64,000 nucleotides of DNA from Mesorhizobium sp. WSM2240 (lineage in GTDB: Bacteria > Pseudomonadota > Alphaproteobacteria > Rhizobiales > Rhizobiaceae): assembly GCF_040438645.1 (NCBI RefSeq), contig NZ_CP159253.1, positions 62,001 to 126,000 on the forward strand. The letters are read 5' to 3'. Both the position numbers and the translations under genes were made by a program. Below the pieces are notes generated by a model. That model was not told the DNA's origin. It worked only from the letters and a program-made list of their open reading frames with translations, and made no database searches. Positions 1-64,000 of the stretch are shown here, piece after piece (the first letter of the stretch is position 1; the number at the start of each line of letters is the position of its first letter).

Positions 1-1164
1 GCGCTCGGTCAGTCCCGGCAGAAGCGTCAGGCCAAGGCCCGGCGCGTCGCCGAGGCTGATCTCGCCATTCTTGACGCGCGGCAGTTCGGTGACCAGCTCA
101 GTGTACCAGCCGGTGTAGAAGGCGCGCACCGATTCCTGGATCAGCGCATTGCGGGCATGCAGCGAGAAATGGCACGAGGCCATGAACACGACCGGGCCGG
201 TGCAGTCATGCGGCGCGACTGGGATATGATGCGCTTCGGCCATGCCGGCGATCTTGCGGGCTTCCGAAAGGCCGCCGCACCATGAAAGGTCGAGCATGGC
301 GACGCCGGCGACGCCGGTTGCGAGATAGTCGCGGAAGGCATGCGGATAGGCGAGTGTTTCGGAGGCGCAGATCATCGCCTTCGAATGCGGGGCATAGGCT
401 TTCAGCGTCTCCAGCGAATCCATCCGCACCGGGTCTTCATGCCAGTAGGTGTCGAAGGGCTGGAGTGCGCGGGCTATGCGCTGGGCGGCGGGAAGCTGCC
501 ACAGCGAATGGAATTCGACCATGATGTCCACGCGGTCGCCGACGGCCGCGCGGATCTTCTCGAACGGCTTCAGCGCGGTTCGCAGCTCCTCGGCGGAGAT
601 GTCGAGGCCGCCGGTCCGTTCGGCGGCGATGTCGAACGGCCAGATCTTCATGCCGGTGATGCCCTGCTCGATGAGCGAATGTGCAAGTTCATCGGCGCGG
701 TTCAGGAAGCCGTCGAGGTCCTCATAAGGGCCTTCGGCCGCGCCGACGCCCCAATTCTCGACCGCCTGGGCGCGGGCGTCGCGGACATATTTGTAGCCGG
801 CGCAGGTGTTGTAAGTGCGGATCGAATCCCGGCTTTTGCCGCCAAGCGCGACGCTGACCGGTACGCCGAGCGCCTGCCCGAAAAGATCCCAGAGAGCGAT
901 ATCGACCGCCGAATTGCCGCGCGTCTCGACCCCCGCGCCACGCCATCCGAGATAGCCGATCAGGTCGCGGTTGATCGCCTCGATCTGCAGCGGGTCGCGG
1001 CCGATCAGCTTTGGCGCGACGGTTTCGTGGATATACGCCTCGACGGCGGCGGCTCCCATGAAGGTCTCGCCGAGCCCGATCAGCCCTTCATCGGTGTGGA
1101 TGCGGACCCAGATGATGTTGGCGAATTCGCCCAGCCGGACGGTTTCGACGGATGTGATCTTCAT
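1..1164 (-). CDS. Enolase-superfamily sugar-acid dehydratase (mandelate racemase/muconate lactonizing family), 3' end cut by window
   Basis: The open frame runs from an ATG at 1164 to the window edge, 388 codons with no stop, so only the extreme C-terminus is missing. Read from the sequence, the barrel carries Lys173 in the motif GMKIWPFD, metal-ligand candidates Glu217 (VEFH), Glu243 (WHEDPV) and Glu269 (ASETL), and histidines 219 and 319 (VEFH and APHDCTGP). This pattern of two histidines plus three acids resembles galactonate-dehydratase-type enzymes, which remove water from acid sugars. It lies 69 bp downstream of a TRAP transporter and is probably its last operon gene, so it likely acts on the imported acid. 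The exact substrate cannot be read from the sequence. The gene is not a muconate cycloisomerase of the nearby aromatic pathway as far as motifs show. Confidence 0.85.
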   Translation of the reverse strand, partial: MKITSVETVRLGEFANIIWVRIHTDEGLIGLGETFMGAAAVEAYIHETVAPKLIGRDPLQIEAINRDLIGYLGWRGAGVETRGNSAVDIALWDLFGQALGVPVSVALGGKSRDSIRTYNTCAGYKYVRDARAQAVENWGVGAAEGPYEDLDGFLNRADELAHSLIEQGITGMKIWPFDIAAERTGGLDISAEELRTALKPFEKIRAAVGDRVDIMVEFHSLWQLPAAQRIARALQPFDTYWHEDPVRMDSLETLKAYAPHSKAMICASETLAYPHAFRDYLATGVAGVAMLDLSWCGGLSEARKIAGMAEAHHIPVAPHDCTGPVVFMASCHFSLHARNALIQESVRAFYTGWYTELVTELPRVKNGEISLGDAPGLGLTLLPGLTER

Positions 1165-1232
1165 GGAGCAACCTTGCAGAAAACGGGCGGCGAACTATGC
1201 CGCCGCCAGGAAGTGTCAAATCGCCTAAGCAG

Positions 1233-2243
1233 CTATTCGCCGCGCAGCTTCTTGAGTTCGGCCATCATCTTGTCGACGACCTCCTGGCCGATCGTGGCGG
1301 CGTGCTTTTCGTAGACCGGCTTAACCGCTTCACGCATCTGGGCCTGCGCCTCTGGCGTAAGCTCGGTCACTTCCATCCCCGCCGCCTTGACGTTTTCCAG
1401 CGACTTGGCTCCAAGATCGCGACTCGCCTTGCGCTGCACGTCGCGGCCGACCACCGCGCATTCCTGCAGGATCGCCTGTTCCTCGGCGTCGAGCTGGTCC
1501 CAAAGCGGCTTGGAGTAGAGCACCATGAACGGCGTATAGGCGTGCCGTGATAAAGTGAGATGGTCCTGCACCTCGGAGAATTTCGAGGTATCGATGGTAA
1601 CCACCGGGTTTTCCTGGCCGTCGATGGCGCCGGTTTCGAGGGCGGTGAACACCTCGCCGAAAGCCATCGGCACGGCATTGGCGCCGAGATTCTGGAAGGA
1701 ATCGAGGAAGATGTTGTTCTGCATCACCCGGACCTTCAGGCCCTTGATGTCTTCGACGCCAGCGACCGCGCGCTGCGAGTTCGTGAGGTTGCGGAAGCCG
1801 TTCTCCCAATACGCGAGGTTAACCAGACCGTACTGCGGCATCTGGTCGGAAATGTACTTGCCGAACTCGCCGTCGAGGATGGCGTCGGCTTCCTTCTCGT
1901 CATTGAACAGGAAGGGCAGGTCGAACACGCCGAGCGCCGGCGCGATGCCGACCAGCGGCGAGGTCGAGGTGATGACCATTTCCTGCGTGCCGGAGCGCAG
2001 CGCCTGCGTCGCATCGAGATCGCCGCCAAGCGCGCCGCTCCAGAACGCGGTGAGCTTCAGCTTGCCGTCGGACTTGTCGGCCATGCACTGGGTCATCGCC
2101 TTCACGCCATTGCCGACGGGATGCTCCTCGGCGACGCCGTTGGAGACGCGGATGGTGCGCTCCTGGATTTCGGCGAGCGCCGGTCCGCTGAACACGCCGA
2201 CGCAAAGCGCAAGCGCGAGGCCTTTGAGAATTGTCGATTTCAT
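1233..2243 (-). CDS. dctP: TRAP transporter solute-binding protein (DctP family)
   Basis: This 336-residue periplasmic protein begins at MKSTILKGLALALC, a typical Sec signal peptide ending near residue 24 at ALA. The start at 2243 is chosen over an upstream in-frame ATG because a GGAGG ribosome site lies directly before it and the signal peptide follows. The body has the DctP pattern (RVMQNNIFLDSFQNLGANAVPM, GAIDGQENP) of proteins that bind organic or sugar acids and hand them to the DctQM membrane pair. It lies 62 bp downstream of dctM in a GntR-dctQ-dctM-dctP-dehydratase order. The ligand is unknown; the adjoining dehydratase suggests a sugar acid. Confidence 0.93.
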   Translation of the reverse strand: MKSTILKGLALALCVGVFSGPALAEIQERTIRVSNGVAEEHPVGNGVKAMTQCMADKSDGKLKLTAFWSGALGGDLDATQALRSGTQEMVITSTSPLVGIAPALGVFDLPFLFNDEKEADAILDGEFGKYISDQMPQYGLVNLAYWENGFRNLTNSQRAVAGVEDIKGLKVRVMQNNIFLDSFQNLGANAVPMAFGEVFTALETGAIDGQENPVVTIDTSKFSEVQDHLTLSRHAYTPFMVLYSKPLWDQLDAEEQAILQECAVVGRDVQRKASRDLGAKSLENVKAAGMEVTELTPEAQAQMREAVKPVYEKHAATIGQEVVDKMMAELKKLRGE

Positions 2244-2305
2244 TTTGTTTCCTCCGTTGTTGAACTTGGACTTCTGCTTCTCGAAAGACACGTGCCCTCT
2301 CATTC

Positions 2306-3583
2306 CTAGCGGAGCCAGGCGAGAGGTACGAGAACGAGCTCTGGGAACATGACGAGCAGGAACATGACGACGGTCTGCGCCAAAAGGAAGGGCCAGACGC
2401 CGACGATGACTTGCCCGAGCGGAATACGTGCTACGCCGCTCACCACGTTGAGAACGATGCCGACCGGCGGCGTGAGCAGGCCGATGCAATTGTTCATCAC
2501 GAATAGGACGCCGAAATAGACCGGATCGATGCCTGCTTGGCGGATGATCGGCATCAGCACCGGCGTCAGGATCAGGATGGTCGGCGCCAGATCGAGCGCG
2601 GTGCCGACGACCAGCACCAGCACCATGATTACGGCGAGCAGCAATTTGGGCCGGTCGACGAGAGGCTGGATCATGCCGCCTATCTCCGCCGGGATGTTGG
2701 CCGAGGTGATCAGCCAGGCCGAGACCAGCGCCGCCGCTACCAGGAACATCACGACGGATGTCGTCTTGGCGGCGGTGAGGAACACGCCGTAGAGGTCGCG
2801 GAACTTCAGCTCGCGGTAGATGAACATGCCGACGAAAAGCGCGTAGACCGCGGCGACGACCGCAGCTTCGGTGGGCGTGAAGATGCCGAAGCGGATGCCG
2901 CCGAGCACGATCACCGGCATGAACAGCGCCCAGCCGGCGCGCCCAGTCGCTTTCAGCTTCATGGACATCGGCTGGCGCGGCAGGACCGCCACGCTCTCCT
3001 TTTTTGCCAGGAACAGCCAGGTGACCACGAGCGACATCGCCATCATCAGGCCGGGCACAATGCCGCCGATGAAGAGTTGGGTGATCGAGACGTTGGCGGC
3101 GACACCGAAGATGATGTAGGCGATCGATGGCGGGATGACCGGCGCGATAACGCCACCGGCGGCCATCAGGCCCGCAGCACGCGGCACATTATAGCCGGCA
3201 TCGCGCATCATTGGGATCAGGATAGACGCGAGCGCCGCCGTATCGGCGGCGGCGGAGCCGGATATGCTGGCCATGATAACAGCCGCGATGATCGCCACAA
3301 TGCCGAGGCCGCCGCGAATGTGGCCGACGCAGGCGATTGCGAATTCGACGATACGGCGTGACAGGCCGCCGGCGTTCATGATCTCGCCAGCGAGCAGGAA
3401 GAACGGAATGGCGAGCAAAGTGAAGGTGTCGGCGCCGGAAATCATGCGCTGCGAGACGATCTGCGTGTCGAAGATGCCGCCATAGGTCATCAACGCAATG
3501 CCGCAGAAGATCAACGCGAAGGCGACCGGCACGCCGATCGCCATGGACCCGAGCAGGGAAACCAGGAAAACGACGATGGTCAT
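2306..3583 (-). CDS. dctM: TRAP transporter large permease (DctM family)
   Basis: This 425-residue, strongly hydrophobic protein is the usual size for the 12-segment DctM subunit, which uses a sodium or proton gradient to import the ligand brought by DctP. Conserved stretches include LAIPFFLLAGEIMN near residue 58 and GLLTPPVGIVLNV near residue 370, both typical of the family. Its ATG overlaps the dctQ stop by 4 bp (ATGA at 3580-3583), so the two are translationally coupled. No frame damage is seen. Confidence 0.95.
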   Translation of the reverse strand: MTIVVFLVSLLGSMAIGVPVAFALIFCGIALMTYGGIFDTQIVSQRMISGADTFTLLAIPFFLLAGEIMNAGGLSRRIVEFAIACVGHIRGGLGIVAIIAAVIMASISGSAAADTAALASILIPMMRDAGYNVPRAAGLMAAGGVIAPVIPPSIAYIIFGVAANVSITQLFIGGIVPGLMMAMSLVVTWLFLAKKESVAVLPRQPMSMKLKATGRAGWALFMPVIVLGGIRFGIFTPTEAAVVAAVYALFVGMFIYRELKFRDLYGVFLTAAKTTSVVMFLVAAALVSAWLITSANIPAEIGGMIQPLVDRPKLLLAVIMVLVLVVGTALDLAPTILILTPVLMPIIRQAGIDPVYFGVLFVMNNCIGLLTPPVGIVLNVVSGVARIPLGQVIVGVWPFLLAQTVVMFLLVMFPELVLVPLAWLR

Positions 3584-4116
3584 TCAGCGCGCTCCCGGAT
3601 GGCGGCAGCTTCGGCGCCTTCGCCAGCGAAGGCGTTGATCTCGTCTTCCGTGATCCGACCGGTGACGGTTCGGACGAGCCGGATTGTGACGAGCCCGCCA
3701 ATGCCGATCGCGGTGAAGAAGCCGATCCCGTAGATCCAGTTCATCGAAATGCCGACGACGGGCGCGGTCATCGAAGCGTTGATCGGATACTGCTTCCAGG
3801 TACCCCAGAAGAACGCCGCCATGCACAAAAGGATAATGGCGTCGCTTAGCACCATGCAGATGAGCCGGCCGTTGCGGCCGAAGCGCTGAACCAGGGATTC
3901 GACTCCGAGATGCGCGTTTTCACGGAAGGTCACAACGGCCCCGATGAAGGTCAGCCAGACGAAGAAATAGCGGGACATCTCCTCGGAAACGAGGATGCCC
4001 GAATTGAAGCCGTAGCGCAGCACGACATTGCCGAAGACCATGATCGCCATGCCCGCGAGCAGGATGACGAGCAGCACCTCAAGTCCGCGGATCAGCCAGT
4101 CGATCCCGTTCGACAT
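3580..4116 (-). CDS. dctQ: TRAP transporter small permease (DctQ family)
   Basis: This 178-residue protein has about four predicted membrane segments, starting with one at residues 10-32, and the DctQ-type motif YFFVWLTFIGAVVTFRENAHLGVE. It forms the small membrane subunit that pairs with DctM. It overlaps dctM by 4 bp at its 3' end, and its first 38 bp overlap the 3' end of the GntR gene, so regulator and transporter are tightly packed. The C-terminal 25 residues are polar and acidic, probably a cytoplasmic tail. Confidence 0.92.
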   Translation of the reverse strand: MSNGIDWLIRGLEVLLVILLAGMAIMVFGNVVLRYGFNSGILVSEEMSRYFFVWLTFIGAVVTFRENAHLGVESLVQRFGRNGRLICMVLSDAIILLCMAAFFWGTWKQYPINASMTAPVVGISMNWIYGIGFFTAIGIGGLVTIRLVRTVTGRITEDEINAFAGEGAEAAAIRERAE

Positions 4117-4825
4117 TCGTTTCTCCCGTGAAAAGTGGCAACACCTGGAAAATATCCTCGCGCGCCGATTCTATGAGTGTGGTGAGCGCCGTCCTAGCGG
4201 CTTCGGGGTTGCGGCCGATAATAGCGTCGGCAACGGCCCGATGCATAGGCAGCGACGCCCGTGCGCTATCCATGCTGATGACGGACAGGCTGAACGAAAC
4301 GCGCAGCGTGTTCGCCATGAGCGGTGCGAGCTGGCGCAGGAACTGGTTTCCCGAGCCGAGAAATATCGTTTCGTGGAAAGCCAGATCCGCCTGATGGTAG
4401 TCGCCGTCGCCGTCCACAGCGGCAGCCATGCGACGGAAGTACTGGTCCAGCTTTTCGGACGGAAATTCCGGGTTGGCTGCGGCAAGCCCTGCCGCGTAGG
4501 GTTCGATGCCGAGCCTGAAATGGATCAGGTCCTCAATGAATTCCCGCGTCAGCCCGCTCGACAGTCGCCAGGAGACCACCTGCGGGTCGAACAGGCTCCA
4601 GGAATCGACCGGCTGTACCTGTGTGCCGTGACGCCGGCGCACATTGACCATGCCCTTGGCGACCAGCGTGCGCATCGCTTCGCGAACGACCGTGCGGCTG
4701 ACGCCCAGCTCGTCGCCAATCTCGTCTTCCGTGGGCAATACGGATTCAGCGGCGAACCGCCCTCCGACGATCCAGCCGGCAATCACGTCGACCGCATCCT
4801 GGTGCCGGGTCCTCAAAATCGCCAT
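4079..4825 (-). CDS. GntR-family transcriptional regulator (FadR subfamily)
   Basis: The N-terminal winged helix (DELGVSRTVVREAMRTLVAKGMVNVRRRHGTQV) is followed by an all-helical FCD ligand domain with the DLAFHETIF-type metal-site motif. This is the FadR branch, whose members usually repress a sugar-acid operon until the acid binds. ATGs at 4837, 4834 and 4825 are all possible and none has a good ribosome site. I use 4825 (248 residues) because a perfect 14-bp palindrome at 4833-4846 overlaps the earlier ones and reads as an operator. It is the first gene before dctQMP and the dehydratase, which it most likely controls. Confidence 0.88.
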   Translation of the reverse strand: MAILRTRHQDAVDVIAGWIVGGRFAAESVLPTEDEIGDELGVSRTVVREAMRTLVAKGMVNVRRRHGTQVQPVDSWSLFDPQVVSWRLSSGLTREFIEDLIHFRLGIEPYAAGLAAANPEFPSEKLDQYFRRMAAAVDGDGDYHQADLAFHETIFLGSGNQFLRQLAPLMANTLRVSFSLSVISMDSARASLPMHRAVADAIIGRNPEAARTALTTLIESAREDIFQVLPLFTGETNVERDRLADPRT

Positions 4826-4832
4826 CAGAAAC

Positions 4833-4846
4833 ATCATACGTATGAT
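4833..4846. promoter_or_regulatory. Candidate GntR operator (perfect palindrome)
   Basis: The 14-bp sequence ATCATACGTATGAT is an exact palindrome sitting at the 5' end of the GntR gene, in AT-rich DNA within an otherwise GC-rich region. Its size and place fit an operator for the adjacent FadR-type repressor, giving autoregulation of the TRAP operon. No binding is shown; this is inference from symmetry and position. Confidence 0.6.
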
Positions 4847-4941
4847 TAATGGTGCGGCAAGCGCCTAATTCGCAGTCACCAGAAATTTAATCAGAGGAGT
4901 TCCGCGCTCGAATGGATGAGCCGCAAACGCCGACGCGCCGC

Positions 4942-5715
4942 TTATTGGACAATGAAAAAGTCTTCAATATTGCGCGCAGCTGCAAGCAGATGCGGCAGGA
5001 TTTCGCGCTTCATCTCGGCGGTCGTGAAGCGCGACGATTGCGTCGAAACGTTGATGGCAGCGACGATCTTGCGGGAGCGGTCGCGGATCGGCACCGCAAT
5101 GGAGCGCAGCCCTATCTCCAGTTCCTCGTCGACGATCGCGAAGCCGGCCTGCGCGGCCCTGGTGATCTCGGCGGCCAAGGCCGTGCGGTCGGTGATGCTC
5201 TTGGGTGTATTCCGCTCGATTTTGGCCGCGGCCAGGAATTCCCGCAATTGCGGCGCAGGCAAGTCCGACAGAAGCACGCGTCCCATCGACGTGCACCAGG
5301 CCGGCAGCCGGGTCCCGACGTGCAGCGCGACGCTCAGTATATGCCGCCCGGGAACGCGCGCGACATAGACCACGTCCTCGCCGGAGAGCACGGCGGCCGA
5401 ACTCGATTCATTCAGCCGTGACGCCACCTCGCGCATGAACGGCTCAGCGTAGGACCAGAGGGATGCGCCCTGCAGCCAAGTGCGCGCCACTGAGAGCAGC
5501 CGGGGCGACAGGCTGAAGCGGCGGCCGGTTTGGATGGCGTACTCGGAAGCGACCAAGGTCAGGAGGAAACGACGCGCGCCGGCGCGCGTCAGTTCCGCCT
5601 TATCGGCCATTTCGGTGAGCGTCAGGCCGCCGGGATGGGCGGCCAGGATCTCCATCACGGCAAGGCCGCGCTGAAGCGAGCCGACATTGTCGCGTGGCAG
5701 CGGCGCCTCGGCCAT
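4942..5715 (-). CDS. IclR-family regulator of the beta-ketoadipate genes
   Basis: This 257-residue protein has the IclR layout: an N-terminal winged helix (residues 10-75, including LTLTEMADKAELTRAGARRF) and a C-terminal effector domain (SMGRVLLSDLP, IAAINVSTQSSRFT). The start at 5715 is preferred to the ATG at 5763 because GGGAGG lies just upstream. It is divergent from pcaIJF, with a clear palindrome in between. Such IclR proteins (PcaR, PcaU, CatR types) respond to beta-ketoadipate or protocatechuate and commonly activate. The effector here is not known; control of pcaIJF and the downstream transporter genes is inferred from position. Confidence 0.88.
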   Translation of the reverse strand: MAEAPLPRDNVGSLQRGLAVMEILAAHPGGLTLTEMADKAELTRAGARRFLLTLVASEYAIQTGRRFSLSPRLLSVARTWLQGASLWSYAEPFMREVASRLNESSSAAVLSGEDVVYVARVPGRHILSVALHVGTRLPAWCTSMGRVLLSDLPAPQLREFLAAAKIERNTPKSITDRTALAAEITRAAQAGFAIVDEELEIGLRSIAVPIRDRSRKIVAAINVSTQSSRFTTAEMKREILPHLLAAARNIEDFFIVQ

Positions 5716-5804
5716 ACCGTCCTCCCGATCCAAATCGCGCGTCCGCTGCGGGCAGCTTGACATCCGCTCAGATATCCATCAAAGAGTATTGCATACAAAA
5801 CAAA

Positions 5805-5821
5805 TGTTCGCAATACGAACA
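5805..5821. promoter_or_regulatory. Candidate IclR operator between the regulator and pcaI
   Basis: TGTTCG and CGAACA arms flank a 5-bp centre (CAATA), giving a 17-bp inverted repeat 24 bp before the pcaI start. Palindromes of this GTTCG/CGAAC kind are typical for IclR regulators of aromatic catabolism. The site is in the 129-bp divergent gap and could control both directions. Assignment rests on symmetry and location. Confidence 0.6.
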
Positions 5822-5844
5822 GTTGCGATTGGGAGAAGATGCGC

Positions 5845-6720
5845 ATGGCGAAGTTCCTGCCGCTTGCACAGGCGGTCGCCGAAAATCTGCGCGACGGCGA
5901 CAAAGTCGCTTTCGAAGGGTTTACGCATCTGATCCCGACCGCTGCGGCGCATGAGGCGATCCGCCAGGGTTTTAGAAATCTCGTTCTCATCCGCATGACC
6001 CCCGATCTGATCTACGACCAGATGGTCGGAATGGGTATGGCGCGGAAGCTGGTCTTCTCCTACGCCGGCAATCCGGGCGTCGGGCTCCTTCGCCGGGTGC
6101 GCGATGCAGTCGAGAACGGCTTTCCCAACGCGCTGGAAATCGAGGAGCATAGCCACGCCGCCATGGCCAATGCCTATGAGGCGGGCGCGGCCGGTCTGCC
6201 CTGCGCCGTCTTCCGCGGCTATCGCGGCGCCGAACTGGCGAAGGTCAATCCGAGTATCAAGCCGATTACCTGTCCGTTCACCGGCGAACAACTTGCGGCC
6301 GTTCCCGCGGTCCGTCCCGACGTGACTTTCATTCACGCACAAAAGGCAAACCGGCGCGGCGACGTGCTCGTCGAGGGCATAATCGGCATCCAGAAGGAAG
6401 CGGTGCTCGCGGCCAAACGCGCCGTGGTTACCGTTGAGGAGGTGGTCGAGGATTTCGACAGCCTGCATCCCAATCTGACCGTCCTGCCGCGCTGGACGAT
6501 TTCCGCCATTTCCGTCGTCCCGGGCGGCTCGCATCCGTCCTACGCGCACGGCTACTACGCCCGAGACAATGCCGCCTATCTCGAATGGGACGAGATCGCC
6601 GCCGACCGTGACCGCTTCCGCGCCTGGATGGAGGAGAACGTGATGCGGGCGACGCCGGAGGATTTCGCCGCGCGCGTGGAAGGCCTCAGGGCCGGCGCAA
6701 GCATCAGGAGCGCGGCATGA
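5845..6720 (+). CDS. pcaI: 3-oxoadipate CoA-transferase subunit A
   Basis: This 291-residue alpha subunit forms, with PcaJ, the enzyme that moves CoA from succinyl-CoA to 3-oxoadipate, the penultimate step of the beta-ketoadipate pathway. It shows the class I CoA-transferase alpha features: VAENLRDGDKVAFEGFTHLIP at the start and PITCPFTGEQLAAVPAVRPDVTF later. An ATG at 5839 also exists, but the GGGAG at 5831-5835 is too close to it, so 5845 is preferred. The stop overlaps the pcaJ start by 4 bp (ATGA). It is the first gene of a run that continues through pcaF and the ABC transporter. Confidence 0.93.
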   Translation: MAKFLPLAQAVAENLRDGDKVAFEGFTHLIPTAAAHEAIRQGFRNLVLIRMTPDLIYDQMVGMGMARKLVFSYAGNPGVGLLRRVRDAVENGFPNALEIEEHSHAAMANAYEAGAAGLPCAVFRGYRGAELAKVNPSIKPITCPFTGEQLAAVPAVRPDVTFIHAQKANRRGDVLVEGIIGIQKEAVLAAKRAVVTVEEVVEDFDSLHPNLTVLPRWTISAISVVPGGSHPSYAHGYYARDNAAYLEWDEIAADRDRFRAWMEENVMRATPEDFAARVEGLRAGASIRSAA

Positions 6721-7520
6721 CCAGCTTCACGCCCAACGAGATGATGACCATCGCGGCGTCGCGCGCGCTGAAAAACGACGATGTCTGCTTCGTGGGTATC
6801 GGGGCGCCCTCGGCGGCGTGCAACGTGGCGCGGTTGACCCATGCGCCCGACATCACGCTTATCTACGAGAGCGGCACGATCGGCACCGCGCCGGACGTGC
6901 TGCCGCTCTCTATCGGCGACGGCGAACTCTGCGATACGGCGGTGACCACCGTCTCGGTGCCCGAAATGTTTCGGTATTGGCTGCAAGGCGGCCGCATCTC
7001 GATCGGTTTCCTGGGTGCTGCCCAACTCGACAGATTCGGCAACATCAACACCACCGTCATCGGCGACTACGCGCATCCGAAGACCCGGCTTCCGGGCGGC
7101 GGCGGCGCGCCCGAAATCGCGACCTCGTCGCGCGAAATCTACATCACCATGGCGCAAAGTAAGCGCGGCATGGTCGAGAAGATCGACTTCTACACTTCCT
7201 TCGGCCATGGCGGCGGCGGCGATCACCGCAAGCGCCTGGGTATCGACACGGCGGGGCCGACTCTGCTCATTACCGATCTCGCCATCTGGAAGCCCGATCC
7301 CGAAACGAAGGAGTTCACAGTCGTGTCGTTGCACCCCGGAGCTACCCGTGAAATGGTCCAGGAGACCTGCGGCTGGGTGGTGAAATTCTCTCCGACGCTC
7401 GAAGAGACGCCGGCTCCAAGCGACCTCGAACTCGCCACGCTGCGCGACCTCAAGGCGCGCACCGACGCTGCCCACAAGCGCGACACAAGCGCCGCCAAGA
7501 GAGGGTCGAAAGATGGCTGA
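6717..7520 (+). CDS. pcaJ: 3-oxoadipate CoA-transferase subunit B
   Basis: This 267-residue beta subunit carries the glutamate expected to form the CoA thioester, in the stretch LIYESGTIG near residue 50. The fold signature GRISIGFLGAAQLDRFGNINTTVIG follows. It overlaps pcaI by 4 bp and pcaF by 8 bp, indicating coupled translation. The alpha and beta subunits are separate here, as in most alphaproteobacteria. Confidence 0.93.
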   Translation: MTSFTPNEMMTIAASRALKNDDVCFVGIGAPSAACNVARLTHAPDITLIYESGTIGTAPDVLPLSIGDGELCDTAVTTVSVPEMFRYWLQGGRISIGFLGAAQLDRFGNINTTVIGDYAHPKTRLPGGGGAPEIATSSREIYITMAQSKRGMVEKIDFYTSFGHGGGGDHRKRLGIDTAGPTLLITDLAIWKPDPETKEFTVVSLHPGATREMVQETCGWVVKFSPTLEETPAPSDLELATLRDLKARTDAAHKRDTSAAKRGSKDG

Positions 7521-8718
7521 GGCCTTCATCTGCGACTACATACGTACGCCGATCGGCCGTTTCGGAGGGGTTCTCTCGGCGGTCCGCACCGACGATCTCG
7601 GCGCGGTTCCGCTGAGGGCGTTGATGGCGCGCAATGCCGGCGTCGACTGGGCAGCCGTCGACGACGTGGTCTATGGCTGCGCCAACCAGGCCGGCGAGGA
7701 TAACCGCAACGTCGCGCGCATGTCGCTGCTCCTGGCAGGATGGCCGGAGGCGGTGCCGGGATCGACAGTCAACCGGCTGTGCGGCTCAGGCATGGACGCC
7801 GTGACCATCGCAGCCCGCGCCATCAAGGCCGGCGAGGCTGAACTGGTGATCGCGGGCGGCGTCGAATCGATGTCGCGCGCGCCCTTCGTCATGCCCAAGG
7901 CCGAAACGGCGTTTTCGCGCCTTGCCGAGATCCACGACACGACGATCGGCTGGCGCTTCGTCAACCCACTGATGAAAAAGCAGTACGGCATCGATTCCAT
8001 GCCGGAGACCGGCGAGAATGTCGCCGAGGAGTTTTCGGTCTCCCGCGCCGACCAGGACGCTTTCGCAGTACGCAGCCAGAACAAGGCGGTAGCGGCGCAG
8101 GAGAATGGCCGTCTGGGCAAGGAAATCACAGAGGTCAGCATCGCCCAGCGCAAGGGTGATCCGGTTGTTGTAAGCAGGGACGAACATCCCCGCGCCGGCA
8201 CCACTTTTGAGGCCCTGGCCAAGCTGCCGACGCCCTTCCGGCAGGGCGGAACGGTCACGGCCGGCAATGCCTCAGGCGTCAACGATGGAGCGGCGGCGCT
8301 GATTGTCGCTTCCGAGGCGGCGGCGAGAAAATACGGCCTGACGCCGATCGCCCGTATCCTCGGGGGCGCGGCCGCCGGCATTGCCCTGCGCATCATGGGC
8401 ATGGGACCGGTGCCGGCGACGAAAAAACTCTGCGCCCGCCTCGGCATTACGCCTCGGGATTTCGACGTCATTGAACTGAATGAAGCCTTCGCCTCCCAGG
8501 GTATTGCCGTGCTCCGTGAGCTCGGCATCGCCGAGGATGCGGAGCATGTGAACCCGAATGGCGGAGCCATCGCGCTTGGCCATCCGCTCGGCATGTCGGG
8601 AGCACGCATCACCGGAACCGCCGCCCTGGAACTCAGGGAGGGCCGCGGCAGGCTGGCGCTGGCCACGATGTGCATCGGCGTCGGCCAGGGCATCGCGATC
8701 GCTTTGGAACGGGCGTGA
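7513..8718 (+). CDS. pcaF: 3-oxoadipyl-CoA thiolase
   Basis: This 401-residue thiolase splits 3-oxoadipyl-CoA into succinyl-CoA and acetyl-CoA, the last step of the pathway. The active-site cysteine lies near residue 90 in VNRLCGSGMDAV, the second conserved block is NPNGGAIALGHPLGMSGAR near residue 345, and the C-terminal cysteine is in ATMCIGVGQGIA. Its place right after pcaIJ supports PcaF rather than a general acetyl-CoA acetyltransferase, though the two cannot be separated by motifs alone. The start overlaps the pcaJ end by 8 bp. Confidence 0.92.
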   Translation: MAEAFICDYIRTPIGRFGGVLSAVRTDDLGAVPLRALMARNAGVDWAAVDDVVYGCANQAGEDNRNVARMSLLLAGWPEAVPGSTVNRLCGSGMDAVTIAARAIKAGEAELVIAGGVESMSRAPFVMPKAETAFSRLAEIHDTTIGWRFVNPLMKKQYGIDSMPETGENVAEEFSVSRADQDAFAVRSQNKAVAAQENGRLGKEITEVSIAQRKGDPVVVSRDEHPRAGTTFEALAKLPTPFRQGGTVTAGNASGVNDGAAALIVASEAAARKYGLTPIARILGGAAAGIALRIMGMGPVPATKKLCARLGITPRDFDVIELNEAFASQGIAVLRELGIAEDAEHVNPNGGAIALGHPLGMSGARITGTAALELREGRGRLALATMCIGVGQGIAIALERA

Positions 8719-8760
8719 GCACAACTGAACTTCGACAGGAACCTAAGGGAGGAAAATGAC

Positions 8761-9900
8761 ATGAACAGAAGAAGCATTCTTGGAATTGCGACGGCGCTGA
8801 TGGTCGGCGCGGTCATGCCGGCGGCCTACGCCCAGGAGACGGTGAAGATCGCCAACATCTCCGAGCTTAGCGGCCCGGGCGCAACATCCGGCGTCAATTG
8901 GCGCGATGGCGCCGCCATGGCCATCGAGGAGATCAATGCGGCCGGCGGCATTCTCGGCAAGCAGGTCGAACTGACGCAGTATGACAGCCAGAGTGACGCG
9001 CAGACCTCGCGCGCAATGGTGCAGAAGGCGATCGACGACGGCGCGTTCGCACTGCTCGGCACCGTCTATTCGGGCTCCACTATCGTCAACATGCTGGTCG
9101 CGCAGCAGGCTGGCATCCCGCAGATGACCGGTTCCGAAGCGCCTAAGATCACCGCACTCGGCAATCCCTACATTTTCCGCACCTCTTTCGGTGCGCAGAA
9201 GTCGATGCCCAAGATCGCGGCCTACCTCAAGGACGAGATGAAGGTGTCGAAGGTGGCAATCGCGTGGGTCAACAGCGAGTTTGGCAAGGGCGGCCACGAC
9301 GCCTTCGTCGCGCAGATGGAAGAGAAGGGCATCGAGGTCGTCGCCGACGTCCCGAGCGAGAACGCGCAGGCTGACTTCGCCTCCGACGTCGTCAAGCTCA
9401 AGGGCTCGGGGGCCGAGGCGATCTTCGTCTATCTGACCGAGGAGGAGAGCGCGCGTTTCCTGCGCGAGGCCAAGAAGCAGGGCGTATCGGTGCCGCTGGT
9501 CGGCGAAACGACGCTGATCGGCCAGAAGGTAATCGACCTCGCTGGCGACGCCTCCGACGGAACGCTCGGTCATGTCAGCCTGACGCCGGACGCGCCCATT
9601 CCCGCAGTGCAGGAAATGGCGAAGAAATTCGAGGAGAAGTACAAGTACCGGGCGGACCACAACGCCATCAAGGGCTATATCGGCGCCTACGCCATCAAGT
9701 ACGCAACCGAACTAGTCGGCGAACTGGACTCGCAGAAGGTCGCCGACAAGCTGCACGGCCTGACCCTCAAAGCGGCCGAGCACCCCGGCGTGCTGATGGA
9801 CATCACCTGGGACGATACCGGCGAGGTCTCGCGCGAGAGCTTCCTGGTCGAGGTCACGGGCGGCAAGCAAACCATCAAGGCGACACTGCCGGCGAACTGA
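8761..9900 (+). CDS. ABC transporter substrate-binding protein (branched-chain amino acid/aromatic acid type)
   Basis: A 379-residue periplasmic protein with a signal peptide (MNRRSILGIATALMVGAVMP, cleavage near AYAQ) and the Leu/Ile/Val-binding fold (GATSGVNWRDGAAMAIEEIN). A strong GGGAGG site precedes the ATG. It is the first gene of a complete HMGF importer set lying between pcaF and a dehydroshikimate dehydratase gene. Proteins of this family in such places often bind aromatic or hydroaromatic acids, so shikimate, quinate, protocatechuate or hydroxybenzoate are better guesses than amino acids. The ligand cannot be read from the sequence. Confidence 0.9.
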   Translation: MNRRSILGIATALMVGAVMPAAYAQETVKIANISELSGPGATSGVNWRDGAAMAIEEINAAGGILGKQVELTQYDSQSDAQTSRAMVQKAIDDGAFALLGTVYSGSTIVNMLVAQQAGIPQMTGSEAPKITALGNPYIFRTSFGAQKSMPKIAAYLKDEMKVSKVAIAWVNSEFGKGGHDAFVAQMEEKGIEVVADVPSENAQADFASDVVKLKGSGAEAIFVYLTEEESARFLREAKKQGVSVPLVGETTLIGQKVIDLAGDASDGTLGHVSLTPDAPIPAVQEMAKKFEEKYKYRADHNAIKGYIGAYAIKYATELVGELDSQKVADKLHGLTLKAAEHPGVLMDITWDDTGEVSRESFLVEVTGGKQTIKATLPAN

Positions 9901-9998
9901 CGGCGACTGGCTCCCTGCGGCGGAACGGGCGCCGCAGGGAACTGCCACCGCGTCGAGCCGGGGCGGCTCGAAATCCACGGGAGGTGGAAAGAACAAGA

Positions 9999-10877
9999 AT
10001 GTCTGAATTTCTGCAGATCACGCTGTCCGGTCTCGCCACGGGCTCGATCTACGCGCTGGCCGCAATCGGCTTCACCCTTTTGTGGCAGGCCTCGCAGACG
10101 ATCAATTTCGCGCAGGGCGAATTCGTCATGCTGCCCGCCTTCTTCGTATTGATCGGTATGCATGTTCTGGGGATGCCGCTAGCCGCAGCCATGCTTTTCG
10201 CGCTCGTGCTGTCGCTCATCCTTCTCGGCGCGATGTTCAAGAAGCTGGTTATCGAGCCGATGCTGCCGCACGGCACGCTGCCGATCGTCATGGCGACCAT
10301 CGCGCTCGGAATACTGATGAAAGAGAGCGTGAAGGAATTCTACAGCGCCGAGGCGCAGCCTTTTCCGGCGCTGGTAAGCGACCGCACAGTAGATATTTTC
10401 GGCGCCGCGGTCTCGTTCCAGGATATTGCCAATCTGGCGATTTCGCTGCTGGTCGTCGTGGCGCTGCAGTTCTTCCTCAACGGCACTCGCACCGGCCGCT
10501 GCATGCAGGCGACCGCGCAGAATCCCGGTGTGGCCGAAATCCTCGGCGTCAATATCAAGCGGATGGTGCTGTACACCTTCCTCATCAACGCGGCGCTGGC
10601 CACCGTCGCCTCCTTCCTGATCTCGCCGATCTATCTGGCGAAGTTCTCCAATGGCGAGCCGATTGGCTTGGTCGCCTTCATCGCGGCAATCGTCGGCGGC
10701 TTCAATCAGATTCGCGGAGCTCTTGTTGGCGGCCTTCTGATCGGCGTCATCGACAATCTCGCGGCCTCCTACGTGTCGGTGCAGTACCGCGCCGCCGTGC
10801 CGCTTCTCCTGCTCATCGTCATCATCCTTGTCCGCCCGCAGGGCATTATGGGCAAGGCAGAAGGGAGGGCCGTCTGA
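9999..10877 (+). CDS. ABC transporter permease, LivH type
   Basis: This 292-residue permease has about eight hydrophobic segments and the LivH signature ATGSIYALAAIGFTLLWQAS at its N-terminus. The frame extends to a GTG at 9984, but that GTG is part of the GGGAGGTGG ribosome site, so ATG at 9999 is the start. It pairs with the LivM-type permease, whose ATG overlaps its stop codon (TGATG). Confidence 0.93.
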   Translation: MSEFLQITLSGLATGSIYALAAIGFTLLWQASQTINFAQGEFVMLPAFFVLIGMHVLGMPLAAAMLFALVLSLILLGAMFKKLVIEPMLPHGTLPIVMATIALGILMKESVKEFYSAEAQPFPALVSDRTVDIFGAAVSFQDIANLAISLLVVVALQFFLNGTRTGRCMQATAQNPGVAEILGVNIKRMVLYTFLINAALATVASFLISPIYLAKFSNGEPIGLVAFIAAIVGGFNQIRGALVGGLLIGVIDNLAASYVSVQYRAAVPLLLLIVIILVRPQGIMGKAEGRAV

Positions 10878-11848
10878 TGCCCTTGCGCAATTTAATCCTT
10901 CTCCTTCTCGGCGTTGCTGCCCTGATCGCCGCGCCGCTCGGCCAGGGCAATTACGTCATCTACGTGCTGTGCTCTTGGTTGATCTTCTCGATCGCAGCGA
11001 TGGGCCTCAATTTGACGCTGGGCTATGCCGGCCAGGTCTCCCTCGCGCAGGCAGCCTTTATGGGAATTGGCGCCTACACATCGGCGCTGCTGACTATGGC
11101 AGGATGGCACTGGATACTTGCCGCCCCGGCGGCGATGGTGCTTTGCTTCGTCATCGGGCTGGTGCTCGGCTATCCGGCGCTGCGCGTCCAGCATCACTTC
11201 CTGGCGTTCGTGACGCTTGCCTTCAACACACTGGTGTTCCTGGTGCTGCGCAACGAAGAATGGCTGACCGGCGGCTCGCTCGGTCTGGTAGGCATCATGC
11301 GGCCGTCCTTCCTCGGCTTCGACACCATGCCGCAACTCCATTTCTATTATTTCACCCTGGTCGTGTTCCTGATCGTGGCGGGGCTCTTCTGGGGGCTCGT
11401 CCGGTCGCCCTGGGGCCGCGCCTTCCGGGCGCTCAGGGAAAACCCGATCCGCGCCAACAGTCTTGGCGTGGACATCCGCCGCATGACCCTCTTGGCATTC
11501 GCCATCGGCTCTTCGCTCGGTGGGCTGGCCGGCGCGCTTGCCGCGCCGCTGGTGCAGTTCATCGATCCGCCGGCCTTCTCGCTCGTACACTCGTTGAAGA
11601 TATTGCTGATGGTCGTGGTTGGCGGCTCGGGCTACTTCTTTGGTCCGATCCTCGGCGCTGGCCTCGTCATCGTCATGCCGGAGTTCCTTCGCTTCACCGA
11701 GGGCTACTACCTGATGATCTATGCCGCGACGGTCCTCGTCCTGATGATCTTCTGCCCGACGGGTCTGATCGGGCTCGGCAAGCGGATCGCCGATCGCTTC
11801 AAGGGACAGCGCGTGCGTGCAGACCTAAAGCAGGGAGCGCAGCTATGA
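10877..11848 (+). CDS. ABC transporter permease, LivM type
   Basis: This 323-residue permease contains the LivM motifs MGLNLTLGYAGQVSLAQAAFMGIGA and GRAFRALRENPIRANSLGVD. The frame is open far upstream over livH, but the true start is the ATG at 10877 with GGGAGGG upstream. It overlaps the LivH stop by 1 base and the next gene by 4 bp. It forms the membrane channel with LivH. Confidence 0.93.
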   Translation: MPLRNLILLLLGVAALIAAPLGQGNYVIYVLCSWLIFSIAAMGLNLTLGYAGQVSLAQAAFMGIGAYTSALLTMAGWHWILAAPAAMVLCFVIGLVLGYPALRVQHHFLAFVTLAFNTLVFLVLRNEEWLTGGSLGLVGIMRPSFLGFDTMPQLHFYYFTLVVFLIVAGLFWGLVRSPWGRAFRALRENPIRANSLGVDIRRMTLLAFAIGSSLGGLAGALAAPLVQFIDPPAFSLVHSLKILLMVVVGGSGYFFGPILGAGLVIVMPEFLRFTEGYYLMIYAATVLVLMIFCPTGLIGLGKRIADRFKGQRVRADLKQGAQL

Positions 11849-12621
11849 CCATGCACGTCCAGACCGCCGTCGCCACTGCGACCCCGGTGCTCAGCGTCCG
11901 CAACCTGTCGAAGTCCTTCGGCGGCATCAAGGCTGTTCAGGATGTCTCCTTCGACGTTCAGGCGGGGGAAATACTCGGCCTGATCGGCCCCAATGGCAGC
12001 GGCAAGTCGACGCTCTTCAACTGCATTCTCGGCCAGTCGAAACCTGATGCCGGCGAGGTCCATGTCAACGGCCGGTCTGTCGCCGGCAAGCGCGCCTGCG
12101 ACCTGAACAAGCTCGGCGTCGGCCGCACCTTCCAGATGCTGCAGGTCTTCCCGCAGATGAGTGTGCTGGAAAACATCATCCTGGCCGGGCAGGAGCATCA
12201 CGGCACGATGTTCTCGCGCCTGTTCGGTCAACCGGACGCCGGGCTGACGGGCGAGGCGGAGAAGCTGATCAATTTCTTCCGGCTCGGTCATTTGAAGGAC
12301 GAACTCGCCGGCTCGCTCTCCTACGGCCAGCAGAAGCTGCTCGACGCCGCAATGGCATTCATGGCCGGCCCGAGCCTGGTCCTCCTCGACGAGCCGGCCG
12401 GCGGCGTCAATCCGACGATGCTGGAAAGCCTGAAGGAGCGCCTTGTCGCCTTCAATGCCGAGCGCGGCTCGACCTTCGTGGTCATCGAACACAATATGGA
12501 ATTCGTCATGTCGCTGTGCACGCGCATCCTCGTGCTGGCGGGCGGCAGGATCATCGCCGAAGGAGCGCCCGAGGCGATCCGAAGCAATCCTGAAGTCATC
12601 GAAGCCTATCTGGGAGGCTGA
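11845..12621 (+). CDS. ABC transporter ATP-binding protein, LivG type
   Basis: A 258-residue ATPase: Walker A GPNGSGKST near residue 52, signature LSYGQQKLLDAAM near residue 158, and Walker B LVLLDEPAGGVNP near residue 178. A larger open frame begins at 10828 inside livM, but the ATG at 11845 (ATGA overlap with livM) gives the normal family length. It powers uptake together with the LivF-type ATPase that follows after 2 bp. Confidence 0.93.
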   Translation: MTMHVQTAVATATPVLSVRNLSKSFGGIKAVQDVSFDVQAGEILGLIGPNGSGKSTLFNCILGQSKPDAGEVHVNGRSVAGKRACDLNKLGVGRTFQMLQVFPQMSVLENIILAGQEHHGTMFSRLFGQPDAGLTGEAEKLINFFRLGHLKDELAGSLSYGQQKLLDAAMAFMAGPSLVLLDEPAGGVNPTMLESLKERLVAFNAERGSTFVVIEHNMEFVMSLCTRILVLAGGRIIAEGAPEAIRSNPEVIEAYLGG

Positions 12622-12623
12622 CT

Positions 12624-13349
12624 ATGCTGGAACTGAAGGAGCTTTTCGGCGGCTACGGCAAGATGACGATCTTGAACGGCGTCTCGTTCAAGATCGACAA
12701 AGGCACCATCACCACCGTGATCGGCCCCAATGGAGCCGGCAAGTCGACCGTGTTCAAGGCCATATTCGGCCTGCTCAACATCCACTCCGGTCAGATTCTC
12801 CTCGACGGCAGGGATGTGACGCGCCAGGCGCCGGCGCAGATGATCGCGCATGGCGTCACCTATGTGCCGCAGGGGCGCAACGTCGTGCCTCAGCTTTCGG
12901 TGCTGCACAACCTCGAACTCGGCGGCATCACAGCCAAGGACCAGAGTTTGGTCAAGCGCCGCATTGAAGAGGTGATGGACCAGTTCCCGATCCTGCGCGA
13001 GAAACGGAACCAGCAGGCCATCGCGCTGTCCGGCGGCCAGCAGAAGCAGCTCGAGATTGCCCGTTCGCTGCTCCTCGATCCCAAGCTGATCCTGATCGAC
13101 GAACCTTCAATCGGCCTGTCGCCCAATCTCGTCCAGGAAGTGTTCCAGACGCTTAAGAAGCTGCGCGACAACGGCGTCACGATCCTGATGGTCGAGCAGA
13201 ATGCCAAGGCTGCGCTGGCGATGTCGGACTACGGCATCGTCCTGGAACTTGGCCAGCGCCGCATGCACGACCGCGCCGACGCGTTGTTAGCCGATCCTCG
13301 GGTCGGTCAGCTCTTCCTCGGTGGCTCGACACAGAAAAGCGTGGCCTGA
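12624..13349 (+). CDS. ABC transporter ATP-binding protein, LivF type
   Basis: A 241-residue ATPase with Walker A GPNGAGKST near residue 36, signature LSGGQQKQLEIARSL near residue 135 and Walker B LILIDEPSIGLSP near residue 155. It starts 2 bp after the LivG-type gene with a GGGAGG-like site. It completes the five-part importer, and the quiC-type gene follows after 29 bp, so both are likely on one transcript. Confidence 0.93.
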   Translation: MLELKELFGGYGKMTILNGVSFKIDKGTITTVIGPNGAGKSTVFKAIFGLLNIHSGQILLDGRDVTRQAPAQMIAHGVTYVPQGRNVVPQLSVLHNLELGGITAKDQSLVKRRIEEVMDQFPILREKRNQQAIALSGGQQKQLEIARSLLLDPKLILIDEPSIGLSPNLVQEVFQTLKKLRDNGVTILMVEQNAKAALAMSDYGIVLELGQRRMHDRADALLADPRVGQLFLGGSTQKSVA

Positions 13350-13378
13350 GAAATCCTGCCACCGGAGGATCGAAGCCG

Positions 13379-15271
13379 ATGAAAACCTCGATCGCAACCG
13401 TCTCGATCAGCGGTGACCTCTCCGAAAAGCTTGCCGCCATCGCTGCCGCCGGCTTTGACGGCGTCGAGATATTCGAGAATGACCTTCTGGCCTCGGATGC
13501 TTCACCCGCCGAAGCCGGCCGCATGGTGCGCGACGCCGGCCTCGAGATCACCCTTTTCCAGCCGTTCCGCGATTTCGAGGGTATGCCGGAGCCGCATCGT
13601 TCGCGCGCGTTCGACCGCGCCGAACGCAAGTTCGACCTGATGCAGGAACTCGGCGCGGAGCTGATGCTGGTCTGCTCCAATGTTTCCTCGGTCTCGCTCG
13701 GAGGCATCGATCGCGCGGCGGATGATTTTCGCGAACTCGGTGAACGTGCTGCAGCGCGAGGCCTGCGCGTCGGCTACGAGGCGCTGGCCTGGGGCAGGCA
13801 CATCAACGATCATCGCGACGCCTGGGAGATCGTGCGCCGAGCCGACCACGCCAATGTCGGGCTGATCCTCGATTCCTTCCATACGTTGGCGCGCAAGGTC
13901 GATGTCGGCTCAATCCGCGCCATCCCGAAAGACAAGCTGTTTCTCGTCCAGCTTGCCGACGCTCCGCAGATCGACATGGACCTGATCTACTGGAGCCGGC
14001 ACTTCCGCAATATGCCGGGCGAAGGCGATTTGCCGGTGCGCGACTTCATGCGCGCCGTGGCGGCTACCGGCTACGACGGTTATCTCTCATTGGAAATTTT
14101 CAACGACCAGTTCCGTGGCGGCTCGCCGAAATCGATCTCGGTCGATGGCCGCCGCTCGCTGATATACCTCATGGACCAGGTCCGCCGTGACGAACCGGCG
14201 GCAGCCGCCGACCTGCCTGAAATGCCGGACCGCATCGCGGTCGGTGGCGTCGAGTTTATCGAATTCGCCGCCAACGAGGCGGAGGGACAGGAACTTGCGG
14301 CTTTCTTCCGCGGCATGGGCTTCAGGAAATCCGGAAAGCACGTCTCCAAGGACGTGACGCTGTACCGGCAGGGCGACATCAATCTGGTTATCAACACCGA
14401 GCGGGAGGGTTTCGCGCATTCCTCCTACGTCGTCCACGGCACGTCGGTCTGCGCGCTCGGCCTCAAGGTCGAGAACGCCGCCGCGACCGTGGAGCGCGCC
14501 CGCGCGCTGGGCGCAGAGATATTCAGCCAGCCGGTCGGGCCGGGCGAACTGACCATACCGGCGATCCGCGGCGTCGGCGGTGGCGTCATCTACTTCATCG
14601 ACCAGACGTCGGAATTGCGCCGCGTGTGGGAGACCGAGTTCGTCCCTGTCACGGATGACGATGCGCCGCAGGACGTCGGCCTCACCGCCATAGATCATGT
14701 CGGCCAGACCATGCTGCATGAGGAGATGCTGACCTGGCTGCTCTTCTACACGGCGATTTTCAGGACCCGGAAGCCGCCGATGGTCGACATCATCGATCCG
14801 GCGGGCGTGGTGCGCAGCCAGGTCATCGAAAACGACGAGGGCAGCCTGAGGCTGACGCTGAACGGCGCCGAAAACCGCCGCACCTTCGCCGGACATTTCA
14901 TCAACGAATCCTTTGGCTCCAGCGTCCAGCATGTCGCCTTCGGCGCGAACGATATCTTTGCCGCCGCCGCCGTGCTTCGGGCAAACGGCTTCGAGCCGCT
15001 GCACATTTCGCCGAACTATTATGATGACGTCGAGGCTCGTTTCGGCCTCGATCCCGATCTCGCCGACCGGCTGCGGGCGGAGAACATCCTCTATGATCGC
15101 GACGACAGCGGCGAGTACTTCCAGCTATACAGCCCCAACTACGGCGAGGGCTTCTTCTTCGAGATCGTCGAGCGGCGCGGCGGCTACCGCGGCTACGGCG
15201 CTCCGAACGCGCCGTTCAGGATCGCGGCGCAGAAGAGGCATTTGCGGCCGAAAGGCATGCCTCGATCCTGA
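13379..15271 (+). CDS. quiC: 3-dehydroshikimate dehydratase, two-domain type (TIM barrel plus HPPD-like domain)
   Basis: This 630-residue protein joins an AP-endonuclease-2-type TIM barrel (about residues 1-285) to a vicinal-oxygen-chelate, 4-hydroxyphenylpyruvate-dioxygenase-like part (about 290-620). Fused proteins of this build are dehydroshikimate dehydratases that make protocatechuate. The barrel keeps likely metal ligands in GYEALAWG, LILDSFHT and LSLEIFND. The C-terminal part also keeps an HPPD-like triad: His in AIDHVGQ, His in SVQHVAFG and Glu in FFEIVERRG. Placed after the importer and beside pca genes, it would feed imported or internal dehydroshikimate into ring cleavage. It ends 3 bp from the convergent pobA stop. 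Confidence 0.88.
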   Translation: MKTSIATVSISGDLSEKLAAIAAAGFDGVEIFENDLLASDASPAEAGRMVRDAGLEITLFQPFRDFEGMPEPHRSRAFDRAERKFDLMQELGAELMLVCSNVSSVSLGGIDRAADDFRELGERAAARGLRVGYEALAWGRHINDHRDAWEIVRRADHANVGLILDSFHTLARKVDVGSIRAIPKDKLFLVQLADAPQIDMDLIYWSRHFRNMPGEGDLPVRDFMRAVAATGYDGYLSLEIFNDQFRGGSPKSISVDGRRSLIYLMDQVRRDEPAAAADLPEMPDRIAVGGVEFIEFAANEAEGQELAAFFRGMGFRKSGKHVSKDVTLYRQGDINLVINTEREGFAHSSYVVHGTSVCALGLKVENAAATVERARALGAEIFSQPVGPGELTIPAIRGVGGGVIYFIDQTSELRRVWETEFVPVTDDDAPQDVGLTAIDHVGQTMLHEEMLTWLLFYTAIFRTRKPPMVDIIDPAGVVRSQVIENDEGSLRLTLNGAENRRTFAGHFINESFGSSVQHVAFGANDIFAAAAVLRANGFEPLHISPNYYDDVEARFGLDPDLADRLRAENILYDRDDSGEYFQLYSPNYGEGFFFEIVERRGGYRGYGAPNAPFRIAAQKRHLRPKGMPRS

Positions 15272-15274
15272 CGT

Positions 15275-17528
<2,254 letters not shown>

Positions 17529-17530
17529 CT

Positions 17531-18145
17531 CTAGATGTCGAAGAAGACGGTTTCCCGCTCGCCCTGCAGATGGATGTCGAATGTGTAGGCGTCGCCGTCG
17601 CGCGGCGCGATCAGCGTCGCTACGCGGACGTGGTGCTCGATGCGCGCCAGGACCGGATCCGCGGCATTGGCCGCTTCCTCGTCGCCGAAATACATCCTGG
17701 TGTGCAGACCGATATTGATGCCGCGCGCGACGATCCAGATGGTGATGTGCGGTGCCATCAGCCGCCCGTCCGGGAACGGCACGCGGCCGGGCTTGATTGT
17801 CTCGAACAGGCATTCGCCGGTGGTCATGTCGGTCGCCTGCCGGCCCCAGCCGGTGAAATTGGGATCGGCGGTCCCGCGCATTTCCGAAGGCGAATTGTAG
17901 AGACCGTCGGCGTCGGCCTGCCAGATTTCCACCACCGCGTCCTTGAGCGGCGTTCCGGAGCCGTCGATCACTCTGATCTTTGCGGTAATGCGTTCGCCCT
18001 TGGTCTTCTCGTTGACCATTACAGTGCCGAGATCGCCGTCATAGACGCCGGAAATACCGGAAAAGTTCGGTGTCAGGCCGATATGGGCGTAGGGCCCGGC
18101 GGTCTGCGAAGGGCTTTCCTTCAGCCTGTCGAGGCTTTGAACCAT
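17531..18145 (-). CDS. pcaG: Protocatechuate 3,4-dioxygenase alpha subunit
   Basis: This 204-residue subunit pairs with PcaH to form the intradiol ring-cleaving enzyme. It shows the alpha-subunit sequence SPSQTAGPYAHIGLTPNF at the N-terminus and VVEIWQADADGLYNSPSE in the core. The alpha subunit does not hold the iron itself but shapes the active site. The ATG overlaps the pcaH stop (TGATG), which shows the start and implies equal expression of the two subunits. Confidence 0.95.
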   Translation of the reverse strand: MVQSLDRLKESPSQTAGPYAHIGLTPNFSGISGVYDGDLGTVMVNEKTKGERITAKIRVIDGSGTPLKDAVVEIWQADADGLYNSPSEMRGTADPNFTGWGRQATDMTTGECLFETIKPGRVPFPDGRLMAPHITIWIVARGINIGLHTRMYFGDEEAANAADPVLARIEHHVRVATLIAPRDGDAYTFDIHLQGERETVFFDI

Positions 18146-18897
18146 CAATTGCCCTCCAGCCGGTTTTCGAACAGCGACGAGCGGCGGCCCCGAAGCACGA
18201 TGTCGAACTTGTAGGCGCGCGCATCCATCGGAATCGTGGCCTCCATGTCCAGCGCCGCGACCAGCCGCTCGATCGCCGCGCGGTCGGGAATTGTCCGCAC
18301 GATCGGACATTGCCAGATCATCGGGTCGCCTTCGAAATACATCTGGGTGATCAGCCTCTGCGCGAAGCCGTGGCCGAAGATCGAGAAATGGATATGCGCC
18401 GGTCGCCAGTCGTTCGGGCCGTTCGGCCACGGATAGGGGCCTGGCTGGATGGTCCGAAAGGCATATGAGCCGTCTTCGCCGGTGATGGTGCGCCCGCAGC
18501 CGCCGAAATTGGGATCGAGCGGCACGATGTAGCCTTCCTTCTTGTGGCGGTAGCGACCGCCGGCATTGGCTTGCCAGAATTCGAGCAGCGTGCCGGGAAC
18601 GCCCTTGCCGCGCTCGTCGAGGACCTTGCCGTAGACGACGATGCGCGGCCCGATTGCGCTTTCGCCGGGCTTGGCGAAATTGTGGATCAGATCATTGTCG
18701 AATTCGCCGAGAATATTGTGCCCGAACATCGGTCCGGTGATTTCCGACAGCGTCCCGTCGAGCGACAGCAGCGCCCGCTGCGGCGAACGCAGCACGGAGG
18801 TCTTGTAGATCGGTGTATAGGCCGGCGGATGAGAGTTGAGATCGCGCCGGAAGAATGCGCCGGTCTCGGGCCTGCGGTTCGATATGCGCTCCGTCAT
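18145..18897 (-). CDS. pcaH: Protocatechuate 3,4-dioxygenase beta subunit
   Basis: This 250-residue catalytic subunit binds the ferric iron. The ligands are visible as a tyrosine in NAGGRYRHKKEGY, a second tyrosine further on, and the His-X-His pair in DWRPAHIHFSIFG. The start at 18897 (MTERISNRRPETG) overlaps the pcaC stop by 4 bp. The enzyme opens protocatechuate to 3-carboxy-cis,cis-muconate. Confidence 0.95.
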   Translation of the reverse strand: MTERISNRRPETGAFFRRDLNSHPPAYTPIYKTSVLRSPQRALLSLDGTLSEITGPMFGHNILGEFDNDLIHNFAKPGESAIGPRIVVYGKVLDERGKGVPGTLLEFWQANAGGRYRHKKEGYIVPLDPNFGGCGRTITGEDGSYAFRTIQPGPYPWPNGPNDWRPAHIHFSIFGHGFAQRLITQMYFEGDPMIWQCPIVRTIPDRAAIERLVAALDMEATIPMDARAYKFDIVLRGRRSSLFENRLEGN

Positions 18898-19298
18898 CGC
18901 TGCTCGCCCTCGCCGTCCATCTCCTCGAATACCTGCTTGGCGATCTTGATCGCCTGGTTGGCCGCCGGCACGCCGGCATATATCGCCACATGCAGCATGG
19001 CCTCGCAAATGTCCTCGCGGCTGGCGCCGGTATTGGCGGTGGCTCGGACATGCATAGCGACCTCCTCGAAATGGCCGAGCGCGGCCAGCAGCGCGATGGT
19101 GACCATTGACCGCTCGCGCTGCGTCCAGTTCGGGCGCGACCAGACATGGCCCCAGGCCGCCTCGGTGATGAGATCCTGGAACGGCTGGTCGAATTCGGTC
19201 TTGGCCGCTTCGGCGCGGTCTACATGCGCGTCGCCGAGCACGGCGCGCCGGGTGGCCATGCCGAGGCTATAGCGGTCCGCCTGTCCGGCTTCATGCAT
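18894..19298 (-). CDS. pcaC: 4-carboxymuconolactone decarboxylase
   Basis: A 134-residue member of the CMD family, with the sequence AAWGHVWSRPNWTQRERSMV in the middle and GHFEEVAMHVRATANTG after it, typical of PcaC. It removes CO2 from 4-carboxymuconolactone to give the enol-lactone used by PcaD. In this organism it is a separate protein rather than fused to PcaD, though it overlaps the pcaD end by 8 bp. The start at 19298 is chosen from family length; the frame runs on upstream inside pcaD. Confidence 0.94.
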   Translation of the reverse strand: MHEAGQADRYSLGMATRRAVLGDAHVDRAEAAKTEFDQPFQDLITEAAWGHVWSRPNWTQRERSMVTIALLAALGHFEEVAMHVRATANTGASREDICEAMLHVAIYAGVPAANQAIKIAKQVFEEMDGEGEQR

Positions 19299-20103
19299 CG
19301 GCAAGGCCTCCAAGCTGTTTGCGCGCGAGGAATTCACGGATTCTCGCCACGAGTTGCGCCGGTTGCTCCACGCAGGGGATGTGCCCGGCATTTTCGATAA
19401 CCGCAAACTCCGCGCCTGGTATCAGATCCGCCATCGAGCGGACCAGCGGCGGCGGCGTCGAGCCGTCCTGATCGCCGACAAGGCAGAGCGTCGGCACTTC
19501 GATCCGCCTAACAGCCTCCGTTTGGTCGGCGTCGCGCACCGCTGCACAGGTACCCGCATAGCCCTCTACCGGCTGCCGCGCCAGCATCGCCCGGCAACCG
19601 GCAAGAAGCGCTGGCCTCTCGGCGTGGAAGGACGGCGTGAACCAGAGCTTCAATATGCCTTCGGCGAGTGAATCGATGCCGCTCCGCCGCACCGTGTCGA
19701 TGCGCGCGTTCCAGGATTCCGCGGTTCCGATCTTATGGGCGGTGTCGCAGAGGATGAGCGCGCGCACGATCTCGGGGCGGATGGTGTAGAGCCCCTGCGC
19801 GACGAGCCCACCGACCGAAAGCCCGCAGACGATGACATCGCGCGCACCGACAAAATCGAGCAGGCCGGAAAGATCGGCGACATGATCCGCGATCGCATAG
19901 GGCGGGGCACCGAGCCCGGACAAGCCGTGGCCGCGCATATCGTAGCAGAGCGTGGAAAAGTTCGCGGCGAGGTCGTCCACGACTTCGCGCCAGATGCGGA
20001 AATCAGTGCCGAGCGAGTTTGCAAAGACGATCAGCGGTTTTCCCGGTCCGCCGGCCCTGTGTTCGTAATGAAGCGTGACGCCGCCAATGTCGGTGAACTG
20101 CAT
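19291..20103 (-). CDS. pcaD: 3-oxoadipate enol-lactonase
   Basis: This 270-residue alpha/beta hydrolase opens the enol-lactone to 3-oxoadipate. The nucleophile is Ser96 in CGLSVGG, the histidine is in IENAGHIPCVEQP near the C-terminus, and an aspartate lies in LVGDQDGSTPP. A GGGAGGAG site precedes its ATG. It is the first gene of pcaDCHGB-pobA, divergent from pcaQ, with a PcaQ-type box 70-87 bp upstream of its start codon. Confidence 0.95.
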   Translation of the reverse strand: MQFTDIGGVTLHYEHRAGGPGKPLIVFANSLGTDFRIWREVVDDLAANFSTLCYDMRGHGLSGLGAPPYAIADHVADLSGLLDFVGARDVIVCGLSVGGLVAQGLYTIRPEIVRALILCDTAHKIGTAESWNARIDTVRRSGIDSLAEGILKLWFTPSFHAERPALLAGCRAMLARQPVEGYAGTCAAVRDADQTEAVRRIEVPTLCLVGDQDGSTPPPLVRSMADLIPGAEFAVIENAGHIPCVEQPAQLVARIREFLARKQLGGLADA

Positions 20104-20172
20104 CCAGGCTCCTCCCTTTCTTCAAATTGATATGCTTTTTCGGTTTCGTAAAATCATTTCTTTTGCCAGTTC

Positions 20173-20190
20173 GATAACCTGTAGGTTATC
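20173..20190. promoter_or_regulatory. PcaQ binding box
   Basis: GATAACCTGTAGGTTATC has 8-bp arms around a 2-bp centre and contains ATAACC-N4-GGTTAT. This closely matches the box described for PcaQ in Sinorhizobium and Agrobacterium (ATAACC-N4-GGTTAA). It lies in the divergent pcaD/pcaQ gap, 7 bp before the pcaQ ATG, so the site may both activate pcaDCHGB and limit pcaQ expression. Confidence 0.85.
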
Positions 20191-20197
20191 AGGTAGC

Positions 20198-21106
20198 ATG
20201 ATCGATGCGCGCATCAAGCTCCGCCATCTGCGCACTTTCCTAGAAGTGGCGCGCCAGAAGAGCGTGGTCGGGGCGGCAAATCTCCTGCATGTCAGCCAGC
20301 CGGCGGTGACCAAGACGATCCGCGAACTCGAGGAGACGCTCGGCGTAGCTCTGTTCGAACGCGAGGGTCGGCGCATCCGTATCACGCGCCACGGGGAGAT
20401 ATTCCTGCGTCATGCCGGCATGGCGCTCAGCGCGGTGAGGCAGGGCGTCGATTCCGTGACAAATGCGCATGAAGGCGAGGGGCCGCCGCTGCGCATCGGC
20501 GCGCTGCCGACCGTTTCGGCGCAGATCATGCCGCGGGCCATCTCGCTCTTCCTGAAACAGGGCACCGGCAGCACCATCAAGATCGTGACGGGCGAGAATT
20601 CGGTGCTGCTGGAACAACTCCGGCTCGGCGAACTCGATCTCGTCGTCGGCCGGCTCGCCGCTCCGGAGAGAATGAGCGGCTTTTTCTTCGAGCACCTCTA
20701 TTCGGAGAAGGTTGTTTTCGCGGTGAGGAACGGCCATCCGCTGCTCGAAACCGGTCAGGATATTTTCGCGCGGATTGGCGATTTCCCGGTGTTGATGCCG
20801 ACGCGCGGATCGATTATCCGGCCATTCGTCGAACGGTTCCTGATCGCCAACGGCATGCCTGCCATCGCAACCGAGATCGAAACCGTATCAGACAGTTTCG
20901 GACGCGCTTTCCTGAGGGCTAGCGATGCGGTCTGGGTGATCTCGGAAGGCGTGGTCGCCGCCGAACTGGCCGACGGGACGCTTGCCGTTCTGCCGGTCGA
21001 TACGGCGGATACGAGAGGGCCCGTAGGCCTGACCATGCGCACGGACACGGCGCGGTCGCCGGCTTTCGAAGTTCTGCTGCAGACCGTCCGTGAGGCTGCG
21101 CGCTGA
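20198..21106 (+). CDS. pcaQ: LysR-family activator of the protocatechuate genes
   Basis: This 302-residue LysR protein has its helix-turn-helix at residues 20-45 (FLEVARQKSVVGAANLLHVS) and a substrate-binding-like effector domain after residue 90. An open frame runs upstream to 20075, but ATG at 20198 gives the family length and leaves the operator outside the gene. PcaQ proteins respond to intermediates such as carboxymuconolactone and activate pcaDCHGB, which lies divergently here. Confidence 0.93.
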   Translation: MIDARIKLRHLRTFLEVARQKSVVGAANLLHVSQPAVTKTIRELEETLGVALFEREGRRIRITRHGEIFLRHAGMALSAVRQGVDSVTNAHEGEGPPLRIGALPTVSAQIMPRAISLFLKQGTGSTIKIVTGENSVLLEQLRLGELDLVVGRLAAPERMSGFFFEHLYSEKVVFAVRNGHPLLETGQDIFARIGDFPVLMPTRGSIIRPFVERFLIANGMPAIATEIETVSDSFGRAFLRASDAVWVISEGVVAAELADGTLAVLPVDTADTRGPVGLTMRTDTARSPAFEVLLQTVREAAR

Positions 21107-21174
21107 GGCTTGAGCTGCTCCAGGTCAAGGAAAACTCTGAAAGCGGTCGTTCCTGGGTTTCCGCCTTCCACACC

Positions 21175-21204
21175 CATAGCCGACACTACCTGCCGATCAG
21201 GCGG
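21175..21204 (+). repeat. 30-bp direct repeat, copy 1, left of the GNAT gene
   Basis: A 30-bp stretch beginning CATAGCCGACACTACCTGCC recurs 553 bp later in the same orientation with 26 of 30 bases identical. The two copies bracket the acetyltransferase gene. No transposase is near. The copies could mark a mobile cassette or be members of a dispersed intergenic repeat family. Confidence 0.6.
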
Positions 21205-21277
21205 ACCCTTCACATCGAGTCGTGCTTTCGGTAGTTACCTTTGAACTTAAGCCAGAGAAGCGTGGACCAGAGAAACC

Positions 21278-21703
21278 GTGGTGTTAGTCAAAAGGCTCCT
21301 TCCGGCTGAGTGGCCCGACGCGTTCCCTATAATCTCTCAACTGCGTTCGTTGGACGAAGAAGAATTTCTGCATAGGGTGCGGCGGCAGTCGTACTCCGGC
21401 TACGAGCTTGTCGGCGCGTATCGGGATGGCAAACTCATTGGCGTAATGGGAATGCGGCCGGTACATACGCTGGCGCGGGGCCCGCACCTTCATGTGGACG
21501 ACCTTGTGGTCGACGCCGAAGTCCGCGGGAGTGGTGCCGGACGGGCCTTGATGTCATTTGCTGAGAAAGATGCCCGCGCTCGGGAAATGACAGCCGTATT
21601 TCTCGATGCCCGAAAGGAAGCAATCCCATTCTATGAACGCGAGAATTACGTGTTTCATGCAGCTCCTTCGATGAAAAAGATGCTCGCTATTCGCAGCCGA
21701 TAG
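21278..21703 (+). CDS. GNAT-family N-acetyltransferase
   Basis: A 141-residue protein with the GNAT core: HVDDLVVDAEVRGSGAGRAL, where RGSGAGR is the acetyl-CoA pyrophosphate loop, then FLDARKEAIPFYERENY typical of motif B. The start is GTG at 21278 (or the next GTG at 21281), with only a weak ribosome site. The substrate is unknown. The gene is bracketed by two similar 30-bp direct repeats and is unrelated to its neighbours, which suggests acquisition. Confidence 0.8.
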   Translation: MVLVKRLLPAEWPDAFPIISQLRSLDEEEFLHRVRRQSYSGYELVGAYRDGKLIGVMGMRPVHTLARGPHLHVDDLVVDAEVRGSGAGRALMSFAEKDARAREMTAVFLDARKEAIPFYERENYVFHAAPSMKKMLAIRSR

Positions 21704-21727
21704 CGTTGCAATGGGCCGGCTCGCCAC

Positions 21728-21757
21728 CATAGCCGATACTGCTTGCCGGTCAGGCGG
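21728..21757 (+). repeat. 30-bp direct repeat, copy 2, right of the GNAT gene
   Basis: Second copy of the repeat at 21175, differing at four positions, all transitions (C/T or A/G). It lies 24 bp after the GNAT stop. Confidence 0.6.
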
Positions 21758-21837
21758 CTTGCCCTGCATGCGGCGGTTGGCCTAAAGGCTGAACCGCGAC
21801 GTTTCGGTCGCATTCAAAGAGCGGCCGCCAAAGACGC

Positions 21838-22743
21838 ATGGAACTCTGGATACCGATCACTATCGCTGCAGCCTTCCTGCAGAATCTGCGGTCGGCCGCG
21901 CAGAAGCACCTGAAGGGCGTGATGGGCACGACCGGCGCCACCTTCGTGCGCTTCGGCTTCGGCGTCCCGTTCGCGCTGTTCTTCGTCTTCGCGCTCAACC
22001 GCTTCGCCGGCTACCCGCTGCCCACCGTCAACGGCAAATTCTTCGCCTGGATGGTTATCGGCGGGCTGGGCCAGATCGCTGCGACCTTCCTGCTGGTCTA
22101 TCTGTTCTCGTTCCGCAACTTCGCGGTCGGCACCGCCTATTCGCGCACCGAGCCGGCGCAGGCGGCGCTATTCGGCCTCATTTTCCTCGGCGAGCGGGTG
22201 ACTGCGGGCGTGCTGTCGGCCATCGCCGTCAGCGTCTTCGGCGTCATGCTGATCTCGGTCGCCCATATGGCAGTCAGCTGGCGCACGCTGGTTTCGTCGG
22301 TCGTCTCGCGCAATTCGCTTATCGGCCTCGCCTCCGGCACGCTGTTTGGCGTATCGGCGGTGGCCTACCGCGCGGCGTCGCTGGCGCTCGGCGGTCCGAA
22401 CTTCATGATGCAGGCGGCCGTCACGCTTGCTTTCGTCATCGTGTTTCAAACGCTGGTGATGGGCGCGTGGATGGTGTTCCGCGATCGTGCTGAAATAGGA
22501 CACATTGCGAGGGCCTGGCGACCCGCGCTGTTCGTCGGCCTGGTCGGCGCTTCCGCCTCGTTCGGCTGGTTCATGGCCATGACCCTGCAGCAGGCGGCGA
22601 TCGTAAAAGCGCTGGCGCAGATAGAAATGCTGTTCACCTTCGCGTCGTCGATCTTCTTCTTCAAGGAGAAGATAAATGCATTGGAAACAGCAGGTTGCCT
22701 GCTGATCGTCGGCGGTATTCTGCTGCTTCTCCTGGTCGGCTGA
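21838..22743 (+). CDS. DMT-superfamily (EamA-type) transporter
   Basis: A 301-residue membrane protein with about ten hydrophobic segments and the two-fold EamA layout; the repeat ends are seen as TEPAQAALFGLIFLGERVTAG (residues 102-122) and EMLFTFASSIFFFKEKINALE (residues 262-282). Such proteins export metabolites or amino acids; the substrate is unknown. It stands alone, with no operon partner. Confidence 0.88.
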   Translation: MELWIPITIAAAFLQNLRSAAQKHLKGVMGTTGATFVRFGFGVPFALFFVFALNRFAGYPLPTVNGKFFAWMVIGGLGQIAATFLLVYLFSFRNFAVGTAYSRTEPAQAALFGLIFLGERVTAGVLSAIAVSVFGVMLISVAHMAVSWRTLVSSVVSRNSLIGLASGTLFGVSAVAYRAASLALGGPNFMMQAAVTLAFVIVFQTLVMGAWMVFRDRAEIGHIARAWRPALFVGLVGASASFGWFMAMTLQQAAIVKALAQIEMLFTFASSIFFFKEKINALETAGCLLIVGGILLLLLVG

Positions 22744-23102
22744 GCGCGCCTATCGAATGCACCCGACGCAGGCGCGTTAATCACGCGGAAGGCATATTCT
22801 TGGCAAGAGCCTTCAGCATCCACGCGTAAACCGCATTTGGCATGGATCTGGCTACATCCGTCGTGAGCGTCCCGATCCGAAGCGGGGCGTTTGCCGCAGA
22901 CGGAGCCACTCCATGCCGAAGCCAGAACGAAACGCGCGCCACGCCGGAGCTTTCTCCGGATGCAGTTCGCACGGCGATGATTATCCCGACGGCATGGAAA
23001 TCGCCGGCAACCATGAGCAGTTTCTGAGTTCCCGCGGGGGGAACGGGCGTCCGCGCCGGCATCGACGCCAAGTCGAGCTGCAGCGCGGGCGCCTAGCCAT
23101 TT
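22744..23102. other. Gap between the DMT transporter and phhA, with one doubtful small frame
   Basis: The 359-bp gap holds one open frame on the minus strand (22781-23071, 96 codons) ending AVYAWMLKALAKNMPSA. It has no ribosome site and no family I recognise. It could be a decayed gene end or chance coding. I see no terminator or repeat here. Confidence 0.3.
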
Positions 23103-23933
23103 TCAGATCGTTGCCGGATCGAGCACCGGTGCGTCCTTCCAGCGTGCGATGATCGCGGCGAGATCGGAATTCTCGAAGCCATCCTTCAATACCGAGAACG
23201 ACGGCAGCACGAAATAGGCGCGCTGGAACTTGTCGATCTCGTAGACCGTGCGCATGACGGTTTCGAGGTCGAACGGCACGTGGTGCGCGTCGGGGCTTTC
23301 GACAGCGAACTGCAACTCGCTGAACGACGACATCAGCCCAGCGCCGAAGGCCTTGACCTGGCCGCCCTCCTGCATCAGCCCGAATTCGGCCGTGTACCAA
23401 TAGAGCCGCTCGATCATATCGCCGCCGCCAAGCTCGATCAGGCCTTCCGCTTTCTGCCCGTACATCTGCATGAAGTCGGCGAAGGCCGGCTGTGTCAGCG
23501 CCGGCACGTGGCCGAAGAAATCGTGGAACATGTCGGGCTCGACGATGTAGTCGAGTTCCTCGCGCTTGCGCAGCCAGTTGGTGACCGGAAAGCGGCGCTC
23601 GGCGAGATGGTCGAAGAAGGCCGGAGCCGGGATCAGGCCAGGCACGGCCACGAGTTCCCAGCCGGTGAGCTTGCGCAGCTTCCGGCCAACTTCGTCGAAG
23701 TCCGGGATTCGGTCGATGAGGCCGAGGGCTTCGACGCCGTCCAGATAGTATTTGTGCGCCAGCCGCTTCGTAAGTTTGGTCTGGCGGTCGGACAGGATGC
23801 GCCAGACTTCCTGCTCGGCATCGGTGTAGTCGTATTCCTGTTCGACGGTGAAGTCGGAGCGGCAGACGGCGTAGTTGCCGCGCAGACCCTTGTCGGCGCA
23901 TTCGCGCGCATAATCCTGAACGCTGATTTCCAT
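23103..23933 (-). CDS. phhA: Phenylalanine 4-monooxygenase
   Basis: This 276-residue pterin-dependent iron enzyme makes tyrosine from phenylalanine. The iron ligands are the two histidines and one glutamate of the pattern PDMFHDFFGHVPALTQP and YWYTAEFGLMQ. The start at 23933 follows a GAGGAGG site; an ATG nine codons earlier has none. It is divergent from an Lrp-type regulator that probably controls it, as is usual for phhA in rhizobia. Confidence 0.95.
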   Translation of the reverse strand: MEISVQDYARECADKGLRGNYAVCRSDFTVEQEYDYTDAEQEVWRILSDRQTKLTKRLAHKYYLDGVEALGLIDRIPDFDEVGRKLRKLTGWELVAVPGLIPAPAFFDHLAERRFPVTNWLRKREELDYIVEPDMFHDFFGHVPALTQPAFADFMQMYGQKAEGLIELGGGDMIERLYWYTAEFGLMQEGGQVKAFGAGLMSSFSELQFAVESPDAHHVPFDLETVMRTVYEIDKFQRAYFVLPSFSVLKDGFENSDLAAIIARWKDAPVLDPATI

Positions 23934-24067
23934 AAGTTCCTCCTCATTTCGAGGGCTCAAGGCCGATCTGCCGACAGGATACGCCCGGTTCGCGAGTGAA
24001 TGTTTCCCCGGATGTCGCCGTTGGAGGAAAAATGAGGTAAGGTTCGCAACAAAAGCCGGGATCGGGA

Positions 24068-24550
24068 GTGAACTTGCCTCAATTCGACGAATTCGAGATC
24101 AGGATGCTGGAGATCCTGCAGCACGATGGGCGCAAGCCCGTCTCGGAACTGGCGCAGGAGATCGGCCTTTCCAACACGCCCTGCGCGCGGCGCTTCGAAG
24201 CGTTGCAGCAGGCCGGCATCATCAAGGGATTTTCGGCGCGGATCGGCCGCCGCGCAATCGGACTGATGGTCGAAGTGTTCATCCAGGTCCGGCTAACCAG
24301 CCACAGCGATGAATCGCCGGAAAAGTTCATCGCCGCTGTGCAGCGCATGGACGAGGTGTCGGCCTGCTGGACGATGACCGGCGATTACGATTTCCTGCTA
24401 CATGTAATGGTGCCGTCGGTCGACGACTTGAATGCCTTCGTCATGCATCGGCTGATGCGGCTCTCCGGTGTGCGCGACGTCCACACGCAGCTTGTATTGC
24501 AGAACATCAAGGGGCCGGGTCACGTGCCGCTCGGGCATTTGCGGGGGTGA
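24068..24550 (+). CDS. Lrp/AsnC-family regulator, probable regulator of phhA
   Basis: A 160-residue protein with an N-terminal helix-turn-helix (GRKPVSELAQEIGLSNTPCARR) and a C-terminal RAM ligand domain (CWTMTGDYDFLLHVMVPS). The start is a GTG at 24068. It is divergent from phhA across 134 bp, so activation or repression of phenylalanine hydroxylation in response to an aromatic amino acid is the likely role. Confidence 0.88.
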   Translation: MNLPQFDEFEIRMLEILQHDGRKPVSELAQEIGLSNTPCARRFEALQQAGIIKGFSARIGRRAIGLMVEVFIQVRLTSHSDESPEKFIAAVQRMDEVSACWTMTGDYDFLLHVMVPSVDDLNAFVMHRLMRLSGVRDVHTQLVLQNIKGPGHVPLGHLRG

Positions 24551-24570
24551 GGATGGTTGTTGTGCATCCT

Positions 24571-24707
24571 TCGAGGTTCGCTGCGCTCACACCTCAGGAT
24601 GAGGACCGATGTGCAGGCTCATGAAGACGAACGGCCGTGCAGGTCAGTCTTCGTGATTGGCGGAGCCCCACCTCCCTCATCCTGAGGTGCGAGCGCAGCG
24701 AGCCTCG
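24571..24707. repeat. Intergenic inverted repeat of a Hyphomicrobiales type
   Basis: Arms at 24571-24604 and 24675-24707 are near-perfect reverse complements (core CCTCATCCTGAGG and GAGCGCAGCGA) around a 70-bp centre. The 314-bp gap between the Lrp gene and argB holds nothing else I can assign. Repeats containing CCTCATCCTGAGGTGCGAGC are spread through many genomes of this order. It lies 3' of both flanking genes, so it may form a strong hairpin in either transcript. Confidence 0.75.
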
Positions 24708-24864
24708 CCCATCGGCAAGCTCAGGAGACGCACCTGTTCATCGCCAAAACTTGGCATCCACTCCATCCCTGAGCGCATGGATATGAGCGGGTTCGCGAGG
24801 ATCTCCCTCGTTCGAATAGAAACCGAAAGCCCTTGTGACGAAACACTACCGGCACGACGGCAAC

Positions 24865-25764
24865 CTACGGCACGATCAGCGTGCCGGCGCCGTGCTGGGT
24901 GAAGAGCTCAAGCAGAACTGCGTGCGGCGTCTTGCCGTTGAGGATGACGACGCCCTCGACGCCGCGCTCGATCGCCTCGATGCAGGTCTCGACCTTCGGG
25001 ATCATGCCGCCTGAAATCGTGCCGTTGCGGATCAGCGAGCGGGCTTCCGCCACCGTCAACTCGTCGATGAGGTTCTTGTCCTTGTCAAGGACGCCGGGAA
25101 CGTCGGTCAGAAACAGCAGGCGCGACGCGCCGAGCGCGCCGGCGATGGCGCCGGCAAAGGTGTCGGCGTTGATGTTGTAGGTGTGGCCGTCGCGGCCGGG
25201 CGCCACCGGCGCGATGACCGGTATCATTTCGGACCGCGCCAGAAGGTCGAGCAAGGTGCGGTCGACCTCGACCGGCTCGCCGACGAAGCCGAGATCGAGC
25301 ACGCGCTCGATGTTGGAATCCGGATCGGTGACCGTCTTCTTGGCCTTTTCGGCGAAGACCATATTGCCGTCCTTGCCGCAGAGACCGATCGCCCATTCAC
25401 CCTCGGCGTTGATCAGCGCGACGATCTCCTTGTTGATCGAGCCGGCCAGAACCATCTCGACGATCTCAACGGTTTTGCGGTCGGTGACGCGCAGGCCGCC
25501 CTCGAACTTCGATTCGATGCCCATCTTGTTGAGCATCGCTCCGATCTGCGGCCCGCCGCCATGCACGACGATCGGGTTTACGCCGGACTGCTTCAGAAGC
25601 GCGATGTCGCGGGCGAAAGCCTGGCCGAGCGCCGCGTCGCCCATTGCGTGGCCGCCATATTTCACCACCACGGTCTTGTTCTCGTAGCGCTGCATGTAAG
25701 GCAGCGCGGCGGAAAGCAGGTGCGCCTGTTCGGCGGCGGTGGCAGCAATGTCCGTCGGTATCAT
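24865..25764 (-). CDS. argB: Acetylglutamate kinase
   Basis: A 299-residue amino-acid kinase that phosphorylates N-acetylglutamate, the second step of arginine synthesis. It contains the nucleotide and substrate loops [11 protein letters not shown] near residue 34 and [13 protein letters not shown] near residue 67, and the C-terminal arginine-site type end ([16 protein letters not shown]). It ends a region whose order rpmH-rnpA-yidC-engB-argB is familiar from rhizobia, but here msrB sits between engB and argB on the other strand. Confidence 0.96.
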
Positions 25765-25825
25765 CAGGCTATCCCCGGAGCTGGAATCGGCGGTTACTTA
25801 GCGGCAAAGATCATGACGGGCAAAT

Positions 25826-25856
25826 GATAAGCGCCGATGCGAACGGGGCGCTTATC
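25826..25856. repeat. Inverted repeat in the argB/msrB divergent gap
   Basis: Arms GATAAGCGCC and GGCGCTTATC are exact reverse complements separated by 11 bases, 62 bp upstream of the argB start codon. They could form an RNA hairpin in the argB leader or serve as an operator. There is no T run, so a terminator is unlikely. Confidence 0.45.
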
Positions 25857-25996
25857 GGTTGCAGTCAATCGGAGTTGATTTGGCCGTGAGTGACCGAGCG
25901 GTTATTAGCCGCATGATCTTGTCCGAAAGTCTGCAACTTTTGCTACGCGACCTTCGGTTCGGGAATGCTCCAAGACCGGAACCAAAGGAGAGAGCC

Positions 25997-26494
25997 ATGA
26001 CCAGACGCAGCTTCCTGTTTTCCGGTGCAGCCGTCGCGCTCCTCGGCGCAACGACGGCGCTCTGGCGCATGGGCGCGCCGACCGACGCCAGGGCGGAATC
26101 CTTCGAGGTGACCAAGACCGAAGAGGAATGGCGCGCGCTGCTGAGCGATGCGCAATACGCTGTGCTTCGCGAGGAGGACACAGAGCCTGCCGGCACCAGC
26201 CCGCTCAACAATGAGAAGCGCAAGGGCACTTTCCACTGCGCCGGCTGCGATCTTCCCCTCTATCCTTCGGAGACGAAATACGAGTCCGGAACCGGCTGGC
26301 CGAGCTTCTGGGATTCGCTGCCGGGCGCAATCGGCACCAAGGAAGACAATTCGCTGTTCATGACGCGGACCGAAGTCCATTGCCGCCGCTGCGGCGGCCA
26401 TCTCGGACACATATTCGACGACGGCCCGCCGCCCACCGGCAAGCGCCACTGCCTCAATGGGCTGGCTTTGACGTTCAAGCCGGCTACGGCTTAG
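25997..26494 (+). CDS. msrB: Peptide methionine-R-sulfoxide reductase, exported form
   Basis: A 165-residue MsrB whose N-terminus (MTRRSFLFSGAAVALLGATT) is a twin-arginine-type signal, so the enzyme acts in the periplasm. Zinc cysteines are Cys81/Cys84 (CAGC) and Cys129/Cys132 (CRRC); the catalytic cysteine is Cys152 in RHCLNGLAL. A GGAGAGAG site precedes ATG 25997; the frame extends upstream without signals. It would repair oxidised methionine in envelope proteins. There is no MsrP or MsrA partner in the window. Confidence 0.93.
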   Translation: MTRRSFLFSGAAVALLGATTALWRMGAPTDARAESFEVTKTEEEWRALLSDAQYAVLREEDTEPAGTSPLNNEKRKGTFHCAGCDLPLYPSETKYESGTGWPSFWDSLPGAIGTKEDNSLFMTRTEVHCRRCGGHLGHIFDDGPPPTGKRHCLNGLALTFKPATA

Positions 26495-26635
26495 AAATCG
26501 CCGCAAATCCTACTCTGCCGGCCGTCTGACGCAGCTTTCGCCGCCTCTGGAGGTCACGGACCCGAACGTCCGCCGCGCTCCGGTTCTCGAAAGCCACGCC
26601 ATACGACTCGGCAGAGCGAATTTTCGATCGATTTC

Positions 26636-27304
26636 TCACCCGCCCCGGACCGCCAGCGCGATCGCCTCGCGAAGCTCGTCCATGCCTTCGCCCTTTTCCG
26701 AAGACGTAGCGATGACAGTCGGGAAGGCGGCAGGGCGCTTGCGGATCTTTTCCAGCGTCTCGGCGATCAGCCGCGGCACGCCGGCGGCCTTGATCTTGTC
26801 GGTCTTGGTCAGCACGATCTGGTAGGACACCGCAGCCTTGTCGAGCAGCCGCAGCACCTCCTCGTCGTTCTTCTTGATGCCGTGGCGGGCATCGATCAGC
26901 ACATAGACGCGCTTCAGCGTCACGCGGCCCTTGAGGTAGTCGAAGACCAGCTTGGTCCACTCGTCCACCTTCTCCTTGGGCGCGGTGGCGTAGCCGTAGC
27001 CCGGCATGTCGACCAGCGCCATCGGCGGCAGATCGGAGCCTTCGCCGGAATAGCCGTCCGGCACGAAATAGTTGAGCTCCTGCGTGCGGCCCGGCGTGTT
27101 CGAGGTGCGGGCGAGGCCCTTCTGGCCGACAAGTGCGTTGATCAGCGACGATTTGCCGACATTGGAGCGGCCGGCGAATGCGATCTCGACCGGTCCTTCC
27201 GGCGGCAGGAATTTCATCGACGGGACGCCGCGAATGAAGACCCATGGGGCGGCAAACAATTCGCTTGCGACTGTTGTTGCGCCGTTTCGTGCTGCTTCGC
27301 TCAA
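26636..27304 (-). CDS. engB: Ribosome biogenesis GTP-binding protein YsxC/EngB
   Basis: A 222-residue small GTPase needed for assembly of the large ribosomal subunit. G motifs are visible: [10 protein letters not shown] near residue 40, the threonine switch in [19 protein letters not shown] near residue 93 and TKTDK near residue 160. The ATG overlaps the stop of the upstream acetyltransferase gene by 4 bp, so it is translated from that gene's transcript. Confidence 0.95.
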
Positions 27305-27939
27305 ACTGCTGACTCCAGGCGGTCGATGTCGGCGCCGCGAATGGCGTCGAGGTTGCGCGTGAGCTTATCGACGGGCCAGTTCCACCATGCAATGGCGAGA
27401 AGCCGCATGACCGTCATCCTGTCGAAGCGCATCTTGACCACCTTGGCCGGATTGCCGGCCACGATCGCATAGGGCGGCACGTCATGCGTGACGACGGATT
27501 TGGCCGCAACGATCGCGCCGTCGCCGATGGTGATGCCGGGCAGGATCACCGCCTCCATGCCGATCCACACATCATTGCCGAGCATAGTGTCGCCGCGGTT
27601 TTCCGCCTCCCAGGTCCTGACGTCGAAGCCCTGTTCCCAGCCATGGCCGAAGATGTTGAACGGATAGGTCGAAAACCCCGACATTGCGTGATTAGCGCCG
27701 TTCATGATGAATCGCGCACCTTCGGCAATGGCGCAGAAGCGGCCGATGATCAGCTTGTCGCCAATGAAGGGGTAATGGTGCAGCACGCATTTCTCGGCGA
27801 AGCGGTCAGGGCCGTCCGGATCGTCGTAATAGGTGTATTCGCCGATCTCGATGTTCTCGGCGGTGACGAGCGACTTCAGGAAGCCGACGCGCGGATGCAT
27901 CGGGATCGGGTGCTTTATCGCTGGGTTGGGGCCTTGCAT
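27301..27939 (-). CDS. CatB/Vat-type xenobiotic O-acetyltransferase (hexapeptide repeat)
   Basis: A left-handed beta-helix acetyltransferase of about 212 residues. The family block [19 protein letters not shown] carries the catalytic histidine, followed by hexapeptide repeats ([20 protein letters not shown]) and the coenzyme-A loop [18 protein letters not shown]. The start is uncertain: [10 protein letters not shown] at 27939 fits the family N-terminus, but no ribosome site is clear. A TATAAT-like box occurs about 30 bp upstream. Family members acetylate chloramphenicol or streptogramins, but most chromosomal copies have unknown natural substrates. It overlaps engB by 4 bp. Confidence 0.85.
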
Positions 27940-28040
27940 GGAACGCTCTATGGAAGTGAGGGGGTACGCGGCCATTATAGCCATCCGATCCGCCGTGCCG
28001 ATAGCCGGCAGGGCTAAAGGTGCGTCGTTGCGTCTGTATG

Positions 28041-28065
28041 AAAAAGCCCCGGCGAACCGGGGCTT
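28041..28065 (-). terminator. Rho-independent terminator of the rpmH-rnpA-yidC transcript
   Basis: Read on the minus strand, AAGCCCCGG and CCGGGGCTT form a 9-bp perfect stem with a TTCG loop, followed by a run of T. It lies 26 bp after the yidC stop, so it closes that operon and separates it from the acetyltransferase-engB pair. Confidence 0.92.
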
Positions 28066-28090
28066 CCTCTGCAATGCCTAGGCCCGCTGG

Positions 28091-29911
28091 CTATTCCGCC
28101 GGACTGGGCTTTTTCTTGAATATTCCGACCAGATTGTCCCAGAGCTCGATCTTGGCGCCCTGGCGCTTCATGATGGCGCCCTGCTGGATGATCGACAGCG
28201 TGTTGTTCCACGCCCAGTAGATGACCAGACCTGCCGGGAAGGAAGCCAGCATGAAGGTGAACACCACCGGCATCCAGGCGAAGATCATCGCCTGCGTCGG
28301 GTCCGGAGGCGTCGGGTTCATGCGCATTTGCAGGAACATGGTCACGCCCATGATCAGCGGCCAGACGCCGATGAGCAGATATTCGGGCACCGCAAAGGGC
28401 AGCAGGCCGAACAGGTTGAACAGCGACGTCGGATCGGGCGCCGCCAGATCCTGTATCCAGCCGAAGAACGGCGCGTGCCGCATCTCGATGGTGATGTAGA
28501 GCACCTTGTAAAGCGCGAAGAAGACCGGGATCTGGATCAGGACCGGCCAGCAGCCGGCCAGCGGATTGATCTTTTCCGTCTTGTAGAGCTCCATCATCGC
28601 CTGTTGCTGCTTCATCTTGTCGTCCGCATATTTTTCGCGGATCTCCAGCATCTTGGGCTGCACCTTCTTCATGTTCGCCATCGACGCGTAGGACTTGTTG
28701 GCGAGCGGGAAGAAGACGGCCTTGACGACGACGGTGGTCGCGAGGATGGCGAAGCCGAAATTGCCGAGCAGGCGGTAGAACCAGTCGATGAGATAGAACA
28801 TCGGCTTGGTGATGAAATAGAACCAGCCCCAGTCGATCAGAAGCTCGAACTGGCGGATGTTGCGACCTTTCTCATAGGCATCGATCAGCGCGACTTCCTT
28901 GGCGCCGGCAAAGACCAGTGTCTCGACCGTCGCGGACTGGCCGGCGTCCACCGTCATGGCGTCGGTCAGGAAGTCAGCCTGAAAGCGGCTGCGGGCGTCG
29001 CTGAAATAGTTGAAGTGCGGCTGGAAGGGCTGCTTGCCCGACGGAACCAGCGTGACCGCCCAGTATTTGTCGGTGATGCCGAGCCAGCCGTCCGTGGATT
29101 TGCCCGGCACGATCTGGCGTTCTTCCTCGATCGTCGAATAGTCGATCTCCTGCAGGCCCTCCTCGCCGGTAACCCCGATCAGGCCCTCGTGCAGTACCCA
29201 GATGCTGGCGGTGGTCGGCTTGTCGAATCGGGTCACGCGGCCATAATTCGACAGCGAGACGGGGGCAGCGCCGGAATTGGTCACTGTGTCGGAAACCGTG
29301 AACATGTAGTCGGCATCGACCGCGATGGTGCGCTGGAAGGTCAGGCCCTTGTCGTTGGTGTAGGAGAGGGTGACAGGCGTTGCCGGCGTCAGCGTCGGGT
29401 TGCCCTCGACTGTCCAGACGGTGTCGTGCCGCGGGACCGATCCGGTCGCCTCGTTGCCGACGAAGCCGATTTCGGCATAGTAGCCATTGGGCAGGACCGA
29501 CGGGTTGAGAAGCTCGATGTTCGGCGAGTTCTTCTCGACCGTCAGGCGGTAATGCTTGAGGCGCAGATCGTCGATGCGCGCGCCGACAAGATTGATCGAG
29601 CCCGAAAGACTCGGTGTGTCTATCGCGACCCGCTGCGAGGCGGCCACCGCCTGGTCGCGCCCGGCGGGCGTTGCGCCGTCGGTTCCGGCGAGGCCAGGCA
29701 CGGTACCCGAAGGGGCAGCGGGCGTCGCCGTTCCGTCAGCTCCCGGCGCGGCCGGCTGGGCGGCCTTCTTCTCGGCCTCGACGCGCTCGGCCTCGATGCG
29801 CGCCAGCTCGCGCTCGCCCTCGATGCGCGGGTTCATGTAGAACACCTGCCACAGCGTAAGGATCAGCACCGACAACGCGATGGTAATGAAGAAATTGCGG
29901 TTGTTTTCCAT
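28091..29911 (-). CDS. yidC: Membrane protein insertase YidC
   Basis: A 606-residue Gram-negative-type YidC. It has an N-terminal membrane anchor (NFFITIALSVLILTLWQVFY), a Pro/Ala-rich linker, a large periplasmic domain (about residues 90-350) and the conserved insertase core with five segments, including FPLANKSYASMANMKKVQPK and PVLIQIPVFFALYKVL. It inserts inner-membrane proteins alone or with Sec. It is the third gene after rpmH and rnpA. Confidence 0.96.
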   Translation of the reverse strand: MENNRNFFITIALSVLILTLWQVFYMNPRIEGERELARIEAERVEAEKKAAQPAAPGADGTATPAAPSGTVPGLAGTDGATPAGRDQAVAASQRVAIDTPSLSGSINLVGARIDDLRLKHYRLTVEKNSPNIELLNPSVLPNGYYAEIGFVGNEATGSVPRHDTVWTVEGNPTLTPATPVTLSYTNDKGLTFQRTIAVDADYMFTVSDTVTNSGAAPVSLSNYGRVTRFDKPTTASIWVLHEGLIGVTGEEGLQEIDYSTIEEERQIVPGKSTDGWLGITDKYWAVTLVPSGKQPFQPHFNYFSDARSRFQADFLTDAMTVDAGQSATVETLVFAGAKEVALIDAYEKGRNIRQFELLIDWGWFYFITKPMFYLIDWFYRLLGNFGFAILATTVVVKAVFFPLANKSYASMANMKKVQPKMLEIREKYADDKMKQQQAMMELYKTEKINPLAGCWPVLIQIPVFFALYKVLYITIEMRHAPFFGWIQDLAAPDPTSLFNLFGLLPFAVPEYLLIGVWPLIMGVTMFLQMRMNPTPPDPTQAMIFAWMPVVFTFMLASFPAGLVIYWAWNNTLSIIQQGAIMKRQGAKIELWDNLVGIFKKKPSPAE

Positions 29912-29937
29912 CGTGGCCTTTAGTCCGTGACCTTAGC

Positions 29938-30291
29938 TTAGCGCGTTGCGCGGATGCGGCGAGAGAGCTCGGCCGCAAGCTGGCCGAAAGGGGCGTCGAG
30001 AACGTCGTCGCGCCCGACGATCACATAATCATTGCCGGGCTGCATGTCACGTGCGGCATGGACGCGGACGGCTTCCTTGAGACGGCGGCGTACGCGATTG
30101 CGTTGGATCGCGTTGCCGGTCTTCTTTGTGACCGTGAAGCCGACGCGTGGCGGACCCTCGTCGCCGCGGTTCAGAACTTCCAGCAGGAAGAGCCGCCCGC
30201 GGCGCTTTTCACCGCGCCGGACGGCAAGGAATTCCGCCCGCTTGCGAAGCCGCGCGGGGGAGGGAAGGCCGGGCCTGCCGGTTTCCGGCAA
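29938..30291 (-). CDS. rnpA: Ribonuclease P protein component
   Basis: A 117-residue basic protein that helps the RNase P RNA mature tRNA 5' ends. The RNR-type motif is seen as [20 protein letters not shown]. The start appears to be TTG at 30291, preceded by ACGGGA and overlapping no earlier stop; it begins 16 bp after the rpmH stop. This tight rpmH-rnpA coupling is typical. Confidence 0.93.
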
Positions 30292-30307
30292 CGATCCCGT
30301 CTTTCGC

Positions 30308-30442
30308 TCAGGCAGACAGCCGCTTCCGGCCGCGGTTGCGACGGGCTGCGACGACGCCGCGGCCGCCCTTGGTGGCCATGCGCGCGCGGAAGCCGTGCCG
30401 GCGCTTGCGGACGAGTTTGGATGGCTGATAGGTACGCTTCAT
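30308..30442 (-). CDS. rpmH: 50S ribosomal protein L34
   Basis: A 44-residue highly basic protein, [20 protein letters not shown] at the start and ending [11 protein letters not shown], a full match to bacterial L34. It heads the rnpA-yidC operon. The 190 bp upstream to the convergent SDR end must hold its promoter; I could not assign boxes with confidence. Confidence 0.97.
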
Positions 30443-30632
30443 TTGTTTTAATACCGCGGCGTGCGGCCCTTCTTGAGACTGTCACTTTTGTGAACAGGAG
30501 CTTCGCCGGCCCGTCTTGGCGCAATCGGAACTGCGCCGGACGCGTGGCCCGAGCGTGAGCGGGCTTATAGAAACAAGGTTTCCGGAAGTCAATCGCCGCC
30601 GCGGTAGGGTGAAATCCCGGCTTTTACGAGGC

Positions 30633-31541
30633 CTACCGATAGCCGGTCGCGTCGGCCGGCTTTCCGGCGTCCTGCACCTCCGGGACATAGCGCCAGGCAT
30701 CGGGGCGGGAACCGTCGAGATCGGTAAAGCCATACACCTGGGCCAGCCCGCCGCTGGAGAGCGATTGGCCGTTCCAGCGCGCCCGGTCGGGATCGGCCGC
30801 AAGGGCCGCCACTGCGCGCCCTACGAAGCGCGGCGTCTCGGAGATCACGAAGTGCGGCACCTTCGCGGTCGCGTCGCGCCAGTTCTCTTCGCTGACGCCG
30901 AACGCCTCAAGCATCATCTCCGAACGAAGCCATCCGGGCGTCAGCGAAACCGAGGTCGCGCCATGCGGCGCGAGATCCTTGGCATGCGCCCAAGCCATGC
31001 GCGTCACCGCCACCTTGGCGAGATCGTAGAAGGGGGAGAGCCGGTAGTGCTCGGCATTGTACTCTGCGGTGCCGTCGGTCACCTCGACCAGAAGACCGCC
31101 CGGACGCTCTATCATCAGGGGAAGGGCGTAGTGCGCCGTGATCAGATGCGTGTCGATCCCGAGCCGCAGCATGCGCAGGCCGTTCTGGAGGTTGTGGTCC
31201 CAGACCGGCTTGTCCCATTCGAAAAGCTTCTCGCCGCCCCAGATGTCGTTGACGAGCACATCGAGCCTGCCCTGCTCGGCGCGGATGCGGTCGACCAGCT
31301 TCCGGACGTCGTCCGCTATCAGGTGATCGACCTGGACGGCTATGCCCCTGCCGCCGGCTGCGGAGACCAGTTCCACCGTCTCCTCGATGGTTTCGGGACG
31401 GGCATATTCGGATTGCTGGCTGCGCGTGGTACGTCCGGTCACATAGACGGTCGCGCCGGCGGCTCCCAGTTCCACCGCGATACCGCGGCCCGCGCCGCGC
31501 GTTGCGCCCGCGACCAAGGCAACTTTCCCTTGAAGTGTCAT
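30633..31541 (-). CDS. Short-chain dehydrogenase/reductase
   Basis: A 302-residue SDR with the nucleotide motif GATRGAGRGIAVEL near residue 12 and the catalytic pair in FYDLAKVA (Tyr-X3-Lys). The pocket resembles the DHRS1-like group acting on lipophilic ketones. The start at 31541 follows a GGGAGAG site; an ATG 25 codons earlier lies in the operator region. It is divergent from a TetR gene that probably represses it. The substrate is unknown. Confidence 0.85.
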   Translation of the reverse strand: MTLQGKVALVAGATRGAGRGIAVELGAAGATVYVTGRTTRSQQSEYARPETIEETVELVSAAGGRGIAVQVDHLIADDVRKLVDRIRAEQGRLDVLVNDIWGGEKLFEWDKPVWDHNLQNGLRMLRLGIDTHLITAHYALPLMIERPGGLLVEVTDGTAEYNAEHYRLSPFYDLAKVAVTRMAWAHAKDLAPHGATSVSLTPGWLRSEMMLEAFGVSEENWRDATAKVPHFVISETPRFVGRAVAALAADPDRARWNGQSLSSGGLAQVYGFTDLDGSRPDAWRYVPEVQDAGKPADATGYR

Positions 31542-31600
31542 CGAACTCTCCCAAAACTGCTTTTCTGTCCTTGCAGGCTGGCATTCCCGGCAATTAATAT

Positions 31601-31620
31601 ATAAATGAATATTCACTTAT
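31601..31620. promoter_or_regulatory. Candidate TetR operator in the SDR/TetR divergent gap
   Basis: The centre TGAATATTCA (31606-31615) is a perfect palindrome and extends to ATAAATGAATATTCACTTAT with one mismatch. It lies in AT-rich DNA 16 bp before the TetR gene and 60 bp from the SDR start. Symmetry and place suggest repression of both genes by the TetR protein. Confidence 0.65.
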
Positions 31621-31635
31621 AATGGAAAGGTCAAG

Positions 31636-32223
31636 ATGCCGCGCACCAAGACGCTCTCGGACGAGCAAGTTCTGGAAGCAGCGCTCAAGCTCCTGCACGA
31701 GTCAGGGCCTGAGGCGCTCACATTCGAAAGCGTGTCCCGCGCCTGCGGCCTTTCCGCCGCGACATTGGTGCAGCGTTTCAAGAGCAAGGCAGGCCTCAAG
31801 CAAAGCACGCTACTGCTCGCCTGGGATCGGCTTGACGAGAAGACCGCGAGGCTTGCGGCCACGGTTCCGAAAACGCCGGACGGCGCAGTCGAACTGCTGG
31901 TGGCGCTGTCAAGCGACTATGGCGGGATCGAAACCTATGCGGAGGGCTTGCTCGTCCTGCGCGAAGACCTCCGCGATCCTGTGCTTCGGGCGCGCGGAGC
32001 GGCCTGGAAGGCTTCGTTGACAAGCTCTCTCGACGACTGCTTCTCGCAGGTCCGGCACGCGCCGCAAGGCATCGGCCTGCTGGCGGCATCGCAGTGGCAA
32101 GGCTCGCTTCTCTGGTGGAGTTTCGACCCGCAGGGGAGAATCGAAGCCTTTGTCGAAGCGAGCCTGCGCCGCTTCATCTATGCCGTAGTTGTGTCCGGAT
32201 CGGTTGGACGACGACGTGCCTGA
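31636..32223 (+). CDS. TetR-family regulator
   Basis: A 195-residue protein with a TetR-type helix-turn-helix at residues 25-46 (LTFESVSRACGLSAATLVQRF) and a helical ligand domain. It is divergent from the SDR gene with a palindromic operator between them, so the pair is probably a self-contained inducible detoxification unit. The inducer is unknown. Confidence 0.85.
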   Translation: MPRTKTLSDEQVLEAALKLLHESGPEALTFESVSRACGLSAATLVQRFKSKAGLKQSTLLLAWDRLDEKTARLAATVPKTPDGAVELLVALSSDYGGIETYAEGLLVLREDLRDPVLRARGAAWKASLTSSLDDCFSQVRHAPQGIGLLAASQWQGSLLWWSFDPQGRIEAFVEASLRRFIYAVVVSGSVGRRRA

Positions 32224-32368
32224 GACTGCGATCAGCGTGTCACGAAGGGGTGAGTGTCACGCAAGATCCGGTCAAAACGCGGTGAGAGGTGCATCATGCG
32301 CTTGCATGCGGCCTCTTTGTCGATCAACTGGGCCTTGACCAGCGGAAAAATCGCTTAAGGTAGGGCGA

Positions 32369-33136
32369 ATGGCCACGGAGGCAGTCGCGACAAGCATGGC
32401 CGAGGACGGAAAGGGGCGGAAACTCGTGGCGAAGCGCTGGCGCTTCATGCCGCTGCTCCTCGTCGTGGCCGGCCTCGGTTTCGGCTATGCGATGGGCTGG
32501 CATCGCTATCTCACGCTGGACTTCCTCGCCGACAGCCGATTGGCCCTGAAGGCGTTTGTCTCGGCAAATCCGTTCGCGGCGCCGCTCGGCTTTACCCTGC
32601 TTTACGCCGTCGCGGTGGCCTTCTCCTTTCCGGCGGCTTCGGTCCTGACCATCTTCTCGGGCTTCCTGTTCGGCTGGCTGTTTGGCGGCGTGCTCGCCAT
32701 CATCGGCGCGACGGTAGGCGCGACAGCTATTTTCCTGGCGGCGCGCACCGCCTTCGGCGGATTCCTGAAGGAGCGCGCTGGCGGCGCGGCGGCCAAGCTA
32801 TCGCAAGGCTTCGAGCGTGACGCCTTCAGTTACCTGCTGGTGCTGCGCATCGCCCCCTTCATCCCGTTCTTCGTCGTAAACATCGCCCCTGCCGTCTTCA
32901 ACGTGCGGCTTCGGACTTTCGTGGTCGCGACGCTGATCGGCATCCTGCCCGGCGCCTTCGCCTATGCCTGGCTCGGCCAAGGCGTCGACAGCGTGCTTGT
33001 CGCAGCGCGACGGGCTGGCAGGGAAGTCGCCGTCGGCGATCTCGTCACGCCGGAGATCACCATCGCCTTCGCCGCACTCGCGCTTGTCGCGGCTCTCGCC
33101 GCCGTCGTAAGGAAATTCTGGATGCGCACGGCCTGA
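32369..33136 (+). CDS. TVP38/TMEM64 (DedA-like) membrane protein
   Basis: A 255-residue inner-membrane protein with about five hydrophobic segments and the SNARE-associated domain pattern FSGFLFGWLFGGVLAIIGATVGATAIFLAART (a run of about 30 residues near 95-126; given here in part for its Gly-rich core). It lies 44 bp before a flavin disulfide reductase, a pairing seen repeatedly in bacteria. The function of the family is unsettled; lipid flipping or metal handling has been suggested for relatives. ATG 32369 has an AAGG site. Confidence 0.85.
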   Translation: MATEAVATSMAEDGKGRKLVAKRWRFMPLLLVVAGLGFGYAMGWHRYLTLDFLADSRLALKAFVSANPFAAPLGFTLLYAVAVAFSFPAASVLTIFSGFLFGWLFGGVLAIIGATVGATAIFLAARTAFGGFLKERAGGAAAKLSQGFERDAFSYLLVLRIAPFIPFFVVNIAPAVFNVRLRTFVVATLIGILPGAFAYAWLGQGVDSVLVAARRAGREVAVGDLVTPEITIAFAALALVAALAAVVRKFWMRTA

Positions 33137-33180
33137 GCGGCGGGGACCCGCTCAAAATCAGTACCCCGCAAAGGCGATCG

Positions 33181-34608
33181 ATGGCGAAAGTCCTTACTCC
33201 CGATATCTGTGTCATCGGCGCCGGTTCCGGCGGCCTTTCGGTCGCCGCCGCCGCAGCGGCCTTCGGCGTGCCCGTGGTGCTTGTTGAGAAGGGCAAAATG
33301 GGCGGCGATTGCCTGAACTATGGCTGCGTCCCTTCCAAGGCGCTGATTGCCGCGGCCAAACAGGCCCATTCGATGCGGCATGCCGAGAAGTTCGGTATCG
33401 GCGCGGTCGAACCCGAAATCGACTTCCGGAAGGTCAACGGTCATGTCCACGGCGTGATCGAAGCGATTGCGCCCAATGATTCCGTTGGCCGCTTCTCCGC
33501 GCTCGGCGTCCACGTGATAAAGGCGGAAGCGCGCTTCCGGGACGATCGCACGGTGATTGCCGGCGATTTCGAGATCCGCGCCCGCCGTTTCGTGGTTGCG
33601 ACCGGCTCGTCGCCGCTTGTTCCTCAGATCGAGGGCATCGACAGCGTGGACTACCTGACCAATGAGAGCGTTTTCGACCTGACGCGACGCCCCGGCCATT
33701 TGGTCGTGATTGGGGGCGGCCCCATCGGAATGGAGCTTGCGCAGGCGCATCGCCGGCTGGGATCGCGGGTGACCGTGCTCGAGGCGGCAAGTGCGCTCGG
33801 CAAGGACGATCCCGAGCTTGCAGCGCTGGTATTGAGGCAGATCCGCGCCGAGGGCGTCAATATTCGCGAGAATGCGAAAGTCGCCAGGGTCGAGAAGCGC
33901 GACAAGACCGGCATCCGCGTGCATGTCGAGACTGCGGAGCGAAGGCAAGTTGTGGACGGCACCCATTTGCTGGTGGCCGCCGGACGCGCCGCCAATGTCG
34001 CCGGTCTTGGCCTTGAAAAGGCCGGCATAGAATATGACGCCAAGGGTCTGAAGGTCACCGACAGGCTGAGGACGACCAACCGACGCGTCTATGCGGTGGG
34101 CGACGTGGCCGGCTCGCTGCAATTCACACATGTCGCGAATTATCACGCCGGCATCGTCATCCGCGCGCTGCTGTTCCGGCTGCCGGCGCGCGAGAGACTG
34201 GGCGCCGTGCCTTGGGCGACCTTCACCGACCCAGAACTTGCCCATGTCGGCATGACCGAGGGGGATGCGGCAAAGGCGGGGAAGAAGATCCGCGTCCTGC
34301 GCTGGCCCTATGCCGAGAACGACCGCGCCCAGGCCGAACGCCGGACCGAGGGACACATCAAGATCATCGCCGGCCCGCGCGGCAGGATACTCGGCGTCAC
34401 CATCGTCGGGGCGAATGCGGCCGAGATGATCAATATCTGGGCACTTGCTCTCTCGAGGGGCCTGCGCTTGAGTGAAGTGGCCGGCTATGTCGCGCCCTAT
34501 CCGACCATGAGCGAAATTGGCAAACGCGCGGCGATCACCTATTTTGCAGGTGCGGCGGGCAAGCCGCTGGTGCGCCGGCTGATCGGGTTGCTGCGCCTGT
34601 TCGGCTGA
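33181..34608 (+). CDS. FAD-dependent pyridine nucleotide-disulfide oxidoreductase
   Basis: A 475-residue flavoprotein of the dihydrolipoamide dehydrogenase/mercuric reductase family. The FAD loop is CVIGAGSGGLSVA and the redox pair is Cys44/Cys49 in GGDCLNYGCVPSK. The NAD(P) loop is VIGGGPIGMELAQA near residue 178, and the C-terminal dimer domain follows. The usual catalytic His-Pro-Thr motif near the C-terminus is replaced by YPTMSE preceded by Ala-Pro, so a normal lipoamide reaction is doubtful. There is no N-terminal metal-binding domain as in MerA. Its substrate is unknown; linkage to the TVP38 gene is the main clue. Confidence 0.85.
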   Translation: MAKVLTPDICVIGAGSGGLSVAAAAAAFGVPVVLVEKGKMGGDCLNYGCVPSKALIAAAKQAHSMRHAEKFGIGAVEPEIDFRKVNGHVHGVIEAIAPNDSVGRFSALGVHVIKAEARFRDDRTVIAGDFEIRARRFVVATGSSPLVPQIEGIDSVDYLTNESVFDLTRRPGHLVVIGGGPIGMELAQAHRRLGSRVTVLEAASALGKDDPELAALVLRQIRAEGVNIRENAKVARVEKRDKTGIRVHVETAERRQVVDGTHLLVAAGRAANVAGLGLEKAGIEYDAKGLKVTDRLRTTNRRVYAVGDVAGSLQFTHVANYHAGIVIRALLFRLPARERLGAVPWATFTDPELAHVGMTEGDAAKAGKKIRVLRWPYAENDRAQAERRTEGHIKIIAGPRGRILGVTIVGANAAEMINIWALALSRGLRLSEVAGYVAPYPTMSEIGKRAAITYFAGAAGKPLVRRLIGLLRLFG

Positions 34609-34636
34609 ACCGGCGGCATGCCGGAAGACGGAGAGC

Positions 34637-36124
34637 ATGACGGAGAACACCACGCCAGAAACAAGCGCCGGCAGTGACCGAGGCCGCAGCGTGCCACTAT
34701 CGCGCGGCCTTTCGCTGAAGCTCCTGGTGCTGACTGTCCTTTTCGTGCTGATCGCCGAAGTGCTGATCTTCCTGCCTTCGATCGCCAACTTCCGGCTGCG
34801 TTGGCTGGAGGAGCGGCTGGGCACCGCGGCAGCCGTGTCGACCGTGCTTGTCGAGGACGGCGCGGCCAACCTGTCGCGCGCGGTTCAGGACGACGTGCTG
34901 AGGGCGATCGGAGCCAAGGCGATCGCGGTTCGCGACGAAGGCGTGTCGCGGCTTCTGGTCGTGGCCGACATGCCGCCGCAGGTCGATCAGCATATCGATC
35001 TCGCGGCGGCCGGTCCGATGGATGCGATGATGGGCGCGCTCGACACGCTGTTCTTCGGCGGCGGACGCATGCTGCGGGTTTTCGGCAAGGTCGGCGACAG
35101 CGACAAGGAGTTCGAGATCGTCGTGCCCGACAAAAAGCTGCGCAGCGCCATGCTGGTCTATTCGCGCAATGTCGCTTTCCTGTCGCTCTTGATTTCGTTG
35201 ATCACGGCGACGCTGGTTTTCTACGCCATAAACCGCATCATGATCCGCCCTATCCGCGCCATGACCGGTTCGATGCTGGCCTTTTCACGGGCGCCGGACG
35301 ACCCCGGCCGCATCATCGAGCCGGAGGATCGCGCCGACGAGATCGGCGTCGCCGAGCGCGAACTCGCCGGCATGCAGCGCCAGTTGCAGAAGACTCTCAG
35401 CGAGCAGAAGCACCTGGCCGATCTCGGCCTTGCCGTTTCCAAGATCAACCACGACATGCGCAACATCCTCGCGTCGGCGCAACTGATGTCGGACCGGCTG
35501 CGGCTGGTGAAGGATCCGACCGTGCAGTCCTTCATTCCCAAGCTGGTGCGGACGCTGGACCGCGCCGTCTCCTATTCGGAAGGGGTGATGGCCTATGGCC
35601 GTACCCAGGAAGCGCCGCCCTCGCGCCGCAGGCTGCGGCTCAAGCAACTGGTCGACGACGTGCAGGAACTCCTCGGCATCGACCCGGACGGCGGCATCGA
35701 ATTCGTCAACGCCGTCGATCCGGGTTTCGAGGTGGACGCCGATTCCGAGCAACTGTTCCGCGTGCTCACCAACCTCTGCCGCAACGCCCTGGAGGCGATG
35801 GCGGCGGATCGGGAGCGCGCGGTGGTCAACCGGCTTTCGGTCTCGGCCGAGCGGATCGGCAGCGTCAGCCGCATCTTCGTGGCCGATACCGGCCCAGGCC
35901 TACCGCAGAAGGCCAGGGATAATCTCTTCGCCGCGTTTCGCGGTTCGGCGCGCAGCGGCGGCACCGGGCTCGGCCTGGCGATCGCACACGAACTGGTCCG
36001 CGCCCATGGCGGATCGCTCGATCTGGTCGAAAGCGTCGGCGGCCGCACCGTCTTTTCCGTCACCATTCCCGACCAGCCGGTGCGGCTCGAGGATGCCCGC
36101 GGCAGCCTGCGTCGGCCGGCCTGA
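34637..36124 (+). CDS. Orphan sensor histidine kinase
   Basis: A 495-residue membrane kinase: first segment residues 26-48, a periplasmic part of about 125 residues, second segment about 177-200, HAMP about 200-250, dimerisation helix with His272 in KINHDMRNILAS, and an ATPase domain with NLCRNALEA, ADTGPGLP and GGTGLGLAIAHELV. The H-box is unusual (NHDMRN in place of SHELRT or SHDLRT). A GGAGAGC site precedes the ATG. There is no response regulator next to it, so its partner is elsewhere. Confidence 0.9.
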   Translation: MTENTTPETSAGSDRGRSVPLSRGLSLKLLVLTVLFVLIAEVLIFLPSIANFRLRWLEERLGTAAAVSTVLVEDGAANLSRAVQDDVLRAIGAKAIAVRDEGVSRLLVVADMPPQVDQHIDLAAAGPMDAMMGALDTLFFGGGRMLRVFGKVGDSDKEFEIVVPDKKLRSAMLVYSRNVAFLSLLISLITATLVFYAINRIMIRPIRAMTGSMLAFSRAPDDPGRIIEPEDRADEIGVAERELAGMQRQLQKTLSEQKHLADLGLAVSKINHDMRNILASAQLMSDRLRLVKDPTVQSFIPKLVRTLDRAVSYSEGVMAYGRTQEAPPSRRRLRLKQLVDDVQELLGIDPDGGIEFVNAVDPGFEVDADSEQLFRVLTNLCRNALEAMAADRERAVVNRLSVSAERIGSVSRIFVADTGPGLPQKARDNLFAAFRGSARSGGTGLGLAIAHELVRAHGGSLDLVESVGGRTVFSVTIPDQPVRLEDARGSLRRPA

Positions 36125-36247
36125 AACGGCCCGCGAAAAGTTTTGCCGGTCCGCTTGCTTTTCGGTTCTTCAGTCGCTAGGTAGCTGTCTCGTTCGCGGC
36201 CGGTTCCAGGACCGGCCTGCGGTGGCCGTTTACCTGCGGCCCGTCGC

Positions 36248-36324
36248 GCGCCCGTAGCTCAGCTGGATAGAGCACCAGACTACGAATCTGGGGGTCAGAG
36301 GTTCGAATCCTTTCGGGCGCGCCA
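36248..36324 (+). tRNA. tRNA-Arg (anticodon ACG)
   Basis: A 77-nt cloverleaf with acceptor stem GCGCCCG/CGGGCGC, an encoded CCA end, anticodon stem CCAGA/TCTGG and loop CTACGAA, giving anticodon ACG at 36282-36284. The T arm contains GTTCGAATCC. The D arm (AGCTCAGCTGGATAGAGC) is standard. The first base of the anticodon would be edited to inosine to read CGN arginine codons. Confidence 0.97.
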
Positions 36325-36620
36325 TCTTTTCAAGAACTTAGCAGGGCAGCGCAGACTATTTTGCGATCTAGTTTGCGGAGTTCCCCGCCTTCAGCGTTTC
36401 GACGTGTGAGCGACGGAAGTCTCCCAACAGCGTCCAATCGCTAGGCTGATGCGCTCACCTCTCGACGTGAAACGATGCGCCAAAGGCTTTACCCGGGATC
36501 ACACCTGCCGTCGCGGTAGGGGGGCTGAATGTCCGAAGTTGCGCAATCGCGCAGTTGGAACGAATTGCTGCAAAGGCTGACTTCCGGCGATCTGTCGCAT
36601 CTCCGCGCTGGGCACCCGTA
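36325..36620. other. Gap downstream of tRNA-Arg
   Basis: This 296-bp stretch holds no credible gene. It marks the change from housekeeping to accessory content. I looked for a repeated tRNA 3' end further right as an island boundary and did not find one. Confidence 0.5.
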
Positions 36621-37799
36621 TCACGCCGGACGGTCGACCGGCGTCCGGACCACCAGAAGGGCGATGCCGGCAAGCGCCACGGCGACCAGGCTACAGGCAG
36701 AGAACACGGCGGAATAGGCGAGCGCATAAATGTCGAACAGCGCGCCGGCGCCGAATGCCGCGATGCCGTAGCCGATCTGGTAGAAGGCGATCAGCTCACC
36801 GGACATGCTCGCCGCCTGGTCCGGAAACTCTCTGCCCGCAAAGCTGATGCAGAGCGGCAGGAAGGCCGAGCACCCGAGACCGACCGCAGCGAACGCCGCG
36901 ATGCCCGCGGCTGCGCCATCCGACCAGGCGACGAGCTGGAACGCCACCGCCAGGACGATCGGCAGAGCGACATAGATGTACCGGGCGGAGATCATGCGAG
37001 CCAGCAGCGCGAAGGCGACGCGGCCGAGCGTCACCGCGATCCAGAAGGCGGTGAGCGCCAGCGCGGCGTATGCGGCAGGCACGTGGCGTTCGACCGAAAG
37101 GTAGAGCGACGCCCAATTGCCGGCGAGGGTCTCGGCAATGCCGTAGAGCAGCACCGCGCCGGCATAGAGCCAGAAGCGCGGCGGCATCCTGTTCTTTGAT
37201 TTTACCGTGACGCTGGCGAGGGTGAGACGCGCGTGCATCGCTCCGATCAGCAACAATGCCAGGAGGACGCTTGTCGCCACCGGCAGGGCCCACCAAGCGC
37301 CCAACATCGTGAACAGCGACACGAGCAGTGGAGCAAGCGCCGTGCCGAGGCCGAGCAGCGCGTTCAGCGTCAGCACCGCAGAGTCCGCCCGCTGCGGAAA
37401 GAAGCCTTCCACCAGTGTATTCAGCGCCATGACTGACGCGCCGAAACCGAGGCCGAGGGCGCCGGTGGCGACGCAGAGCAGCAGAAATCCGTAAGAGCTG
37501 GCCGTCGCTACCGCACTCGCCGAAAGCAGGAGCATGGCGATCAAATCGCCGACAAGCCCCAGGATCAGTACGCCGCGCAGGCCGAAACGTCTGGAAAGGC
37601 GAGGCCCGAGGGCCGAGGCGAGAATCGCCATGACGACCTGCGGAATGAACATCGCGCCGTACTGCGTGCTGGAAAGCCCGAAGCCGTCGGCGCTGGTGAA
37701 CACCGTGCTCGCCGCCGGAAAGGTGACGAGCGCCAGCCCCTGCACGATGCCCGCAGCGTAGAGCAGCCCGACCTCGAATGTCGTCGCGGATCGCTGCAT
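36621..37799 (-). CDS. Major facilitator superfamily transporter
   Basis: A 392-residue permease with about twelve hydrophobic segments and two symmetrical halves, including ALGPRLSRRFGLRGVLILGLV between segments 2 and 3 (the MFS loop motif). The start at 37799 is chosen because the frame above it overlaps the GMC gene end; it lies 7 bp after that stop. It follows an SDR and a GMC oxidoreductase in the same direction, so it may import or export a compound they act on. The substrate is unknown. Confidence 0.85.
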   Translation of the reverse strand: MQRSATTFEVGLLYAAGIVQGLALVTFPAASTVFTSADGFGLSSTQYGAMFIPQVVMAILASALGPRLSRRFGLRGVLILGLVGDLIAMLLLSASAVATASSYGFLLLCVATGALGLGFGASVMALNTLVEGFFPQRADSAVLTLNALLGLGTALAPLLVSLFTMLGAWWALPVATSVLLALLLIGAMHARLTLASVTVKSKNRMPPRFWLYAGAVLLYGIAETLAGNWASLYLSVERHVPAAYAALALTAFWIAVTLGRVAFALLARMISARYIYVALPIVLAVAFQLVAWSDGAAAGIAAFAAVGLGCSAFLPLCISFAGREFPDQAASMSGELIAFYQIGYGIAAFGAGALFDIYALAYSAVFSACSLVAVALAGIALLVVRTPVDRPA

Positions 37800-37806
37800 C
37801 GGTCGC

Positions 37807-39363
37807 TCACCCCAGCCGCTGCAGCAGGTGGTCGCCGACGCGAAGCGCATTGGCGATCGCTGTCAGCGACGGGTTCACCGCGCCGATGCTGACGAAGAAG
37901 CTCGTGTCGACGACGTAGAGATTGTCGAGTTCATGCGCCTTGCAGTTGCGGTCGAGCACCGATGCCGCGGGGTCGTCGCCGAAGCGGCAGGTTCCCGCCT
38001 GGTGCGCGCAGCCCGCCAGCTCGATGTCGCTTTCCATGTAGATGCTGCGAGGCACCAGACGGTGGTGCGCCACGCCGATCCGGGCCAGCATGTCGCGCAG
38101 CTTCTCGTAAAGTTTGCGCTTCGGCACTTGGTTGTTTGGCGTATAGCTGAGGGTGATGCGTCCCTGCGCGTCGACGGTGACGCGATTATCCGGGTCGGGC
38201 AGGTCCTCCGTCGTCAACCAGAAGTCGATCGCGTGGCGCGACACTTCTTCGAGCGCAAGCTCGGGTGCCAGTGCGGTGAGCAGCGGCTTCTCGGCGCGAT
38301 ACATGCCGGGAAGCGTCTTGCCGATCATCTGAATGTTGCCCATCGGGAACGGAAAGTCTTCGCTCCCGAGATAGAAGTCGTTCAGCGCTAGCGTCTTCTG
38401 GAACATGGTGTCGTTGGGCACTGCGGAGAGCGCCAGCACCGCCTGGCTGTTGTGGAACATGTAGTTGCGTCCCACCTGGCCGGATCCGTTGGCGAGACCC
38501 GCAGGATGCTTGTCGGTGGCGGAGCGCAGCAGCAGCGCGGCGGAGTTGGCGGCGCCGCAGGACGTAACGATGATGTCGGCGCAAAACTGCGTCGTAACGC
38601 CGTTGACCTCGGCAATCACGCCGGTCACCGTGCGACCGGCCGGATCGGTCTCGAGCCGCGACACATAGGCGTTGCGCAGCAGGGTCACGCCGGCATGCTC
38701 CAGCGCCGGCCGGACGGCGATCACTTCGGCGTCGCTCTTTGCATGCACGAGACAGGGGAAGCCGTCGCATGTCTGACAGCGGATGCATCTGCTGTAGGCC
38801 ATGTTCGCCTCGTCCAGCATGACACCTGCGGGTGCGGGGAAGGGATGGTACCCCGCCGCCGCCAGGTCGTCCGCCAGCTTCGCGATTCGAGGCTCGTGCG
38901 AGACCGGGGGCGCGGGATAGGCGCCGCTCGAAAAAGGCTCGGTCGGGTCGAGGCCATGCCGGCCGTGAATCTGATAGAGACTCTCCGCCTGCGTGTAGTA
39001 CGGTTCGAGCTCGTCATAGGTGATCGGCCATGCGGGCGAGACGCCGTCATAGTGACGGATCTCGCCGAAATCCTCCTTGCGAAGTCGATAGAGCGCGGCG
39101 CCGAACAGTTTTGTGGCGCCGCCGACGAAGTAGTGCACCTGCGGCTGGAACGAGACGCCGCTCGGCAGATACCAAGTGTCGGGCGAGATGTAGCGATTGT
39201 CGCGGAAGACTGCGTCGACGTTCCAGTTGAGCGCTTCGCGCGTCAGCCAGTCGCCACGCTCCAGGATAAGGATCTTCTTTCCCGATGGAGCGAGGCGATG
39301 GGCCAGCGTGCCGCCGCCAGCCCCGCTGCCTATGATGATGACGTCGTAACGGGCGTCCGGCAT
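37807..39363 (-). CDS. GMC-family oxidoreductase
   Basis: A 518-residue FAD enzyme of the glucose-methanol-choline group. The FAD fold is DVIIIGSGAGGGTLAHRLA at the N-terminus. Near the C-terminus the active-site His lies in CAHQAGTCRFG and a conserved Asn in NPSLTAIANAL. No signal peptide is present, so it is cytoplasmic or membrane-associated. It starts 4 bp after the SDR stop and probably oxidises a sugar or polyol, passing electrons to quinone or oxygen. A cysteine-rich stretch CIRCQTCDGFPC near residue 210 is typical of this subgroup. Confidence 0.88.
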   Translation of the reverse strand: MPDARYDVIIIGSGAGGGTLAHRLAPSGKKILILERGDWLTREALNWNVDAVFRDNRYISPDTWYLPSGVSFQPQVHYFVGGATKLFGAALYRLRKEDFGEIRHYDGVSPAWPITYDELEPYYTQAESLYQIHGRHGLDPTEPFSSGAYPAPPVSHEPRIAKLADDLAAAGYHPFPAPAGVMLDEANMAYSRCIRCQTCDGFPCLVHAKSDAEVIAVRPALEHAGVTLLRNAYVSRLETDPAGRTVTGVIAEVNGVTTQFCADIIVTSCGAANSAALLLRSATDKHPAGLANGSGQVGRNYMFHNSQAVLALSAVPNDTMFQKTLALNDFYLGSEDFPFPMGNIQMIGKTLPGMYRAEKPLLTALAPELALEEVSRHAIDFWLTTEDLPDPDNRVTVDAQGRITLSYTPNNQVPKRKLYEKLRDMLARIGVAHHRLVPRSIYMESDIELAGCAHQAGTCRFGDDPAASVLDRNCKAHELDNLYVVDTSFFVSIGAVNPSLTAIANALRVGDHLLQRLG

Positions 39364-39367
39364 GGCG

Positions 39368-40135
39368 CTACAGCCCGACGCTACTCTGCATGATGCCGCC
39401 GTCGGCGAAGATAGTCGTGGCGGTGAGATAGCTGGCGCCGTCGCCGGCGAGGAAGACAACGACGTTGGCGATCTCGGCCGGGTCGGCCATGCGGCCAATG
39501 GGAATTGCTGCGTTGAGCTTCTGTAGCTGCGCCGGGTTGTTCATGGTAGCCGTATTGATCGGCGTCTCGACCGCGCCTGGGCCGACGCCCACCACCAGAA
39601 TGCCGTACTGCGCCAGCTCGACGCCGGCGGTCCGGGTCAGCATGCGCATGCCCCCCTTCGAAAGGCAGTAGGGGGTGTTACCGGGCATCGGCCAGTCCTC
39701 GTGGACGGAGGTGATGTTAATGATCCGTCCCGGTCCGCCCTGCTTGATCATCTGCCTGGCGGCGATCTGGGTGCCGAAGAAGGCGCTCTTGAGATTGATC
39801 GACAGCACCTTGTCGTACTGCGCTTCGGTCGTTTCCAGGACCGAAGTGCGGGTCTCGACGCCAGCATTGTTGACCATGATGTCGACGCGGCGGAAGCGCG
39901 CGACGGCGGCGTCCACAAGGCGCTGCAAGTCCTCGACGCGGCTGACGTCGGCCTCGACGCCGATGGCGGTTCCGCCCAGCGCGGCGATCTGCCGTTCGAC
40001 CTCATCGGTCGCCTCCGGATGCGCGATATAGTCGATCACGACGTTCGCGCCGGCCGCCGCAAGGCCGAGCGAAATGGCCTTGCCGATGCCGCTGTTTCCG
40101 CCGGTAACGATTGCAACCTTGCCCTGCAAAGACAT
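39368..40135 (-). CDS. SDR-family dehydrogenase, glucose 1-dehydrogenase-like
   Basis: A 255-residue classical SDR: cofactor motif VTGGNSGIGKAISLGLA near residue 10, NNAG at about 89, Ser in INITSVHE, and catalytic Tyr/Lys in TPYCLSKGGM. The best match by style is the glucose 1-dehydrogenase group, which oxidises sugars with NAD(P). ATG 40135 has GGAGACC upstream; the ATG eight codons earlier has not. It heads the SDR-GMC-MFS run. Confidence 0.87.
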   Translation of the reverse strand: MSLQGKVAIVTGGNSGIGKAISLGLAAAGANVVIDYIAHPEATDEVERQIAALGGTAIGVEADVSRVEDLQRLVDAAVARFRRVDIMVNNAGVETRTSVLETTEAQYDKVLSINLKSAFFGTQIAARQMIKQGGPGRIINITSVHEDWPMPGNTPYCLSKGGMRMLTRTAGVELAQYGILVVGVGPGAVETPINTATMNNPAQLQKLNAAIPIGRMADPAEIANVVVFLAGDGASYLTATTIFADGGIMQSSVGL

Positions 40136-40407
40136 CCTGGTCTCCAGTTCTGTCAGCAATGCCTGGAATGCTTCCAGGCCACTACACGCGCCTTAGGTGA
40201 GATCACCGGAAGAGGATGGCGAGCATTCCGGTGATGACCATGAGCGCGGGCCTGCACGAGGTAGTGCAGCGACGCCCGCCTCACGCTATGCCGGACTGCA
40301 TCCTGATAAAACTGCGTTGCCGCTTGGACCGAGGCGGGCATGATGGAGGTCCTTCTGATGGTTGCGAGGGAGGCGACGACCGCGGACGCGGACACTGCCT
40401 TCCGGGT

Positions 40408-40560
40408 TCAGGCACCGCTCTTGCGATGGATCACCGCCACGAGCAGCCCGAGCACGCTAGGGAGGAAGTAGATAATGCCGCCGAGCTGGTTGTCGAGCGG
40501 CATGGTCTTGGCCTCCCAGAGGGAGATGCCGGCCGCCCGACCTTGTAGGCGCCGCGTCAT
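40408..40560 (-). CDS. Small single-span membrane protein downstream of cyoD
   Basis: A 50-residue frame beginning MTRRLQGRAAGISLWEAKTM with a good GGAGAAGG site 4 bp before its ATG and a hydrophobic stretch GGIIYFLPSVLGLLVAVIH near its end. It lies 176 bp after cyoD in the same direction. I do not recognise the family. Position suggests a small accessory subunit or assembly helper of the oxidase, but a chance frame cannot be excluded. Confidence 0.5.
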   Translation of the reverse strand: MTRRLQGRAAGISLWEAKTMPLDNQLGGIIYFLPSVLGLLVAVIHRKSGA

Positions 40561-40736
40561 TTCCTTCTCCGGTTTGCGTGTCGGCTTGAACGGAGCGCCA
40601 CAGGGCTCGATTGGTGTCGCCGCCGGTTCGGGCCGACCCAGCACTGGGCGTAGCGGATCAGTAGGAGAAGACACGGAAGGCGCGCATCCTCAGAACTGGT
40701 GCAGAGACGAAGACGCAAGAGATCGGGCCGTGTGCT

Positions 40737-41093
40737 TCAGCCCATCATGCGGCTGTCGAGGTTGGCCAGGATCCAGAGACTGCCGGCGACCATAATCAGG
40801 ATCAGCAGGCTGGAAAAAAGGATCAGCTGCAGATCCTCCCGTTTTTGCCGCGACAGGTCTATATGCAGGAAGAAGCGGAAATGCACTGCGACCTGCACCA
40901 GCGCCAGAATGCCGATCGCCATCATGAACGTCGGGCCGGTCAGCAGCTTAAAGGCGGCGAGGCCGAAGGCCAGTGCGGTCAAGAGCAGCGCCAGCACAAA
41001 GCCAATGATGTAGGAGCGCAGTTCCTGCCGCGCCTCTGCGGCGGGCTGCGGCACCTGATGACCGCCGGCTTCGCCTTCCCAGGGGCCGCTCAT
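40737..41093 (-). CDS. cyoD: Cytochrome bo3 quinol oxidase subunit IV
   Basis: A 118-residue protein with three membrane segments (about residues 28-48, 55-76 and 89-110) and the subunit IV motif VQVAVHFRFFLHIDLS. It supports assembly of the oxidase core. It overlaps cyoC by 4 bp. Its end is 176 bp before the small membrane protein frame. Confidence 0.93.
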   Translation of the reverse strand: MSGPWEGEAGGHQVPQPAAEARQELRSYIIGFVLALLLTALAFGLAAFKLLTGPTFMMAIGILALVQVAVHFRFFLHIDLSRQKREDLQLILFSSLLILIMVAGSLWILANLDSRMMG

Positions 41094-41713
41094 GACGCCA
41101 CCGCCGGCAGATAGACGATCGTGAAGATCACGATCCAGATAAGATCGAGGAAGTGCCAGAACAGGCTGAGCCGCATTAGCCGTGAGCGGACCTGCCGCGA
41201 CAGGCCGAAGATGACGATCTGCACCATCATGACGACGATCCAGATGCAGCCGGCTAGCACGTGCAGCCCGTGCGTCGACAAAAGCACGAAGAACGACGAC
41301 AGGAAGCCGCTTGTCTGCGGCGTCGCATTCTGCGCAGCGAGGCCGGCGAATTCGCGCAGCTCGAGACCGAGAAAGGCGAGACCGAGGATGAACGTGACAC
41401 CAAGCCAGAGCTGGCTCGCGCCGACGCGCCCTTCCTTCAGCGACACCGCTGCAAGGCCGAAGGTGAAGCTGCTGGTGAGGAGCACCATCGTCTCGACGAA
41501 GGCATTGGCGATGTCGAACAGCTCTGGGCCGGACGGGCCGCCGGCCGTGCGGCCGACCATCGCGGCATAGGTGGCGAAGAGCAGCGCGAAGATGATCGCG
41601 TCGCTCATCAGATACACCCAGAAGCCGAAGACGGTCACTTCGGCGTGACGCTCGTCCTCTCGCCTGGCATGGGAAAGGTTGATGCCGGGATGCCGGCTCG
41701 TCGCGTCGCTCAT
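41090..41713 (-). CDS. cyoC: Cytochrome bo3 quinol oxidase subunit III
   Basis: A 207-residue protein with five membrane segments and subunit III features (FGFWVYLMSDAIIFALLFATY near the N-terminus, LLSTHGLHVLAGCIWIVVM later). The start at 41713 forms an ATGA overlap with the cyoB stop; the longer upstream frame lies inside cyoB. Confidence 0.95.
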   Translation of the reverse strand: MSDATSRHPGINLSHARREDERHAEVTVFGFWVYLMSDAIIFALLFATYAAMVGRTAGGPSGPELFDIANAFVETMVLLTSSFTFGLAAVSLKEGRVGASQLWLGVTFILGLAFLGLELREFAGLAAQNATPQTSGFLSSFFVLLSTHGLHVLAGCIWIVVMMVQIVIFGLSRQVRSRLMRLSLFWHFLDLIWIVIFTIVYLPAVAS

Positions 41714-43710
41714 GCGCTTGCGCCTCTTGCGGCGAGCACGGCCGTCTTCCAGCGCGTCTCCGTTGCGGCCACGTCCTCCGCCGAGATTATACGTGTGGTA
41801 TCGGTTGCGAAACTGCGGGCGATGACCGTCCCGACGACACCCAACAGGCCGAGAGCGGCGAGCCACCAGATGTGCCACACCACCGCAAAGCCAAGCACGA
41901 ACGATACGGCGCCGAGCGCGATCCCGGTCATGCTGTTGCGCGGCATCTCGATTGGCTCGTAGCGCTCCGGCCATGGATAGGGGCATCCTGCCTCCTTGGC
42001 GGCGCGGAAGGCATCCAGCGAGTGGACCTCGGGCTGTACGGCGAAGTTGTACTCGGGCGGTGGCGAGGAGGTTGCCCATTCGAGCGTGGGTGCGTTCCAC
42101 GGATCGCCGGCGAAGTCCGTCGTGCAGGCTCGGTCACGGATGCTCACGGTGAGCTGGACGATCTGGCTGATGATGCCGCACAGCACCAGGAAGGCGCCAA
42201 AGGCGGCCACGATCAGGTAGATTTGCCAACCAGGCTGGTCGTAATAGGCCATTCGGCGGGACATGCCGAGAAAGCCGAGCACGTACAGCGGCATGAAGGC
42301 GAGATAGAAGCCAGCCACCCAGAAGAAGAAGGCGCGCCGCCCCCATTTTTCGTCGAGCCGGAAGCCTGTCGCCTTTGGGAACCAGTAGGCATAGCCGGCG
42401 AACAGGCCGAACAGCATGCCGGGGATCAGCATGTTGTGAAAGTGGGCGACAAGGAAGAGCGTGTTATGGAACACGTAGTCGAGTGGCGGGATGGCGAGGA
42501 TCACGCCGGTCATGCCGCCGATGACGAAGGTGACGATGAACGCGAGCGACCACAGCATGGGCGTGTCGAAAAGCAGGCGGCCGCGGAACATGGTCAGGAT
42601 CCAGTCATAAACCTTCACTCCCGTTGGCACAGCGATGATCATGGTCATCACACCGAAGAAGGCGTTGACGTTGGCGTCGGCGCCCATGGTGAAGAAGTGG
42701 TGCAGCCAGACTGTGAAGGACAGCACCGCGATGCACATCGTCGCATAGACCAGCACGGTGTAGCCGAACAACCGCTTCTGGCTGAAGGTCGGGATAACGG
42801 AGGAGAAGATGCCGAAGGCCGGCAGGATCAGGATGTAGACCTCCGGGTGGCCGAAGATCCAGAAGATGTTGGCGTAGTTCATGACGTTGCCGCCGCCGTC
42901 ATTGGTGAAGAAGTGCATCCCGAGATAGCGGTCGAGGGCGAGCAGCCCGCCGGCCACGGTCAGCCCCGGTACGGCGAAGATGACGAGCAGGTTGGCGCAA
43001 AGCGCGGTCCAGCAAAACAGCGGCATGTGCATCAGCTTCATGCCAGGCGCGCGAAGCTTGTAGATGGTGACGACAAAGTTGATGCCGCTGAGCGTCGTGC
43101 CGACGCCGCTGATCAGTAGCGCCATGATCCAGTAGTCGACGCCGACGGTTGGGCTGTAGCTGAGCTCCGTATAGGGCGGATAGCCCGTCCAGCCGCCGGT
43201 GGAGAACACGCCGATCACCAGCGAGACCATCACCAGCGCGGCGCCGGCCGCCGTCAGCCAGAAACTGATTGCATTGAGCAGCGGGAAGGCGACGTCGCGC
43301 GCACCCAGTTGAAGCGGCACGACGTAGTTCATCAGCCCGAACAGGAACGGCATGCCCATGAAGAAGACCATGATCGTGCCGTGCGAGGAGAAGATCTGTT
43401 GGAAGTGGTCGGGCGTCAGGTAGCCTGGATCGTTCATGGCGATCGCCTGCTGGGCGCGCATCATCAGCGCGTCAACGAAGCCGCGCAGCAGCATTACCAG
43501 CGCCAGCACCACATACATGATGCCGATCTTCTTGTGGTCGGTGGTGGTCAGCCAGTTGCGCCAGAGCGTGCCCCAAGCCTCCAGCCAGGTGATAAGGGCG
43601 ACGACGGAGAGCCCGCCGAGCACGATGACGGCGGCGCCGCTCGCCGCGATCACACTGTAGAAGGGCAGTGCATCGAAGGTGAGCTTGCCTAAGATGAAGC
43701 TGCTGTTCAT
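41710..43710 (-). CDS. cyoB: Cytochrome bo3 quinol oxidase subunit I
   Basis: A 666-residue heme-copper oxidase subunit that reduces oxygen with electrons from quinol and pumps protons. Heme and copper histidines lie in FSSHGTIMVFF, the active-site block FWIFGHPEVYILILPAFG (His, Glu and the cross-linked Tyr) and LFLVAHFHNMLIPGMLFG. The length and N-terminal extension match CyoB rather than the shorter aa3 type. It overlaps cyoA by 4 bp. Confidence 0.96.
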   Translation of the reverse strand: MNSSFILGKLTFDALPFYSVIAASGAAVIVLGGLSVVALITWLEAWGTLWRNWLTTTDHKKIGIMYVVLALVMLLRGFVDALMMRAQQAIAMNDPGYLTPDHFQQIFSSHGTIMVFFMGMPFLFGLMNYVVPLQLGARDVAFPLLNAISFWLTAAGAALVMVSLVIGVFSTGGWTGYPPYTELSYSPTVGVDYWIMALLISGVGTTLSGINFVVTIYKLRAPGMKLMHMPLFCWTALCANLLVIFAVPGLTVAGGLLALDRYLGMHFFTNDGGGNVMNYANIFWIFGHPEVYILILPAFGIFSSVIPTFSQKRLFGYTVLVYATMCIAVLSFTVWLHHFFTMGADANVNAFFGVMTMIIAVPTGVKVYDWILTMFRGRLLFDTPMLWSLAFIVTFVIGGMTGVILAIPPLDYVFHNTLFLVAHFHNMLIPGMLFGLFAGYAYWFPKATGFRLDEKWGRRAFFFWVAGFYLAFMPLYVLGFLGMSRRMAYYDQPGWQIYLIVAAFGAFLVLCGIISQIVQLTVSIRDRACTTDFAGDPWNAPTLEWATSSPPPEYNFAVQPEVHSLDAFRAAKEAGCPYPWPERYEPIEMPRNSMTGIALGAVSFVLGFAVVWHIWWLAALGLLGVVGTVIARSFATDTTRIISAEDVAATETRWKTAVLAARGASA

Positions 43711-44561
43711 TGGCAGTGCACCGAATGCGCGGCCGCTGGTCCGGCTACACTGCTGCTGCCGTTCTCCACCTGCGGCATTGAGCCGTGGGATTGTACTATG
43801 CTGTGAAACAAGTCCGGCTCGACGCCGGAGAACAGCCGGACGGGACCGGCGATTGTGGGTCGCGCCAGAGCCTCGAACGATGAAGGGCCGAGCATCTCGC
43901 CGCCGGCCCGCGCGTCGGCGAGGAAGGCATCGAAGCCCGCCGCGTCAACAGCCTCGGCGCTGAACTGCTGCGCCGCGAAGCCGTCACCGCTGAACATAGT
44001 GTTGCGTCCCATAAACGTGCCCGGCCGGTCCGCCAGGAGGTTGAGCTTCGTCTCCATGCCCGCCATCGCGTAGATCTGGCCGCCGAGCGCGGGAATGGAG
44101 AGCGAGTTCATCACTGTGTCGGAGGTGATCTTTATGGTGAGCGGCCGCCCGGCGGGGAAGACCAGCCTGTTGACCGCCGCCACGTTCTCTTGTGGGTAGA
44201 TGAACAGCCATTGCCAGTCGAGCGCCACAGCCTGGACCGTGAGCGGCGGCTGGGTGGCGGCGATCGGCCGGTACGGATCGAACCGGTGCGTGCGGCTCCA
44301 AACCATCATGCCGAGCGCAATCACGATAACCAGCGGCACGAACCAAATGCCGATCTCGATCATGCGCGAACTGTCCCAGTCGGGCGCGTAAGCAGCTCCT
44401 GCGTTGTTTGTACGATAACGCCAGACGACGATCGCGGTCAGGAAGAACACGGGGATGACCACGATCAGCATCAGCCCCACTGCGTCAAATAACAGCTCGC
44501 GCGTTGCTGCAGAGACAGGCCCGGCGGGGTCCAGCATTGTGTTCTCGAACATTGTGCACAC
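43707..44561 (-). CDS. cyoA: Cytochrome bo3 quinol oxidase subunit II
   Basis: A 284-residue subunit with two N-terminal membrane segments and a periplasmic cupredoxin domain. The family motif WQWLFIYPQ is present, while the cysteines that bind CuA in cytochrome c oxidases are absent, so this is a quinol oxidase. There is no clear lipoprotein cysteine as in E. coli CyoA. ATGs at 44561 and 44552 are both possible. The gene lies 109 bp after gnd on the same strand; I see no separate strong promoter, so it may be read from the gnd promoter. Confidence 0.94.
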   Translation of the reverse strand: MCTMFENTMLDPAGPVSAATRELLFDAVGLMLIVVIPVFFLTAIVVWRYRTNNAGAAYAPDWDSSRMIEIGIWFVPLVIVIALGMMVWSRTHRFDPYRPIAATQPPLTVQAVALDWQWLFIYPQENVAAVNRLVFPAGRPLTIKITSDTVMNSLSIPALGGQIYAMAGMETKLNLLADRPGTFMGRNTMFSGDGFAAQQFSAEAVDAAGFDAFLADARAGGEMLGPSSFEALARPTIAGPVRLFSGVEPDLFHSIVQSHGSMPQVENGSSSVAGPAAAHSVHCQ

Positions 44562-44670
44562 AGGCCGGCGTTCAGAGGTTGGCGTCTAGGGTAGGTTATG
44601 CATTTGCATCCGGCGGCGATCAATCACCGGGGGCGCAGGAAACCGGTGGGCAGAGATCCTCGCCCCATGC

Positions 44671-45654
44671 TCAACCTCCCGCCGGGCGTTGTATGTGGCC
44701 GCCGAACTTGTAGCGCATGGCCGAGAGCAGCCGCTCGCCGAACGTGTGCTCCTCGCGCGAGCGGAATCGGGCATAGAGCGCTGCCGACAAGACCTCGGCG
44801 GGAACCGCCTCCTCGATGGCCGCCATCACCGTCCAGCGCCCTTCTCCGGAGTCGGCGACCGAGCCCGTAAAGTTCGACAGCGTCTCGTTTTCTGCGAGCG
44901 CCATGGCGCTGAGGTCAAGCAGCCAGGAGGAGATGACGCTGCCGCGCCGCCACACTTCGGCGATGTCGGCGAGATTGAGCGTGTAGCGCTCGTCCGCGGG
45001 CAGCGCTTCGGAAGCCTTGTTCTTCAGGATGTCGAAGCCCTCAGCATAGGCCTGCATCAGGCCGTATTCTATGCCGTTGTGGACCATTTTGACGAAATGG
45101 CCGGCTCCGACAGGGCCGGCATGGAGATAGCCTTTCTCCGGGCGCGGGTCACGGCCGTCCCGTCCCGGCGTGCGCGTGATATGGCCGAGGCCTGCGGCGA
45201 GCGCGGCGAAGATCGGGTCGAGATGGTCTACGGCTTCCTTGTCACCGCCGATCATCATGCAATAGCCGCGTTCAAGACCCCACACGCCGCCCGACGTGCC
45301 GACATCGACATAGCGAATGCCCTTGGGCCCGAGCGCCGCAGCACGGCGGATATCGTCCTTGTAGAAGGTGTTTCCGCCGTCGATGATGACGTCTCCAGGC
45401 GCCATCAAGTCGGCAAGCCGCCAGATGGTCTCTTCCGTTACATGTCCCGCCGGCAGCATCAGCCAGACGGCGCGCGGCGCTGTAAGCTTGGCAACGACAT
45501 CCTCGAGGCTTGCGGCGGGGTGCGCGCCTTCGCCGGCAAGATCACTCACGATATTGCCATTCTGGTCATAGACTACGCACTGGTGACCCGCATGCCCGAG
45601 CCGCCGAGCGATGTTTGCGCCCATGCGTCCAAGTCCAATCACTCCCAGCTGCAT
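44671..45654 (-). CDS. gnd: 6-phosphogluconate dehydrogenase, short (GndA-like) form
   Basis: A 327-residue enzyme, the short decarboxylating type rather than the 470-residue form. The N-terminal cofactor loop is [17 protein letters not shown], and the catalytic stretch [20 protein letters not shown] holds the conserved Lys and Asn. The start at 45654 is chosen because GGGAGA is correctly spaced for it but not for the ATG 6 bp earlier. A near-consensus sigma-54 promoter lies 94 bp upstream. The cofactor (NAD or NADP) cannot be fixed by eye. The gene is the first of a possible gnd-cyoABCD transcript. Confidence 0.93.
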
Positions 45655-45747
45655 GCTCATTCTCCCAAGCTCATGACTCCGCTCCAGGCATACGCCAACC
45701 GCTCCAGGTCGGTCGCGACACCATGCGCAAACCAGTATCTGGCTCGA

Positions 45748-45763
45748 AGCAATCAATGTGCCA
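45748..45763 (-). promoter_or_regulatory. Sigma-54 promoter for gnd
   Basis: On the minus strand TGGCACATTGATTGCT matches the -24/-12 consensus TGGCACG-N4-TTGCW at all but one position, with exact GG-N10-GC spacing. Transcription would start near 45737, about 83 bp before the gnd ATG. Confidence 0.85.
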
Positions 45764-45813
45764 GGCCGCACACGTCGGATTTCTGCGCTCTTGTCATGCC
45801 CTCTCGATGGAGC

Positions 45814-45852
45814 TGGTGGATTTCACGCCTAGGCGGTGGTGATCCACCACCG
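45814..45852. promoter_or_regulatory. Candidate activator sites (GGTGG/CCACC) between gnd and the debranching enzyme gene
   Basis: The hairpin-like palindrome CGGTGGTGATCCACCACCG (45834-45852) has 8-bp arms, and TGGTGGATTTCACGCC lies just to its left (45814-45829). Both are in the 490-bp gap between two divergent sigma-54 promoters, at enhancer-like distance from each. Similar GGTGG/CCACC elements precede the other sigma-54 promoters in this window. The rest of the gap shows no gene. Confidence 0.5.
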
Positions 45853-45982
45853 GAGCCGGCTCGCCATTCAGCTGCAACTGAGGCGGACGTGCGTAGCTGA
45901 GCATCGCTTCTGCAAAGGCCGACAAGGCTCACGTGCCACTTTGCCGGGATCCATGAAGTTCAGGGAGGGCAATCGTTGAACG

Positions 45983-45998
45983 TGGCCTGGGGCTTGCT
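45983..45998 (+). promoter_or_regulatory. Sigma-54 promoter for the debranching enzyme gene
   Basis: TGGCCTGGGGCTTGCT keeps TGGC and TTGCT with exact GG-N10-GC spacing. The start of transcription would be near 46009, giving a leader of about 135 bases before ATG 46145. Confidence 0.75.
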
Positions 45999-46144
45999 TC
46001 GTCCAGTTGCGGGTGCCGTCAGGAGATCGACCGAGATCGATGACCGCTAAGATGACTGAACGCACGAACAGAAGCCCAACGTCGCGCATTGTGCATTATA
46101 TGGAGCGTGCCTCATTCCGAGCGCGCCGCATTTCCGGAGGTCGG

Positions 46145-48460
46145 ATGCCGAACTCACCGCGAAACAGAAAAGCCAGACGGCTCAAGGTCGACAAAAGGGC
46201 CGCCGCTGCGCCGGCCCAGCGATCCCCCGGGGAATCCACTCAGGCACAGAAGCAGGCTCGACAAACGCCACAGGCGCAGCACGAACGCAAGCAGCGCGTG
46301 CTGACCCGAGGGCAGCCGGCCATAATCGCCAGCATCGCAGATGCCGTGACCGTCAAGAACGTCAATATGTTCTTCCTTATGGCGCCCAACGGACAGGTGC
46401 CGCTCGATGACGAGCATGGCTTTGGGCTCTACTTTCACGACTGTCGTTTTCTCAACGGCTATCAGCTCCTGCTGACAGGACTTGCTCCGATCGTGCTCGC
46501 CTCGACTGCCGAAAAGGGCTACATGGCGCTCTTTGAGCTGACCAATCCCGACCTCCATCTTGGTCCAGGGCAGTTGATGCCCAAAGAGCAGCTGGGCATC
46601 CGCTGGGAGCGCCTGCTTGATGCCGAGAAAACGACGTTGAGGGAGACCCTGACGTTTCGCACGTTTGGGCAGCATGCCTATACGTTTCCTGTGACCTTGC
46701 GCTTTGGTGCCGGCTTTGAAGATGTATTTACCGTTCGTGAGTTGCTGCAGGAGACTCTCGGCAAGCCTGAACCACCTGCCTGGAGTAACGGTAAGCTCAT
46801 ATTTGCATATCACGGCGCCGACCAATTGCGGCGAACCGTTACCATCGCTTTTTCACCGGCGCCCTATAGGACCGAAGGGACAGCCGCGCACTTTCGGATA
46901 GGAGTCGCACCCGGGCAAATCCAGACCCTCGCCGTTGCTATAGAGATTGGCGAACGTGCCGAGGACACCCAAGCTGACCCGGACCCGCAGCCGTTAGTCA
47001 ACTTTCACGATCTCGTCCGCAACACCCAGAACGAGTCCGAGCAATGGCTGGGACAACATCCCAAATTACACAGCGACAGCCTGTTGCTCAACAGCATCAT
47101 CGAGCGCTCTCTGCGAGATATCGGCATGTTGCGATCGCAACTGGGGACATCCCAGTATTTCTGCGCTGGCGTGCCCTGGTATGCAGCGTTGTTCGGGCGC
47201 GACAGCTTGATCGTGGCACTCGAAATGCTCGCCTTCCAGCCGGAGTTGGCTGAGCAAACATTACGCCTCCTCGCCCGATATCAAGGGCAACGTGTCGACG
47301 ACTGGCGCGATGAGCAGCCTGGCAAAATTCTCCACGAGCTTCGCGTGGGTGAACTGGCAGGGGCCGGAGAGATTCCCCACACTCCGTTTTACGGCACGGT
47401 TGACGCGACTCCACTCTTCCTTCTGCTTTTGGAGCGCCATGCAGCCTGGACGGGAGACCTTAAACTGTTTCATGAGCTGCGCGCGTCGGCAGAGCGTGCT
47501 CTGGCGTGGATCGCGCAGATTGGCGACAGGAACCGAGATGGCTACCTGGACTACGAGAGCACGTCCGAGAAAGGTCTGATCAATCAGGGATGGAAAGACT
47601 CGGGCGATGCCATTGTGCGGGCAGACGGGACGCTTGCCGTGGCGCCCATCGCCCTGGTTGAGGTGCAGGGCTACGTCTTTGCGGCCAAGCGCGGGATAGC
47701 TGATCTCTATGAACGTATCGGAGAATTCGCGCGCGCAGAAAAGCTCCGTGACGAGGCCGAGTCGCTTCGCGCGCGCTTCAATCGCGATTTCTGGTGGGAG
47801 GACCAGGATACCTATGTCCTCGCGCTGGAACAACATGGCCACTCGGTCGATGTCGTATCCTCCAATCCCGGGCATGCGCTCTGGACCGGCATAGCCGACT
47901 TGGACAAAGGGCAGCGAACGGCGGCCCGGCTTATGGCCGACGATATGTTCAGCGGTTGGGGAGTGCGCACCCTGTCGGCAAACGAGCGGCGTTACAACCC
48001 TGTTGGTTACCACCTGGGGACCGTGTGGCCGCACGACAACGCGCTGGTCGCGGCAGGCTGCCGGCGTTACGGGGCAGACGCAGCAGCGGAAGGCATCTTT
48101 ACGGGAATCGTGGAGGCCGCCATGCAGTTTCGTTACCACCGGCTTCCAGAGGTTTTCGCGGGTTTTCGACGAGAGGATTTCGGGGTACCGGTCCACTACC
48201 CGGTGGCATGCCACCCCCAAGCCTGGGCAGCAGGAGCTGTGCCGTTTCTCGTCACCACTTGCCTCGGACTGGAGCCGGACGCCTTCGCCGGCCGGCTGCG
48301 GATCAAGCGGCCACGCCTGCCCAGCTTCGTTGAACACATGGAGTTTTCTGGACTCCGTGTCGGCCGAGGAGTTGCCGACCTGCATTTCCATCGCACTGCG
48401 GACGGGACCAGCGTCGATGTCCTCCGGGCGGACGCATTGGAGGTGGAGGTCGAAAACTGA
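46145..48460 (+). CDS. Glycogen-debranching-type enzyme (amylo-alpha-1,6-glucosidase family)
   Basis: A 771-residue cytoplasmic protein. A basic, Gln-rich leader (residues 1-55) is followed by the N-terminal debranching domain (about 60-290) and an (alpha/alpha)6 toroid catalytic domain (about 340-740). Family blocks are FCAGVPWYAALFGRDSLIVALEM and NPVGYHLGTVWPHDNALVAAG. The start at 46145 has GGAGG at good spacing; the frame continues upstream without one. It would hydrolyse alpha-1,6 linked or related glucans, though relatives of this exact type are poorly characterised. It stands behind a sigma-54 promoter and is divergent from gnd. Confidence 0.88.
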   Translation: MPNSPRNRKARRLKVDKRAAAAPAQRSPGESTQAQKQARQTPQAQHERKQRVLTRGQPAIIASIADAVTVKNVNMFFLMAPNGQVPLDDEHGFGLYFHDCRFLNGYQLLLTGLAPIVLASTAEKGYMALFELTNPDLHLGPGQLMPKEQLGIRWERLLDAEKTTLRETLTFRTFGQHAYTFPVTLRFGAGFEDVFTVRELLQETLGKPEPPAWSNGKLIFAYHGADQLRRTVTIAFSPAPYRTEGTAAHFRIGVAPGQIQTLAVAIEIGERAEDTQADPDPQPLVNFHDLVRNTQNESEQWLGQHPKLHSDSLLLNSIIERSLRDIGMLRSQLGTSQYFCAGVPWYAALFGRDSLIVALEMLAFQPELAEQTLRLLARYQGQRVDDWRDEQPGKILHELRVGELAGAGEIPHTPFYGTVDATPLFLLLLERHAAWTGDLKLFHELRASAERALAWIAQIGDRNRDGYLDYESTSEKGLINQGWKDSGDAIVRADGTLAVAPIALVEVQGYVFAAKRGIADLYERIGEFARAEKLRDEAESLRARFNRDFWWEDQDTYVLALEQHGHSVDVVSSNPGHALWTGIADLDKGQRTAARLMADDMFSGWGVRTLSANERRYNPVGYHLGTVWPHDNALVAAGCRRYGADAAAEGIFTGIVEAAMQFRYHRLPEVFAGFRREDFGVPVHYPVACHPQAWAAGAVPFLVTTCLGLEPDAFAGRLRIKRPRLPSFVEHMEFSGLRVGRGVADLHFHRTADGTSVDVLRADALEVEVEN

Positions 48461-48676
48461 TTCAGAGTTCTTTTAACGATGGTCGCTCGGCTGGATATCA
48501 GCTTGAGCGGCGCCAAATCGAAGGCGGCCGGCCACTCATAAAGCCGGCGACGCATGGCCAAGCTCCACAGCCTACCGCGTTCGTGCCCGAAAGCCGAAGA
48601 GCTGAATGATGGTGAGGCGTGGCGTCGCCGTCCTCGTCCAAATGCGCTCGGATTCGGGAGGGCTATCGTCCGGTCT
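48461..48676. other. Left part of the gap before the YfdX-Sel1 gene
   Basis: The 392-bp gap to 48852 holds no gene I can support. Its right half carries the activator-like repeats and the sigma-54 promoter listed separately; its left half shows only a weak GC hairpin (GCGGCCGG region near 48520). Confidence 0.5.
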
Positions 48677-48678
48677 GC

Positions 48679-48714
48679 GGTGGATCTGCATTGGGGTACG
48701 GTGGATTTGAACCA
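48679..48714. promoter_or_regulatory. Candidate activator sites upstream of the YfdX-Sel1 gene
   Basis: Two direct copies of GGTGGATYTG occur, at 48679 and 48700, the second extending to GGTGGATTTGAACCA. They lie 63-98 bp upstream of the -24 element and resemble GGTGGACTTCAACCACC near 58293. Confidence 0.5.
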
Positions 48715-48776
48715 ATGCCAATAACGCGGCCAGCAGTCAGGCCGCGTATGGGTTTGATAAAACTTAATTTTCTCTT

Positions 48777-48792
48777 TGGCGTGCGGCTTGCT
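48777..48792 (+). promoter_or_regulatory. Sigma-54 promoter for the YfdX-Sel1 gene
   Basis: TGGCGTGCGGCTTGCT has TGGC, the G seven bases in, TTGCT and exact GG-N10-GC spacing. Transcription would start near 48803, 50 bp before the ATG at 48853. Confidence 0.82.
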
Positions 48793-48852
48793 CGTACTGC
48801 GTCGAGTCTCCGACGAGATTCATTGTTGGTCGAACTTGAGGAGAAATATACG

Positions 48853-50433
48853 ATGCAACGCAACAAGCCGAAATCAGCTGCAGCCTTTTCATCGGCGTTT
48901 GCTCTGGCAATTCTGGCAGTGCCTGCGGCAATGGCGAGCCCAGCGGCCGCTGCGCAGCTCCGAGAACATCCAGCCGAGATTGCGGCTCTGTCCGGGGCGG
49001 CAATGTCGTCGACCGCCTCTAACGCGTTGCGCCACATCACCCTGGCGCGGCGAAACCTTGAAAGCAGAAACTTCGACGCGGCCGACCAGGAACTCGGCAA
49101 GGCTCTCGGTCTTCTGGACCTGGCACAATCTGCGTTTCCGGCCGACCGGTCCCTCACGGAGACTAAGATTCCGCTGGGCGCGACCCGCCGCCTCATCACC
49201 GAGGCGCGGGAAGAGCTCCAGCGCAGGGACATCCTTGCAGTCGATGCCGCCCTGAAAGCGGCGGAAGACAATGTTGCCTACCTGACTGCTGCATACCAGA
49301 GGCCGTTGGTTGAAGCGCACCAGTCGCTTTTGCAGGCCACGCAGGATTACACGGCCGGCGTCTACGATGCAGCGACTGCCAAACTCGATCACGCCATCCT
49401 CTATCTCGAACGCGTGGCCAAGGACGGGAACAATGAGACGCGCAGCGCGGCGCAAGCCCTTTCGAAAGATGCCCAGTCGCTAAAAGCGGACATTGAAAAA
49501 AACTCCGGGGACGTGTCGTCGCGCCTGGACGAGCTTTGGCGGAAAGCCGAGGCCATTTCGAAGCGGAGCGCTGCATATGTCGAAGCCGAATTGCTGCGCG
49601 CCGGCGCAAAGTCCAAACTGCAATCAGACATGATAGAGGCCAAACTGCATCTGTCCTATGCAGAGATTGCCCGGTTTACGTTGCACGATAGGGAGCAGAC
49701 CGCCGAAGAGCTTGGGCTGGCACTGAACAATATGGATCAAGCGGTTGATGACGTCGCGAAAGCGCAGTCCGCCCCGGTCCTGGCGTTACGCAACCGCGTG
49801 GAAGATCTAGCCACGGAACCCGCTTCGGACCAGCAACAATCGAGCTTTGTTGAACTCGAGGGCGAGGTCGGACGCATTATCGAGGCGCAGGTTAACCCAC
49901 AAGACGACTCGGTCGCTGGCGGTGTCGCCGCGTTGACGGCGGGTGAATACGAAACGGCACTACAGATACTCACGCCTTTCGCTGAAGGTAACAATCCGGA
50001 AGCCGCCTTCTGGCTGGGCGACATGTATGAGAGCGGCCTCGGCGTGCCAAAGAATCTGGATACCGCTCTGAAGTGGTATCACAAATCTGCTGAAGCAGAC
50101 TGGACCGCGGCCGAAGTCCGGCTCGGCGAAATCTACTTCAACGGAACGGAGACGCTGCAGGACTTCGCGCAGGCGCATAAGTGGCTGGAGCAGGCCGCGC
50201 ATGCCGGCAATTCCGAGGCGCAGCAAGATCTCGGTCAGCTCTACGCCCATGGCTGGGGCGTCGAGAAGGATCCGATCTGGGCATATGTCTGGTACGAGAT
50301 CGCCGCCAGAGAAGGAAACTATGAGGCGCAGCATCTGCGGGACGAATTGATTAAAACCATGAGCGACGGGGACATCGCCGAAGCGCAGAAGCTTACCGCG
50401 CGAATTTCTCCTGATGTAGTCGGCCAAGGTTAG
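48853..50433 (+). CDS. Secreted YfdX-domain protein fused to Sel1-like repeats
   Basis: A 526-residue protein with a signal peptide (FSSAFALAILAVPAAMASPA, cleavage near residue 34), a YfdX-type helical domain (about residues 50-260, ALRHITLARRNLESRNFDAA and IPLGATRRLITEAREELQRR), a helical linker, and two to three Sel1 repeats (about 385-500, AAFWLGDMYESGLGVPKNLD, AQQDLGQLYAHGWGVEKDP). A GAGGAG site precedes the ATG; the longer upstream frame is not needed. YfdX of enterobacteria is a periplasmic acid-stress related protein of unclear action. Sel1 repeats bind protein partners. I infer a periplasmic stress scaffold or sensor. Confidence 0.85.
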   Translation: MQRNKPKSAAAFSSAFALAILAVPAAMASPAAAAQLREHPAEIAALSGAAMSSTASNALRHITLARRNLESRNFDAADQELGKALGLLDLAQSAFPADRSLTETKIPLGATRRLITEAREELQRRDILAVDAALKAAEDNVAYLTAAYQRPLVEAHQSLLQATQDYTAGVYDAATAKLDHAILYLERVAKDGNNETRSAAQALSKDAQSLKADIEKNSGDVSSRLDELWRKAEAISKRSAAYVEAELLRAGAKSKLQSDMIEAKLHLSYAEIARFTLHDREQTAEELGLALNNMDQAVDDVAKAQSAPVLALRNRVEDLATEPASDQQQSSFVELEGEVGRIIEAQVNPQDDSVAGGVAALTAGEYETALQILTPFAEGNNPEAAFWLGDMYESGLGVPKNLDTALKWYHKSAEADWTAAEVRLGEIYFNGTETLQDFAQAHKWLEQAAHAGNSEAQQDLGQLYAHGWGVEKDPIWAYVWYEIAAREGNYEAQHLRDELIKTMSDGDIAEAQKLTARISPDVVGQG

Positions 50434-50605
50434 CCCAATTACGCGTGGCAGTGAGGAAAGGTCCACAAACCGGCGCGTCTTGGCCGGAGAGTCAGGTCCT
50501 TTCCTCTTTTTCCAATTCCCGGGGAGCAGCATGGCCGTGGTGGGCGGCGGCTCGTCTCGCGCCTCCTCGTGCCGCCATGAAGCATTCAATTGTTGCCGCT
50601 GCTGC

Positions 50606-50634
50606 CCACCAGCCGTTTGGTGGTTTTCACCATG
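50606..50634. promoter_or_regulatory. Candidate activator sites upstream of the broken stress gene
   Basis: CCACCA-N6-TGGTGG (50606-50623) overlaps TGGTGGTTTTCACCATG (50618-50634). The pair lies 72-100 bp upstream of the sigma-54 promoter at 50706. The rest of the 392-bp gap after the YfdX-Sel1 gene shows no gene. Confidence 0.5.
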
Positions 50635-50705
50635 AGTGGTTCATCTCCTCCCTGCATTTCGTCAGCAAAAGTTATAATTTGCAGCAAAATCAATGAGTTA
50701 CCAGA

Positions 50706-50721
50706 TGGCCCGCGGTTTGCC
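50706..50721 (+). promoter_or_regulatory. Sigma-54 promoter for the broken stress gene
   Basis: TGGCCCGCGGTTTGCC keeps TGGC, the G of the -24 block and TTGC with exact GG-N10-GC spacing. The start would be near 50732, about 94 bp before ATG 50826. Confidence 0.72.
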
Positions 50722-50825
50722 TCCATGCCTATAGGAGCCGGTTTGATCCCATCTGTTTGTCTCATACGGATGGTCCAATCAACAAGGCGAGTTCAGTGGA
50801 CATGCGACGAGAGGAGGTCCGATTC

Positions 50826-51384
50826 ATGCGTACCAGATACGATGGGAAGAAGTCAGAGTTCCAAACCGACGGCAAAACTTCAGCTGATACATGGGGCGCG
50901 TATGGCTCCCCCGAGGTGGTCGGAGTGCTGCCAGACGAGAAGGACACGTCTCGGCCTATTCATCTCCTCCGATTCTCGGACCGAGTTTGAAGCCGCGGCT
51001 GTGGGCGTTCCGATATACGTCGCGAGCATTGGCGGATTTGCTGCGATCATGGCCTCAGGCGGATCGCTTGCCTTGGCGTTCGCCTCGCTTCTGCTCGCCG
51101 GCGCCGCCGGCGCAGGCATTGGTGGATTGCTTGCCCACACGATCGCCCGGCACCACAGGGAGTCAATCGCAGCCCAACTCGCCAAAGGCGGACTGCTGCT
51201 GTGGGTGCAGACGAGAAATCTCGCTCAGGAAAACACGGCAATCCAGGTGCTCAATGGACATCACGGCCGCCATGTTCACGTAAATCACGTCGAGCGCGCG
51301 TGGGAGGTAGAGGAAGTCCCGTTTTATGACGCGCAACCAGATCCTTTCCTCGAAGGCAGATCTCCCGCAAGCCGATCCCGCTAG
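50826..51384 (+). pseudogene. Frameshifted general-stress-type membrane protein gene
   Basis: A good start (ATG 50826 after GAGAGGAGG) encodes MRTRYDGKKSEFQTDGKTSA and then SPEVVGVLPDEKD, the normal opening of a family of small glycine-zipper stress proteins. That frame stops at 50990. The rest of the family, a Gly/Ala-rich membrane hairpin (ASLLLAGAAGAGIGGLLAH) and the conserved end KGGLLLWVQTRN, is in another frame up to 51384. About 50 residues of the usual middle also seem to be missing. So the gene is probably dead, though an in-frame internal start could still make the C-terminal part. Confidence 0.6.
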
Positions 51385-51462
51385 CGCTTGCATGGCAAGC
51401 TGAACTTTTCGGGACGGAGATCAGGGTTTCAGTTGCTTCCAAATGCGTCGAAAGGAAAATCG

Positions 51463-52672
51463 GTGGTAACCGACGAGAACGTAGAGAAACGTCAGGAGCC
51501 CCAGGTCCCGGACCTCGGACCAGCGCGGCGCCAATTGATGTATCGCGTTATGGCCGGCGCGGTGATCGCCTGCCTGCTCGCTGCTGGGGCCGGATACTGG
51601 TTCTTGACGCGAAACCAGGAGACAACCGACGACGCCTTCATCGAAGCAAATGTCGTTCAGATCGCTCCACGGATTGCCGGAACGGTCCGTACGATCCACA
51701 TCGACGACAACCAGAAGGTCGCATCCGGCGATCTCCTGGTCGAGCTTGATCCAGGCGACTACGAATCCGCCTTGGCGCAGGCCCAAGGCGGCGCGCGCGG
51801 ATAAGAAAGTCGCTCGCCGCCAACTCGAACTCACCCAGAAGACGACGGCAGCCCAACTCCGGCAGGCAAAGGCACAGGTTGCGCTCAGCGAAGCCGCGGT
51901 GAAGGAGGCGGAAGATAAGGCAGCCGCCGATCAGGCCCAGGTCGACTACGATCAGGCTGAAGTCTCACGCTACAACAAGCTTGCGGCCGCTACATTTGCC
52001 ACTCAAGAGCAACTCGACCAGGCGACCGCAGCCCTCAAAAGCGCGGAAGCCGGCCTGAAAGCCGATCAGCAGGCCATCGTGGTCGCCCAAGCACAGCTCG
52101 CTGAGGCAAAGGCACAGCTCGAAGCCGCCGATACCGCTGCTGAGCAGATCGCCGAAAAACAGGGAGAGCTGGGGGCTGCCGTAGCCAAAGTAGCCTCCGC
52201 CGAGGCCGCCGTGCGAGCGGCAGAGATCAACTTGTCCTACACCGAGATACATGCCCCGGGTGAGGGCTTTGTCACCAACCGGTCCGTTCACCCTGGCAAT
52301 GCCGTCGAACCGGGCCAGGCTCTGACGTCCCTCGTCGTGGACCGTCCCTGGGTGGTGGCGAACTTCAAGGAGACACAGCTTAGCCGGATGCGGCCAGGCC
52401 AACAGGTCGACATCAGCATCGATGCCTATCCGGGCACGGTGCTCCACGGGCATGTCGACAGCATCCAACGCGGCAGTGGCGCGGCGTTTTCACTTCTGCC
52501 GCCGGAAAATGCCACCGGCAACTACGTGAAGATCGTGCAGCGGGTGCCGGTGAAGATCATTATCGATGACCCTCTAGGTTCTGCGATGGTTCTCGGGCCG
52601 GGGCTTTCGGTTGAAGCGACGGTATATTTCGGGCCCGCTTCGCCCACCCGCGATGCGACGGTCCGTTCATGA
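51463..52672 (+). pseudogene. HlyD/EmrA-type membrane fusion protein gene with a one-base frameshift
   Basis: The N-terminal part (from GTG 51463, GGAAA upstream; one membrane segment, AGAVIACLLAAGAGYWFL; lipoyl half QETTDDAFIEANVVQIAPRI) is in one frame and stops just after 51795. The coiled coil and C-terminal part (KKVARRQLELTQKT to the end at 52672) is in the next frame. Removing one C from the run at 51782-51784 restores LAQAKAARADKKV, the family pattern. It overlaps the DHA2 gene by 4 bp, as intact emrAB-like pairs do. Either a recent mutation or a sequencing error; if an error, this is a normal 400-residue adaptor. Confidence 0.85.
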
Positions 52673-54260
52673 GCATCACCGACGCCCCCGGCTCGCCGCC
52701 TGCGACCGTTCCCCAAGCCTCGTTTGTCCTTGCGCCTGTTGTTGCGCTTGCCGCCTTCATGGAAGTGCTCGATCTCTCGATCGCCAACGTCGCCCTGCAA
52801 AACATTGCCGGCGAACTTGGCGCCAGTTCCGACGAGGCGACCTGGATCCTGACCTCCTATCTTGCCACTAATGCGATCGTGCTGCCGATGAGCGGTTGGC
52901 TTGCGACCGTGCTCGGCCGCAAGCGCTATTACGTCGGCTGCATCATCGGCTTTGGCGCAAGCTCGTTCCTTTGCGGCGTTGCGCCGACGCTGGCGATCCT
53001 CATTCTGGCCCGAGCGCTGCAAGGTCTGATCGGCGGAGGGCTGCAGCCTGTTTCGCAAGCCATTCTTGCCGACAGCTTCTCGCCGGCACAGCGGGGTATG
53101 GCCTTTGCCTTTTACGGCATGGCCGTTGTGGTGGCGCCGGCCGTAGGGCCTACCCTCGGCGGCTGGATCACCGACAATGTCGATTGGCGTTGGGTGTTCT
53201 TGATCAACGTGCCGATCAGCGTTGGCTTGGCATTGCTCATCAGTCGCCTCGTTCAGGATCCGCCGCATCTGGTGGCGCAGCGGCTGCAACTGAAGGCCGG
53301 TGGTATCAGGATCGACTATATCGGCTTCGGACTGTTGGCGCTGGGCTTCAGTCTCCTGCAGGTCGTCCTCGACCGTGGTCAGCAGGATGATTGGTTTGCA
53401 TCGCATTTCATCGTTGCCGCCGCTCTACTTTCCGCCGTTGCGCTGATTTCGTTCGTCGCATGGGAGCTCAAGACCAGCCAGCCGATCGTCGATCTGCGGC
53501 TGTTTGCCAACCGCAACTTCGCGCTAGCGAACCTGCTCATGTTCATGCTCGGCTTCGTGCTGCTCGGCAGCACGGCGCTCCTGCCGGAATTTACGCAGCA
53601 GCTGCTGGGCTATACGGCCATGGAGGCGGGCCTCGTGATCTCGCCCGGAGGCTTCGCGCTGATGCTTGTCATGCCGCTGGTGGGGCGGCTGAGTGGTAGG
53701 GTCGATGCGCGGCTGATGATTGCGTTCGGACTCGCTGTCGCGTCCTGGTCGCTCTATCACATGTCGGGTTTCTCGCTCGCCGTCGACTACTGGACGATCG
53801 CCCAGGCGCGGCTCGTTCAAGCGATAGGGCTTGGCTTTCTCTTCATCCCGATCACGACGCTGGCCTACGTCGACCTGCCGCCGGAGAAGAGCAACAATGC
53901 CTCGGCGCTCATCAATGTCTCGCGCAATATCGGGGGCAGCGTCGGCATTTCCTTCCTTACCACCATGCTGCAACGCCATCTGCAGGCGCACAACGTCACG
54001 CTTGTAGAGCACGTGACTTCAGGCAATCCCGCCTATCGGCAGGCAATCGCCGGGCTGCAGCAACAGTTTGTGGCGGCGGGATCGAGCAAGCTGCAGGCGT
54101 TGCATCAGGCGCAGGCCTTATCGCGCAAAACGTCGCCCAACAGGGGCTGACGCTTTCGTTCCTCTACAATTTCCTGCTGCTGGCGATGATCTTTGCAGGG
54201 CTCATACCCTTTGTGTTCCTGATGCGCTCGGGAACAGGCAATCAACTCCCGGTGCATTGA
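52669..54260 (+). pseudogene. DHA2-family (EmrB/QacA-type) drug exporter gene with a late frameshift
   Basis: The first 480 codons read as a 14-segment MFS exporter: LDLSIANVALQNIAGELGAS at segment 1, then the GATEWAY-like loop LATVLGRKRYYVG, and GGSVGISFLTTMLQRHLQAH near the end. The frame then runs into a false stop at 54150. The family C-terminus (IAQNVAQQGLTLSFLYNFLL and the last membrane segment) continues in another frame to TGA 54258-54260. One base is missing near 54118. Loss of the last segment would probably harm the protein. It pairs with the frameshifted HlyD gene. Confidence 0.85.
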
Positions 54261-54538
54261 TATCAGGCGATAGCGGTCCCGTCGCTTTGCGAGCTTGTGT
54301 CGGCACTATTACAATCGCAGGTCGGCGCCGCACTTAAGTGGCGCCGATCAGCGGTAGCTGTCGCCAGCGCCTGGTTGCGCGCTCATTCCACGGGGCAGGC
54401 GGGCGATCAGCGGATCGCAAGCGAGGTCAGAACAATGGAAGTTCGTGCGCTGCATGATCCTTGCTCCTGTTGGTGGGAGTGTTGTTCGGAGCTGGCGCTT
54501 CAGGCCGTTTGCGCCTGCGCCAGGTAGTCGTGACGACG

Positions 54539-55621
54539 CTACCGACGCCCAGCAGGCGCGGCCCCACTGTCTCCGGAGGGAAAATCCAGCATCATGCGGG
54601 TGCCGCTATGGGCGGTGTCACGCGTCAAAGATGCTTTGAGCTTTTCGGCCATGGCCTCAATAATGAGGCGGCCAATTCCCGTCGAACCGGGTGCCGGAGG
54701 CGCAGAGCCCACCCCGTCATCCTCTACGCAAAGCCGGATATCGCCGTTGGCATCCTTCCGGAGAAGTACACGGACGGGACCGCTCCCTCCGCAATAAGCG
54801 TACTTCATAGCGTTGATGACAAGCTCGGTCACGATGACACCGACCGCCACGGCGCGGTCTGGGTCGATCGCCACCGGATCGGCGGTGAGCGAAAGCCATC
54901 GACTGGCGGTATCGGTCGATGACGCCTCGATGTCGGTCACCAAGGCATGGAGATAATGATCCAGCGCCACCGAGCGTACATCGTCGGACGTGTAAAGCCG
55001 CCGGTGAATCTGCGCCACCGCCAGCACCCGGCCATGGGCGGAGGCAAGGGCGGCGGCTGTCTGCGCGTCGGCACCCGAAGAACGCTGCATGTGAAGGAGT
55101 GAACAGACGAGTTGCAGGCTGTTGCCGACGCGGTGGTTGACCTCGCGCAGCAGCATCGCCCTCTCGGCCGCGAGCGCTTCGAAGCGATCGCGGGCAGCGC
55201 GCACTTCGGCTTCCGCGGCTTCCTTTTCGCGCCGCAATTTCGCTTCCGCCAAGGCCCCCTCGATCGCCGCCTGAAGCAAAGGAAGGAAATCCGTGCCCAC
55301 GTCCTTGATGACATAATCGGCCGCTCCGGCCTTCAGCGCGGCAATCGCGACGCGGCCTTCCTCGCTTCCGGTGACATAGACGACCGGCGGCGGGTTCGGC
55401 TCCGCCCGGACGGCCGCAAGCGTCTCAAGCCCGTCCTGGCCGGGCATATAGTGATCGAGCGCCACGACGTCGTAGCTGCGGGCCCGCAGGTGGGCCAATC
55501 CCTCCTCGCCGCTGCCTGCGGTGTCCACGCTATAGCCCTGCCGATCGAGCTGCTTGCGGACGAGACTGGCAAGCGCCAGGTCATCGTCGATGTAAAGAAG
55601 GCTTACCGAGTCGGGCGCCAT
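54539..55621 (-). CDS. Hybrid receiver-histidine kinase (HWE/HisKA_2 type)
   Basis: A 360-residue cytoplasmic protein: receiver domain with Asp56 as phosphate acceptor (residues 5-120, LDHYMPGQDG), a short coiled coil, then a HisKA_2-type dimerisation region with His163 in REVNHRVGNSLQLV and an ATPase domain (ELVINAMKYAY). The ATG at 55621 overlaps the stop of the response regulator before it. Receiver-first kinases of this kind act as relays, taking phosphate from an upstream kinase and altering their own output. It is the last gene of a three-gene sensory operon. Confidence 0.9.
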   Translation of the reverse strand: MAPDSVSLLYIDDDLALASLVRKQLDRQGYSVDTAGSGEEGLAHLRARSYDVVALDHYMPGQDGLETLAAVRAEPNPPPVVYVTGSEEGRVAIAALKAGAADYVIKDVGTDFLPLLQAAIEGALAEAKLRREKEAAEAEVRAARDRFEALAAERAMLLREVNHRVGNSLQLVCSLLHMQRSSGADAQTAAALASAHGRVLAVAQIHRRLYTSDDVRSVALDHYLHALVTDIEASSTDTASRWLSLTADPVAIDPDRAVAVGVIVTELVINAMKYAYCGGSGPVRVLLRKDANGDIRLCVEDDGVGSAPPAPGSTGIGRLIIEAMAEKLKASLTRDTAHSGTRMMLDFPSGDSGAAPAGRR

Positions 55622-56055
55622 CAAGCAGTCTCGGGTATCTGGATGACGGAGAAGAACAGGCCCAACTGCCGGATCGAATGGGCGAAACTCTCATAGTCCA
55701 CCGGCTTGGTGATGTAGACGTTGCAGCCGAGGTCGTAGCAGCGCTGGATCTCATGCTGGTCGTCGGTGGTCGTCAGGATCACAACGGGAGCCCGCTTCAG
55801 ATGTTCGTTCGCCTTCAGGCGTCTGAGGATTTCGACCCCCGACATATCAGGCAGGTTGAGATCAAGAAGAATGAGAAGCGCCTGGCCGAGATGTCTGGCC
55901 GACCCGTCGGAGCCGAAGAGATGGGCCATCGCGCTCGTGCCGTCCGGAAAGGATACGATCTCGTTGCGCACGCCGGCACGTCTGATATTTTTTTCTATGA
56001 GGCGCGCATGACCCTCGTCATCTTCGACCATGATGATTGTTACATGTTCGGTCAT
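55621..56055 (-). CDS. Single-domain response regulator (Rcp1-like)
   Basis: A 144-residue protein made of a receiver domain only: acidic pocket at residues 11-13 (EDD), phosphate-accepting Asp65 in LLDLNLPDMSG and Lys in YITKPVDYESF. The insert between strands 2 and 3 and the C-terminal SHI-type region match Rcp1-like regulators that partner with phytochrome-like or CHASE kinases. Its start overlaps the sensor kinase stop by 4 bp and its stop overlaps the next start. It has no output domain, so it relays phosphate. Confidence 0.92.
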   Translation of the reverse strand: MTEHVTIIMVEDDEGHARLIEKNIRRAGVRNEIVSFPDGTSAMAHLFGSDGSARHLGQALLILLDLNLPDMSGVEILRRLKANEHLKRAPVVILTTTDDQHEIQRCYDLGCNVYITKPVDYESFAHSIRQLGLFFSVIQIPETA

Positions 56056-57530
56056 AGGCTTTTCTCCGGCAAAGCGGTTGCGGGCCGGCTGGGCAGGGTC
56101 ACCACAAAGGTGCTGCCTTGGCCGGGTTCGGAACGGACGGTGATGGTCCCGCCGAGACGGTGTGCGAGAGTTCGCACATGCGTCAGTCCAATCCCTTCCC
56201 CGGGCCGGTCCTGTGGTCCAGAGCGGCGGAAGATTTCGAATATCCTGTCAAGATCCTTGGCCTCGATGCCGCGCCCGTTGTCCTGGACTTCGTAGACCAG
56301 TCCGGAAGCCGCCGTGTGGCCGCTGACGCGGATTTGTCCCGGCGTGTCGTCTCGCAGATACTTTAGCGCATTCTCCAACAGATTGCCGAAAATCTGTTCC
56401 ACCGCCAGCCGGTCGCCGACGAACGGCGGCAGCGGCTCGACCTCAATCGATGCACGGCTCATCTGCGCCTGATAGCCGAGGCCCTCGGCGATGGATCGAA
56501 CCAGGCCGGTCATGTCGATCCATTCCGGGCGGAGTTCCCGGCGTCCCTCGCGCGTGAGCTTCAGAATAGCCTTGATGAGCCGATCCATGCGCGAAATCGA
56601 GCTTTTTATAAAGCTCAGCGCCTCATCAAAATCTCGACCGAGGCTCTCATCGGAATCCGCCGCTTCCCCCTCGGCGCGCGGTCCCGGGCTCGCGCCGAAC
56701 AAATCCTTCCTTATGATTTCGAGTTCGCTCGTAAAGCCCATGATGTTGACCAGCGGAGAGCGCAGATCGTGGCTCACGACATAGGCAAAATTCTGGATTT
56801 CCTCGTTCGCCCGGCGCAATTCCGTAGTTCGTCTGGCGACCGCTTCCTCGAGGGTGTCGTTGGCCTCCTCGAGGTCTCTTTGCGCCGCGATCAACCGCCC
56901 GGTCGAACGGCGGACCATGCTGATCGAGGTCGCCGCAAGAACGACGATGAGGAAGGCGCTGATCAGCGTTGCTATAAGGAGCAGTTGGGCGGTTCCGCGC
57001 GATGCGCCAAGCTCACCCTTTAGCGCTTGCTGCTGTTGTTGGATCAATTTCGAGATCAGCTCTCGGATTTCTTCGGCGCGCGATCCGGCCAAAGCGCTTG
57101 CCGGCGCTGGCGCCGCGCGACCGCTCCGCTCCCGTTCGGCGGCGGATTGCTCGAGCCTCGACAGTTCAGCGGCTACGGCCGCGTCGAGTTGCCCCACAAG
57201 TGCAGATCGATCACCCTGGCCGGAGCTTTCGGCCAATGCGAACTCAAGTTGGGTAAGGGCCGCATCCACATTTTGCGCATCCGCCCGGAAGGCTTGGCGG
57301 TAGCGCAAATCCCCGGTCAGCAAATAACTTCTCTGGTTGCTTTCGGCCTGCCAAACCAGGCTTTGAAGCCGTGCAAGCTTTTCCTTGGTTTCGAATGTCT
57401 GCACAGCCCGCTCGGAATCCCTATCGGCTTGCGTCACGAGCCATACCGAGGCCCCTGCGATAAACACGACAAGCGCGAAGCCCAGCGTCAGAAGAAGCGC
57501 CGGGTGCAACCGCGATGGGAATGGCGGCAT
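56052..57530 (-). CDS. Membrane sensor histidine kinase with CHASE3 domain
   Basis: A 492-residue kinase: membrane segments at about residues 8-28 and 181-205 flank a helical extracytoplasmic CHASE3 domain (AESNQRSYLLTGDLRYRQAF). A coiled coil leads to the HisKA region with His254 in VVSHDLRSPLVNIMG and an ATPase domain with NLLENALKYL and DNGRGIEAKDLDRIF. The layout resembles kinases paired with Rcp1-like regulators, as here. The start is not sharply defined; MPPFPSRLHP at 57530 is taken. CHASE3 ligands are unknown. Confidence 0.9.
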   Translation of the reverse strand: MPPFPSRLHPALLLTLGFALVVFIAGASVWLVTQADRDSERAVQTFETKEKLARLQSLVWQAESNQRSYLLTGDLRYRQAFRADAQNVDAALTQLEFALAESSGQGDRSALVGQLDAAVAAELSRLEQSAAERERSGRAAPAPASALAGSRAEEIRELISKLIQQQQQALKGELGASRGTAQLLLIATLISAFLIVVLAATSISMVRRSTGRLIAAQRDLEEANDTLEEAVARRTTELRRANEEIQNFAYVVSHDLRSPLVNIMGFTSELEIIRKDLFGASPGPRAEGEAADSDESLGRDFDEALSFIKSSISRMDRLIKAILKLTREGRRELRPEWIDMTGLVRSIAEGLGYQAQMSRASIEVEPLPPFVGDRLAVEQIFGNLLENALKYLRDDTPGQIRVSGHTAASGLVYEVQDNGRGIEAKDLDRIFEIFRRSGPQDRPGEGIGLTHVRTLAHRLGGTITVRSEPGQGSTFVVTLPSRPATALPEKSL

Positions 57531-57535
57531 CTGTT

Positions 57536-57817
57536 TCACGACCAAAAAGCCTGTCGATTCGCTGCAGCCGCGTCCTGAACGCCGCTGATCCCAGACGCAA
57601 CGAAAACCGAGACTACCAAGTGCATGTGTGATGCTCCACGCCATACCTCTTTACGAGTATCATCGGCTCCGAGGTGCAACGATAGTTCGATCATGTCGCC
57701 CCCTGCAGGACAATAGTTCGGCCAATGAAGATGGTGCGGTTCCGCGGCAAAGGCACCGATCGCAGCCAGTTCGGCCGCGCCATAGACGCGAGGCGATGTT
57801 TGCACGATATCGGCCAT
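57536..57817 (-). CDS. Hypothetical small protein upstream of the CHASE3 kinase
   Basis: A possible 93-residue frame (MADIVQTSPRVYGAAELAAI at the start, ending ANRQAFWS) with a weak AGAGAG site, stopping 5 bp before the kinase start. I do not recognise it. It lies in the same direction as the kinase and could be translated with it, or be part of the decayed stretch that begins with the MFS fragment. Confidence 0.35.
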   Translation of the reverse strand: MADIVQTSPRVYGAAELAAIGAFAAEPHHLHWPNYCPAGGDMIELSLHLGADDTRKEVWRGASHMHLVVSVFVASGISGVQDAAAANRQAFWS

Positions 57818-57909
57818 CTCTCTGCTGCCGGACGTTGAGGTTTCCATGGGACGGCATCGGGCGGCGTCGGCGAGCGCCGGGAACTCGACCGCGAACCGTC
57901 GCGCTGCCG

Positions 57910-58071
57910 GCCGAATGCGATCCCCTTGGCTTCTGCTCCAAAGCCGGCCAGCAGCGCGACGACGAAGATCAGGATAAAGAAGTCGAAGGCATCCTGCATC
58001 CAGCCAAGGAAGCTGGCGATGACGGTATGGCGCTGCTCTGGCGTGAGCGAGCCCAGATCGAATAGCGACAT
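57910..58071 (-). pseudogene. Remnant of an MFS carboxylate transporter
   Basis: From ATG 58071 the frame gives SLTPEQRHTVIASFLGWMQD and DAFDFFILIFVVALLAG, the first membrane segment typical of lactate/sialate-type MFS permeases. After about 40 residues it jumps to a stretch like an MFS C-terminus (FGAEAKGIAFG) and then loses similarity. A transporter of over 400 residues has thus collapsed to about 50. It probably arose by internal deletion. Confidence 0.6.
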
Positions 58072-58281
58072 GGCTGCTGTCCTCGTTTCCTGTGGATGGG
58101 AAGAGGACGAACGAAATGCTTCTCACCCGCTGGTCCTCCACGCGACTGCACAGGGAACAATCAAGAAGCGGGCCAGAGCCGCCGGCTCTAGGATAGGCCG
58201 TTGGAAACCACTGCCTTCGTGGCGATCTGTCCATTCAGGACTACTGACCGCTGCGGGCTATTGCCGCGCGGTGGGGCCAGA

Positions 58282-58309
58282 TCCACCATTGTGGTGGACT
58301 TCAACCACC
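58282..58309. promoter_or_regulatory. Candidate activator sites between the sensory operon and the sigma-54 activator gene
   Basis: TCCACCATTGTGGTGGA (7-bp arms, 58282-58298) overlaps GGTGGACTTCAACCACC (5-bp arms, 58293-58309). They lie 64-91 bp upstream of the activator gene start and are the most symmetrical copies of the GGTGG/CCACC element in the region. This would fit binding by the activator to its own promoter region. Confidence 0.55.
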
Positions 58310-58372
58310 CCTGCGTGGATAAGGCTCGCAACCGGACCTGCGTCCGCCCAACAAACGGGAGTTACCGACTGA

Positions 58373-59767
58373 ATGGGTGAGGAACTGCTGATCATCGAGG
58401 ACGACACTATGTTCGGGATCGACCTCAAGCGGCATTTCGAGCGGGGAGGACGCACGATAAGGCTTGTTCGCAGCCTGCGCGAGGCCGAGCCCTTCGTCTA
58501 TGGCACGGGCTATGAGGGGCTCGTCGTGCTTTCCGATCTGCACCTGCCGGATGGCAATGCGCTTGATCTTCTGGAGCGCGCACGCGAGGAGGGCGACAAG
58601 CGCGAATGGATTTTTCTTACCGGTCTTGGCGAGGCACCCGACGCCGAAAGGGCCAAGCAACTCGGGGCGCTGGACTTCCTTGCCAAGCCGATGGATCGCA
58701 ACCGGCTCGATCGCATCGTGGATGCCGCCTATCGCGGCGCGCGGGCGCAGCGGCGGATCGCCGATGAAACCTCACAGCAACGCGGCCGATATGGCCCTGG
58801 CGCCTTCATAGGCCGCAGCGAGGCGGCCGCCCGGGTACGCGACACGCTTTCACGCCTTTGCCAAGTTCCGATGAGCGGCATCGTGATCATAGGAGAGACC
58901 GGCACGGGCAAGGGGCTCGCCGCGCGCATCCTGCACCATAGCGGTAGACGCGCAGGCGGGCCGCTCATCGAGGTGAACTGTGCCGCGCTGCCTCGCGAGC
59001 TTCTGGAATCCGAACTCTTCGGGCATGAGGCCGGCGCCTTCACGGGCGCCAAGGGCAGCCATCGCGGCCTGATGGAACAGGCGAGCGACGGTACGTTGTT
59101 CCTCGACGAGATCGGGGAATTGCACCTCGACCTGCAAGCCAAGCTTTTGAAGGCCCTGGAAGACAAGGCGATCCGCCGTCTCGGAGGGGAGCGGCTGATT
59201 CCCGTCGATATACAGATCATCGCCGCCACCAACCGCAATCTCAGTGCCCTGGTGGCCGAGAAGGCATTCCGGGAGGACCTCTATCATCGCCTCGGCGTAT
59301 TCCAGCTCGAGCTGCCACCCTTGCGTGCCCGCAAAGAGGATCTGGACGAATTGGTCGAGAAACTCATCCGCGAGTTCAACGCCGTCTCTGGCAAGCGCGT
59401 GCGGCGCGTCCCTGAAACCGCACGCAGGCTGCTTACAGCCTATCATTGGCCCGGCAATGTCCGCGAACTGCGCAACGCCATGGAGCGATCGGTGTTGCTT
59501 TCGACAGGCGAAGATTTGCCGACCGAATGGCTGCAGATCAGGCCAGAAGATCCCATTGCATCGGTGGAGTCCGGCGATTCCGTCCGGCTTCCTCTCGACG
59601 GCTCCATGACTTTCGACGCCATGGAAAAGCTGATCCTCCAGGCGGCGCTCGAGCGCGACGGCGACAATGTGATGGCGGCTGCCAGGCGACTCGGCATGAC
59701 GCGTGAGACACTGCGCTACCGCATGGCGCGTCACGGTCTGCAGGGAAAAAAGGGCGAGCGACGGTAG
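58373..59767 (+). CDS. Sigma-54-dependent response regulator (NtrC family)
   Basis: A 464-residue activator with three parts: a receiver (residues 1-115, Asp55 in LSDLHLPDG), an AAA+ ATPase (about 140-375; Walker A GETGTGKG at 174, sigma-54 contact loop GAFTGA at 221-226, Walker B GTLFLDEIGEL) and a C-terminal Fis-type helix-turn-helix (NVMAAARRLGMTRETLRYRM). All catalytic parts are intact. It is divergent from the CHASE3 kinase operon and is the only sigma-54 activator in the window. It is therefore the prime candidate to drive the five sigma-54 promoters at 45.7-59.9 kb. Confidence 0.93.
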   Translation: MGEELLIIEDDTMFGIDLKRHFERGGRTIRLVRSLREAEPFVYGTGYEGLVVLSDLHLPDGNALDLLERAREEGDKREWIFLTGLGEAPDAERAKQLGALDFLAKPMDRNRLDRIVDAAYRGARAQRRIADETSQQRGRYGPGAFIGRSEAAARVRDTLSRLCQVPMSGIVIIGETGTGKGLAARILHHSGRRAGGPLIEVNCAALPRELLESELFGHEAGAFTGAKGSHRGLMEQASDGTLFLDEIGELHLDLQAKLLKALEDKAIRRLGGERLIPVDIQIIAATNRNLSALVAEKAFREDLYHRLGVFQLELPPLRARKEDLDELVEKLIREFNAVSGKRVRRVPETARRLLTAYHWPGNVRELRNAMERSVLLSTGEDLPTEWLQIRPEDPIASVESGDSVRLPLDGSMTFDAMEKLILQAALERDGDNVMAAARRLGMTRETLRYRMARHGLQGKKGERR

Positions 59768-59795
59768 CCCAAACAGACGAAAACGGCTGAGTTCG

Positions 59796-59810
59796 CCACC
59801 ACTATAGGTG
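59796..59810. promoter_or_regulatory. Candidate activator site upstream of the stress protein gene
   Basis: CCACCACTATAGGTG has CACC and GGTG arms around six bases, 75 bp upstream of the -24 element at 59885. It is a weaker version of the GGTGG/CCACC element. Confidence 0.4.
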
Positions 59811-59884
59811 CATATCGCCCATCCCGGCGCTGGGATGAAACCGGCAAAGGACGATTTTTCTTCTTTTTCAAAGTGTTAGCTGGC

Positions 59885-59900
59885 TGGCCCGTGCCTTGCT
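59885..59900 (+). promoter_or_regulatory. Sigma-54 promoter for the stress protein gene
   Basis: TGGCCCGTGCCTTGCT matches the -24/-12 consensus (TGGC, G at position 7, TTGCT) with exact GG-N10-GC spacing. Transcription would start near 59911, 59 bp before ATG 59970. Confidence 0.82.
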
Positions 59901-59969
59901 CGGGTTTCGGGTGAGCAGTTCGTGGCGGGTGGCCGCGCGAACTGACGAAGCAGAGAAGGAGAACAAGCC

Positions 59970-60488
59970 ATGCCAAACGACAATGCCGTCATCGCCGTCT
60001 TCAACAGCCATGACAGGGCGGAAGAGATCGTCAAGGACCTTCAGCGGTCTGGCTTCGATATGAAGAAGCTCTCGATCGTCGGCAAGGGATATCACAGCGA
60101 GGAGCAACCCGTCGGCTTTTACACGACTGGCGAGCGCGTGAAGTTCTGGGGTGGCACGGGCGCTCTTTGGGGCGGTCTGTGGGGCCTGCTCATAAGTGCG
60201 GCTTTCTTTTGGGTGCCGGGGATCGGCCCGCTGGCGGTCGGCGGCCCGCTTGTGGCTGCTCTGGTCGGTGCTCTCGAGGGCGCGGTAGCGGTCGGCGGCC
60301 TCTCGGCCCTGGGCGCCGCGCTCTACAGCCTCGGTGTGCCGAAGGAAAGCATTATCCAATATGAGATGGCCGTTAAGGCCGACAAATTCCTCGTCATCGC
60401 GCACGGAGACGCCGCGGAAGTCGAACGTGCCCGCAGCATCATGGAGCGGCTCAACGCTACTTCCTCCGAAATCCTGAAGGCCGCTTAA
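59970..60488 (+). CDS. General-stress-type small membrane protein (DUF1269/YflT-like)
   Basis: A 172-residue protein. The N-terminus (VIAVFNSHDRAEEIVKDLQR) is the ferredoxin-like fold of general stress proteins. The middle is a Gly/Trp-rich double membrane hairpin (GGTGALWGGLWGLLISAAFF and GPLAVGGPLVAALVGALEGA), and the end (DKFLVIAHGDAAEVERARSI) returns to the first fold. Ribosome site AGAAGGAG precedes the ATG. Function is unknown; relatives are induced by stress. It stands behind a sigma-54 promoter next to the activator gene and resembles the broken gene at 50826. Confidence 0.85.
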   Translation: MPNDNAVIAVFNSHDRAEEIVKDLQRSGFDMKKLSIVGKGYHSEEQPVGFYTTGERVKFWGGTGALWGGLWGLLISAAFFWVPGIGPLAVGGPLVAALVGALEGAVAVGGLSALGAALYSLGVPKESIIQYEMAVKADKFLVIAHGDAAEVERARSIMERLNATSSEILKAA

Positions 60489-60502
60489 GCAGCCCTTTCC
60501 AG

Positions 60503-60536
60503 GCCAAGCCTCCATGTTCTCCATGCGAGGCTTGGC
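60503..60536 (+). terminator. Hairpin after the stress protein gene
   Basis: GCCAAGCCTC and GAGGCTTGGC form a 10-bp perfect stem with a 14-base loop, 14 bp after the stop codon. There is no T run, so it may be a factor-dependent or RNA-protecting hairpin rather than a full intrinsic terminator. Confidence 0.55.
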
Positions 60537-60595
60537 TGGTCCAAACCAACATCCCAACAACAAAAACTCCAGTCGCATCAAGGAGCGAATGCAAT

Positions 60596-61348
60596 ATGCA
60601 TCGACGTCATCTTTTCAAAAGTTTCATTACATTGGGCGCATGCGCGATCTGCGCTCAGGCAGCGCGTGCGGCAGGCCCCCACTGGGAATATGAGGGACCT
60701 AATGGTCCGGAATCCTGGGCCAAGCTGGAAGAGAGCAACTTCGTTTGTTCAGCGGGCACGCAGCAGTCGCCGATCGACATCGCCCGCGCTGTGCGGGCCG
60801 ACATTCCGCGCATTGCCATCGGCTGGCAGAAGGGCGGCGGCAGGATGGTGAATAATGGACACACGATCCAGGTGAACATGCCGGAAGGCAGTACGCTTAG
60901 GCGCGGCGACCGCGTCTACGAATTCCTCCAGTTCCACTTCCATGCGCCGAGCGAGCACCATGTGGAGGGCAGGTTGTTTCCGATGGAGGCGCATTTCGTA
61001 CACAAGGACACCAAAAGCGATGCGCTTGGTGTGCTCGGCGTGTTCCTCACGCCTGGTGCAGCCAATGCAAGCTTTGCCGAGCTCGCCGCCGCATTTCCGT
61101 CAAAAGCCGGTGAGGAAATCACGGTCGAGGATGCCGATCCCACCGGGCTCCTGCCCACGGCGCTCGGCTACTGGACCTATGAAGGTTCACTGACCACGCC
61201 GCCCTGTACCGAAAATGTCGACTGGATGTTGGCCATGCAGCCGGTCGAGGTCGCTGCGGCGGACATCAAGCGATTCACGTCGCTTTATCCGATGAGCGCT
61301 CGCCCAATCCGCTCCCCCAATCGTCGCTTCATCCTGGGTCTGACCTGA
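60596..61348 (+). CDS. Alpha-class carbonic anhydrase, periplasmic
   Basis: A 250-residue zinc enzyme with a signal peptide (FKSFITLGACAICAQAARAA, cleavage near residue 26). It interconverts carbon dioxide and bicarbonate in the periplasm. Zinc ligands are His114 and His116 in LQFHFHAPSEHH and His133 in MEAHFVHKD; TPPCTENVDWM is the usual substrate-loop block. The gene lies 107 bp after the stress protein gene and could be read from the same promoter if the hairpin between them is leaky. It may help pH control at the cell surface. Confidence 0.94.
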   Translation: MHRRHLFKSFITLGACAICAQAARAAGPHWEYEGPNGPESWAKLEESNFVCSAGTQQSPIDIARAVRADIPRIAIGWQKGGGRMVNNGHTIQVNMPEGSTLRRGDRVYEFLQFHFHAPSEHHVEGRLFPMEAHFVHKDTKSDALGVLGVFLTPGAANASFAELAAAFPSKAGEEITVEDADPTGLLPTALGYWTYEGSLTTPPCTENVDWMLAMQPVEVAAADIKRFTSLYPMSARPIRSPNRRFILGLT

Positions 61349-61700
61349 CAACTGCGTTGCGCAGCGACACAGCCGAAGATGAGATGCACCTGACAATCCG
61401 AATAGCGGTCTGCGTTCCGGCCATGGTTCCCTCGGCATTCAGTTGATCGAAAGACGACTTCGCTGTGTGGCGAGGCGGCAGTCAGGATTTCCACGGGCGC
61501 CGCCGCTTCGCCGGCGACGCCAATCATCGCTGTAGTTTGCAGACGGCTTGCAAATCTTTTTCCCCCAGCATCGAGGCGGCGACGGGAATGTTACATCGGC
61601 GGTGGGGGCGCCCGACCCTCAAGGTTAAGGTGCGATCGGAAACCAGTGGCGCCCGCCCGACGAGCAAATGATTGTGTCGGCGCTCGCCCGTCGCGAACTC
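61349..61700. other. Gap between carbonic anhydrase and panC
   Basis: No supportable gene in these 352 bp. A GC-rich hairpin (GGCGCCGCCGCTTCGCCGGCG region, 61496-61518) and the palindrome-like TTTGCAGACGGCTTGCAAAT are present. Both flanking genes end here, so it is a convergent gap and marks the return to housekeeping DNA. Confidence 0.5.
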
Positions 61701-62564
61701 CTATTGCGCGCTTTGCCGGGATAAGACCTTCACATTGTCGATCAACCGCGTCTCGCCAAGCCAAGCCGCGACGAGCAGGCGCGCCGGCCGATCAAAATCT
61801 TGCAATGGCTTCAAATCCTCTTCGGTTCGCAGTTCCAGATATTCCACAGCTCTATAGCCGGCGGCCAGGATCGCAGCGCGTGCTTGCGAAAGCGTTTGCT
61901 CCGTCGGCGCTCCACGAGCGATCTGCTCGGCGGCCTCGAAAAGGAACGAGGCAAGCCTCGGCGCGGCCTGCCGCTCGGCCGGCGAGAGCCGGAAATTGCG
62001 GGAAGAGAGGGCAAGTCCGTCCGACTCGCGCACCGTCGGGCAGCCCACGATCGTGATCGGAATGTCGAGGTCCCGGGCCATTTGGCGGACCACCTGAAGC
62101 TGCTGGAAATCCTTCTCGCCGAAAAAGGCGATATCGGCGCCCGTTTGAAGGAACAGCTTGGCGACGACGGTCGCCACGCCGTCGAAATGGCCGGGTCGGA
62201 ACGCGCCGCACAAGCCCTCGCTGACGCCGCTGACGGAAACCGTGGTTGCGAAGCCGTCCGGGTACATCTCGGCTGCATCCGGCGCGTAGAGCACATGCGC
62301 GCCAATGGAGCCGAGCTTCGCCGCATCCTCGGTCTCGGTGCGCGGATAGCCGGCGAGGTCTGCCGCGTTGTTGAACTGCTTCGGATTGACGAACAGCGTC
62401 ACGATCACCCGGTCGGCCTTCTCGAGCGCGGCGCGAACGAGGCTGAGATGTCCCTCGTGCAAGGCGCCCATGGTGGGCACGACCGCGACGCGCGCGCCTT
62501 CACGACGCCAGCCGGCCACAATGGTGCGAAGTTCCGCCACGGTCCTGACAATCGGTACGCTCAT
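61701..62564 (-). CDS. panC: Pantoate-beta-alanine ligase
   Basis: A 287-residue enzyme that joins pantoate and beta-alanine with ATP to make pantothenate. It shows the adenylate-forming motifs [15 protein letters not shown] near residue 30 and SSRNFRLSP near residue 188, and [16 protein letters not shown] for substrate binding. It overlaps panB by 4 bp, the usual panBC coupling. Confidence 0.95.
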
Positions 62565-63406
62565 GCCGTTTCGTCTCCTTTCACGCCATTGGGGGTGTCG
62601 CCGAATACGTGCTCGGTATCCGGAAAGCGTCGTTCCCGCACCTCGCGTGCGTATGCCGCAATGGCTGCTTCGGCGTCACGGCCGAGCTCTGCGTAACGCT
62701 TGACAAATTTTGGCCGGAAGGACGCGAACATCCCCAGCATGTCGTCCACCACCAGGATCTGGCCGTCGCAAGCGGATGAAGCGCCGATGCCGATGGTGGG
62801 AATGGCGATATCGCCGGTGATTCTGCGAGCCAGCGCCTCCGGCACCTTCTCGAGCACGACCGCGAATGCGCCGGCTTCTGCAACCGCTGCCGCATCGTGC
62901 ATGATGCGCACGGCGTCGCCGCCGCGCCCCTGCACACGATAGCCGCCGAAGGTATTGACCGCCTGCGGGGTCAGGCCGATATGCGCCATGACGGGAATGC
63001 CGCGCGCGGCGAGAAAGCGGATGGTGCCTGCCATGCTCTCGCCGCCTTCGAGTTTGACCGCGGCGCAGCCCGTCTCCGTCATCAGCCGGGCGGCGTTGCG
63101 GAACGCCTGCTCCGGACCTTCCTCATAAGAACCGAATGGCATGTCCACGACCATCAGCGCCCGCTCGATGCCGCGACGAACCGCCTGCCCATGCAGGATC
63201 ATCATGTCGAGGGTGACGCCGAGCGTGGAGGTAAGGCCGTGGAGCACCATGCCGACGCTGTCGCCGACGAGAACGATATCGCAATGGGCGTCGACGAGCC
63301 GGGCCATTGGCGTGGTATAGGCTGTCAGGCAAACCAGCGGGATCTTGCTTTTGCGTGAAACGACATCGGGCGGGGCGATGGCTTTCTTTTCGCCGGTCGC
63401 GCTCAT
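62561..63406 (-). CDS. panB: 3-methyl-2-oxobutanoate hydroxymethyltransferase
   Basis: A 281-residue TIM-barrel enzyme that adds a one-carbon unit to ketoisovalerate, the first step of pantothenate synthesis. Metal-site block [14 protein letters not shown] and catalytic block [10 protein letters not shown] are present. The start at 63406 has a clear GGAGG site; the ATG 16 codons earlier has none. It heads panB-panC. Confidence 0.95.
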
Positions 63407-63660
63407 GGCGCCTCCTTCCCTTCGACACCTTTTCCGCGGTGGCGTTTGGCACAATTTTGTGCAGATGCGAAGGCCAGCGCGGCGAAAACATTGCGCGCAT
63501 CATCCATCACAGAACGATGCCGGGCGCGCAGGGCCGGTTCACGCTCCCCGAACTGCCTCATCCGCTTGAGGAATGGTGCGCCGCACTTGCCAGCACGAAG
63601 CTTCCGCCCCGCTCGGGACGGCGATCTCTGGGACGCTTGGGACCCCCGCTTCCTCCGATA

Positions 63661-64000
63661 CTATTCCGCGGCTTCTTGCCTTGCCGCGGGGGCGATTCTT
63701 GCGGCGCAGTATTTGAACTCCGGGATTTTGCCGTAGGGGTCGAGCATGGGATTGGTGAGCTTGTTGGCCGGGCTTTCGTTGAAGCAGAACGGCATGAACA
63801 CCATGCCGTCGGCGACTTCGCGGTCGGCGCGGAGGATGGCTTCGACCGTCCCGCGCCGCGTCTCCACCGCAATCATGTCGCCCTGGCGCAGGCCGCGCCG
63901 CCGGATCTCGTATGGGTTCATCGCTGCGATGCCGTGCGGCTCGATGGCGTCGAGAACGCCGGCCCGGCGGGTCATGGCGCCGGTGTGCCAATGCTCGAGC
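63661..64000 (-). CDS. C-terminal end of a molybdopterin oxidoreductase, formate dehydrogenase alpha type
   Basis: The frame enters from the window edge and stops at 63661, giving the last 112 or so residues. LEHWHTGAMTRR and YEIRRRGLRQGDMIAVETRR belong to the molybdopterin-dinucleotide-binding domain, and MPFCFNESPANKLTNP near the end is typical of FdhF/FdsA-type formate dehydrogenase. The 5' part is outside the window, so type and partner subunits cannot be fixed. Confidence 0.85.
   Translation of the reverse strand, partial: LEHWHTGAMTRRAGVLDAIEPHGIAAMNPYEIRRRGLRQGDMIAVETRRGTVEAILRADREVADGMVFMPFCFNESPANKLTNPMLDPYGKIPEFKYCAARIAPAARQEAAE

Follow-up and report, generated by a model that had tools for sequence, protein, structure and literature searches.

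Probably, the window, i.e. the whole stretch of 64,000 nucleotides of Mesorhizobium sp. WSM2240 analysed here, holds an acid-type stress island, in which a TcsA-TcrA-FsrR phosphorelay and a sigma-54 activator of the EbpA type would act through paired palindromes on RpoN promoters. The initial annotation had put forward a local sigma-54 regulon under this activator, with a CHASE3 kinase operon as its sensor. The regulon is now supported by a common upstream site, by recurrence on another contig of the genome (C4) and by rarity at control loci, and the sensor by orthology to TcsA-TcrA-FsrR. No signal had been named; it is likely acid.

The regulatory genes of the island are the following.
56052..57644, minus strand: CHASE3 histidine kinase, TcsA ortholog (60.6% over 487 aa)
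55621..56055, minus strand: single-domain response regulator, TcrA ortholog (77.9% identity)
54539..55624, minus strand: protein with receiver and HisKA_2/HWE kinase, FsrR ortholog (71.6% identity)
58373..59767, plus strand: NtrC-type sigma-54 activator (receiver, AAA+ with GAFTGA, Fis-type HTH)
The three relay genes, with overlapping reading frames on one strand, form one operon that the activator gene adjoins divergently; judging from the alignment, the true start of the kinase is probably nearer 57530. The activator is intact, with a receiver including the Asp, Walker A/B, GAFTGA and HTH_8 all detected, and it is the ortholog (76.3% identity) of the Sinorhizobium medicae activator located near tcsA-tcrA-fsrR-lpiA. 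A second activator inside the window was not found among the genome-search matches listed, with family scans covering selected ORFs from 41.7 kb. The genome encompasses two rpoN genes (Sigma54_DBD).

The putative target genes and their -24/-12 boxes are arranged as follows.
44671..45771, minus strand: gnd, 6-phosphogluconate dehydrogenase (gnd_rel, TIGR00872, above cut-off); likely start MSMQLGVIG, 329 aa
45748..45764, minus strand: box CTGGCACATTGATTGCT of gnd, score 19.4
45982..45998, plus strand: box GTGGCCTGGGGCTTGCT of the debranching enzyme, score 14.6
46007..48460, plus strand: glycogen-debranching-type enzyme (GDE_N_bis, MGH1-like, GDE_C)
48619..50433, plus strand: Sel1-repeat protein (Sel1 repeats), likely start MQRNKPK, downstream of its box
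48776..48792, plus strand: box TTGGCGTGCGGCTTGCT of the Sel1 gene, score 15.7, kept in the C4 paralog
50705..50721, plus strand: box ATGGCCCGCGGTTTGCC before a broken gene, score 13.9, the lowest of the five
59884..59900, plus strand: box CTGGCCCGTGCCTTGCT of YflT, score 18.4, kept on C4
59970..60488, plus strand: YflT-domain stress protein (family match)
60596..61348, plus strand: carbonic anhydrase beside YflT (Pfam PF00194)
The Sel1-repeat protein had been labelled YfdX-Sel1, a name from which YfdX has to be dropped, with no Pfam hit to that family and a BLAST match to true YfdX of 31.7% over 60 aa (E 0.028). The broken gene matches no family in Pfam or NCBIfam.

All five TGGC-N7-TTGC elements reported earlier are present, with TGGC/TTGC at the GG-N10-GC spacing of sigma-54 promoters; the elements proper span 45749-45763 on the minus strand and 45983-45997, 48777-48791, 50706-50720 and 59885-59899 on the plus strand. 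The window holds seven exact matches, compared to an average of 3.4 in dinucleotide shuffles (at least seven in 9 of 100), and the genome (6.70 Mb) 491, versus 247 for the reversed pattern. While 1.08 exact boxes are expected per 14.7-kb span, with P = 0.005 for at least five at a fixed place, a span with at least five arises somewhere in 99.95% of 2000 random genome scatters. Thus, box density alone is no evidence for a regulon. The scores listed above rest on a manually entered sigma-54 weight matrix (maximum 20.4). Six boxes in the cluster reach at least 13.9, the density across a 400-kb part of this genome being 0.55 per 14.7 kb. The six are the reported five and one at 53005 inside an MFS gene, which was rejected as the site scan found no activator site there. 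The strict pattern YTGGCAYN5TTGCW occurs 14 times genome-wide, including the gnd box (reversed control, 2).

Absent from the initial annotation is a 16-bp palindrome, approximately TGGTKGATATCMACCA, which occurs upstream of the boxes, often in pairs about 20 bp apart and mostly 60-100 bp 5' of the box. Separate searches recovered the same kind of palindrome from the window group, with a log-likelihood of 56.4 compared to 21.1-28.0 for 12 dinucleotide shuffles, and from 21 promoters near related activators, mostly of gammaproteobacteria, with 68.0 compared to 23.5-32.5 for shuffles. Counting of inverted words gave a mere hint, GGTGG-N7-CCACC; palindromic EM then decided. The candidate sites are:
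45814..45829, no strand: candidate activator site TGGTGGATTTCACGCC, common to gnd and the debranching enzyme (palindrome matrix)
45834..45849, no strand: candidate activator site CGGTGGTGATCCACCA, common to gnd and the debranching enzyme (palindrome matrix)
48678..48693, no strand: distal candidate activator site CGGTGGATCTGCATTG of the Sel1 gene (palindrome matrix)
48699..48714, no strand: proximal candidate activator site CGGTGGATTTGAACCA of the Sel1 gene (palindrome matrix)
50617..50652, no strand: weak candidate site pair before the broken gene (cross-matrix p 0.065)
58292..58307, no strand: activator-like site TGGTGGACTTCAACCA 5' of the activator gene, kept on C4
59806..59821, no strand: candidate activator site AGGTGCATATCGCCCA before YflT, kept on C4
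Good palindromes precede gnd, the Sel1 gene and YflT, and the site at 48699..48714 is the top-scoring one in the window using a matrix built without window sequence. No good -24/-12 box was found after the site at 58292..58307, upstream of the activator gene. Half-site matches outside the islands (C1:280358, 3754407, 624209, 1083210 and C4:517491) were rejected as chance, since the matrix shows no full site there.

The C4 contig carries an activator that is 91% identical to that of the window, in a sister island of YflT, carbonic anhydrase, LpiA-like, Sel1 and FtsH genes that shows the same sites and also contains a Kup gene. Among the plasmid records listed (8 of 47), C4 finds its best matches in Mesorhizobium, Ensifer and Shinella, at 72-76% identity over 9% of the query. 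The order YflT-carbonic anhydrase is common to both islands, on C4 followed by the LpiA-like gene. The copies in the window and on C4 have retained site and box, whereas their spacers have largely diverged. The C4 activator probably answers the same relay, because the genome has no other close copy of FsrR, the next best matches being 33-37% identical.

It is a serious option, which we place slightly below even chances, that only a core of targets is controlled, i.e. gnd, the Sel1 gene and YflT, with or without carbonic anhydrase, and the C4 counterparts, and that the boxes of the debranching enzyme and the broken gene are chance matches. Congruent with this, these two boxes score lowest and neither was recovered by the genome searches for half-site plus box. 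The previously proposed promoter of the broken gene retains its box, but the upstream site is weak; that of the debranching enzyme likewise has a box, but is weaker and relies on the site common to the divergent gnd, 148-168 bp away. On the other hand, this common site pair is a good one, and a comparable arrangement is seen on C4, where the Sel1 gene and FtsH share a site pair divergently.

We then turned to cross-validation of site plus box. At the strictest setting, a site of at least 12 upstream of a box of at least 14, the combination was found at 7 of 26 held-out boxes (17 loci). As controls, the 63 other NtrC loci gave 0 of 57, and a 400-kb part of the window's genome 0 of 15; the reverse test gave 8 of 18, versus 1 of 57 and 0 of 15. 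Three of the seven held-out positives belong to G023, a member of the window's family, and four to gammaproteobacteria. At the loosest setting the controls score as well, with 6 of 128 and 2 of 44 boxes compared to 12 of 47 held-out ones (reverse test, 10 of 128 and 2 of 44 compared to 11 of 26). Only some of the related activators elsewhere have the common site: 11 of the 17 held-out loci have no site-box pair, and no convincing site was found at the chosen boxes of L065, L069:8476, L069:12252, L073:4104, L073:19993 and L079:16096. Genes of HdeA, DegP and BON type are among those behind box and site at related activators, the HdeA-family gene in a Halioglobus MAG, and a YfdX gene in G023 follows a box whose upstream site is weaker.

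TcsA-TcrA-FsrR is described as an acid-responsive relay of S. medicae, where acid activation of lpiA is reported to require fsrR (PMC5613336; for related literature see PMC2651895, PMC4674904 and PMC13269768). The same sigma-54 regulon may nevertheless respond to a signal other than acid, namely a general stress of the envelope or an osmotic one, in which case acid would only be the readout in S. medicae, although we consider this rather unlikely. Such a signal would agree with the generic nature of the CHASE3 sensor domain and with BON, DUF1003, patatin and kinase genes among the targets near related activators. It would also fit the missing acid relay at non-alpha loci: relatives of TcsA, TcrA or FsrR were found at none of the 16 (13 at E<=1e-20, 3 at E<=1e-10), nor in G023, so that the signal there may differ. 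It is, however, at odds with the acid response reported for the orthologous relay, with the LpiA-like, carbonic anhydrase and Kup genes of the C4 island, and with the HdeA-family gene at the Halioglobus locus. That the boxes are chance GC-rich matches without any sigma-54 regulon, as the 491 exact matches with five in 14 kb expected somewhere could suggest, is highly improbable considering the upstream palindromes, the paralogous conservation and the fact that the pattern recurs beside related activators of a second bacterial class.

Returning to the acid-type island, the CHASE3 membrane kinase would sense a signal in the periplasm, with low pH as the likeliest candidate, and phosphate would travel through both regulator proteins to the activator, which is predicted to bind pairs of the palindrome and to open RpoN-polymerase. 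The promoters concerned would be those of gnd, of the Sel1 gene and of YflT, the last perhaps together with carbonic anhydrase, and probably also that of the debranching enzyme. The second activator and the C4 sister island would probably be under the same relay. One relay with two near-identical activators on two contigs would represent a case of regulon duplication. We are evenly divided on whether this activator marks a sigma-54 regulon for acid/envelope stress that is widespread and was passed on horizontally, with a conserved paired palindrome, lineage-specific sensors, and lineage-specific targets (HdeA, BON, DegP, LpiA, YflT, gnd and others) inserted behind one and the same module of site and box, here with one relay and two islands; it would reach across proteobacteria, perhaps beyond, with TcsA-TcrA-FsrR only in some alphaproteobacteria. 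With the activator site, such regulons become predictable from sequence, and the data point to sigma-54 as a driver of acid and envelope defence outside rhizobia, an HdeA-type gene included.

How does the island relate to known systems? In E. coli, hdeA and yfdX are acid-stress genes, and neither is known to be a sigma-54 gene; their relatives lie behind boxes near related activators in the Halioglobus MAG and G023. Sigma-54 has been linked to acid resistance in E. coli, as a negative regulator according to the account in PMC3459932. For Acidithiobacillia, enhancer-binding proteins and their sites are described in passages that name no FsrR/EbpA-type group (PMC12194929). NtrC/AtoC-type activators likewise have a receiver, AAA+ with GAFTGA and a Fis-type HTH, but none of the 25 of 58 NCBIfam matches listed for the window activator reaches its cut-off (AtoC, 331 of 714 bits), and unlike that type, most close relatives of the window activator bear the HTH signature TR-E/D-TLRYR, alongside a distinct predicted DNA site.

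The closest counterpart is the S. medicae relay, whose orthologous kinase, regulator, FsrR and activator have an identical divergent layout in the window. A 2022 paper (PMC9048898, section 15) gives the fsrR-tcrA-tcsA system as missing from species other than E. medicae; we find it also in the window's genome and in Ensifer aridi. The initial annotation knew of no described system of this kind, which is wrong for the circuit, since the title of Tian et al. 2017 already names the relay together with RpoN and an enhancer-binding protein in Ensifer medicae. On the other hand, the target set appears new, as do the second island and the site beside HdeA-, BON- and DegP-type genes, with no description of this target set or DNA site found in the literature at the level of titles and abstract openings. 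In Ensifer (Sinorhizobium) medicae, lpiA-acvB is reported to be under the acid relay (Reeve 2006; Tian 2017), and our model, built without S. medicae, places a box and sites 218 bp 5' of the lpiA start, so that lpiA and the window targets alike have a -24/-12 box preceded by similar upstream sites. The targets themselves differ, lpiA in S. medicae as opposed to gnd, the debranching enzyme, the Sel1 protein, YflT and perhaps carbonic anhydrase in the window, where no LpiA match was detected at E<=1e-10, nor in the next 10 kb. Whereas lpiA is located near the relay in S. medicae, its 37% relative here resides in the second island, with its own copy of the activator.

A sigma-54 regulon is probably present in the window, as the initial annotation held, judging from candidate activator sites upstream of its -24/-12 promoter elements (boxes) that are supported by cross-validation and kept between the window and a sister island on another contig of the same genome, C4. 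All five TGGC-N7-TTGC boxes claimed were located at their positions. Taken as a count, they constitute weak evidence for a regulon, since the word occurs 491 times in the genome (exact matches, 6.7 Mb) and scattering that many sites at random almost always leaves some 14-kb span with five. Box quality is better evidence. With a hand-made sigma-54 weight matrix, the gnd and YflT boxes score 19.4 and 18.4 of a maximum of 20.4, and the gnd box is among the 14 strict -24/-12 matches in 6.7 Mb, others of which stand before, for example, genes that from their first residues we take to be UrtA-like and solute-binding-like. Six boxes of at least 13.9 stand in the window cluster (one of them, 53005, within a gene), as compared to 0.55 per 14.7 kb in the background (20 stretches, 400 kb of the same genome). 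Two rpoN genes are found in the genome (C1:633977 and C1:5557685), one of them about 2 kb from a strict match at C1:636470.

To derive the candidate site, 30 boxes, chosen for their quality and for the gene behind them, were gathered in the window, the C4 island and the DNA around related activators. Palindromic EM recovered tGGTGGATATCCACCa from the window group (seven upstream regions in the window, C4 and Ensifer aridi) and tGGttgAtaTcaaCCa from 21 promoters of 11 other loci, eight of them gamma- or betaproteobacterial, two from MAGs labelled Myxococcota and Spirochaeta, and one from G023, a genome of the window's own family. The motifs score 56.4 and 68.0, against at most 28.0 and 32.5 in 12 dinucleotide shuffles each, with sets that are partly dependent (two paralogous promoter pairs in the window group; three of the 21 other promoters from G023). 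The window promoters carry the following.

gnd: candidate site pair at -85 and -65
Sel1 gene: candidate sites at -77 and -98
YflT: candidate site at -78
Debranching enzyme: the gnd pair viewed from the opposite side, -148 and -168; weaker box
Broken gene: a weak candidate pair near -88 and -68 (p 0.065)

Regulon membership is best supported for gnd, the Sel1 gene and YflT, and the original five was over-generous by one or two. The frames behind the fourth box (50617-51384) gave no family match and are possibly a decayed gene. With a matrix built without window sequence, the Sel1-gene site is the best in the whole window (17.4), and 58292, 45834, 45814 and 59806 rank 2, 5, 6 and 9, so that some candidate sites are equalled in score by unrelated sequences of the window. 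The same matrix finds 24 sites of at least 10.5 in 400 kb of background, 10 of at least 11.8, three of at least 12.8 and none of at least 16. The half-site GGTGSAT together with a box occurs at 12 places in the genome, versus 1 and 0 for reversed controls. Seven of these, representing six promoters, lie within the two islands, a share partly by construction as the half-site was derived from the islands themselves; more telling is that the 6.7 Mb contain only five outside the islands, all of which lack a full site. Activator-like sites also precede both activator genes (58292-58307 and C4:724930) with no -24/-12 box after them, which suggests autoregulation of another sort.

Cross-validation in part meets the incomplete independence of the two motif sets. 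At the strict setting (box at least 14, site at least 12), the window-group matrix placed sites upstream of 7/26 boxes in 17 held-out loci, three in G023 and four in Halochromatium, Halioglobus and Motiliproteus, versus 0/57 at 63 non-orthologous NtrC loci and 0/15 in a genome sample; the other-loci matrix gave 8/18 in five alphaproteobacterial sequences versus 1/57 and 0/15. The most permissive thresholds (12 and 8) gave 12/47 (controls 6/128 and 2/44) and 11/26 (10/128 and 2/44), respectively. Even then the pair was absent at 11 of the 17 held-out loci, the Myxococcota and Spirochaeta loci included, and the support thus extends to another class, not another phylum.

The C4 island carries on one strand an activator copy (91% identical), YflT (97%), carbonic anhydrase (75%) and an LpiA-like lysyltransferase, followed by an MFS gene, Kup, a Sel1 gene and a divergent FtsH. 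Box and candidate site occur before YflT, the Sel1 gene and FtsH, and in the YflT and Sel1 alignments between window and C4 both are conserved, with the intervening stretch largely diverged. Downstream of FtsH, an Nramp-type transporter gene (C4:732887-734166; L145:8887-10166) is apparently split into two frames, the first matching Pfam Nramp.

Activator relatives at E <= 1e-100 number 2406 of 8000 candidate proteins, the 120 listed spanning rhizobia through beta- and gammaproteobacteria, yet only 2/297 sampled genomes of the window's order, its own included, hold one at E <= 1e-150; the gene is thus patchy and probably mobile. Near related activators, boxes with sites precede an HdeA-family gene (Halioglobus MAG), BON protein genes (three loci) and a histidine kinase gene (G023). 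In Halochromatium glycolicum, three sites about 21 bp apart (-112, -90 and -69) lie upstream of one box (L064:15895-15911), with a DUF1523 gene about 400 bp downstream, to which another box (15601) is closer. Weaker or more distant sites accompany boxes of YfdX (G023), transaldolase (Sedimenticola) and a molybdopterin oxidoreductase, and none that convinced was found before those of a DUF3806 gene and several others.

The annotation's statement that no such system is described proved wrong, as the circuit is known: the window kinase operon is orthologous to TcsA-TcrA-FsrR (60.6%, 77.9% and 71.6%), the acid-responsive relay of S. medicae, which the title of Tian et al. (2017) names together with RpoN and an enhancer-binding protein. 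On pSymA of S. medicae ml29 the activator's ortholog (76%) adjoins genes annotated tcsA, tcrA, fsrR and lpiA, and from these orthologs and the neighbouring activator, the local activator and CHASE3 operon appear rightly named as controllers. The nearest other matches to FsrR in the genome reach just 33-37%, with no second close copy, and TcsA, TcrA and FsrR relatives were absent (E <= 1e-20) from a 40-kb stretch of C4; one relay thus probably serves both islands. For the target set, duplicated island and shared activator site, no description was found in the literature searched, judged from titles and abstract openings. Acid activation of lpiA needs fsrR, or the cluster, according to excerpts of PMC5613336 and PMC4674904. 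In S. medicae our site-plus-box model, built without any sequence of that species, flagged a DUF1003 gene and the region preceding lpiA, where the box CTGGCACACTGTGTGCT sits 218 bp ahead of the lpiA start and has sites at -66 and -88. The corresponding promoter in Ensifer aridi precedes a DegP-type protease gene, intact there (L061:5113-5183), of which the ml29 lpiA upstream region (L207:12900-13150) retains promoter and first codons, as if lpiA had come under the DegP-type promoter through deletion. HdeA, DegP, LpiA and carbonic anhydrase among the putative targets point to acid as the signal, and in S. meliloti 1021 at low pH lpiA, degP1 and cah are strongly induced, as given in an excerpt of PMC2651895.
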